NCBI GenBank assembly: GCA_947646095.1
Contig: CANSFI010000017.1
Coordinates: 1-32,782, forward strand
DNA: 32,782 nucleotides
Reading direction: 5' to 3'
From: an uncultured Mycoplasmatota bacterium
GTDB lineage: Bacteria; Bacillota_I; Bacilli_A; RF39; UBA660
Positions 1-32,782 of this stretch are shown here, piece by piece. How positions within the stretch are numbered: the first letter of the stretch is position 1; each line of letters opens with the position of its first letter. The position numbers and the translations under genes are program-made. The notes beneath the pieces were generated by a model. The model did not search any database. It was not told the origin of the DNA and was given only the letters and a program-made list of their open reading frames with translations.

Positions 1-426
1 TTAACAAAAGAATGGACAAATATACCAGCTTATAATTATACCTTAGAAGATGATAAGCCATCAAAATTTGAACAAGAAATATCTAAAATAACTGGTATGA
101 GTGAATCAAAAGCAATGTACCAACCAATTAAAAGAACCAATGTAAGAGCAAGAATGCCAAAATTATCAGATATAGAAGATTTAATAGTACTAGATTTAGA
201 AAATGAAAACCAACCAATGACAATGCCAAAATATTTATATGAAAATTTAAGGGAACCAAATACAGATGAACTACCATCCTGGTATTGGTTATCGACTGCG
301 TTTTCTGATGACTACCGTGCCAGGTATGGCTTCCGTGTGAACTTCTTTGAGTGTTCCAGTGCCAGCGTCAGCACTAGCGACTATGGTGGTGTCCGCCCAG
401 TTATAAAAATAGCAAAAACCATATAA
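1..426 (+). CDS. Pilin-like protein with hypervariable C-type-lectin-like C-terminus, 5' truncated by window edge
   Basis: The reading frame is open from base 1, so the gene starts outside the window; 141 codons are visible before TAA. The visible part closely matches the C-terminal half of the prepilin-type protein at 18584–19543, at both DNA and protein level: shared segments include KEWTNIP, LEDDKPSKFEQE, AMYQPIKRTNVRAR and PMTMPKYLYENL. By homology the missing N-terminus is probably a prepilin signal, but this cannot be seen. Compared with the paralog it has a few extra residues (ISKITGM region). After YWLSTA the two proteins diverge for about 28 codons and then rejoin at GGVRPVIKI. The YWLS...GVRPV pattern is typical of DUF6273-like / C-type-lectin-fold ligand-binding domains. 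A methionine at base 97 could be taken as a start but has no convincing ribosome binding site and lies inside conserved paralogous sequence. Surface display on a pilus is inferred. Confidence 0.8.
   Translation, partial: LTKEWTNIPAYNYTLEDDKPSKFEQEISKITGMSESKAMYQPIKRTNVRARMPKLSDIEDLIVLDLENENQPMTMPKYLYENLREPNTDELPSWYWLSTAFSDDYRARYGFRVNFFECSSASVSTSDYGGVRPVIKIAKTI
283..411 (+). other. Candidate DGR-type variable region (copy 1) with flanking conserved borders
   Basis: The tract 301–384 is about 55% GC by hand count over 295–396, inside otherwise strongly AT-rich DNA. Of its 28 codons, 25 end in C or T, half of them in C. It is bracketed by an 18-nt left border (283–300) that matches the copy at 19406 at 17 of 18 positions, and by a 21-nt right border (391–411, starting gtccgccc) identical to that copy. 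The interior is highly divergent. This is what adenine-directed mutagenesis of AAC/AAT-rich template codons leaves behind. No template repeat or reverse transcriptase is in the window, so the mechanism is inferred. Confidence 0.5.
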
Positions 427-429
427 AAT

Positions 430-461
430 AAAAGTCATATCTAAAATAATATGACTTTTTT
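430..461 (+). terminator. Rho-independent terminator after the truncated pilin-like gene
   Basis: The arms aaaagtcatat (430–440) and atatgactttt (449–459) pair perfectly around an 8-nt loop and run into a T tract. It starts 4 nt after the stop at 426 and meets the end of the convergent gene at 460, so it may stop transcription from both sides. Confidence 0.8.
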
Positions 462-828
462 AAATTATTTTTTTATATACTTTTTCTACAACATCTATTT
501 GTCTTTCAAGTTCTTTTATTTTTGCACATTTTACCTCTAATTCTCTTTTAGCAGAATTTTCTGTAGATTCATTTTTAATTTCTTCTAAACTTAAATTACC
601 TTCTAATAAATAATCTATATGTTCAGTTTTATTAAACATTAAAGAAAAAGCATTAATAATAGTAGAATCATTTTTACCACTATTTAGACAATCTGCTATA
701 TACTCAAGAATTCCTTTTCTAAATAGAGTAGTAGTATTTACTCCTTGAGAATCATTTAATCCAACAATAGTTAAATCATGAGTTTGAAAATATTTTTTTA
801 ATTCTTCTATTTTATTTTCTAAATCCAT
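460..828 (-). CDS. Hypothetical small coiled-coil protein
   Basis: A 122-residue protein if it starts at the ATG giving MDLENKIEELKKYF. An ATG 18 nt further upstream is less likely, because the ribosome binding site AAAGGA lies between the two ATGs, about 9 nt before the second. No signal peptide or membrane segment is visible. The first 20 residues and the last 40 (ELEVKCAKIKELERQIDVVE) are heptad-like and charged, which suggests coiled coils at both ends. I do not recognise a family. It is convergent with the truncated pilin gene and divergent from the frameshifted gene at 918. Confidence 0.6.
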   Translation of the reverse strand: MDLENKIEELKKYFQTHDLTIVGLNDSQGVNTTTLFRKGILEYIADCLNSGKNDSTIINAFSLMFNKTEHIDYLLEGNLSLEEIKNESTENSAKRELEVKCAKIKELERQIDVVEKVYKKII

Positions 829-890
829 AAAACTGTTTCCTTTCATTGATGTTTTAATATAATGTTTTTAAATATTAGATTTTGTTGCAC

Positions 891-896
891 TATAAT
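891..896 (+). promoter_or_regulatory. Probable -10 box for the gene at 918
   Basis: A perfect TATAAT lies 21 nt before the start codon at 918, but the -35 position (868–873, TTAAAT) is poor. The same ~70-nt divergent gap must also hold the promoter of the minus-strand gene ending at 460. The strong ribosome binding site GGAGGG (903–908) follows. Confidence 0.4.
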
Positions 897-917
897 TAAT
901 GTGGAGGGAAATTTAAG

Positions 918-2319
918 ATGTTTAAAAATAAAGAAATAAAAGAAAAATCCAATTTTGAAATAGATTTAAATTATGATTGTGTACTTGGAAATAATATATC
1001 ACAAAATAAGGATTTAGATTTTTTTGAAGAAATCGAAGTGACTGTAGATTTAGCTAGTTGTTTATCTGATTTAGAAAAGACAGATAGAGTATGGATAAAA
1101 ATGATAGAAGAAAGAATGCTAAACTATGATAGTCTTGAAGAATTAATAACTAGTTTGGCATCAGTTATTAATGTTTTATATGAATTTAAATATAAAAATG
1201 CTAAAGAAAATGTTGAAAATATTTGTATACATACAGGAATTTCTTTATTTTATGAATTTATTGTAGAAGGAAGTACTTCTTTTCCAGTCGATGAAACGGA
1301 CAATGATAAATCGTTAATATATGAAACATTTAATTATAGATATAATACTATATTTTGCAATGATGAACTCTATTATAGAGTAGATAGAGAAAATGATGAA
1401 ATTCATGAATGGTATACATGTTATGATTTGTTTCAGTTAATGTGTTTCAGAAAATATAATGAAATATTAAAAATTAGATTGTCTATCGAAAAAGGATATT
1501 TAGAAGACTATGCTACACAAGAAATGGTTAAATTGTATCATAACACAGAGAATTTAAATAGTTTTAATAATAGTTTTGAAACTATTATTAAAAAACTAAA
1601 TATAATGAATCTTTTAAAGCTTTTAGTGAATTTTTGAGTCTGTTCGCATATAAAGATATATCAAGAAACAATAAAAAATGTTACTGATAATAAAAAACTA
1701 AAGAACCGTTTAGAAAAAGAACATATTAAATTAATAGATAAACTTAAATCTATGCAGCAACCATTAAAAGAAGAAAATAACTTGACTTACGAAACTAAAT
1801 TGAATCAAATAATAGAAGAATTAAGTAAATGGTCAAAAGAAGATATTAATAATTCATTAAATTGTGTAGAACATGCTGTTTATTATTTGAAAGATAAAAT
1901 AGAAGTAAAAAATAAAGGTGCTAAAGTTTTAACATCTATGTTTGATGATGCTTCATATATAGAGGATTTTTCTGAAATTTTAACAATTGAAATATTATAT
2001 GATTTAGTTGTTAAAAAATCTAATTTTGCTTTTGTTAGTAACGGATATTTTTCTAAAAAACAAAATTTAGATAGAAGTTTAAAGTATTCAAAAACAGAAA
2101 TGTACCACAAACACCTATAATAGATTTACTTATATATGAAGATAGATTAGTTTTAAATAAAATGGATAAAAAAATAGCTTAAGTAAAATAGATATAACTA
2201 AAGAAATAAGTGATAAAACAAATATAAATTATCATCAATTCTTAGAGTCTATATTAAAGAAATGGGAAGAATATTATGAAACAAAAATAGAAAATCCTAA
2301 AATTAAAAATTTTCATTAA
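918..2319 (+). pseudogene. Frameshifted unknown gene, about 465 codons in original form
   Basis: A good start (GGAGGG then ATG, 9 nt apart) opens a 239-codon frame that stops at 1637, but coding-like sequence continues in changing frames to TAA at 2319. Near 1596 the frame giving KYNESFKAFSEFLSLF continues naturally if one A is added to an A run. Near 1675 the frame returns with KLKNRLEKEHIKLIDKLK. Near 2101 it shifts to PQTPIIDLLIYEDRLVLNKM. At the A7 run 2168–2174 it shifts again to SLSKIDITKEISDKTN and ends in KIENPKIKNFH. The product would be a soluble, charged, helical protein that I do not recognise. A terminator follows at 2369. The breaks sit in or near short A runs, so real decay, slippage or sequencing error are all possible. 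In-frame read-through of the TGA is less likely, because the natural continuation is in another frame. Confidence 0.65.
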
Positions 2320-2368
2320 ATTTTAAAAATCGCTGACATTATTTAAAACAAATGAATAAATTATAAAT

Positions 2369-2403
2369 AAAAGACTACTGGTTAAAATTACTAATAGTCT
2401 TTT
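2369..2403 (+). terminator. Rho-independent terminator after the frameshifted gene
   Basis: The arms aaaagacta (2369–2377) and tagtctttt (2395–2403) form a perfect 9-bp stem with a 17-nt loop. It lies just before the promoter at 2426. Confidence 0.65.
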
Positions 2404-2425
2404 AATATTTAGAGTAAAAATTCTG

Positions 2426-2454
2426 TTGATAAATGTCATATCTTCTGATATAAT
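2426..2454 (+). promoter_or_regulatory. Sigma-A-type promoter for the genes at 2480 and 3255
   Basis: TTGATA (2426–2431), a 17-nt spacer, then a perfect TATAAT (2449–2454). Transcription would start near 2461, before the ribosome binding site and ATG at 2480. This rules out the in-frame TTG at 2426 as a start. Confidence 0.8.
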
Positions 2455-2479
2455 GTTAGTGTTTGATAGGAGAGTTGTT

Positions 2480-3253
2480 ATGAAGTTAAAAATTAAATTT
2501 GAAAATGTTTTTGTAGTATTTAGTTTGATATTTATATTTGGATGCTGCTGTTTTTATGGATACCGTTTAGTTAAATATTATCGTGTATTTAATCCTAAAA
2601 CAGAAACAGGAGAAAAAGTGGAAACCTTATCAGCAACTATAAGAAAAGATAGTCCAGTAATAGCTGATGGAGATGGACTATATATTCATAATGGAGATTT
2701 TGTATTTAAAGGTGAAAAAGTAAATAATTATGTATCTTATAACGATAAAATATGGCGAGTACTTCAAGTTTATAGATCAGGACTTGTAAAAATGGTTTTA
2801 GATACACCTTTAACTAATTTAGACTATGGAGAAACTAATACAACTTACGATAAATCAAAAATTTATGAATTTATAAAAAATGAAAACAATTTAAAAATTA
2901 ATACTAATAATTTAGAAAAAACATCTATCTGTTTAGATGAGATTGATGATACTAATAAAATAACATGTACTAAAAAAATAGATGAATATGTTTCAATATT
3001 AGGTATTAGTGACTATGCTACTAGTTTAAATGCCGAAACAAAAAAATCTTTTATAACAGGGGAAAATAGCATATGGTTATATAATAAAAATAGTGAAGGA
3101 CTTGCTTGGAATATAACCGAAGGAATGCTTAATCAAGATGATCTTTCTAATGAATATGAAGTAAGACCAGTAATAACACTAAAAAATAATTCTCATAGCG
3201 AAGCTGGAGACGGAACCAAAAATAATCCTTATATAGTAAAGGATGGTGAATAA
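2480..3253 (+). CDS. Membrane-anchored protein with DUF6273-like (C-type-lectin-like) C-terminal domain
   Basis: 257 residues from the ATG at 2480, chosen because ATAGGAGAG lies just upstream and the promoter -10 box sits at 2449–2454. Residues ~8–30 are one hydrophobic segment (VFVVFSLIFIFGCCCFYGYR), so this is probably a single-pass protein with an outside C-terminus. The extracellular part contains NDKIWRVLQVYRSGLVKMVL, then near the end YEVRPVITLK and GDGTKNNPYIV, a pattern common in DUF6273-like domains of Bacillota surface proteins. The tail shares RPVI(T/K) with the two pilin-like proteins of this window, but here the DNA is ordinary AT-rich sequence with no variable tract. The gene abuts the glycosidase gene at 3255 and is likely co-transcribed with it. 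Binding partner unknown. Confidence 0.7.
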   Translation: MKLKIKFENVFVVFSLIFIFGCCCFYGYRLVKYYRVFNPKTETGEKVETLSATIRKDSPVIADGDGLYIHNGDFVFKGEKVNNYVSYNDKIWRVLQVYRSGLVKMVLDTPLTNLDYGETNTTYDKSKIYEFIKNENNLKINTNNLEKTSICLDEIDDTNKITCTKKIDEYVSILGISDYATSLNAETKKSFITGENSIWLYNKNSEGLAWNITEGMLNQDDLSNEYEVRPVITLKNNSHSEAGDGTKNNPYIVKDGE

Positions 3254-3254
3254 T

Positions 3255-4259
3255 ATGCGTAAAAGTACAATTGCTATCATCGTTTTAGATGTAATAATAG
3301 CTATATGTTTTTTCTTGACTTATGGACCGTTTTCAGGTCTTCGAAATTATTTGATTACAACAGCTATGAATACCACAACTCATCAATATTTAGCTTACAT
3401 TTTTTATTCCGATAAAACAATTCAAGATGTTTTAAAACAAAACTATTATGTTGAAATAAAAGAAGATGTAGATTTATCACAAATAACTATGAAACCTGGT
3501 GATAAAAATACTTGTGTAGATGAGTTTGATTGTGCTATATTAGATAGAGAAGAAAGTCAATCTTATAAAATAATCGATATAAAGGCTGGTAATTCAACAG
3601 GATATTTAGTTGCAATCTATGATCCATCTAAAGTAGAAATGATTCGCAAAGAACAACTTGGAACTAGATATGGTGAAAGAATAATTGATATGTGTCCAAG
3701 ATACAATGCATCAGTTTGTATTAATGGTGGTGGATTTTATGATGATGGGATTGTAACAACTGGTTCTCCTTTAGGATATGTTATTGATAACAAACAAGTT
3801 GTATGGTCTAGTGGGGATTCTAATGTTGCTCGTGGTAATCTAGTAGGATTTACTGAGGATAACAAATTACTTCTTATGAGCAATGCTACTGCTAATGAAG
3901 CAATCGAAGCAGGCGTAGAAGATGCTATGGAATTTGGTCCTTTCTTAATTGTAAATGGTAAATCTATGGAAATCCATGGGAATCCAAATGGAAATGCACC
4001 AAGAACAGCTATCGCTCAAAGAAAAGATGGTATCGTATTATTCCTTATTATTGATGGTTATGAATGGAATCAAGTAGGTGCAACATTAAAACAAACAATT
4101 GAGGTATTAGAAAAATATCACGCTTATAATGCCGCTAACTTAGATGGTGGGACATCATCAACTTTAATTGTTGAAAATAAATTCTATAATAAACAAAGAG
4201 ATGATATGATGGCACAAGGTGGAAGATATGTTGTTAATGGTTGGGCTCTTGTGAGGTAA
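3255..4259 (+). CDS. Phosphodiester glycosidase (NAGPA-domain) family exopolysaccharide-type protein
   Basis: 334 residues from the ATG at 3255; an ATG at 3243 inside the previous gene is possible but worse placed relative to GGTGA (3245–3249). An N-terminal membrane anchor (IAIIVLDVIIAICFFLTY) is followed by an outside domain. Diagnostic NAGPA-family (PF09992) blocks are visible: CINGGGFYDDG near residues 152–162, PRTAIAQRKDG, and NLDGGTSSTLIV near the C-terminus. The family hydrolyses phosphodiester-linked sugars; bacterial members are usually tied to cell-surface polysaccharide metabolism, and the exact substrate cannot be told here. The C-terminus overlaps the end of the convergent membrane gene by 26 nt. 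Co-transcription with the lectin-like gene upstream suggests a cell-envelope role. Confidence 0.85.
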   Translation: MRKSTIAIIVLDVIIAICFFLTYGPFSGLRNYLITTAMNTTTHQYLAYIFYSDKTIQDVLKQNYYVEIKEDVDLSQITMKPGDKNTCVDEFDCAILDREESQSYKIIDIKAGNSTGYLVAIYDPSKVEMIRKEQLGTRYGERIIDMCPRYNASVCINGGGFYDDGIVTTGSPLGYVIDNKQVVWSSGDSNVARGNLVGFTEDNKLLLMSNATANEAIEAGVEDAMEFGPFLIVNGKSMEIHGNPNGNAPRTAIAQRKDGIVLFLIIDGYEWNQVGATLKQTIEVLEKYHAYNAANLDGGTSSTLIVENKFYNKQRDDMMAQGGRYVVNGWALVR

Positions 4260-4791
4260 GCCTATAAGTATTTATCCCATACTTTTCATCCATATGATCA
4301 AAGAAAATTTCATTTCTAATAGGGTGATAAGTTAGGTAACCTAAAATAACATAATTAATAATAATTAAAGCAATAGAAACAGTATTTAATATATCAATAT
4401 TGTTTCTTTTCTGTATAAAATAGTTAATAACTTGACTTATAATAATAGTAATAATTAAAACTATTATATTTAAAATCATTTTAGAGCCAATCTTATAATA
4501 AAATGGTAAATAAACAATTAAAAAAATTGGAATACTAGTAGTTGCTGATATATATAAACTTAAGAAAAAATTATTAAAATCAATCTTAAATTTTTTCATA
4601 ATTAAAAAATCAAATAAACCTCCTAAAATAATTGAAGTATATAACATTTTCATATGTTCCCAAATACTTTCGTTTACAGGGAAGAATAAAGCACTAATTG
4701 AATTTGGAAATACATCATATCCAAAATGAATCAAAAAACTTAAAACAAAAATAATAATAGCTGTAATAATCTTACTTTTAGTCAAATTCAT
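4234..4791 (-). CDS. Small polytopic membrane protein, DUF6512-like
   Basis: 185 residues with about five to six hydrophobic segments spread over the whole length (IITAIIIFVLSFLIHFGY at the N-terminus, ISATTSIPIFLIVYLPF, MILNIIVLIITIIISQVI, ALIIINYVILGYL). The segment FFPVNESIWEHMKMLY after the first helix resembles the conserved NES-WEH-K block that I associate with the DUF6512 membrane family; function of that family is unknown. The ribosome binding site on the minus strand is a modest AGAGTG 5 nt before the ATG. The 3' end runs 26 nt into the convergent glycosidase gene, and I see no terminator between them. Confidence 0.65.
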   Translation of the reverse strand: MNLTKSKIITAIIIFVLSFLIHFGYDVFPNSISALFFPVNESIWEHMKMLYTSIILGGLFDFLIMKKFKIDFNNFFLSLYISATTSIPIFLIVYLPFYYKIGSKMILNIIVLIITIIISQVINYFIQKRNNIDILNTVSIALIIINYVILGYLTYHPIRNEIFFDHMDEKYGINTYRLTSQEPNH

Positions 4792-4911
4792 ATTTTCACT
4801 CTTTTCTATATTAATATTATGTAAAAAAATACAAAAAATATTAAAAATTTTAAAATAAAAAAAGGATTTTAGACTTTTTTGTCGTATATTATTATTAGGG
4901 AGTATGATTTT

Positions 4912-6654
4912 ATGAGCTTAATTAGTAAAGAAGTTATTGACGAAATTAGAACATCTGTAGATATTGTAGATATCATCAGTAGTTATATTCCTTTAACTCA
5001 AAAAGGTAAAAATTATTTTGGAATATGTCCATTCCATGATGATAATAATCCTAGTATGAGTGTTTCTAAAGAAAAACAAATATATACTTGTTTTTCTTGT
5101 GGAGCAAGTGGTAATGTTTTTAAATTTATTATGGATTATGAAAATATATCATTTGTTGAAACTGTAAAAAAATGTGCTGATGTATCAGGAATACCATTAG
5201 ATATTAATGTTAATAATAAGAATGATTTTAGTAAGAATAAAGAATTATATGAAATATATGACATAAGTACTAAATTCTATCAAAATAACATTAATACATC
5301 TATTGGAAAACAAGCTAAACAATATTTACAAAATAGGCAAATAACTGATCAGATTATTAAAGAATTTGGAATTGGACTAGCTCTAAAAAATAGGAAAATT
5401 CTCACCCAATTATTAATAAATAAAAAATATAACGAAAAAGACTTAATTAGAAGTGGTTTAGTTATCAGTGATGGAGCTAATCTAACAGATATTTATTATG
5501 ATAGAATTATGTTTCCTATTGAAGATTTAACAGGTAGAGTAGTTGGTTTTAGTGGAAGACTTTATAATGGTGAAAAAAACTACAAATATATCAATACTAA
5601 AGAAACAGAAATATTTAAAAAAGGGGAGATATTATATAATTATAAAAGGGCAAAAGATTCAGCTAGAAAAAAAGGGTATGTAATAGTTATGGAAGGATTT
5701 ATGGATGTCATTAGAGCTTATACTATAGGTGTAGATAATGCAATTGCTACTATGGGTACAGCTGTAACTAAAAATCAAGCTATGACTATTAAAAAAATGT
5801 CCAAAGAAGTATATTTATGTTTTGATGGCGATGATGCAGGTGCTAAAGCTACTAGTAGTTGCTCTGATGAATTAATTAGTATTGGAGTAAATCCTAAAAT
5901 AATTAGGTTAGAAGAAAATTTGGATCCTGATGAATACATAAAAAAATATGGTAAAGAAAAATTTTTAAATAAGATTGATAATCCAATTAATGTAATGGAT
6001 TTTAAATTAAACTATTTAAAGAAAAACAAAGATATAAATGATAGTGAAGATTTAGCGCATTATGTTAATCAGGTTATCAAAGAACTAGAAAAAATAGATG
6101 ATGATGTATTAAAAGAAATAACCCTAAAAAAAATAAGTTTAGAGTCTAACTTAGATATAGAATTTTTAAAAGAGCGTTTAAAACAAGATAAAAATAGTAA
6201 TAATAAAAAAGAAGTAATAAAAACTAATAAGATAAAAAAGAAAAACAAATACGATAAAGCTCAAGAAAACTTAGTTTATTATATGTTGCAAAATAAAGAA
6301 GTAATAAAAATATATAATAAAAAAATAACATATATACCTGATGAAAAATTGAGGTTTTTAGCTAGAGAAATAAGTTTATACTATAAAGAAAATAATGATT
6401 TTAGTTTAGCTGATTTTATGACTAGTATAACTGAACATAAAGATATGTATAATACACTTAGTAATGTTTTAAAACTTAATTTAAATGAACAGTATACTAA
6501 TGAAGAAATTAATGATTATATTGATGTTATCAAAGAATATAATGTCAATTATCAAATAAAGAGAATAAAAGACAAGATGAAAAGTATAACTGATCCTATA
6601 GAACAAGCTAAATTAGCAGAGGAAATAATAAAAATAAAATTGGATATTAATTAA
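4912..6654 (+). CDS. dnaG: DNA primase DnaG
   Basis: Synthesises RNA primers on single-stranded DNA at the replication fork. 580 residues, near the usual ~600. The start is ATG 4912, with AGGGAG 9 nt upstream; an in-frame TTG at 4879 lies before that site and is rejected. The N-terminal CHC2 zinc finger has Cys39, His42, Cys60 and Cys63 (CPFHDDNNPSMS...CFSCG). The Toprim core shows VMEGFMDVIRAY with Glu near 260 and YLCFDGDDAGAKAT near 300, which supply the metal-binding acidic residues. The C-terminal ~150 residues are the less conserved helicase-binding region. It is followed after 15 nt by rpoD, the classic macromolecular-synthesis arrangement of Bacillota (rpsU is not adjacent here). Confidence 0.97.
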   Translation: MSLISKEVIDEIRTSVDIVDIISSYIPLTQKGKNYFGICPFHDDNNPSMSVSKEKQIYTCFSCGASGNVFKFIMDYENISFVETVKKCADVSGIPLDINVNNKNDFSKNKELYEIYDISTKFYQNNINTSIGKQAKQYLQNRQITDQIIKEFGIGLALKNRKILTQLLINKKYNEKDLIRSGLVISDGANLTDIYYDRIMFPIEDLTGRVVGFSGRLYNGEKNYKYINTKETEIFKKGEILYNYKRAKDSARKKGYVIVMEGFMDVIRAYTIGVDNAIATMGTAVTKNQAMTIKKMSKEVYLCFDGDDAGAKATSSCSDELISIGVNPKIIRLEENLDPDEYIKKYGKEKFLNKIDNPINVMDFKLNYLKKNKDINDSEDLAHYVNQVIKELEKIDDDVLKEITLKKISLESNLDIEFLKERLKQDKNSNNKKEVIKTNKIKKKNKYDKAQENLVYYMLQNKEVIKIYNKKITYIPDEKLRFLAREISLYYKENNDFSLADFMTSITEHKDMYNTLSNVLKLNLNEQYTNEEINDYIDVIKEYNVNYQIKRIKDKMKSITDPIEQAKLAEEIIKIKLDIN

Positions 6655-6669
6655 AATAAGGAGAATATT

Positions 6670-7761
6670 ATGAACGAAATAAAAACATTTGATGAAAGAA
6701 AACAAGAATTAGTAAAAAAAGGAAAAGAAAAAGGATTTATAACCTATGAAGAGCTTGCAAATTCACTAAAAGGTTTAGATTTAGATAGTGATTCTTTAGA
6801 TGAACTTTATAATTTATTTAATGAAAATAATATTGCTGTTGTATCAGAAGATGATGATCAAAATAATGATAATGATTCATCTAATGTAGACAAACTACTT
6901 TTAGATGACAATGCTATAACTAAGGATTTAAACATAAATGATCCAGTTCGTATGTATTTAAAAGAAATAGGTCAAATAAAGCTTTTAACCATGGAAGAAG
7001 AATTAGAACTTGCGGATCGTATTATCGAAGGAGATGAGCAAGCTAAACAAATTTTAGCAGAAGCAAATCTACGTTTAGTTGTTAGTATTGCTAAAAGATA
7101 TGTAGGCAGAGGAATGCTATTTCTAGATTTAATTCAAGAAGGAAATATCGGTCTTATGAAATCGGTAGAAAAGTTTGATGTTACAAAAGGATATAAATTT
7201 TCTACTTATGCAACTTGGTGGATTAGACAAGCTATAACTCGTGCTATAGCAGATCAAGCCAGAACTATTCGTGTTCCAGTTCATATGGTTGAAACCATTA
7301 ATAAGTTAGCTCGTGTTCAAAGACAGTTAACCCTAGAACTTAATCGTGAACCAACTGAGGAAGAACTTGCTAAAAAAATGAATATTTCAGTTGACAAAAT
7401 AAGAGATATTTATAAAATTTCTCAAGAACCAGTAAGTTTAGAAACGCCAATAGGTGAAGAAGATGATTCGCACTTAGGTGACTTTGTTCCAGATGAAAGG
7501 AATATGAGCCCTGAGGAATATGCTACTAATGAAATGCTAAAAGATGAAATATCTGAAGTTCTTTTAACATTAACAGAACGTGAAGAAAAGGTTATTCGTT
7601 TACGTTTTGGACTTGAAGATGGAAAAAGTAGAACATTAGAAGAAGTAGGTCAAATGTTTGGAGTAACACGTGAACGTATTCGTCAAATAGAAGCTAAAGC
7701 CTTAAGAAAACTTCGTCACCCTTCAAGATCAAGAAAACTAAAGGATTACATGAGTGATTAA
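6670..7761 (+). CDS. rpoD: Primary RNA polymerase sigma factor RpoD/SigA
   Basis: Housekeeping sigma factor that directs RNA polymerase to TTGACA/TATAAT promoters. 363 residues, close to Bacillus SigA (371). The start has AAGGAG 8 nt upstream. Region 1.1-like residues 1–55 are followed by an acidic linker, then region 1.2 ([17 protein letters not shown]), region 2 ([35 protein letters not shown], and the melting helix [19 protein letters not shown] with both tryptophans), region 3 ([12 protein letters not shown]) and region 4 ([31 protein letters not shown]). The end overlaps the start of trmK by 8 nt. It is a useful reference for the two aberrant sigma paralogs at 21596 and 22564, which lack the WW pair. 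Confidence 0.98.
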
Positions 7762-8398
7762 GTTATCACCTAGATTAAAAGCTATAGCAGATCTTATTGA
7801 TGAAAATAGCAAAGTAGTAGATATTGGTTGTGATCATGCTTTATTAGATATATTTTTAACTCAAAATAAAAACTGTCATTGTTTAGCTACTGATATTAGC
7901 GTTTCATGTATATTAAAAGCTCAGGATAATATAAAAAAATATGACTTAGAAAAAGAAGTTAAAACAATGATAACAGATGGATTAGAGAATATCAATTATA
8001 AAAATTATGATTATATTGTAATATCAGGAATGGGTTTTCAAACAATCAAGAAAATTTTAAAAAATAAAATTCCAAACAAATTAATTATTCAATCAAACAA
8101 TAATATAGAAAAGTTAAAATACTATTTATTTAAAAAATATAAATTAGTGAATGAAAAAGTAGTTTTAGATAATAATATATATTATATAATTATGAGTTTA
8201 GAAAAAGGTAAAAAAAGATATAAATATGATGATTATATTATTGGATTAAATAAAGATAATTATGAATATATAAATTATCTTTATAACAAATATATTAAAA
8301 TTTATACTAAATTACCTAATAAATATTTCTTAAAAAAAATAAATTTATATAGAAAAATAAAGCATTTAAAAAAAGCAATAACCTTAATAAAGTTATAG
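7754..8398 (+). CDS. trmK: tRNA (adenine(22)-N(1))-methyltransferase TrmK
   Basis: Methylates N1 of A22 in the D-arm region of tRNAs, using S-adenosylmethionine. 214 residues, slightly short for the family (~230). It starts with GTG inside the end of rpoD, giving [15 protein letters not shown], the typical family opening. Motif I is [15 protein letters not shown] (residues ~21–35), the SAM-binding loop; [13 protein letters not shown] and KLIIQSNNN are the further family blocks. The C-terminal third is lysine-, tyrosine- and asparagine-rich and less conserved. Position directly after rpoD matches yqfN (trmK) in Bacillus. The 8-nt overlap suggests translational coupling. Confidence 0.92.
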
Positions 8399-8401
8399 CT
8401 T

Positions 8402-8770
8402 TTATAGAAAAAAGGTAGGCCCATTATTATTAGTTTCTTGAATATTTTGTGATGTTTCCAAAGCTTTTTCTTCCATTACTTGATTTTGATTTGAACTAGT
8501 ATTGGAATTATCGACTTTAGGAGTAACATTATCAACCTTTTTAAATTCATTCATAACTCTAAACATTGTTTTAGCATTTTTCATAACTGGGCTTATTTGT
8601 TTAACTAATGGAATAGCTTGATTAACAACACCTAATGTTTTTTGTGTTCCACTTATAATAGATGATAGCCTTCCACCACCAAATAGGGTTCCAAGTAATC
8701 CTCTAGAGGAGGAAACAGCTGGAGTAACACTATAAGGAATAGTTGAAAAATAAGGATTATAATAATTCAT
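8402..8770 (-). CDS. yqfQ: YqfQ/VrrA-like protein
   Basis: 122 residues. The opening MNYYNPYFSTIPYS is followed by a Gly/Ser segment (SSRGLLGTLFGGGRLSSII), a helical stretch (GTQKTLGVVNQAIPLVKQISPVMKNAKTMFRVMNEFKK) and a polar, Asn/Gln-rich tail. This order resembles the YqfQ/VrrA family (PF14181), and in Bacillus yqfQ lies in the same sigA–trmK neighbourhood; function is not established to my knowledge. The ribosome binding site on the minus strand is AAAGGAG 6 nt before the ATG, with TATAAT further upstream. It converges on trmK with a 3-nt gap and no clear terminator. Confidence 0.7.
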   Translation of the reverse strand: MNYYNPYFSTIPYSVTPAVSSSRGLLGTLFGGGRLSSIISGTQKTLGVVNQAIPLVKQISPVMKNAKTMFRVMNEFKKVDNVTPKVDNSNTSSNQNQVMEEKALETSQNIQETNNNGPTFFL

Positions 8771-8815
8771 GTTATACTCCTTTCTAATTTATTATATGAA
8801 AAATTAAAAAAAAGT

Positions 8816-8843
8816 TTTACAAAAATCAAATTTGTGATATAAT
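8816..8843 (+). promoter_or_regulatory. Promoter of the pilC operon
   Basis: TTTACA (8816–8821), 16-nt spacer, TATAAT (8838–8843) with an extended TG two bases before it (8835–8836). It lies 45 nt before the ATG at 8888, in the gap divergent from the yqfQ-like gene. Confidence 0.75.
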
Positions 8844-8887
8844 TTATATAGTATAGAATAAAGTAAGGGATTGGAAGGTGTAATTTA

Positions 8888-11071
8888 ATGAACAATGAAT
8901 CAAGAAATTCAGGCTCATTTGCAGATGTTTATCAAATTGTTGAACGTGTTACTAAATTTCCAATTCTTTTTATAAACTACTTTTGTTTAGGGTCTATTTT
9001 TACTGGTTATTTCTTAATTTCAGCATTAAAAATGTTATTTTCTCCTATATGTAGATATAGTTTTTTAGGACTTTTATTTATATGTTATGTAGTATATTCA
9101 CTAGTAAAAAAAATTATAAAACTAATAATAAAACTATTAAAATATTTCGCATATGGTTTATCTTTTCCACTTGTATTTACATATAAATCAATGAAAGAAG
9201 AAAATGAAAAAAGAAGAAAACTAGAAGAACAAAGAAAATTAGAAAAATTAGAAAAACAAAAGAAAGAACAAGAAGAGAAAATAAAACAAGAAAAACAAAA
9301 GTTAGAAGAAAAATCAAAAGAAGATACTTTAGTAATTAAAGAACCTAAGCCTACTGAAGTAAAAGAAGATGAAGGAGAATATATAATCCACGCTCCTCAA
9401 AATGAAATATTAGAAGAAGATAAAGAAAAGCCAGAAGAAAATTATATATTAACAAAAGAAGAACGAAAACAAAAAAAATTAGAACAAAAGGCTTTAAAAG
9501 AGGCAAAACGTTTAGAAGAAAAAAATAAACCTAAATTAACAAAAGAAGAAAAAATAAAACTAAAAAAAGAGGAAAAACTGAAAAAGGCAGAAGAAAGAAA
9601 GAAACAACATGCTAAGTTAAATGATGTATATATAAATGAGAATGTTAAATTAAATAAACCTAGTTTAGGTAAAAGAATTATTGATAATTTGAATGATATT
9701 AATCATTTGCCTGATAAAATAGCTGCATCATTTAGAAAAAGCTGGAATAACTTAACATTTGTTAAAAACAGTAAAAATCGTAGAGATATAAATAGGCAAG
9801 CATTACTTATTAACTTTGAAGGTGCTGATGCTGAAAAAAGTGATAAGAAACTAGTTTATGAATATGTTGGTAAAAATAGTGATGGTAAAATTGTTAAAGG
9901 TTATTTTGAAGCATTCTCAAAAGTAGAAGTACATTCATTTTTATTAAGTGAAGGGTTCGAAGTTTATAGTATAAAAACAAATCGTCTTATCCAATTGTTA
10001 CATGGTGGTAAACAAGTAAGTAAAACTAGAATAAAAACTAAAGATTTAATATTCTTTTTAACTCAATTATCTACTTATATTAAAGCTGGAATTCCTTTAG
10101 TAGATGCCCTTAAAATATTAAGTAGACAATATAAAAATAAATCATATGAACGTATTTTTAGAGCAATTATATATGATCTTACAATGGGAGATAACTTTAG
10201 TGATGCTCTATCTAAACAAGGAAATGCTTTTCCAAGATTACTTATTAATATGATTAAAGCATCTGAAATGACAGGAGAGCTTCCAGAAGCTTTGGATGAT
10301 ATGGCTGAGTATTTTACCGAAACAGATAAAACCAGAAAACAAATGATAACAGCCATGATGTATCCAAGTATTATCTTTATTATTTCTATTGCTGCAATAA
10401 CATTTATAATGGTGTTTGTTGTACCAAAATTTGTTACTATTTATGAAAGTATGGATAATGCAAGACTACCATGGATTACACAATTAGTAATTGACATTAG
10501 TAATTTTATAGAAACTAAAATGATTTGGATTATCATTGTATCAGTTTTAATAATTGGTATATTTGTTTATTTATATAAAAATGTTAAATTCTTCAGAACA
10601 CTTATGCAATTTATGGTAATGCATTTACCAGTGTTTGGAAATGTTATCATATATAATGAAGTAACAATGTTTACTAAAACTTTTGCTTCATTATTAAAAC
10701 ATAATGTATTTATAACTAACAGTATGGAAATTTTAAATAAAATAACTAATAACGAAATTTATAAAATGATTATATTAGATACTATTACTAATTTAGCTCG
10801 TGGAGAAAAAATATCTTTAGCATTCAAAGATCATTGGGCTGTACCAATTCCAGCTTATGAAATGATTGTTACAGGAGAACGTACAGGACAACTTCCTGAA
10901 ATGATGAGTAAAGTATCTGCTTATTATCAAGAGATGCATAAAAATGCTGTAGCGCGTATTAAAACATTTATTGAACCAGCCTTAATATTATTTTTAACAT
11001 TTATGGTTGGTGGTATTGTTCTTTCAATAATTGTTCCAATGTTTGATATGTATAACAATATGGGAATATAA
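8888..11071 (+). CDS. pilC: Type IV pilus / type II secretion inner-membrane platform protein PilC (GspF) with long N-terminal extension
   Basis: Platform protein that couples the assembly ATPase to pilin insertion. 727 residues, against about 350–410 for usual PilC. The C-terminal ~400 residues are canonical: a GspF entry segment (YEYVGKNSDGKIVKGYFEA, ~323), first T2SSF domain (DLIFFLTQLSTYIKAGIPLVDAL, ~385), membrane helix (SIIFIISIAAITFIMVFVVPKFV), second T2SSF domain (FTKTFASLLKHNVFITNSMEIL, ~590) and final helix (ALILFLTFMVGGIVLSIIVPMFD). The first ~320 residues are extra: two to three hydrophobic segments (residues ~22–100), then ~150 residues of Lys/Glu-rich probable coiled coil (RRKLEEQRKLEKLEKQKK). 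The start is supported by GGAAGGTG. The prepilin peptidase gene follows after 16 nt. The long extension is unusual; its role is unknown. Confidence 0.92.
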   Translation: MNNESRNSGSFADVYQIVERVTKFPILFINYFCLGSIFTGYFLISALKMLFSPICRYSFLGLLFICYVVYSLVKKIIKLIIKLLKYFAYGLSFPLVFTYKSMKEENEKRRKLEEQRKLEKLEKQKKEQEEKIKQEKQKLEEKSKEDTLVIKEPKPTEVKEDEGEYIIHAPQNEILEEDKEKPEENYILTKEERKQKKLEQKALKEAKRLEEKNKPKLTKEEKIKLKKEEKLKKAEERKKQHAKLNDVYINENVKLNKPSLGKRIIDNLNDINHLPDKIAASFRKSWNNLTFVKNSKNRRDINRQALLINFEGADAEKSDKKLVYEYVGKNSDGKIVKGYFEAFSKVEVHSFLLSEGFEVYSIKTNRLIQLLHGGKQVSKTRIKTKDLIFFLTQLSTYIKAGIPLVDALKILSRQYKNKSYERIFRAIIYDLTMGDNFSDALSKQGNAFPRLLINMIKASEMTGELPEALDDMAEYFTETDKTRKQMITAMMYPSIIFIISIAAITFIMVFVVPKFVTIYESMDNARLPWITQLVIDISNFIETKMIWIIIVSVLIIGIFVYLYKNVKFFRTLMQFMVMHLPVFGNVIIYNEVTMFTKTFASLLKHNVFITNSMEILNKITNNEIYKMIILDTITNLARGEKISLAFKDHWAVPIPAYEMIVTGERTGQLPEMMSKVSAYYQEMHKNAVARIKTFIEPALILFLTFMVGGIVLSIIVPMFDMYNNMGI

Positions 11072-11087
11072 CAAGGAGTAGATGAAG

Positions 11088-11858
11088 ATGTATGTTTATT
11101 ATATAATAGTATTCTTTATATTTGGAACTATTTTTGGTTCATTTTTCAACGTAGTAGGTGACCGATTACCAGAAGGTGAATCTATAATAAAACCATCTTC
11201 TCATTGTCCTAAATGTGGACATAAACTAACACCCTTAGAATTAATTCCCATATTTTCTTTTTTAATTCAAAAAGGAAAATGTAAAAATTGTAATTCTAAA
11301 ATACCAATAGCTCACCCTTTATATGAATTACTTAGTGGTTTTTTATTTTCACTAACTTATATATCTTTTGGATTAAAATTAGAAATTATAATACCACTTA
11401 CATTTATTTCAATTTTATTAATAATAATTGTAAGTGATATTAAATATATGATTATTCCAGATGAAGTTTTAATAGTAGGTATAGTTTTATTAGTATTAGA
11501 AAAAATCTTAATCAGTGGTGTTATATCATTATTATATTCAATTTTAGATGGAGTAATATGTTTTATATTTATGTATCTGCTTAAAAAATTTGGTGATTTC
11601 TTATTCAAAAAAGAATCGATGGGTGGGGGAGATATAAAACTAATGTTTATCTTTGGTTTTGTACTTGGATGGCCATCTGCTATACTATCTATATTCGTAG
11701 GATCGGTTATAGGACTTCCAATATCATTAATTATAGTATCAAGTAATAGTTCACACGAAATACCATTTGGACCATTATTAAGTATTGGTTCTACTATACT
11801 ATTGTTACTACATATAAATACAGATAAAATAATACAATTCTTTAACTATATTAGTTAA
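11088..11858 (+). CDS. pilD: Prepilin peptidase (A24 family, PilD type)
   Basis: Cleaves and N-methylates prepilins at the membrane. 256 residues from ATG 11088; the ATG at 11082 is only 3 nt from AAGGAG, whereas 11088 has the normal 9-nt spacing. GSFFNVVGDRLPEGES opens the N-terminal methylase-type domain, with a CPKC...CKNC zinc site (Cys40, 43, 65, 68). The two catalytic aspartates of the A24 aspartic protease are in VSDIKYMIIPDE (Asp117) and GGGDIKLM (Asp182). About seven to eight membrane segments follow the N-terminal domain. The substrates are the three prepilin-signal genes 5–8 kb downstream. Co-transcribed with pilC. Confidence 0.95.
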   Translation: MYVYYIIVFFIFGTIFGSFFNVVGDRLPEGESIIKPSSHCPKCGHKLTPLELIPIFSFLIQKGKCKNCNSKIPIAHPLYELLSGFLFSLTYISFGLKLEIIIPLTFISILLIIIVSDIKYMIIPDEVLIVGIVLLVLEKILISGVISLLYSILDGVICFIFMYLLKKFGDFLFKKESMGGGDIKLMFIFGFVLGWPSAILSIFVGSVIGLPISLIIVSSNSSHEIPFGPLLSIGSTILLLLHINTDKIIQFFNYIS

Positions 11859-11882
11859 AGTTTTAATTTTATGTAAATTTAA

Positions 11883-11912
11883 TTGATTTCTATTATCTAA
11901 TAATGTTATAAT
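11883..11912 (+). promoter_or_regulatory. Promoter for the gene pair at 11939 and 12753
   Basis: TTGATT (11883–11888), 18-nt spacer, TATAAT (11907–11912). The following leader can fold attcct with aggaat over the ribosome binding site AGGAGG, a short hairpin of uncertain meaning. Confidence 0.65.
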
Positions 11913-11938
11913 AGTATTCCTTTAAAAGGAGGAATATT

Positions 11939-12745
11939 ATGGTTTTTTTAGGAATATATTTAGGAACTGTTTTTGGGAGTTTTATTATTACTATTTTAAA
12001 AGAACTTATGTTTTTTAAGGATTTAGCAGATTTAGGATATAAAATTAATATAAAAAAACTTACAGCGATAGAACAAGAATTAAATATAACTCTTATAGAA
12101 AATAGTATGATTTTTGTACTTTTACCAATTATTAATATCCTACATACCTTTTTAAATGTAAGTGATTATAATTGTATTAGACAAGATATAATTGATATAT
12201 TGGATTCAAAAAAAGCTTTAGAAAATATGTCAGCTTCCCAAATAGATGAATATCAAAAAAATCCAACTGCTTTAAATGCCTTATTTATAAATACAAAAGA
12301 AATAGTGCAAAAAGAATTACCAAACAATAAAAAAATTGATACTAATAATTACCATTCAATAGAGTTTGTTACTAGTGAAGGAAAAAACGAAATATTTTAT
12401 ACATGGGATGAATTATCAGATTCCATTAATATTGTAAATGTTACAGGACCAATTTCTAAATTAAATAATGAAGAGCAAAAAGAAATAATTATTGAAATTT
12501 GGTATAATGCTTTACAATTAGGAATAGAAAAATATAATTCTATTGATAATTTTGAAAATGCCTTCAATGGTAATTGTAGTATAAATTTAGATAATAAAAA
12601 TATGTTATCAGAAGAAAATTGTAGTACTAAAAAAGAAATATTAGAACAATTTAAAAATGATTTATTAGATCGAAAAGATGTTCAAGAAACATCAATAGAA
12701 GATCGTCCAAAACTAACAAATAATAAAAATATTAAAAGAAGGTGA
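11939..12745 (+). CDS. Unknown membrane-anchored protein in the pilus locus
   Basis: 268 residues with a strong AAAGGAGG ribosome binding site. Two hydrophobic segments lie in the first 80 residues (FLGIYLGTVFGSFIITIL and MIFVLLPIINILHTFL) and the rest is soluble and charged. A central segment (HSIEFVTSEGKNEIFYTWDELSDSINIVNVTGPISKL) looks folded; the last 60 residues are polar and probably disordered. I do not recognise a family. It ends in TGA, followed 7 nt later by the start of the next gene, so the two form an operon. Position between pilD and pilB makes a role in pilus biogenesis possible but unproven. Confidence 0.7.
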   Translation: MVFLGIYLGTVFGSFIITILKELMFFKDLADLGYKINIKKLTAIEQELNITLIENSMIFVLLPIINILHTFLNVSDYNCIRQDIIDILDSKKALENMSASQIDEYQKNPTALNALFINTKEIVQKELPNNKKIDTNNYHSIEFVTSEGKNEIFYTWDELSDSINIVNVTGPISKLNNEEQKEIIIEIWYNALQLGIEKYNSIDNFENAFNGNCSINLDNKNMLSEENCSTKKEILEQFKNDLLDRKDVQETSIEDRPKLTNNKNIKRR

Positions 12746-12752
12746 GTTAACA

Positions 12753-13466
12753 ATGAATTTATATGAAAAAAATGAAAATAGAATAAATATATATTCTTTT
12801 GAACCTATTAGAAGTGATATGGCTAGATATAAGGAAAAAGTATTAAAAGAAACTGATAATAATAATTTGTTTTATCGTTTTGAAACAACAAGTGAAACAA
12901 TACAAAAAAGATTTTTAAATGGTTATGAAATAGATATTAATACTATTCAAAAAGACGATAATAGTAAAGACTTTAGCGATTGGTGGGCTCAATTAGGAAA
13001 TGATACTTATAGGGATATAGACCCATTTAAAACAAAGAAAATAGAACAACAAGAAATAATAAAAAAATATATAAATGGTGAATACTCTGATGTTACTCCA
13101 ACTAGAATATTAAATTATTTAAAATATTCAACAACTTATTATCAAAATGTTTTTCTAGTCACAGCACAACCATCATCTATATATTCTAGTATAGAAAAAA
13201 GAACCTATTATAAATTAGAAAATATTATTAATTTACCAGTAGAATTAGCGATTTTACAATTACTAGAAAAAGGAATGTTTTCACAAGTATTAGGAAGTTA
13301 TTTAAATATAAAAGATCAATTGAAACTATTTAAAATAGAGTTATTAGATTCAGTAAGTATTAAAGAAATGAATAAAATGTTTGATTATGGAATATTAACT
13401 GATGCTTATAGTGAAGCTATGCAAAATGTATCTAACACTCAAAAAATATTAGAAAAACTAAAATAA
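12753..13466 (+). CDS. Unknown soluble protein in the pilus locus
   Basis: 237 residues, no signal peptide or membrane segment. The N-terminus (MNLYEKNENRINIYSFEPI) leads into an acidic, helical protein with aromatic-rich stretches (DWWAQLGNDTYRDIDPF, YLKYSTTYYQNVFLV). I see no recognisable motif. The ribosome binding site AAGGTGAG overlaps the end of the preceding gene, so translation is probably coupled. A terminator follows at 13465, then an insertion sequence. Confidence 0.7.
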   Translation: MNLYEKNENRINIYSFEPIRSDMARYKEKVLKETDNNNLFYRFETTSETIQKRFLNGYEIDINTIQKDDNSKDFSDWWAQLGNDTYRDIDPFKTKKIEQQEIIKKYINGEYSDVTPTRILNYLKYSTTYYQNVFLVTAQPSSIYSSIEKRTYYKLENIINLPVELAILQLLEKGMFSQVLGSYLNIKDQLKLFKIELLDSVSIKEMNKMFDYGILTDAYSEAMQNVSNTQKILEKLK

Positions 13467-13489
13467 AACGAAATTTTATCGGTTTTTTT
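13465..13489 (+). terminator. Terminator of the 11939–13466 operon
   Basis: The arms aaaacga (13465–13471) and tcggtttt (13479–13486) pair with one bulged G around a 7-nt A/T loop and run into a T7 tract. The left arm overlaps the stop codon. Confidence 0.55.
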
Positions 13490-13494
13490 ATTTA

Positions 13495-13521
13495 AAAGTT
13501 GTGTTAAACATAATGACTGAT
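13495..13521 (+). repeat. Left terminal inverted repeat of the IS
   Basis: It begins aaagttgtgttaaac and ends atgactgat. It is the reverse complement of 14643–14669 except for two bases in the middle. Confidence 0.85.
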
Positions 13522-13586
13522 AAATAAAAAAGGCGTATAATTATATTAGCCAAACAAAAGATAAAGAAAGGATATTTTTATGTAAT

Positions 13587-14653
13587 ATGAAAATAGAAGA
13601 GTTGATAAAAGATCTAGATCCTGTAACTATTATTGAATTTAAAAGTTATATTCAGGATGTTAAATCGAGCATTTATCTGATTTATGTTTTACAAAAAATT
13701 CTAACTCAAAAGTAGTTTCTAAATTTAAAAATAAAGAAATGTTTTGTGAAAAATGTGGATGCAAACTATATAAAAATGGAAAAACAAAAAGTGGCATTCA
13801 AAAATATATCTGCAGTGGTTGTAAAATAACTTTATCAGAAACAACTAATACAATAATTTGTCATAGTAAATTACCTTTTGAAATATGGAGTAATGTAATT
13901 GATAATCTATTAAATGGATTTAGCTTAAGAAGAATTGCTGAAGAAAATAATATTTCACTTTTAATGTCATTTAGAGTAAGACACAAAGTATTATATGCTT
14001 TAAAAAGTTTCATAAAAAATATCAATTTATCTGGGAAAATACAATCAGATGAAAAATATTTTCCCATTAATTTGAAGGGAACAAAGAAGGAAAATATGCC
14101 AAGACATTCAAAAAAAAGAACTTCAACAAGTTCACCATATAGAGGTATTAGTCATCATAAAGTTTGTGTTGTTTCCAGTATAGATGAGAATGATAATTTA
14201 TTATTAAAAATAGTTGGTTTGGGTAGATGTACAACTGATATGTTAAAGAATTCACTAGGTCAAAAATTAAGTAATGCTAAATCAGTTAATGCTGATAGTG
14301 CAAGTGCCTATCAAGATTTTTGTAAAGAATATAATCTTGTATTAAATGCAATTCCTTCTGGATTTCATAGTGATGGTATTTTTAATATATCAGAGATAAA
14401 TGGAATTCATTCACAATTGGAAACGTGGTTTAGTAAATTTAAAGGTGTATCAACTAGACATTTGCAAGAATATCTTGACTGGTTTGTTTATATTTTTACT
14501 ATGAAAAAAAGATTCATGTTAAGTAAAATCAAAACAGAATCTTATTCTAAATTGCTAATAGACAATAATTATATTAAGTCCAAAGATATCTTCAATATTG
14601 AAATGCCCATTGATTTGAATGTTGCATATGCCGAATATCTCCATCAGTCATAA
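13587..14653 (+). pseudogene. IS1595-family transposase, interrupted by a -1 frameshift
   Basis: The start at 13587 opens a 42-codon frame (MKIEELIKDLDPVTIIEFKS...) that ends at TAG 13715. The rest of the protein is in the -1 frame, beginning about 13648 as IEHLSDLCFTKNSNSKVV and continuing through the ATG at 13739 to TAA at 14653. One extra A in gttaaatcg (13649–13657) would restore a ~355-residue protein, the normal length. Downstream are a zinc ribbon (CEKCG...CSGC) and the ISXO2-like DDE domain with SDEKYF, NADSASAY and NGIHSQLETWFSKFKG. The segment from 13739 alone (304 residues) keeps the zinc ribbon and catalytic domain. Whether the shift is inactivating or programmed cannot be decided; the slip site AAA is short, so loss is more likely. 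The last codons lie within the right inverted repeat. Confidence 0.75.
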
Positions 14654-14669
14654 AGTTTAACACAACTTT
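14643..14669 (-). repeat. Right terminal inverted repeat of the IS
   Basis: Its inner end atcagtcat overlaps the transposase stop region; its outer end is aacacaacttt. It matches the left repeat at 25 of 27 positions. Confidence 0.85.
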
Positions 14670-14680
14670 ATGCAAAATAA

Positions 14681-14699
14681 AAGAAGCATTATGCTTCTT
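14681..14699 (-). terminator. Terminator of pilB
   Basis: The arms aagaagca and tgcttctt pair perfectly around tta; on the minus strand this is followed by TTATTTT. It overlaps the pilB stop codon and lies 12 nt outside the right end of the IS. Confidence 0.65.
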
Positions 14700-16368
14700 C
14701 TTTATGTAAACTTTTAAGTAATTCATTAATATCAGCTAGAAGTTTTTCATTATCTTCAATACTAGAATCTTTATCAGAACTTCTAATATCTTTAGCGTGA
14801 TTAGTTTCTACTTTTTCTGTTGTAGATGTACTAGTTATATCATCACTATCTAACATATCAAAATCTTCATCTAATAAATACCTGTCTCTAACATTTGATT
14901 TTTCTTCATGAGAATCAAATGTATTATTAAAATTATCATTATCTGAATACTTATTAGTATTTTTTATATTAGTTTTTTTAATTTTTTTAGCAACATCAAT
15001 ATCATCTAACATAGCTTCTACTTCTTTAGCATATTTATCTATATCATTAGAATCTTTAAGTTCATTTGGTAAATCTTTTTTATTAATATTTTCTATTTTA
15101 TTTACTTTATCATTTTCACTTTCATGAGCAATATTAGTATAATTAATAGCTTCTTTTAAACTAGATTTCCCATAATTTTTATCATCGTCATCTAATTCAA
15201 TCAACTTTAATAATTCTTCGAAAGTAGTAAGACCATTTAAAACTTTTTCTAAACCATCTTGAAGTAGAGTAATAACATCAGATCTATATACTAATTCACG
15301 CAATTTTTCTTTTTTAATTCCACTACTAATAGCATCTTTAATTTCTTGATTAATTAAAAGTACTTCATGAATAGCAATTCTTCCTTTATATCCAGTTGAA
15401 CATTCATCACATGAATCAGCTGAATATATTTCATTAACATCTTTTCCAAGAATATCTTTAAATAATTTTTTTTCATATTCATTAGTTTTTCTTAATTTAC
15501 GACATTTAGGACATAAACGACGAGCTAATTTTTGAGAGATAATTCCAGTTAAAGCACTTGATAATAAATATCTTTCAACTTCCATATCAAGTAAACGTTC
15601 AATTGTATTTAATGAATCATTTGTATGGATTGTTGATAAAACTAAGTGACCTGTAATAGAAGCTCTAACAGCAATTTTAGCAGTTTCTGTATCACGAATT
15701 TCCCCAATCATTATAATGTTAGGGTCTTGACGTAAAATAGAACGTAGAGCAGTAGCGAAATCAAGACCAATTTCACTATTAGTTTGAATTTGGTTAACAC
15801 CTTCAATATCCATTTCTATTGGATCTTCAACAGTAATTATATTAGTATCCTCACGATTTAATTTTTGAAGTATTGAATAAACAGTAGTAGATTTACCACT
15901 ACCAGTTGCTCCTGTTACTAGAACAATACCATTAGGTACATTAATCATCTTTAAAACTTTTAAATAATTAGCTTCACTAAATCCTAAATGCTCTAAACCA
16001 CTTAAACTCATAGAATAATCCAAAATACGAATAACTACTTTTTCACCATTAATAATAGGAATAGCAGAAACACGGAGATCTAGATTAACATCTTTTAAAG
16101 TTGCTTTAATTGCTCCATCTTGAGGTAATCTATTCTCAGTAATATTCATTCCAGAAATAATTTTAATACGAGTTATCAAATTTTTCTTAACAGTATTAGG
16201 AATTTCAGCATAGTCATGTAAAGCTCCATCAATACGAATTCTAACTTTCATAAATTTTTCGTGTGGATCAAAGTGAATATCACTAGCGCCTCTCTTAGCA
16301 GCATCTACTAAGATATCATTAACTATTTCAACAATAGGCATTTTTTCAAAGTCAAATTTTTTTAACAT
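14689..16368 (-). CDS. pilB: Type IV pilus assembly ATPase PilB/GspE, shortened N-terminus and acidic C-terminal tail
   Basis: Hexameric ATPase that drives pilin polymerisation from the cytoplasm. 559 residues. It begins directly at the N2-type domain (IVNDILVDAAKRGASDIHFDPHE, residues ~15–37), so the N-terminal MshEN/N1 domain of most PilB/GspE proteins is missing. Walker A is GATGSGKST (153–161), the Asp box and Walker B run from EDPIEMDIEG to IIMIGEIRD (218–226), the His box is GHLVLSTIHTND (240–251), and the zinc tetracysteine is Cys286, 289, 320 and 323. After residue ~395 comes a ~160-residue Asp/Glu/Asn/Ser-rich tail not found in the usual family, probably disordered. The ribosome binding site AAGGGG is somewhat far (12 nt). 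It is read opposite to all other pilus genes. Confidence 0.95.
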   Translation of the reverse strand: MLKKFDFEKMPIVEIVNDILVDAAKRGASDIHFDPHEKFMKVRIRIDGALHDYAEIPNTVKKNLITRIKIISGMNITENRLPQDGAIKATLKDVNLDLRVSAIPIINGEKVVIRILDYSMSLSGLEHLGFSEANYLKVLKMINVPNGIVLVTGATGSGKSTTVYSILQKLNREDTNIITVEDPIEMDIEGVNQIQTNSEIGLDFATALRSILRQDPNIIMIGEIRDTETAKIAVRASITGHLVLSTIHTNDSLNTIERLLDMEVERYLLSSALTGIISQKLARRLCPKCRKLRKTNEYEKKLFKDILGKDVNEIYSADSCDECSTGYKGRIAIHEVLLINQEIKDAISSGIKKEKLRELVYRSDVITLLQDGLEKVLNGLTTFEELLKLIELDDDDKNYGKSSLKEAINYTNIAHESENDKVNKIENINKKDLPNELKDSNDIDKYAKEVEAMLDDIDVAKKIKKTNIKNTNKYSDNDNFNNTFDSHEEKSNVRDRYLLDEDFDMLDSDDITSTSTTEKVETNHAKDIRSSDKDSSIEDNEKLLADINELLKSLHKEEA

Positions 16369-16468
16369 AAGTTATTTCATCCCCTTTTTATAACTTTAGA
16401 CTAGCTTTTATTCTGAATATATTATATAATAGTTTAAGAATAATTACAACCTAAAAAGGAGAGATTTT
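16369..16468. promoter_or_regulatory. Divergent promoter region between pilB and the pilin operon
   Basis: TATAAT at 16425–16430 is a good plus-strand -10 box for the pilins, but the -35 position (16402–16407) is weak. AT-rich -10-like sites are also present on the minus strand for pilB, none convincing. A shared control region would couple ATPase and pilin supply; this is inference. AAAGGAGAG precedes the ATG at 16469. Confidence 0.4.
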
Positions 16469-16951
16469 ATGAAAAAAATGAATAATAAGGGGTTTATGCT
16501 TACGGAAACATTAATAGTTTCAACATTTTTAGTAACAACATTATTATTTATATATATGCAATTTAATACTGTAACTAATTCATATAATACAAGTTTTAAA
16601 TATAATACTGTAAATAGTATGTATGCCTTAAATAATATAGCTGATTATATTAAAACAGAGGAAATTGATAAATTAAAAAATGATTTAACTAATTCTGAAT
16701 ATATTGATATATCTAAATGTCCTAATACTTATTTTAAGGAAACAGAATATTGTCAAGTATTATTTGAAACATTAAAAGTAAAAACAGTTATATTTACCTT
16801 AGAAAATTTAAAAGAATTAAAAAGTAAACAAACTGATTTAGATCAGACTATAGTAGATTTTATAGATTATTTGAACTATGATCAAACTGATGGATATAGA
16901 GTAATTGCAGAATTTAATGATAACACATTCGCAAGTTTAAAAGTAGAGTAG
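16469..16951 (+). CDS. Minor pseudopilin with prepilin signal
   Basis: 160 residues. The short positive leader MKKMNNKG is followed by FMLTETLIVSTFLVTTLLFIYMQF, a type IV prepilin signal: cleavage would be after Gly8, Glu is at mature position 5, and a single hydrophobic helix follows. The mature domain is small (about 120 residues), with two cysteines (ISKCPNT, EYCQV) that could pair. It begins the pilin operon; the next pilin starts 8 nt after its TAG. Likely a minor pilin that helps initiate or cap the filament. I do not see a more specific family. Confidence 0.85.
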   Translation: MKKMNNKGFMLTETLIVSTFLVTTLLFIYMQFNTVTNSYNTSFKYNTVNSMYALNNIADYIKTEEIDKLKNDLTNSEYIDISKCPNTYFKETEYCQVLFETLKVKTVIFTLENLKELKSKQTDLDQTIVDFIDYLNYDQTDGYRVIAEFNDNTFASLKVE

Positions 16952-16959
16952 GTGAAAAA

Positions 16960-18513
16960 ATGAATAAAAAAGGGTTTACTGTTGTAGAATTAATCGTATC
17001 TTTTTCTTTAATTTCTTTAATTGTTGCACTTTTATTTCAGGTAATATTTATTTTAAAAGATTTATACACTGATTCAGGTATTAGAACAGAACTTCTAACT
17101 AAACAAGCAATAATAAGCGAAAAAATAAACGATGAACTTACCAATAAAACATTAGTGTATGCTAATAAATGTGGTAATAATTGTATCAATTTTGCTTTTA
17201 GTGATGGAAGCATGAGTGAATTATCTTTTAATAGAGATGATAATACATTTAAATATGGAGATTATAAAACAAAATTAATAAGTGGTAGTATATATGGTAA
17301 TATTAATATTTCAACAGAAACAATTGTTGGAGTAAGTACAGGTAGAAATAATTCTATTGTTAAAATAAATATACCTATTTATCATAAGTTATTTAAAAAA
17401 GAAGATTATGGTATTAATATAGCTTATCAATATGACAATAGACTTACAGCTATTTCAGGATTATTTGTATCAGATGTTTTAGATTCAGAAAAAAGGGTAT
17501 ATCTAATAGGAAATTCTAATGACATAGCTTTTACAGGAATCAATTATAATGATCCAGGATATTTTGTTGTAGATGGTAAAGGAAATATAATAGAAGATGA
17601 TAATTCAGTTGTTGTAAGTGGTAATGTAGGTAGTGAAGTTGGAAAAACTTATACAATCACTTATACTATATTAGATAGTAATGAAAATATAATGAGTACA
17701 GCATCACGTAATGTAACAGTTATTGATAGTATTACAACTTTTAATTATAATGGTGATATTCAAACCTTTAAAGCTCCAATTAATGGATTATATAAAATAG
17801 AAGTATGGGGAGCACAAGGAGGAACTGTTGGAAGTCAAGCTGTTGGTGGTAAAGGTGGCTATACAACAGGACAAATTAATTTAACTAAAAATACTACTTT
17901 AAACATTTATGTTGGTGGTCAAGGAAGTTTTGATAAAAATAAATCAGTATCAGGTGGTTTTAATGGTGGAGGTAAATCTGGATATGGTAGTGATACTTCA
18001 GGTGCATCTGGTGGTGGTGCTAGTGACGTTAGAAATGGTAATGAATTAAGTAACAGGATTATAATTGCTGGAGGAGGTGGCGGAGCTGGAAGTAGAAACG
18101 AATCATCTGATCCTTCAAATGGAGGAGCAGGTGGTGGAATTAATGGTTTAATTGGTTCTTATTCAACAATCTCTTATAATGGTAGTCCTGGGACATCTTC
18201 AAATGGAGGAGCACATGCTACTTATAACACTAATATAACTTCTAATCCTACAGCTGGATCTTTAGGAATTGGTGGAAATGGAGGAAGTTACTCTGATACT
18301 TATGGAGGAGGTGGCGGTGGAGCTGGCTACTACGGTGGTGGCGGCGGAGTTCGTTATGGCTCTGGTGCTGGAGGTAGTGGATATTGTGGCTCTATGTTAA
18401 ACTGTACCACTTATGATGGAAGTAAATCATTTCCTTCTGCAAATGGTTCTAATGAAACTGGTCATAGTGGTAATGGAGTTGTTAAAATAACTTTAATAAG
18501 CGTTACAAATTAA
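16960..18513 (+). CDS. Large pseudopilin with Ig-like segment and ALK/LTK-like glycine-rich domain
   Basis: 517 residues. The prepilin signal is MNKKG|FTVVELIVSFSLISLIV with Glu at mature position 5. A pilin-like stretch extends to about residue 165. A bacterial Ig-like, DUF5011-type segment follows, with the typical opening LIGNSNDIAFTGINYNDPGY near 183 and ending ASRNVTVID. From residue ~265, TFNYNGDIQTFKAPINGLYKIEVWGAQGG marks the glycine-rich domain otherwise known from ALK/LTK receptor tyrosine kinases and many bacterial surface proteins (PF12810-like). Its Gly runs (GGGGGAG, GGGGGVRYG) are compatible with a polyglycine-II helix bundle, and two cysteines (YCGSMLNC) lie near the end. Too large for a major pilin, it is a good candidate for a filament-tip or surface-binding subunit. 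Gly codons raise local GC. Confidence 0.88.
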   Translation: MNKKGFTVVELIVSFSLISLIVALLFQVIFILKDLYTDSGIRTELLTKQAIISEKINDELTNKTLVYANKCGNNCINFAFSDGSMSELSFNRDDNTFKYGDYKTKLISGSIYGNINISTETIVGVSTGRNNSIVKINIPIYHKLFKKEDYGINIAYQYDNRLTAISGLFVSDVLDSEKRVYLIGNSNDIAFTGINYNDPGYFVVDGKGNIIEDDNSVVVSGNVGSEVGKTYTITYTILDSNENIMSTASRNVTVIDSITTFNYNGDIQTFKAPINGLYKIEVWGAQGGTVGSQAVGGKGGYTTGQINLTKNTTLNIYVGGQGSFDKNKSVSGGFNGGGKSGYGSDTSGASGGGASDVRNGNELSNRIIIAGGGGGAGSRNESSDPSNGGAGGGINGLIGSYSTISYNGSPGTSSNGGAHATYNTNITSNPTAGSLGIGGNGGSYSDTYGGGGGGAGYYGGGGGVRYGSGAGGSGYCGSMLNCTTYDGSKSFPSANGSNETGHSGNGVVKITLISVTN

Positions 18514-18530
18514 AATATTTATATTATAAA
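18502..18530 (+). promoter_or_regulatory. Possible promoter of the variable pilin gene
   Basis: GTTACA (18502–18507), 17-nt spacer, TATAAA (18525–18530). The 16 bases ending in this box (18514–18529) are identical to the stretch before the -10 boxes of the WG-repeat genes (for example 27620–27635). A second TATAAT lies at 18554, and the ribosome binding site AGGAG follows. Confidence 0.4.
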
Positions 18531-18583
18531 ATACTTTATTTATAAAAATAATTTATAATTAATAAAGATAGGAGAATTAAAAA

Positions 18584-19543
18584 ATGAAAAAGAAAGGATT
18601 TACACTTATAGAATTACTCGCTGTAATAATAATACTATCTATAATAGCCCTAATTACAGTACCAGTAATAATGAATATAATAGAAAGAGCTAATAAGAGT
18701 GCATTTAAAGATTCAGCCTATGGAATAATAAAAGCAGGAGAATTACATTATGCAGATAAATTATTAACTACTGAGGGAATGACAAATGATATAACATTCA
18801 CATTTCCAGATGCAACAGGACTAGATATAAAAGGATCAAGACCAAAGAGTGGAAATATGAAAGTAACAAAAGAAGGAAAAATAGAATTAGCTATAACAAA
18901 TGGAATATGTGAAAAGGGAACAAAGCTAAATGTAAAAGTAAATGATACAGAAAACTATGATTTCTATGTAATAGATGATACAAATGGAGAACTAACATTA
19001 CTAATGAATAAAAATATAGGTGATGGAGTTGATTGGATAACAAACTGGGATTATAAAGACATTGGAGGAACAAATTGGCCTTCTCATAATCGTAGTGGTG
19101 CAAATGATATGGGACCAATAACTGCCCTAAACTATTTAGAAGACCAAACAAAAGAATGGACAAATATACCAACATATGATTATACATTAGAAGATGATAA
19201 ACCATCAAAATTTGAACAAGAAAGTGATTCAAAAGCAATGTACCAACCAATTAAAAGAACCAATGTAAGAGCAAGACTACCAAAATTATCAGATATAGAA
19301 GATTTAATAGTACTAGATTTCGAAAATAAAAACCAACCAATGACAATGCCAAAATATTTATATGAAAATCTAAGTGAATCAAATACAAAAGAACAATCAT
19401 ATATGTATTGGTTATCAACTGCGAGCTCCGATAGCTCCAGTGAAGGCTTTGGTGTGTACGATGGGGATGTCGCCATCGGTGGCGTTAGCTATAGCTTCAA
19501 TGGAGGAGTCCGCCCAGTTATAAAAATATCTAAAAGTCTATAA
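18584..19543 (+). CDS. Pilin-like protein with hypervariable C-type-lectin-like C-terminus (candidate DGR target)
   Basis: 319 residues; AGGAG is 9 nt before the ATG. The N-terminus MKKKG|FTLIELLAVIIILSIIALI is a textbook type IV prepilin signal. The pilin-like segment (to ~residue 80) is followed by an all-beta looking middle with WITNWDYKDIGGTNWP, then a domain that resembles DUF6273 / the C-type lectin fold: RTNVRARLPKLSDI, YWLSTA, GGVRPVIKI at the very end. Residues ~281–306 are encoded by a GC-rich tract that differs almost completely from the left-edge paralog, while flanking codons are nearly identical. The stop overlaps the end of the convergent ylbJ by 6 nt. By analogy with DGR targets, the variable residues would line an exposed binding face displayed on the pilus; this is inference from sequence pattern alone. 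Confidence 0.88.
   Translation: MKKKGFTLIELLAVIIILSIIALITVPVIMNIIERANKSAFKDSAYGIIKAGELHYADKLLTTEGMTNDITFTFPDATGLDIKGSRPKSGNMKVTKEGKIELAITNGICEKGTKLNVKVNDTENYDFYVIDDTNGELTLLMNKNIGDGVDWITNWDYKDIGGTNWPSHNRSGANDMGPITALNYLEDQTKEWTNIPTYDYTLEDDKPSKFEQESDSKAMYQPIKRTNVRARLPKLSDIEDLIVLDFENKNQPMTMPKYLYENLSESNTKEQSYMYWLSTASSDSSSEGFGVYDGDVAIGGVSYSFNGGVRPVIKISKSL
19406..19528 (+). other. Candidate DGR-type variable region (copy 2) with flanking conserved borders
   Basis: The variable tract 19424–19501 (26 codons) lies between a left border at 19406–19423 and a GC-rich right border at 19508–19528. GC is about 56% over 19418–19513 by hand count, against roughly a quarter around it; 23 of 26 codons end in C or T, 13 of them in C. 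Relative to copy 1 it is two codons shorter, with no codon gap in the last ~18. The identical 21-nt right border would correspond to an initiation-of-mutagenic-homing-like element. No template repeat is seen in the window. Confidence 0.5.
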
Positions 19544-20518
19544 CATATATACCCAAAAATCAAACAAAAAATAAATTAATAATGATGATATTAAAGCATG
19601 AATAATTCTAGCAGTTAAAAATGGCAAGTATTTAATATCAGTATCACTTAATATTCCCATTACTTGCATATGACCACTTAAACCACCAAAAGAAATAATC
19701 ATAGTAGAAATAATAGATTTAATTTTTAAAGGAATATCTAATTCACTAATATATTTTAAACCTTGAGTCATTTCTAATATACCATTTAATATACTTTGAT
19801 AATAACTATTTAAATTAATATTATGATCAATAATAGTTGTAATAACTAAGAAAAAAGTAACAACACCTAAAACTAATAATAAAGTATTTATAGCATTTAT
19901 TAAAGAATTAGTTAAAATAGTACCAAAACTACTATTATTACTAATTCTTTTATTATGCATATTTATAATAGCTCTTTTTAAACTAATCTTACTAACTTTT
20001 TCGTTAGTAGGACAGTAGTTTCTAAATAAAATACCAATTATAATATTAGTAATATAATGACAAATTAAAATTAAAATCCCAACTTCTTTATTATTTAAAA
20101 ATAATATAGAAACAGTACCTAAAATAAATAAAGGATTAGAGAAATGTGTAAACATAAGCATCTTAGAAGCTTCATTTGAATCTATATCACCATTTAAATA
20201 TAACTCTCTTATATACTTGGCATTTGATGGAATTCCTGATATAATACTCATTATGAATATGAATGCACAAACACCTTTTACTTTAAACAAATGATTCATA
20301 ACGGGTTTAAAAAGTTCACTTAAAAATTCAACTAAACCATAATTAATTAACAATTCTGATAAAACAAAAAAGGGAAAAAGAGAAGGAAAAATATTATTTT
20401 TCCAAATATTAATTGAAAAAGATACAGATGCTAAAATACTTTTTGATTCAGTTAATATTTGACTACCAAAAAATAATAAAATTACCATCATAATAACACT
20501 AATACTAATTTTTTTCAT
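19538..20518 (-). CDS. ylbJ: Sporulation-type integral membrane protein YlbJ
   Basis: 326 residues, polytopic, about eight hydrophobic segments. Family blocks visible are NIFPSLFPFFVLSELLINYG (residues ~42–61), SGIPSNAKYIRELYLNG, FTHFSNPLFILGTV and near the end SFGGLSGHMQVMGIL, as in YlbJ of Bacillus (nucleoside-recognition/Gate-domain superfamily). In spore formers YlbJ is needed for spore cortex formation; its presence does not by itself prove this organism sporulates. It is divergent from the ylbL/sepM-type protease gene, 38 nt away, the same neighbour pair as in Bacillus. Confidence 0.88.
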   Translation of the reverse strand: MKKISISVIMMVILLFFGSQILTESKSILASVSFSINIWKNNIFPSLFPFFVLSELLINYGLVEFLSELFKPVMNHLFKVKGVCAFIFIMSIISGIPSNAKYIRELYLNGDIDSNEASKMLMFTHFSNPLFILGTVSILFLNNKEVGILILICHYITNIIIGILFRNYCPTNEKVSKISLKRAIINMHNKRISNNSSFGTILTNSLINAINTLLLVLGVVTFFLVITTIIDHNINLNSYYQSILNGILEMTQGLKYISELDIPLKIKSIISTMIISFGGLSGHMQVMGILSDTDIKYLPFLTARIIHALISSLLIYFLFDFWVYML

Positions 20519-20556
20519 TTTATCACCATATATTCTATATTGAAAGGAATGATCCT

Positions 20557-21570
20557 ATGTTTAATAAATTATATGAAAGTATTAAAAAATTTTTAAGAAT
20601 AAATTATAAATATATATTATTTTTTATTATATGTGTTTCATTATTTACAATAAAATTTCCATATTATATAAATACTCCTGGCGGTCTTATTAATGTTATG
20701 GATAGAGTATCTATAAAAAATAGTTACGAAGCAAAGGGTAGTCTTAATATGGCTTATGTTACTGAAATAAAAGCAACTATTCCTACATTAATATTTAGTT
20801 ATTTTAATAAAGATTGGGATGTTTTAAAAGAAGAAGATTTAACATATGAAAATGAATCTATGGAAGAAGCTTATTTTAGAGATCACTTACTTTTACAAGA
20901 CTCTATTAATAATGCTATTATAGTAGGATTTAAAAAAGCTGGTAAAAATGTTGAAGTAACATCTTCATCTTTAGTTATCACATATGTAGATGAAAATTCT
21001 AAAACTAATCTTAAAGTAGGTGATGAAATAGTAAGTATTGATAATATACCTATTACTACTACTGAAGAAGTAAGTGAAATTTTAAAAGGAAAAAATGAAG
21101 ATGATGAAATAACTATAAAAGTCATAAACAAAAATAAAGAAGATGAAAAATATGCTAAACTTATAAAAGAAGATAATAGAATTATAATTGGAGTAATGAT
21201 AACAGAAAAAAAAGAAATTGAAACAATTCCTAAAGTAGAACTAAAATTTAAAAAATCAGAATCAGGTCCTTCAGGAGGATTAATGACAGCTTTATCTATT
21301 TATAACTATTTAACTGAAGAAGATATAACTCATGGTAAAAAAATAGTAGGAACAGGAACTATAGATGAAGCAGGAAACGTTGGATCTATTGGAGGAGTTA
21401 AATATAAAATAAAAGGTGCTGTTAAAAATAAAGCAGAAATATTTTTAGTACCTAATGGAGAAAACTATAAAGAGGCTATGGAATTAAAAAGAAAAAACAA
21501 TTATAAAATTAAAATAGTAGGAGTATCTACTATTGATGATGCATTAAATTATTTAAAAAATAAATTATAA
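20557..21570 (+). CDS. ylbL: PDZ–Lon-type membrane serine protease (YlbL/SepM family)
   Basis: 337 residues. The membrane anchor is residues ~18–34 (YKYILFFIICVSLFTIKFP), followed by the family-typical YYINTPGGLINV. A PDZ domain spans ~140–200 (TNLKVGDEIVSIDNIPI). The Lon-type catalytic domain has the nucleophile Ser239 in SGPSGGLMTAL and the base Lys282 in IGGVKYKIKGA, with GTGTIDEAGNVGSIGG between them; both catalytic residues are present. Streptococcal SepM trims the competence pheromone CSP; the substrate here is unknown. AAAGGAATG precedes the ATG. No terminator separates it from the first sigma gene 25 nt downstream, so the sigma genes may be co-transcribed. Confidence 0.9.
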   Translation: MFNKLYESIKKFLRINYKYILFFIICVSLFTIKFPYYINTPGGLINVMDRVSIKNSYEAKGSLNMAYVTEIKATIPTLIFSYFNKDWDVLKEEDLTYENESMEEAYFRDHLLLQDSINNAIIVGFKKAGKNVEVTSSSLVITYVDENSKTNLKVGDEIVSIDNIPITTTEEVSEILKGKNEDDEITIKVINKNKEDEKYAKLIKEDNRIIIGVMITEKKEIETIPKVELKFKKSESGPSGGLMTALSIYNYLTEEDITHGKKIVGTGTIDEAGNVGSIGGVKYKIKGAVKNKAEIFLVPNGENYKEAMELKRKNNYKIKIVGVSTIDDALNYLKNKL

Positions 21571-21595
21571 TAAATATCTATATAGGGGGAATAGA

Positions 21596-22519
21596 ATGAA
21601 AACAAAGTCAAAAGAAGAGCAATTAGAAATTAATCAATTGTACTTGGATGAAATAGGAAGAATACCTTTATTAACACCAGAACAGGAAAAAGAATTGGTT
21701 TTAAAAATTAATCAAGGTGATGGAAGTGCTAAAAAGAAACTTATGGAAAGTAATTTAAGATTAGTAGTATCAATTGCTAAAAAATATGTAGGTAGAGGTA
21801 TGTTGTTTCTAGATTTAATTCAAGAAGGGAATTTAGGTCTTATAAAAGCAGTAGAAAACTATGATATAAATAGAGGTAAATTTTCTTCATATGCTGGTAC
21901 TATAATTGAAAAGGAAATAAAAAGATCATTTGCTAGAAAAAACAACAATATTACAATGCCAATACAGGAATATGAAACTTTTGTTAAGTATAAGGCAATA
22001 GTAGCTTCTTTAAGTACAGATTATAGAAAACCAACTAACGAAGAAGTCGCACAAAAAATGAATATATCTATTTCTAAAGTTGAAGAATTAGAAAAAATCA
22101 AAATAAATACAATCAGTTTAAACCAAATTATTTATAGTGAAGATGGAGACGAAATAGGAACAAAAAAAATTATGTCAGATGATGAAATATCAACGGAAGA
22201 AATGGCTATCAATAACTTATTATCAGAACAACTTTATAAACTATTTAATGATTGCAATTTAACTAATCAAGAATATAAATTTGTATTACTTAGATTTGGT
22301 TTCGAGGGTAATCCAATGAGTAAAGAGGGTATAGGAAAAGTACTTGGTGTAACTAGTACTCGTGTTAGGCAAATAGAAAAACAAGCATTAAAAAAATTTA
22401 GAAAATTTAAAGAAACTAAATATTTAGTTGATTACACAGAAAATCCAATCGAAGCATTAAAAAATCTAGAATATTTTCAAAAAGAGTATTCTAAATCAAA
22501 AAGAAAAACAAAAAAATAA
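21596..22519 (+). CDS. Alternative sigma-70 family factor, tandem paralog 1
   Basis: 307 residues; AGGGGGAATAGA precedes the ATG. Region 1.2 (LYLDEIGRIPLLTPEQEKEL) and region 2 ([38 protein letters not shown]) closely follow SigA. The melting segment differs: Sig[15 protein letters not shown] becomes YAGTIIEKEIKRSFAR, so both tryptophans are lost and the helix looks more like sporulation/stress sigma factors (compare IENEI of SigE/SigK). A region 3-like segment (DYRKPTNEEVAQKMNISISKVEEL) and region 4 (VLLRFGFEGNPMSKEGIGKVLGVTSTRVRQIEKQAL) follow, then a ~35-residue basic tail. Codons ~72–163 are identical at DNA level to paralog 2. It probably directs a special regulon; which one cannot be read here. 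Confidence 0.85.
   Translation: MKTKSKEEQLEINQLYLDEIGRIPLLTPEQEKELVLKINQGDGSAKKKLMESNLRLVVSIAKKYVGRGMLFLDLIQEGNLGLIKAVENYDINRGKFSSYAGTIIEKEIKRSFARKNNNITMPIQEYETFVKYKAIVASLSTDYRKPTNEEVAQKMNISISKVEELEKIKINTISLNQIIYSEDGDEIGTKKIMSDDEISTEEMAINNLLSEQLYKLFNDCNLTNQEYKFVLLRFGFEGNPMSKEGIGKVLGVTSTRVRQIEKQALKKFRKFKETKYLVDYTENPIEALKNLEYFQKEYSKSKRKTKK
21810..22085 (+). repeat. 276-bp block identical to 22778–23053 (sigma paralogs)
   Basis: Compared by eye base by base: no difference over 276 bp, with an abrupt return to divergent sequence on both sides. It encodes the late region 2 and region 3 part of both sigma factors. This is a direct repeat with a 968-bp period. Confidence 0.9.
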
Positions 22520-22563
22520 ATGGTTATTAAGAACTAAAATAAAAAATATAGGAGGAACTATTT

Positions 22564-23757
22564 ATGCTTAATAATTTAGAAAATAGTCAGTTAGAAGCTC
22601 TTAAATTATATTTAGATGAAATAGGAAGAATACCTTTATTAACACTAGAACAAGAACATGAATTAATTTTAAAAATTAATCAAGGCGATGAAAGTGCTAA
22701 AAAGAAATTTATAGAAGGCAATTTAAGATTAGTAGTTACTATTGCTAAAAAATATTTAAATAGAGGAATTGATTTTTTAGATTTAATTCAAGAAGGGAAT
22801 TTAGGTCTTATAAAAGCAGTAGAAAACTATGATATAAATAGAGGTAAATTTTCTTCATATGCTGGTACTATAATTGAAAAGGAAATAAAAAGATCATTTG
22901 CTAGAAAAAACAACAATATTACAATGCCAATACAGGAATATGAAACTTTTGTTAAGTATAAGGCAATAGTAGCTTCTTTAAGTACAGATTATAGAAAACC
23001 AACTAACGAAGAAGTCGCACAAAAAATGAATATATCTATTTCTAAAGTTGAAGGATTAGAACAAATTAAAATAGATACTATTAGTTTGAATTATTTAATA
23101 TCTAATGATGATAAAACAGATACAGAAGTAGAAAAATTTATTTCATTAGAAGAAATGTCACTAGAAGATATAGTTATTAAAAATATGTTATCAGAACAAA
23201 TATATAAATTATTTAAAGAAAGCAATTTAAAAGATAGAGAAATTGAAGTTTTAATACTTAGATTTGGATTTAAAAATAATCCTATGACACTAGAACAAGT
23301 AAGTAAAATATTTAATTTATCACTAGAACGTATACGACAAATAGAGACTAAAGCATTGAGAAAACTTAGAGATTGTAAATATACTAAATATTTAGTTGAT
23401 TACACAGAAAATCCAATTGAAGCATTAAAAAATCTAGAATCTTATCAACTGGGTAATAATAAATGTTCAACGAAGGGACAATATAAATCTATAACTAAAA
23501 AACCAATGTTAACTCTAGAAACAATTTATCAATATTTTGATCAAAATACTAAGGAAGAGATAGATACAATGTTGCAAAAATTATCTGATGATGAACTAAA
23601 TTTAATTAAATTGCGTTCTGGCAAGTTAACTAAAGAACAATCAATAAAATTTTATGGAAGTTTAATTCCTAAAATGAAAAATATGTTAAAAAAACCTAAT
23701 AATCAACTTTTAAAAAGTGAAAGATTACAAAAAGAAAAACGATATGTTAAAATATAA
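22564..23757 (+). CDS. Alternative sigma-70 family factor, tandem paralog 2, with C-terminal extension
   Basis: 397 residues; AGGAGG is 8 nt before the ATG, 44 nt after paralog 1. The domain order is as in paralog 1: [50 protein letters not shown], the identical block with YAGTIIEKEIKRSFAR in place of the SigA melting helix, and region 4 (VLILRFGFKNNPMTLEQVSKIFNLSLERIRQIETKALRKL). Region 4 differs clearly from paralog 1, so the two could read different -35 sites with the same -10 contacts. After the shared TKYLVDYTENPIEALKNLE tail there is an extra ~100-residue segment (TLETIYQYFDQNTKEEIDTMLQKLSDDELNLIKL) not seen in paralog 1 and not recognised. It is followed after 17 nt by a frameshifted gene. 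Confidence 0.85.
   Translation: MLNNLENSQLEALKLYLDEIGRIPLLTLEQEHELILKINQGDESAKKKFIEGNLRLVVTIAKKYLNRGIDFLDLIQEGNLGLIKAVENYDINRGKFSSYAGTIIEKEIKRSFARKNNNITMPIQEYETFVKYKAIVASLSTDYRKPTNEEVAQKMNISISKVEGLEQIKIDTISLNYLISNDDKTDTEVEKFISLEEMSLEDIVIKNMLSEQIYKLFKESNLKDREIEVLILRFGFKNNPMTLEQVSKIFNLSLERIRQIETKALRKLRDCKYTKYLVDYTENPIEALKNLESYQLGNNKCSTKGQYKSITKKPMLTLETIYQYFDQNTKEEIDTMLQKLSDDELNLIKLRSGKLTKEQSIKFYGSLIPKMKNMLKKPNNQLLKSERLQKEKRYVKI
22778..23053 (+). repeat. 276-bp block identical to 21810–22085 (sigma paralogs)
   Basis: Second copy of the direct repeat, in the same reading frame and at the same codons (~72–163) of the second sigma gene. Confidence 0.9.
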
Positions 23758-23774
23758 GATGAGGAGAATTAAAA

Positions 23775-24524
23775 ATGCTAAAAACAAATGAAAAGCAATT
23801 TACAGAAGAAGATTTTGTCTTTACTCTTTTTACTTTATTATGTAAAAAGAGAGTTTATAAATTAAATATTGAAGATTTAGAAAAAAAACTATATTTTTAT
23901 TATTGCAATAAAGATTTTAAAAAACTTTTTCAAGATATAGAATTATTAAATGGGAAAGTTAATTTACACAAAGGTATTAAAAAATTTACCAATGATGAAT
24001 ATAGCATATCTAACGATAAAGAAATAAGTTTGTTTTTTTAGATGAGTATGATTATATAGATGATAATATAGTATTATATTGTGAACGTTATTTAAGTAAA
24101 AGCGGAAAGATAAAAATGCAAATATTAGTAGATGAATTAACTAGTATTTATAAAGCAGAAAATAAAATCCTGCACAAATTAGAAAACTCAAAATTTCAAC
24201 AGTTTAATATATATAAAACTAGAATTTATAAGATTAATCCTAATTGTGAATATTTATTATATCAGCAATTAGAAATAGGTAATAAATCAAATTTATTAAA
24301 TTATCAATTAATTACTGATGGAGATATTAAATAATTATAAAATGATAAAATTAGTTTTAAAGAATGCTAGTTATAGTATTAAACAGGGATTAAGAAAAAC
24401 AAGTATAGCTAATTGTGGAATAAATACACAAATAGTAGATTTAGAATTACTTAGAGAACTAGTTGAATTTCCATCTCAAGTATATGGTAAACAGAATAAT
24501 ATTCCTTATATAAAAATAAATTAA
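23775..24524 (+). pseudogene. Frameshifted unknown gene downstream of the sigma pair
   Basis: GAGGAG precedes the ATG. The first frame gives 88 residues (MLKTNEKQFTEEDFVFTLF...) and ends at TAG 24041, right after a T7 run (24033–24039). One more T would continue as LDEYDYIDDNIVLYCERYLS in the frame that runs to 24334. There, one A fewer in gatattaaataat continues into NNYKMIKLVLKNASYSIKQG and ends IPYIKIN at 24524. The restored protein would be about 248 residues, soluble and charged, of no family I recognise; LSKSGKIKMQILVDELTSIY looks like a folded helical part. Being last in the possible sigma operon it might have been a sigma regulator, which is only a guess. A terminator follows at 24577. 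Confidence 0.65.
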
Positions 24525-24576
24525 AATAAAAGATTGCATTAATTTTATATACTTATTAATAAAGTAAATCATTTAT

Positions 24577-24597
24577 GGACTTAAAGTCCTTTTTTTG
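24577..24597 (+). terminator. Rho-independent terminator before mutS
   Basis: ggact (24577–24581) and agtcc (24585–24589) pair around taa, followed by eight T residues. It separates the sigma cluster from mutS. Confidence 0.75.
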
Positions 24598-24620
24598 ATA
24601 AAATAATAACAGGTGGTTTT

Positions 24621-27164
24621 ATGAAACGTAGTGAAGTAGACAGAAGCAAGGTTACACCAATGATGCAACAATACCTAGAAATTAAAGATGCTAATCCTGA
24701 TGTAATAATATTTTTTCGATTAGGTGATTTTTATGAAATGTTTTTTGAAGATGCTATAATTGCATCTAGAGAATTAGAGCTAACTTTAACAGGTAAGAAT
24801 GCTGGACTTGATGAAAGAATTCCAATGTGTGGAGTTCCACATCATGCAGCTAATATATATATAGAAAAATTAACAGAAAAAGGTTATAAAGTAGGTATTT
24901 GTGAACAGATGGAAGATCCTAAAAATGTTAAAGGAATTGTCAAAAGAGATTTAACTCAAATAGTTAGTATTGGAACTGTTATAGATAATGATTCTTTAAA
25001 AGAGAATGATTTTAATTATATTGGTAATATAGTTGATTTTAATCATGCTTATGGTTTATCTTATATGGATGTATCAACAGGCATTATATATGTTACTTTA
25101 ATAGAATATAATATAACTAAATTAGTAAGTGAAATAGTAAGTAACAATATCAAGGAAATTATAATGACTGATAAAGTTGATAAAAGTATTTATAATATAT
25201 TAAAAAATCAATTTAGAATTACTATAACAATTACTAATAATATTGAAGATATAAAAGAATATAATTATATATATGAAGATATAGAAGATATAAGATATAT
25301 AGAAACAATTAAACATTTACTTACATATATAAAAGAAACACAAAAAAGAAATTTATCACATCTTCAAAAAGCTATTATAAAAGAAAATAATAAATATTTA
25401 AAAATGGATATTCATACTAAAAGAAATTTAGAATTAACAGAAACATTGAGATTAAAAGAAAGAAATTTCTCTTTAATTTGGTTACTTGATAAAACAAAAA
25501 CAGCTATGGGTTCTCGTATGCTTAAAAATATGTTAGAAAATCCTTTAATAGATAAAGATGAAATAAATAAAAGATATGATGTAGTTGAAACGTTATTAAA
25601 AGAATTTATCTTAAAAGAAGAATTACAAAACTATTTATATGAAGTATATGACTTAGAACGTTTGAGTGGTAGAATTGCCTATGGAAGTGCGAATGCTAGA
25701 GATTTATTACAACTTAAAAAGTCTTTAAAAGTATTACCTAATATAAAAGAAATAATCGATAAAATAAACTTTTATCATACTTTTAATCCAATAGATGAAC
25801 TATATAATTTATTAGAAGAAAGTATATATGAAAATCCACCAATTGGAATTAAAGAAGGCTATTTAATTAAAGAAGGTTATAATAGTGAATTAGATGAATT
25901 AAAATCTTTAAGAAAAGGTGGTAAAGATTTTGTAGCTAGATTTGAATCAGAAGAAAGAGAAAAAACAGGTATCAAAAATTTAAAAGTTGGCTACAATAAA
26001 GTTTTTGGTTATTATATCGAAATATCAAAAGGAAATGCTTCTTTAGTAAAAGAAGAATATGGATATGAAAGGAAACAGACCCTGAGCAATTGCGAAAGAT
26101 ATATAAGTCCCATATTAAAAGAAAAAGAAGCTTTAATTTTGAATGCTGAAGAAAAAATAGTTGAACTTGAATATCAATTATTTGTAAGTATTAGAGAAAA
26201 AATAAAAGAATATATTCCTCGTCTTCAAGAAATATCTAAAGTAATAAGTGAAATAGATGTATTAGCTTCCTTCACAACTGTTAGTGAAAATAACAATTAT
26301 GTCAGACCTAAATTAATAGATGAAAGAATTGTAAAAATAATTGATGATAGACACCCTGTAATAGAAAAAGTAATGACTGGTGAATATGTTCCTAATGATA
26401 TTATTATGGATGAAAATACAAACATATTACTTATAACTGGTCCTAATATGGCTGGTAAATCAACTTATATGAGGCAAATGGCCATAACTGTTATAATGGC
26501 ACAAATAGGATGTTTTGTTCCAGCAAATAGCGCTACTTTACCTATTTTCGATCAAATATTTACAAGAATTGGTGCTAGTGATGATTTAGTTAGTGGTGAA
26601 TCAACTTTCATGGTAGAAATGACTGAAGCAAACAATGCTATTAGTAATGCTACTAGTAATAGTTTAATTTTATTTGATGAATTAGGAAGAGGAACAGCCA
26701 CATTTGATGGTATGGCTTTAGCGCAATCTATTATCGAATATATTCATGAACATATTAAAGCTAAAACATTCTTTTCTACCCATTATCATGAACTAACTGA
26801 TTTAGAAGATAATTTAAGTAATCTTAAAAATATTCATGTCAGTGCTTATGAAGAAAATGGCAACATAACTTTTTTACACAAAATAAAAAATGGTAGTGTC
26901 GATCGTAGTTATGGAATTTATGTCGCTAAACTAGCTAAACTTCCAAATGAACTTATAAAAAGAGCAGATCAAATATTAAAAATTTATGAAAATACTGAAA
27001 GAAAAAGAGATATTAAAATACAAGAAGAACTTCCTATCGAAGATTTGATTCCTAAAAAAAGTATTGTAGAAGAGGAAATAGAAAAAATCAATCCTTTAGA
27101 AATAACTCCAATGGAAGCTTTAAATATTTTGTATAAATTAAAAGAAGAAGTAAAAAATAAATAA
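24621..27164 (+). CDS. mutS: DNA mismatch repair protein MutS
   Basis: Recognises mismatches and small loops in newly replicated DNA. 847 residues, full family length. The mismatch-reading Phe-x-Glu is in GDFYEMFFEDA (Phe37, Glu39), after MMQQYLEIKDANPD. The ABC ATPase domain has Walker A GPNMAGKSTYMRQMA (~605), the signature/switch segment ASDDLVSGESTFMVEM, Walker B ILFDELGRGTATFDGMALA and FSTHYHELTDLE. The TATFDG form replaces the usual TSTYDG, a mild change. The C-terminal tail carries ITPMEALNILYKLKEE. AGGTGG precedes the ATG. mutL is not adjacent; instead a small membrane protein gene follows after 10 nt. Confidence 0.98.
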   Translation: MKRSEVDRSKVTPMMQQYLEIKDANPDVIIFFRLGDFYEMFFEDAIIASRELELTLTGKNAGLDERIPMCGVPHHAANIYIEKLTEKGYKVGICEQMEDPKNVKGIVKRDLTQIVSIGTVIDNDSLKENDFNYIGNIVDFNHAYGLSYMDVSTGIIYVTLIEYNITKLVSEIVSNNIKEIIMTDKVDKSIYNILKNQFRITITITNNIEDIKEYNYIYEDIEDIRYIETIKHLLTYIKETQKRNLSHLQKAIIKENNKYLKMDIHTKRNLELTETLRLKERNFSLIWLLDKTKTAMGSRMLKNMLENPLIDKDEINKRYDVVETLLKEFILKEELQNYLYEVYDLERLSGRIAYGSANARDLLQLKKSLKVLPNIKEIIDKINFYHTFNPIDELYNLLEESIYENPPIGIKEGYLIKEGYNSELDELKSLRKGGKDFVARFESEEREKTGIKNLKVGYNKVFGYYIEISKGNASLVKEEYGYERKQTLSNCERYISPILKEKEALILNAEEKIVELEYQLFVSIREKIKEYIPRLQEISKVISEIDVLASFTTVSENNNYVRPKLIDERIVKIIDDRHPVIEKVMTGEYVPNDIIMDENTNILLITGPNMAGKSTYMRQMAITVIMAQIGCFVPANSATLPIFDQIFTRIGASDDLVSGESTFMVEMTEANNAISNATSNSLILFDELGRGTATFDGMALAQSIIEYIHEHIKAKTFFSTHYHELTDLEDNLSNLKNIHVSAYEENGNITFLHKIKNGSVDRSYGIYVAKLAKLPNELIKRADQILKIYENTERKRDIKIQEELPIEDLIPKKSIVEEEIEKINPLEITPMEALNILYKLKEEVKNK

Positions 27165-27174
27165 GGAGGTCTTT

Positions 27175-27561
27175 ATGAATTTATTAAAACGTGAAAATTG
27201 GTGGATTTGGTTACTTATTACTTTAACATCTGGAGGTAGTAGTGTAATAGTATTAGGTGCTTTACTTGATTGTTTTGATTCTAATGCTTGGTATGCTAAT
27301 TGGAAAAATTGGTTATTAGGTTTTCTATGCTTTATTTTTCCATTTACAATAATGATAGCAGTATTCAATATTGAATTATTAGTACAATCAGCCGCTAAAT
27401 TAGAAGTTCCAGGTAAAGAAATATATCTTTCACCTTATATATGGATTTTATGTTTAATTATACCTATTATTGGATGGATTATGTTTATAGTAATGATGTT
27501 ATATTTAGAAATATGGGTTATAGTTTCTTTATATAAAGGAAATGCTGAAAAATATATTTAA
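27175..27561 (+). CDS. Small hypothetical membrane protein
   Basis: 128 residues; AAGGAGG is 6 nt before the ATG, itself 10 nt after mutS. Three hydrophobic segments are visible: IWLLITLTSGGSSVIVLGALL (~12–32), WLLGFLCFIFPFTIMIAVF (~46–64) and ILCLIIPIIGWIMFIVMMLY (~91–110). Tryptophan-rich (WWIW, WYANWKNW). I do not recognise a family. It is probably read through from mutS; the following terminator at 27561 closes the unit. Confidence 0.75.
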   Translation: MNLLKRENWWIWLLITLTSGGSSVIVLGALLDCFDSNAWYANWKNWLLGFLCFIFPFTIMIAVFNIELLVQSAAKLEVPGKEIYLSPYIWILCLIIPIIGWIMFIVMMLYLEIWVIVSLYKGNAEKYI

Positions 27562-27584
27562 AAAGAAATTAGTTTCTTTTTTTT
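27561..27584 (+). terminator. Terminator of the mutS unit
   Basis: aaaagaaa (27561–27568) and tttctttt (27573–27580) pair perfectly around ttag, followed by more T. The left arm overlaps the stop codon. Confidence 0.75.
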
Positions 27585-27607
27585 GATCTTAAATTTAATA
27601 TAATATA

Positions 27608-27636
27608 TTGTCTAAAATAAATATTTATATTATAAT
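27608..27636 (+). promoter_or_regulatory. Promoter of WG-repeat gene 1
   Basis: TTGTCT (27608–27613), 17-nt spacer, TATAAT (27631–27636). The spacer and -10 sequence are repeated before the other two WG-repeat genes. Confidence 0.75.
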
Positions 27637-27659
27637 AAAGCTTATTTAAGGGTGATACT

Positions 27660-29354
27660 ATGTTAGAAGAATTAATAAAAGAAGAATACAAAAAATATTT
27701 AGAAAGTATTTTTGATGTAGATAAAGAAAATAAATTTATTGAAAGTATTATCGACAATAAGAGAAAAGAAACGAATGATGATGAATTAAATAAAAATAAA
27801 ACTGTTTTAAATAACTGTATAGTGTTTCATTTTTCAGAAGGATTTGCTCTAGTATATGATGAAACTAGAACTAAACGTTATAATTTTATAGATAAAGAAG
27901 GAAATTTAATTTCAGACAACTGGTATAGTGATGCTTCGAGTTTCCATGAAGGATATGCTAGAGTACGTTTCGGTAATGTGCCTTATGCTGGTTATAATTT
28001 TATAGATAAAAATGGTAATTTGTTATTAGAAAAAAATTATTTTAGGGCAGATGATTTTTGTAATGGTTATGCTATAGTAGCTGATTTAAATGAGTCAAAG
28101 ATATTCGAATATAATATCCTCGATAAAAGAGGTAACTTTCTTTTAAAAGAATGGACTAAATCAACATTTTATAATCATCTTGACAGGGGATATGTTTATG
28201 AAATTGATCAAAATATGTATATAAATTTGCTAGGAGAAAAAGTTCCTGATTTATCACCTACAACATTTATTTATAGTGATGGCTATAAAGTTCTTGAAAG
28301 TAATAATATGGCTTATCTATTAGATGAATACAATGATATTATAATGCAAGCTGAAATTTTAATGAATAGATTGTTTGAGTCAGATATTCCAAATTTATGT
28401 TGGAGATATTTAACTAAAGAATCTATTGAAAAGAAATTTTTGTTTTATGAATATAAAATTGATGAAATGACTTATAAATTAAAATATGAACCAATTTTTA
28501 ATTACAATAATTTTATTCTTTGTAAAAAAAATACAAAATACTATTTATATGATAAAAATAATAAAAAATATATATTAATTTCAAATAAAGAAATAAAATA
28601 TGGTAGAAACTATCTAGAATTTGAAGGTAAAACTTACTTTTTAATAGATAAACTTATTGATGTTACAGGAATTAATGTAAATAATAGTCTAGAATTAAAA
28701 GAAAATATAGATGAAGTATTAGAATTAGAATTAGAAGAATTTGAAGATAAGTTTTTAACTAAAGAGTTTTATGAAGATGCAATGAAAAAAATAGAAAAAT
28801 CAAATGAAGATGATAAAAAACAACAAATGGAAGAATTAAAACAAAAATTAATAGGGAAAGCTAAACAACAAGAAGAATTAAAAGTAAAAGAATTAGAAAC
28901 GCTAGAGAAAGAATTAGCGAATTCTTTAGATGTTTTTGTAAAAAAATCTTCAAATTTTCAAAATAAATTGCAAGTTTCAAAAAATAGTAATACAAAAATT
29001 AAAGAACGTATATCAGAAGAAATGTTATTTATAAAAGTAGATGAACATTTAGAAATAAGACCAGAATTTTTACAAAGTAATATCCTTAGATACTTTGATT
29101 TAGCATTCATATCATTTGATAATGTTAAAGTAAGTGGAATAGACTTATCTTATACAAATGTTAATATAAATCCTCAAACAGTATATAATAAAGATATGAG
29201 TAATGGAAACTATAGTGGACTTAATTTTACTAATAAAAATTTTGAAGGAGTTAATACTACTAACTCTATATTTAATGATTGTATATTTGATTTTACAGAT
29301 AATATTAATTTAAATGAAGAATTAAATAAAGTTAAAACTATTAATAAGATTTAA
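27660..29354 (+). CDS. WG-repeat protein 1 with pentapeptide-like C-terminus
   Basis: 564 residues; AGGGTGAT precedes the ATG. A conserved ~25-residue head (MLEELIKEEYKKYLESIF) is shared by all three genes of the array. Then come about four WG (KWG-type) repeats, with the core F-x-(E/N)-GYA followed by YNFIDKEGN (residues ~57–180). A non-repeat middle follows (YKLKYEPIFNYNNFILCKK, ISNKEIKYGRNYLEFEGKTYFL), then a Lys/Glu coiled coil (~375–450), and a C-terminal segment (SGIDLSYTNVNINP, NGNYSGLNFTNKNFEGVN) with the five-residue periodicity of pentapeptide repeats. No signal peptide or membrane segment, so cytoplasmic as far as can be seen. WG repeats are thought to form beta structures for protein binding; the function here is unknown. 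Confidence 0.85.
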   Translation: MLEELIKEEYKKYLESIFDVDKENKFIESIIDNKRKETNDDELNKNKTVLNNCIVFHFSEGFALVYDETRTKRYNFIDKEGNLISDNWYSDASSFHEGYARVRFGNVPYAGYNFIDKNGNLLLEKNYFRADDFCNGYAIVADLNESKIFEYNILDKRGNFLLKEWTKSTFYNHLDRGYVYEIDQNMYINLLGEKVPDLSPTTFIYSDGYKVLESNNMAYLLDEYNDIIMQAEILMNRLFESDIPNLCWRYLTKESIEKKFLFYEYKIDEMTYKLKYEPIFNYNNFILCKKNTKYYLYDKNNKKYILISNKEIKYGRNYLEFEGKTYFLIDKLIDVTGINVNNSLELKENIDEVLELELEEFEDKFLTKEFYEDAMKKIEKSNEDDKKQQMEELKQKLIGKAKQQEELKVKELETLEKELANSLDVFVKKSSNFQNKLQVSKNSNTKIKERISEEMLFIKVDEHLEIRPEFLQSNILRYFDLAFISFDNVKVSGIDLSYTNVNINPQTVYNKDMSNGNYSGLNFTNKNFEGVNTTNSIFNDCIFDFTDNINLNEELNKVKTINKI

Positions 29355-29371
29355 GAAATTAAGTCTTTTTT
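29346..29371 (+). terminator. Terminator of WG-repeat gene 1
   Basis: aagatttaa (29346–29354) pairs with ttaagtctt (29359–29367) over 9 bp (one G·T) around the tetraloop gaaa, followed by T residues. The left arm contains the stop codon. Confidence 0.7.
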
Positions 29372-29372
29372 C

Positions 29373-29401
29373 TTGTTTAAAATAAATATTTATATTATAA
29401 T
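29373..29401 (+). promoter_or_regulatory. Promoter of WG-repeat gene 2
   Basis: TTGTTT (29373–29378), 17-nt spacer, TATAAT (29396–29401). It starts within the terminator tail of gene 1, so each gene is a self-contained unit. Confidence 0.75.
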
Positions 29402-29424
29402 AAAGCCTATTAAAGGGTGATACT

Positions 29425-32268
29425 ATGTTAGAAGAATTAATAAAAGAAGAATATAAAAAATATTTAGAAAGTATTTTTGAAGTAGATAAAGAAAATGAAT
29501 TTATTGAAAAAATTATTAGTAATAAATTAGATCAAAATAATAACGATTGTTTTTATCATAATATTAGATTTGATAAAAAACCGCCTATATTTTTTCTGCA
29601 ACTAGTCAAAGCAATAAAATTGAAACCTGATAATTTTAATTTACGAAATTTTTCTTGTGGACTTGCAGTAATTGAAAATGATAATGATTATAACAAATAT
29701 AATTTTATAGATAAGGAAGGTAATTTATTATTAGATAAATGGTTAGATTATGCTGATGATTTTAGTGAAGGTTATGCTTCATTTATGATAAATAATAAAT
29801 GGAATTTTATAGATAAAGAAGGTAATCAATTATTAGAAGAATGGTTGAATTATGCAAAAAGATTTAGTGAAGGCTATGCTACAGGTAGAATCGGTAATAA
29901 AAATGTTGTTATTGATACAGAAGGTAATATAATTGCAGAAAGTTATGAAAAGTATGATGAAACAGTAGGTCCTTTTTTTAATGGCCATGCTAGATTTAAA
30001 AAGGAAGGCAAATATGGTTTTGTCAATCTAAAATTACAAGAAGTTGGTTACTATGATTATGCTTGGCATTTTAGTGAAGGTTATGCTCAAGTAAAAATTA
30101 ATAATAAGTGGTATTTTATTAATACAAATATCGAATTAGCGTCTAATCAATACTACGAAGAAACTGAAAACTTTTGTAATGGCTATGCTATAGTCAAAAA
30201 AAACAATAAATGGAATTTTATTGATAAAAGCCATAATTTAATTTTAAAAGAAGGAATTGATTGTGACCAATTATACAGTTTTTATGATGGATATGCTAGA
30301 ATATATGATAAATCTAAAGGTTATAATTTTATAGACAAAACAGGAAAATTGTTATCAGAAGAATGGTATGATTATGCTGATAATTTTAGTGAAGGGTACG
30401 CTGTTGTTAAAAAAAATAATAAATGGAACTTTATTGATACTAATGGAAACTTATTATCTAGAAATTGGATATTTTGTGATAATATGCTAAGTTTTTATGA
30501 GGGGTATGCTCAAATAGAACAAAATAAAAAATGTAATTTTATAGATAAAAAGGGAAAATTAATATTTCGAAATTGGTATATTCATGCGAGTAATTTTCAT
30601 GACGGATATACTATTATTAGAAATAATAATGGTCTTAATTATATCAATTCAAAAGAAGAATTACTCTTAAAAAATCAATATTTTTACAAATGTGTATTTA
30701 ATGATGGATATACTATAGTAGAAAATCATATTGGTAAATATAATTTTGTTGATATTAATGGAAATTTGTTATTGAAAAAATTTTATTATACTGTTAAAAC
30801 TTTTCATAATGGATATGCTGCTATAAAAGAAGATAATAAATGGAGGTTTATAAATAAGGAAGGAAATTTTATATCTAATGATTATTATGACGAAGTAGGC
30901 AATTTTTATGAAAAACGTGCTTGGGTAAAAATAAATAACAAGTATAATTTTATAAATACTGAAGGTGATTTGATATCTAAAAAATGGTATGATTATGCTG
31001 ATCTTTTCTCTTGTGGTATAGCACGAGTAGGGAAAAAACAGCCCTTCAGTTCAAAAATGGGGTATAATTTTATTAATAAAAGAGGAGAACTATTATTAGA
31101 TGAATGGAATTTTGGTTCTAAATTCCAAATTAATTATAATTCTGCACCAATTGATGATACAATAAATATAGTATTTCTTTATAATAATGGATATAAAATA
31201 ATGCAAAATGGTAATACAGTTTATTTATTAGATGATTATAATGATATTATAATGCTTTCTAATTCAAATGAAAAAATAAAAGAAGAAGATATTTTAAAGT
31301 TAAAATGGAAAGCAATTATTGATTCTAAAAAAGTAAAAAATAACTTTTTCTCTTTTGAATATAATGATGATAATATAACTTATAAACTAAAATATGAACC
31401 AGTTTATAACTATAATAACTTTATCCTTTGTAAAAATGAAGAAAAATATTATTTATATAGTAAATCTAAAAATGATTATACTTTTATTTCAAATAAAGAA
31501 ATAAAATATGGTAAAAACTATTTAGAATTTGAAGGTCATACTTATTTTATAACAGATGAACTTGTTGAGGTTACAGGAATAAAAGTAAGTAGTAGTTTAG
31601 AATTAAAAGATAATATAGAAGAAATATTAGAAATAGAGGAATTTAAAGATAAATACTTAAATGGCGAATTTTATGAAAATGCTTTAGGTAAAGTAGAAAA
31701 ATCAAATATAGATAATAAAAAACAAGAATTAGAAAATATAAAAAAAATACTAGCTAAATTTTCTATAAAAAAAGAAGAACAAAGATTAGAAAAAATAAAA
31801 GAACTTAATGATAGATTAAACAGTTCAGCTGAAACTTTATTAAACAGTTTTACAAATTTTTTAAATATACAAAAAGAGTTAGAACAATTAGATAATCCTA
31901 ATGTAGAAATCAAAAAAATGTATATATCAGAGGAAATGTTATTTATAAAAATGAATGATCATCTAGAAATAAATCCATTGTTTTTACAGATTAATTTTTT
32001 AAGATACTTTGATTTAACACTAATATCATTTACTAATGTTAAAATAAGTGGAATAGACTTATCTTATACAAATGCTAATATAAATCCTCAAACAGTATAT
32101 AATAAAGATATGAGTAATGGAAACTATAGTGGACTTAATTTTACTAATAAAAATTTTGAAGGAGTTAATACTACTAACTCTATATTTAATGATTGTATAT
32201 TTGATTTTACAGATAATATTAATTTAAATGAAGAATTAAATAAAGTTAAAACTATTAATAAGATTTAA
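29425..32268 (+). CDS. WG-repeat protein 2, long form with about 14 repeats
   Basis: 947 residues. The head is nearly identical to gene 1 (MLEELIKEEYKKYLESIFEV). I count 14 WG repeats between residues ~70 and ~570, each about 35 residues: a F-x-(E/D/N)-GYA turn, a variable strand, then (W/Y)NFID-x-x-GNLL and a Trp/Tyr-rich link (WYDYADNFSEGYAVV). The post-repeat part matches gene 1 (YKLKYEPVYNYNNFILCK, ISNKEIKYGKNYLEFEGH), followed by a coiled coil (KKEEQRLEKIKELNDRL) and the same pentapeptide-like C-terminus; the last ~63 codons are identical in DNA. AGGGTGAT precedes the ATG. It differs from gene 1 mainly by repeat number. No export signal is seen. Confidence 0.88.
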   Translation: MLEELIKEEYKKYLESIFEVDKENEFIEKIISNKLDQNNNDCFYHNIRFDKKPPIFFLQLVKAIKLKPDNFNLRNFSCGLAVIENDNDYNKYNFIDKEGNLLLDKWLDYADDFSEGYASFMINNKWNFIDKEGNQLLEEWLNYAKRFSEGYATGRIGNKNVVIDTEGNIIAESYEKYDETVGPFFNGHARFKKEGKYGFVNLKLQEVGYYDYAWHFSEGYAQVKINNKWYFINTNIELASNQYYEETENFCNGYAIVKKNNKWNFIDKSHNLILKEGIDCDQLYSFYDGYARIYDKSKGYNFIDKTGKLLSEEWYDYADNFSEGYAVVKKNNKWNFIDTNGNLLSRNWIFCDNMLSFYEGYAQIEQNKKCNFIDKKGKLIFRNWYIHASNFHDGYTIIRNNNGLNYINSKEELLLKNQYFYKCVFNDGYTIVENHIGKYNFVDINGNLLLKKFYYTVKTFHNGYAAIKEDNKWRFINKEGNFISNDYYDEVGNFYEKRAWVKINNKYNFINTEGDLISKKWYDYADLFSCGIARVGKKQPFSSKMGYNFINKRGELLLDEWNFGSKFQINYNSAPIDDTINIVFLYNNGYKIMQNGNTVYLLDDYNDIIMLSNSNEKIKEEDILKLKWKAIIDSKKVKNNFFSFEYNDDNITYKLKYEPVYNYNNFILCKNEEKYYLYSKSKNDYTFISNKEIKYGKNYLEFEGHTYFITDELVEVTGIKVSSSLELKDNIEEILEIEEFKDKYLNGEFYENALGKVEKSNIDNKKQELENIKKILAKFSIKKEEQRLEKIKELNDRLNSSAETLLNSFTNFLNIQKELEQLDNPNVEIKKMYISEEMLFIKMNDHLEINPLFLQINFLRYFDLTLISFTNVKISGIDLSYTNANINPQTVYNKDMSNGNYSGLNFTNKNFEGVNTTNSIFNDCIFDFTDNINLNEELNKVKTINKI

Positions 32269-32285
32269 GAAATTAAGTCTTTTTT
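32260..32285 (+). terminator. Terminator of WG-repeat gene 2
   Basis: Same 9-bp hairpin with gaaa loop and T tail as after gene 1, within the identical block. Confidence 0.7.
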
Positions 32286-32286
32286 C

Positions 32287-32315
32287 TTGTTTAAAATAAA
32301 TATTTATATTATAAT
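32287..32315 (+). promoter_or_regulatory. Promoter of WG-repeat gene 3
   Basis: TTGTTT (32287–32292), 17-nt spacer, TATAAT (32310–32315), identical to the promoter of gene 2. Confidence 0.75.
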
Positions 32316-32338
32316 AAAACCTATTCAAAGGTGATATT

Positions 32339-32782
32339 ATGTTAGAAGAACTAATAAAAGAAGAATATAAAAAATATTTAGAAAGTATTTTTGATGTAGA
32401 TAGTGGGAATAAATTTATTGAAAAAATTATTAATGGTAAATTAAAAGAAGATACAGAAGAAGAGAGTATTATCTTACTTTTTGATAAAAAACCTAAATAT
32501 GATTTTAAAGATTTAAAAGAAGAAATCACTCTAAATTTAGATTATGGTTTAACAAAGAATTTTCAAGAAGGGTGTGCTAAAGTATATTTCAAAGCAGGTG
32601 ATAACTTTATAAATAAGCAAGGCAGACTTATTAGTGGTATATGGTATGATAGAGCTTCTGATTTTCATGGAGGTTATGCTGTAGTAAAAAAAAATAAGAA
32701 ATATAATTTTATAGATAAAGAAGGAAAAAAATTATCTAGAATATGGTATGACTGTGCATTAGATTTTTGTGGAGGTTATGCT
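32339..32782 (+). CDS. WG-repeat protein 3, 3' truncated by window edge
   Basis: 148 codons are visible and the frame is open at the edge. The start is after AAAGGTGAT, as in its siblings. The head MLEELIKEEYKKYLESIFDV matches genes 1 and 2; residues ~26–70 are unlike either of them. WG repeats then begin (FQEGCAKVYFKAGDNFINKQG, FHGGYAVVKKNKKYNFIDKEG, FCGGYA at the edge), so at least three repeats are present. The array therefore continues to the right of the window. Confidence 0.85.
   Translation, partial: MLEELIKEEYKKYLESIFDVDSGNKFIEKIINGKLKEDTEEESIILLFDKKPKYDFKDLKEEITLNLDYGLTKNFQEGCAKVYFKAGDNFINKQGRLISGIWYDRASDFHGGYAVVKKNKKYNFIDKEGKKLSRIWYDCALDFCGGYA

Follow-up and report, generated by a model that had tools for sequence, protein, structure and literature searches.

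Two pilin genes in the stretch of DNA analysed here (the window; 32,782 nucleotides, contig 17 of a 1.38-Mb genome in 46 contigs, estimated to be 95% complete) share the borders of a short tract near their 3' ends and differ between those borders. They raise the question of whether the tracts are rewritten by a retroelement encoded elsewhere in the genome. Our analysis indicates that they very probably are, as variable regions (VRs) of a diversity-generating retroelement (DGR) whose targets, written in trans, form a large family of type IV prepilins dispersed through the genome. The two genes, referred to as copy 1 and copy 2, and their tracts are as follows:

1..426, + strand: C-terminal part of pilin copy 2, with 74% protein identity to copy 1; a member of the C-terminal domain family whose start lies beyond the contig edge
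295..400, + strand: VR of copy 2, ACTGCG...CGCCCAG, from alignment to the genome's template
391..400, + strand: GTCCGCCCAG, the 3' end of template homology in copy 2, with one mismatch to the template's GTTCGCCCAG
18584..19543, + strand: pilin copy 1, a 319-aa type IV prepilin with a variable C-terminal domain
19418..19517, + strand: VR of copy 1, from alignment to the genome's template

As first noticed in the initial annotation, the copies share a left border (283-300 and 19406-19423, 17 of 18 nucleotides identical) and a right border (391-411 and 19508-19528, 21/21), and the interiors between them differ, comprising 30 codons in copy 2 at the left edge and 28 in copy 1. The upstream DNA is also alike, although "near-identical" was a slightly generous description: 238 of 259 aligned bases agree (92%), and there is one 21-nt gap. 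Differences within the tracts far exceed those in the flanks (Fisher p = 4e-9), and the GC content is 0.54-0.57 in both tracts compared to 0.29 in the flanks, in a window of 24% GC. Sorted by codon position 1/2/3, the differences between the copies number 14/9/15, with third positions varying freely. The suggestion that the bases in agc-NNT-agc-NNC-NNT-ggN-ggN are fixed except where a template would hold adenine therefore fits that short stretch, provided that the template reads GGA GGA, but not the interior as a whole, where positions 1 and 2 do not dominate. The contrast between the two copies had been put forward as strong evidence for directed diversification; by itself it is weak, and it is the template and a sister genome, described below, that supply the evidence.

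Copy 1 begins with a type IV prepilin signal (N_methyl PF07963, E=3.8e-7; TIGR02532, E=9e-8) of class III, GFTLIE, and its modelled structure has an N-terminal helix at 8-59. The window also contains the following pilus genes:

8888..11071, + strand: PilC/GspF-type pilus platform protein (T2SSF PF00482, E=1.3e-49)
11082..11858, + strand: prepilin peptidase of the PilD type (Peptidase_A24, E=7.6e-18; A24_N_bact, E=8.6e-33)
14689..16368, - strand: PilB/GspE-type pilus assembly ATPase (T2SSE PF00437, E=4.9e-126)
16469..16951, + strand: prepilin-like gene, a probable minor pilin, with the N-terminus MNNKGFMLTETLIV read from the sequence and no Pfam match
16960..18513, + strand: prepilin with Ig-like and glycine-rich domains (N_methyl, E=4.2e-4; Bact_surface_Ig-like, E=2e-8; ALK_LTK_GRD, E=8e-39)

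All three assembly genes, PilB, PilC and PilD, are thus within the window, and their proximity to copy 1 places it in a pilus assembly cluster. At 13495-14669, close to these genes, 44-nt inverted repeats that are 77% complementary enclose a transposase gene of the IS1595 type (E=1.7e-9). Elsewhere, the window holds two adjacent, related sigma-factor-like genes (21596-23757; 89% DNA identity over 300 nt), in addition to a separate main sigma gene (6670-7761), and three tandem paralogues (27660-32782), at least one with WG-type repeats, of which the first two are 92% identical in their 3' parts (300 nt) and differ in repeat number.

The C-terminal domain of copy 1 was modelled by AlphaFold2 with a pLDDT of 90.6, a better result than for the whole pilin. 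Its sequence match to DUF6273 is weak, being found in 5 of 31 members with a best E of 3.3e-4, and its fold matches viral DUF6273 proteins with E=5.6e-5. Against the PDB, neither the whole pilin nor the C-terminal domain model gave a significant match to a solved structure, C-type lectins scoring E>3 and the Legionella Lcl C-terminal domain E=0.37. A C-type lectin fold is a likely candidate, and the domain resembles the C-type-lectin-like DUF6273 and DUF1566 target domains of other DGRs to the extent of these DUF6273 matches in sequence and fold.

The same genome contains a complete DGR on another contig. Its sole RVT_1 gene (E=4e-25) lies on contig 8 and encodes a reverse transcriptase (RT) of the DGR type, with the motifs IGNMTSQ and YMDD, as expected from [I/V/L]GxxxSQ and YxDD, and a match to phrog_1423 (E=4e-92). 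Upstream of the RT is an Avd gene (bAvd PF22296, E=1.8e-10; phrog_3206, E=2.5e-13; NF033474, E=1.5e-13, which falls below that model's own cut-off), and a 110-aa ORF resembling MutS domain I precedes Avd (L001:2630-2962, - strand; PF01624, E=2e-5). The template, rich in Asn codons, lies within the end of the RT ORF (ACTGCAAACTCC...GGTGTTCGCCCAG, C8:30990-31092, minus strand), so that the Asn-rich tail ATANSNNSNNSFNVNYNGNVDGNSVFNNNNGGVRPDS of this ORF is the template itself. Since the RT ORF (L001:1168-2325, - strand) reads through the template, translation would give the RT an Asn-rich tail of 45 residues; in the sister genome the template and the RT end lie apart. Just downstream of the template, a 362-aa prepilin carries a tract with changes at 14 of 35 template adenines and at none of the 67 remaining bases (15/36 and 0/71 when scanned separately within slightly wider limits). 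Adenine-only change of this kind is the hallmark of a DGR, and with the complete cassette it bears out the earlier proposal of directed, adenine-templated diversification. A search with the border pattern found no second template in this genome. In a viral collection, the nearest RT was 46% identical and the exact pilin right border was absent.

We then compared the window copies to this template, using neutral alignment scoring that gave adenines no privilege. In copy 1 (19418-19517), 19/33 adenines and 18/66 other bases were changed (Fisher p = 0.0034), and in copy 2 (295-400), 21/34 and 15/65 (p = 1.8e-4); that is, 58-62% of adenines and 23-27% of other bases differ. Similarity to the template exceeded that of codon shuffles by 4.4 (copy 1) and 3.3 (copy 2) standard deviations. 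This similarity, together with the adenine excess, indicates that both tracts descend from the lineage of the present template. However, differences were not confined to adenines, and neither copy is cleanly derived from the template present in this assembly. Nor does a single simple template account for both, as the initial annotation had supposed, given the non-adenine mismatches in each and the third-position differences between them. Past GTCCGCCCAG in copy 2 the homology ends, the template going on with ATTC and the gene with TTATAAAA, and GTCCGCCCAG is the probable initiation-of-homing border. GCG on the left and GTC CGC CC on the right are common to the window copies and a copy on contig 4; the corresponding bases of the present template are GCA and GTT CGC CC, and the tracts on contigs 20 and 28 end GGG TCT CGC CCA. 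The simplest reading of these bases is that at least three template versions existed over time or among strains, and the window copies are best read as last written by older or different versions.

A reading that comes only just short of an even chance is that the window copies are dead remnants, written by a DGR template since lost from the lineage and no longer rewritten; this would be a special case of DGR action, not a competing account. In its favor are the 15-18 non-adenine positions at which the copies mismatch the present template, and the left-over targets of a replaced DGR type known in Treponema denticola (PMC4891356). Against it, reading frame, borders and homing-border bases are intact and copy 1 lies beside pilus assembly genes, although these features are not decisive either way. 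It is far less probable that the two genes are ordinary duplicates whose tips evolve fast, relaxed or under diversifying selection, with no retroelement involved. The many third-position differences and the imperfect fit to the present template agree with such a history, but the adenine excess, the clear similarity to the template, the high GC content of the tracts in an AT-rich window, the CGCCCAG border common to tracts and template, and the existence of paralogues that are clearly template-written all argue against it.

The expectation of several targets per genome was borne out by the distribution of the C-terminal pilin domain, which occurs at about 32 scattered places (33 rows, two of which are one broken copy). 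About 10 tracts resemble DGR products in their C/G-ended codons and in having ends like those of the template, and most others are AT-rich and lack an adenine excess; the contig 8 target is the only clean product of the present template in this genome. Among template-like pairs, the differences by codon position are 12/11/2 for contigs 20 and 28 and 19/14/2 for contigs 8 and 22, the pattern expected of DGR writing. On contig C13 (~44974-45171; L041/L060) there is a remnant in which a prepilin start directly precedes a tract ending GVRPVIKVSKTI, as though the gene had lost its middle part.

Clear evidence of writing in trans comes from a sister genome of the same genus (G001; 1.0 Mb, 5 contigs, one RT). 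It has a single template, one among 29 border matches (0 in a reversed control), and 38 pilin-type ORFs distributed over all five contigs carry the tract. Their non-adenine changes relative to the template are graded, from 0/65 (three genes), 0/63, 1/65, 2/65 (the gene adjoining the RT), 3/65, 5/65 and 8/65 to about one half. Four targets therefore match every one of the 63-65 aligned non-adenine template bases. The share of changed adenines is ~0.57 (sd 0.07) and shows no trend with non-adenine change (Spearman -0.03); in six clean or nearly clean targets, template adenines read A 90, G 67, T 54 and C 11. Furthermore, three of the targets with zero non-adenine change (L286, L307 and L312) are only 36-54% identical to one another in the 120 nt upstream (ungapped comparison), so that copying of finished tracts cannot account for their identity. 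These results bear directly on gene conversion among pilin genes and silent cassettes, of the kind known for Neisseria pilE/pilS, in which existing tracts are swapped without template-directed mutagenesis: the many paralogues, some truncated or broken, and the sharp tract borders would suit it, but it is unable to make differences at template adenines only, such as those of the contig 8 pair and the clean targets of G001, where 63-67 other bases show 0 changes, and with RT, Avd and template all present it is very improbable as an account of the tracts and refuted as the sole mechanism. Gene conversion may add recombination on top of DGR writing.

All ~41 pilin places in G001 (loci L281-L341) are on the replication-leading strand, with the GC skew flipping at C3 ~365 kb. 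The excess is weak, since 90% of other ORFs in sampled stretches are likewise oriented (Fisher p = 0.03-0.06). An orientation preference has been measured for a reconstituted DGR (PMC12875486), and the G001 arrangement is consistent with such a preference but only suggestive.

Taking the window tracts as DGR variable regions, we propose that the template, at the 3' end of the contig 8 RT gene, would be transcribed into RNA and this transcript reverse-transcribed by the RT with Avd, with template adenines misread at random. The mutated cDNA would then take the place of the corresponding 3' tract of a pilin gene, with the shared CGCCCAG end as anchor; by analogy, homing would follow the Bordetella phage scheme. 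The adenine codons of the template are mostly AAC or AAT, and therefore codon positions 1 and 2 mainly change and stop codons are avoided. As the tract encodes part of the DUF6273-like C-terminal domain shown on the pilin, the binding specificity of the pilus would be diversified, on the view that pili with the variable domain reach the surface and bind ligands. More tentatively, and with somewhat less confidence than we give to the dead-remnant reading, a single retroelement could serve as a genome-wide writer of type IV pilins, in which dozens of pilins are rewritten singly, template turnover leaves layered tips, and all targets are codirectional with replication in an orientation that favors homing.

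The system shares with the DGR of Bordetella phage BPP-1 an IGxxxSQ RT, Avd, an adenine-rich template, a VR at the 3' end of the target and a G/C-rich shared 3' border, but is located on a bacterial chromosome, has dozens of scattered type IV prepilin targets and a template that overlaps the RT 3' end. The Treponema denticola DGR (TvpA family; PMC4891356) likewise pairs a single RT and template with distant targets, some of which fit a different, lost template type, although it has 2-7 lipoprotein targets per isolate compared to ~32-38 pilin copies per genome here. Cyanobacterial DGRs with dispersed C-type-lectin paralogues (PMC7517822) and Trichodesmium, where template homology occurs at 18 loci (PMC8867640), also have scattered targets that are written in trans at the 3' ends of genes; in contrast to the present targets these are not pilins, and they have been discussed with regard to regulatory pathways. 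DGR-diversified pilus proteins of gut bacteria are known from Bacteroides (Macadangdang et al. 2024, cited in PMC12632263), where, as far as the citing paper describes them, they are type V (lipoprotein) tip pilins rather than type IV prepilins with a class III signal. Among the openly available papers searched, none combined DGRs with "type IV pilin" or "RF39". Remote, left-over and dispersed targets were already known, and the present case is set apart by its type IV prepilin targets and by how many of them one template serves.

RTs related to this one are widespread in uncultured Bacilli, among them bins that carry the labels Erysipelotrichaceae, Tenericutes and Candidatus Onthousia. Prepilin-like targets were present at 9 of the 47 loci with a clear template-target pair (eight by motif script and L116 by eye), and a GVRPV-type C-terminal motif is common among the other targets. 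A single clade of pilin-targeting RTs was rejected, as it forced at least six changes on the RT tree.

Remote targets are overlooked by surveys restricted to the RT neighbourhood, and Roux et al. 2021 state that such targets escape their own RT-neighbourhood method (PMC8144416). The grading of G001 targets by non-adenine divergence is possibly a natural record of the time since each was last written, and the system opens to test the choice that a DGR makes among many trans targets, the evolution of templates and any role of replication direction in nature. With ~32-38 pilin genes facing one cassette, these small genomes (1.0-1.4 Mb) give a large share to changeable surface fibres, and rewriting of pilin tips would let a gut-type Bacilli bacterium keep altering what these fibres bind.

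Follow-up and report, generated by a model that had tools for sequence, protein, structure and literature searches.

Among bacteria with small genomes, a close described case of homologous copies with common parts that recombine is that of mgpC and MgPar in Mycoplasma genitalium; the available part of the account (PMC2169797) describes an expressed gene of the adhesion operon together with partial donors, and variation both in culture and in a patient. Two protein families are also close to the genes discussed here, the WG-repeat proteins (PF14903) and the pentapeptide proteins (PF00805). Judged by titles and the beginnings of abstracts, no paper found on bacterial WG repeats deals with tandem arrays of this kind. 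Literature searches found nothing linking WG repeat-containing proteins, tandem arrays and recombination, nothing pairing the WG repeat with the beta-propeller or with the pentapeptide repeat, and nothing on RF39 with pentapeptide repeats.

The stretch of DNA analysed (the window, 32,782 nucleotides) comes from an uncultured bacterium of RF39, a group of Bacilli with highly reduced genomes according to the available part of one report (PMC6784871). It ends in a row of WG-repeat genes (Table 1). As in M. genitalium, homologous copies with common parts are found in a small genome. In contrast to mgpC/MgPar, as far as the available account goes, the copies here are complete tandem genes without an export signal, and they are known from sequence alone.

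The row of at least three WG-repeat genes that the earlier note described is borne out by three open reading frames, which score 37.6, 170.1 and 39.9 bits against PF14903 (WG_beta_rep; gathering score 25.6). They pass the curated cut-off as PF14903 proteins do, but differ in that their WG region is joined to a C-terminus of helix and cap, which no NCBIfam model matches above its cut-off. A purpose-made unit profile counts 3 WG units in WG1, 14 in WG2 and at least 3 in the cut WG3, so that the earlier count of about 4 to about 14 was right within one. No frame is broken in the parts of the array genes that are seen. Promoter-like sites are no commoner than in shuffled sequence. A terminator scan found none at the ends of the array genes; of the shared terminator claimed before, there remains an AT-rich stem with a T-run, seen by eye only. 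As to a role in anti-phage defence, the PADLOC models at E 0.01 gave no match for WG1, WG2 or the related gene on contig C37 (see below), and absence from that library excludes nothing.

Table 1. Features of the WG-repeat array and its left neighbours (positions in the window).
Feature	Position	Strand	Basis
mutS, conserved left neighbour	24621..27164	+	Pfam MutS_I-V; protein 86% identical in sister species G001
128-aa membrane protein gene	27175..27561	+	G001 ortholog, then nusB after 90 bp
WG1 promoter/5'UTR: TTGTCT-17-TATAAT, then AAGGGTGAT	27608..27659	+	ribosome site by eye
WG1, 564 aa, 3 WG units and shared C-terminal region	27660..29354	+	ORF list, Pfam, unit profile
Conserved helical heads (WG1; others)	27660..27764; 29425..29529, 32339..32443	+	comparison and predicted helix
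WG units in WG1	27879..28154	+	unit profile
Shared C-terminal region of WG1: beta part, coiled coil, cap	28266..29351	+	
WG1 long helix, predicted coiled-coil stalk (aa 368-439)	28761..28976	+	structure model
WG1 pentapeptide-like cap	29016..29270	+	cap profile E 5e-39 (WG1 itself among the sequences used to build the profile); pLDDT about 90
Identical block, copy 1: WG1 end to -10 region of WG2	29162..29404	+	
WG2 promoter/5'UTR	29373..29424	+	upstream comparison
WG2, 947 aa, 14 WG units	29425..32268	+	ORF list, Pfam, unit profile
WG units in WG2	29698..31107	+	unit profile
Shared C-terminal region of WG2	31174..32265	+	
Identical block, copy 2: WG2 end to -10 region of WG3	32076..32318	+	
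WG3 promoter/5'UTR	32287..32338	+	upstream comparison
WG3, first 148 aa, open at contig end	32339..32782	+	ORF list

How alike are the ends of these genes? WG1 and WG2 do have the common C-terminus and the identical block claimed for them: the longest exact block is 243 bp and runs from the coding tail across the spacer as far as the -10 region of the gene that follows. The tail of the C37 gene is shared exactly over 209 bp with WG1 and 231 bp with WG2, and identity stops 16 bases past the stop codon. Codon alignments were made for the three pairs formed by WG1, WG2 and the C37 gene; every pair agrees fully over the final 60 codons (60/60 residues and 60/60 codons). Nucleotide identity is 82-83% in the preceding 60 codons and 63-68% in the remainder of the genes, where 144/191, 137/174 and 196/264 of the codons for the same residue are identical. 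Within the shared C-terminal region, the longest runs of identical codons are 63, 63 and 70, against maxima of 21, 25 and 22 in 10,000 shuffles. When a stricter shuffle considered same-residue codons only, the runs were 83, 82 and 84, lengths that 0, 0.05 and 0% of shuffles reached. With the last 66 codons set aside, agreement at same-residue codons is 131/158, 129/150 and 148/178. The common head and promoter reported earlier proved to be similar rather than identical, with 49/52, 46/52 and 48/52 matching bases upstream of the start codons (88-94%) and 93/105, 89/105 and 95/105 over the first 105 coding bases (85-90%).

Because the identity takes in silent sites and untranslated bases, selection on the protein alone does not explain it. 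As in tandem paralogs with concerted evolution of their ends, the tract is more alike than the rest of the genes, silent sites included. That the gene ends were recently homogenised by recombination in the junction repeat is well supported by these comparisons.

Have the middles of the genes been exchanged as well? WG units from the same gene have a mean identity of 0.390 (123 pairs) and those from different genes 0.415 (228 pairs); best-matching units lie mostly at other positions, the last unit excepted. Since the units are about 40% identical whether they come from one gene or from two, the difference between 3 and 14 units is old, and a recent unit expansion as its cause is rejected. Outside the tail and junction, the exact pieces that the C37 gene shares with the window genes are only 26-36 bp. 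The proposal that such an array expands, shrinks or swaps central repeats by recombination between shared ends therefore stands in part: the ends are recently homogenised and the middles differ, but the genomes compared (one per species) gave no sign of a recent change in repeat number or a central swap.

The proteins are probably cytosolic, judging from their sequences. In a hydropathy scan, which is crude, neither a signal peptide nor a membrane segment was found in WG1, WG2, WG3 or the C37 gene; the highest 19-residue values are 1.08, 1.09, 0.16 (cut WG3) and 1.16, respectively, and that of the neighbouring membrane protein is 2.91. The structure model of WG1 (mean pLDDT 69, 16 sequences) starts with a helical head, goes on with beta repeats and another beta part, and has the long helix at residues 368-439 before a compact cap whose pLDDT is near 90. 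The WG2 model has a mean pLDDT of 57, and its WG region is beta throughout. Fold searches mostly list beta-propellers, with low TM-scores: the best Z is 9.6 for WG2 (rmsd 11.6 over 301 residues) and 7.7 for WG1, which is within background (rmsd 6.0 over 173 residues). On these comparisons a propeller-like WG region is likely, but no more than a lead. A sequence search of solved structures gave weak matches only (E 0.0026 or worse), and the VIA-align lists contain no solved pentapeptide protein, an absence that excludes nothing.

Where does the array end, and how did it arrive? The window covers all of contig C17, in a genome of 1.38 Mb and 46 contigs. Its right edge is therefore an assembly break, by which the incomplete WG3 was cut. 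Contig C37 (L010; 5,629 bp) carries a WG gene that is cut at its 5' end and has 700 codons, 9 units and the matching tail; it is followed by a 139-aa gene, nusB and xseA, the last two named from sequence. No overlap joining C17 to C37 was found. Sister species G001 has mutS followed by the gene for a 129-aa membrane protein, nusB and xseA, the gap between the membrane-protein gene and nusB being about 90 bp, and the G001 genome has no match to the array C-terminal region and none to PF14903. The two sister species thus differ in the presence of the array. Because the G001 junction lacks it, the two contigs are most simply the two sides of a single insertion of at least three genes, which would lie between the mutS-linked membrane-protein gene and nusB. 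WG3 and the C37 gene, both of them cut, may be parts of a single gene or two separate genes. The earlier note had called for the genes to be counted on the right flank; C37 most simply supplies that other side, nusB-xseA, and the count stays at three or more.

On C37, the 139-aa gene (L010 2628-3047, minus strand), for which no Pfam match was found at E 0.05, lies between the array and nusB and is missing at the sister locus. Past xseA, a helical-repeat gene (L010 1-777, minus strand) reaches the contig end; it has 2.4 copies of 210-bp units that are 97% alike, and is a second, more recent repeat expansion at the array site.

The C-terminal region occurs in 21/193 genomes of the window's own bacterial family, the window genome included. 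A 15-sequence model of the region matched 37/288 genomes from the order and 4/296 from the class, and every genome that it matched belongs to this family. In a scan of named genomes, query A4 found 27 loci and query A1 found none. The 27 loci are in MAGs labelled Erysipelotrichaceae, Bacilli, Firmicutes, Clostridiales, Tenericutes or Mycoplasmatota, and the isolate names RUG, Goat_Omasum and Lapin suggest animal guts. A cap profile picked up 44 ORFs in 26/27 of these loci, with two or more in a row at 6/27. At E 1e-4, 25 of the 44 cap proteins match pentapeptide repeats, 5 WG, 1 LRV and 1 HTH_3; because cap proteins match pentapeptide, WG or LRV families, one cap appears to serve several scaffolds.

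Are the array proteins then pentapeptide proteins? The window cap aligns with the C-termini of the PF00805-matching proteins, and the homologue L045 itself matches PF00805 (25.1 bits versus the 20.2 cut-off). The cap also weakly matches designed 'beta1' chains (E 0.028-0.064), which we take to be beta-solenoid designs. Unlike PF00805 proteins, the window cap is short and terminal, and genes 1-3 match no pentapeptide family at E up to 0.1, which leaves them outside PF00805. L045 (G153, RUG13868) is a close WG-plus-cap relative over its full length; genes that look relaxase-like and RepA-like by eye are nearby, so that it may travel on a mobile element. A virus or plasmid origin was rejected: 4 phage and 24 plasmid records are below 60% identity, none covers 80% of the protein, and the C-terminal region has no relative in viral contigs. 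In the window genome (G000), the array is not quite the sole WG site, since one further match lies outside it (C2:80237-80332, 1 unit in a 518-aa open frame); there are also two further cap-like matches, on C2 and C3.

Homogenised ends are not a general design of such arrays. Clear tail homogenisation is found in 1/8 of the other cap arrays compared, namely the five tandem genes of genome G040 (L083), which have pentapeptide middles and are 86-96% identical in their tails and 61-67% elsewhere. A milder bias is seen in two pairs at L094 (tail 0.79 and 0.86 versus rest 0.62 and 0.60) and in a pair at L096 (0.71 versus 0.59; silent identity only 20/42). No tail bias stands out in the cap arrays L100, L102, L054, L046 and L098, the WG arrays without cap (L121, L122 and L123) have no strong tail bias, and all six G191 genes have no common 25-mer; the gapped tail comparison of the cap arrays left aside the open ORF of L102, the third of L096 and further G191 ORFs. 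The conclusion on design follows from the lack of clear bias in 7/8 of the other cap arrays and in the three WG arrays without cap. PF14903 is present in 34/193 genomes of the window's family. On the sequences compared, tandem WG arrays are ordinary in the family and homogenised tails are a special case, clear in two lineages.

Both homogenised arrays lie near mutS, one small gene away in G000 and 2.8 kb away in G040 (C2; L041, L058), and in G191 (C13, L042) the WG array and a gene read as mutL are about 5 kb apart. The cap genes of G046, G058, G102 and G153 are not on the contig that carries mutS. The closeness of arrays to mutS is possibly chance.

What could keep the ends alike? The best account, to which we would give an even chance, is a tandem array of binding proteins with a constant base and a variable head, in which recombination at the junction repeat maintains the likeness of the ends. 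Each protein would begin with a short helical head, continue with variable WG beta-repeats and a beta part, and finish with a long helix followed by a pentapeptide-like cap. The ends would be kept alike, and whole genes could be added or removed, through unequal crossing-over or RecA-type gene conversion in the junction repeat of about 0.4 kb (tail, spacer and head), and the WG regions would diverge slowly. More tentatively, the constant helix and cap might let the paralogs form the same, perhaps mixed, oligomer, and the WG regions might bind different partners, from which we infer that the array could be a small repertoire of binding proteins. The simplest rival, nearly as likely, is that gene conversion occurred incidentally in a duplicated array: the tandem duplication would be ordinary, and the identical ends would have arisen as a side effect of direct repeats lying close together, without a selected part in making a repertoire. 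The tandem WG or cap arrays that recur in the family, mostly without homogenised ends, fit this possibility, as do middles that show no recent exchange. It accounts less well for G040, where alike tails go with different middles of another repeat type, the cap having been kept alike in both genomes.

The similarity of the tails might also have been produced by the assembly, either by merging tails that were similar but not identical into one consensus or by misjoining the gene order across the 243-bp repeat. Contigs do break inside the array, and the contig crosses an exact repeat that exceeds usual short-read k-mers. However, differences right beside the identical blocks are preserved, the tail occurs on a second contig as well, with a flank of its own there, the G040 tails carry scattered differences, and the sister gene order fits the flanks of both contigs, all of which makes an artefact quite unlikely, although assembly may still have had some influence on how exact the identity is. 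Constant ends, variable repeats and gut-associated relatives would suit a family of surface antigens or adhesins that recombination varies, as happens in host-associated relatives with reduced genomes. This is highly improbable, because no signal peptide or membrane segment was found and a surface-exposed product is not indicated by the hydropathy scan; nor do the three window copies form a set of silent donors with one expression site, each having its own start codon, ribosome-site-like sequence and similar upstream region, unlike a silent donor. A bolder and rather doubtful idea is that helix plus cap is an interchangeable base for WG, pentapeptide and LRV scaffolds, gene-converted caps co-assembling an intracellular recognition repertoire with differing heads.

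Small-genome gut Bacilli retain large repeat-protein arrays despite their genome size. The common cap offers a handle for finding and classifying array proteins, and homogenised junctions predict that long reads would show a variable gene number and a constant cap sequence.

Upstream of the array, two adjacent ORFs of the window (21596-22519 and 22564-23757) have a common sigma-70-like opening by eye and are an apparent tandem duplicate. Further upstream, at 11082-19543, are prepilin-peptidase-like, ATPase-like and pilin-like ORFs, also named by eye; such a cluster, for competence or a type IV pilus, could be a source of DNA for recombination.
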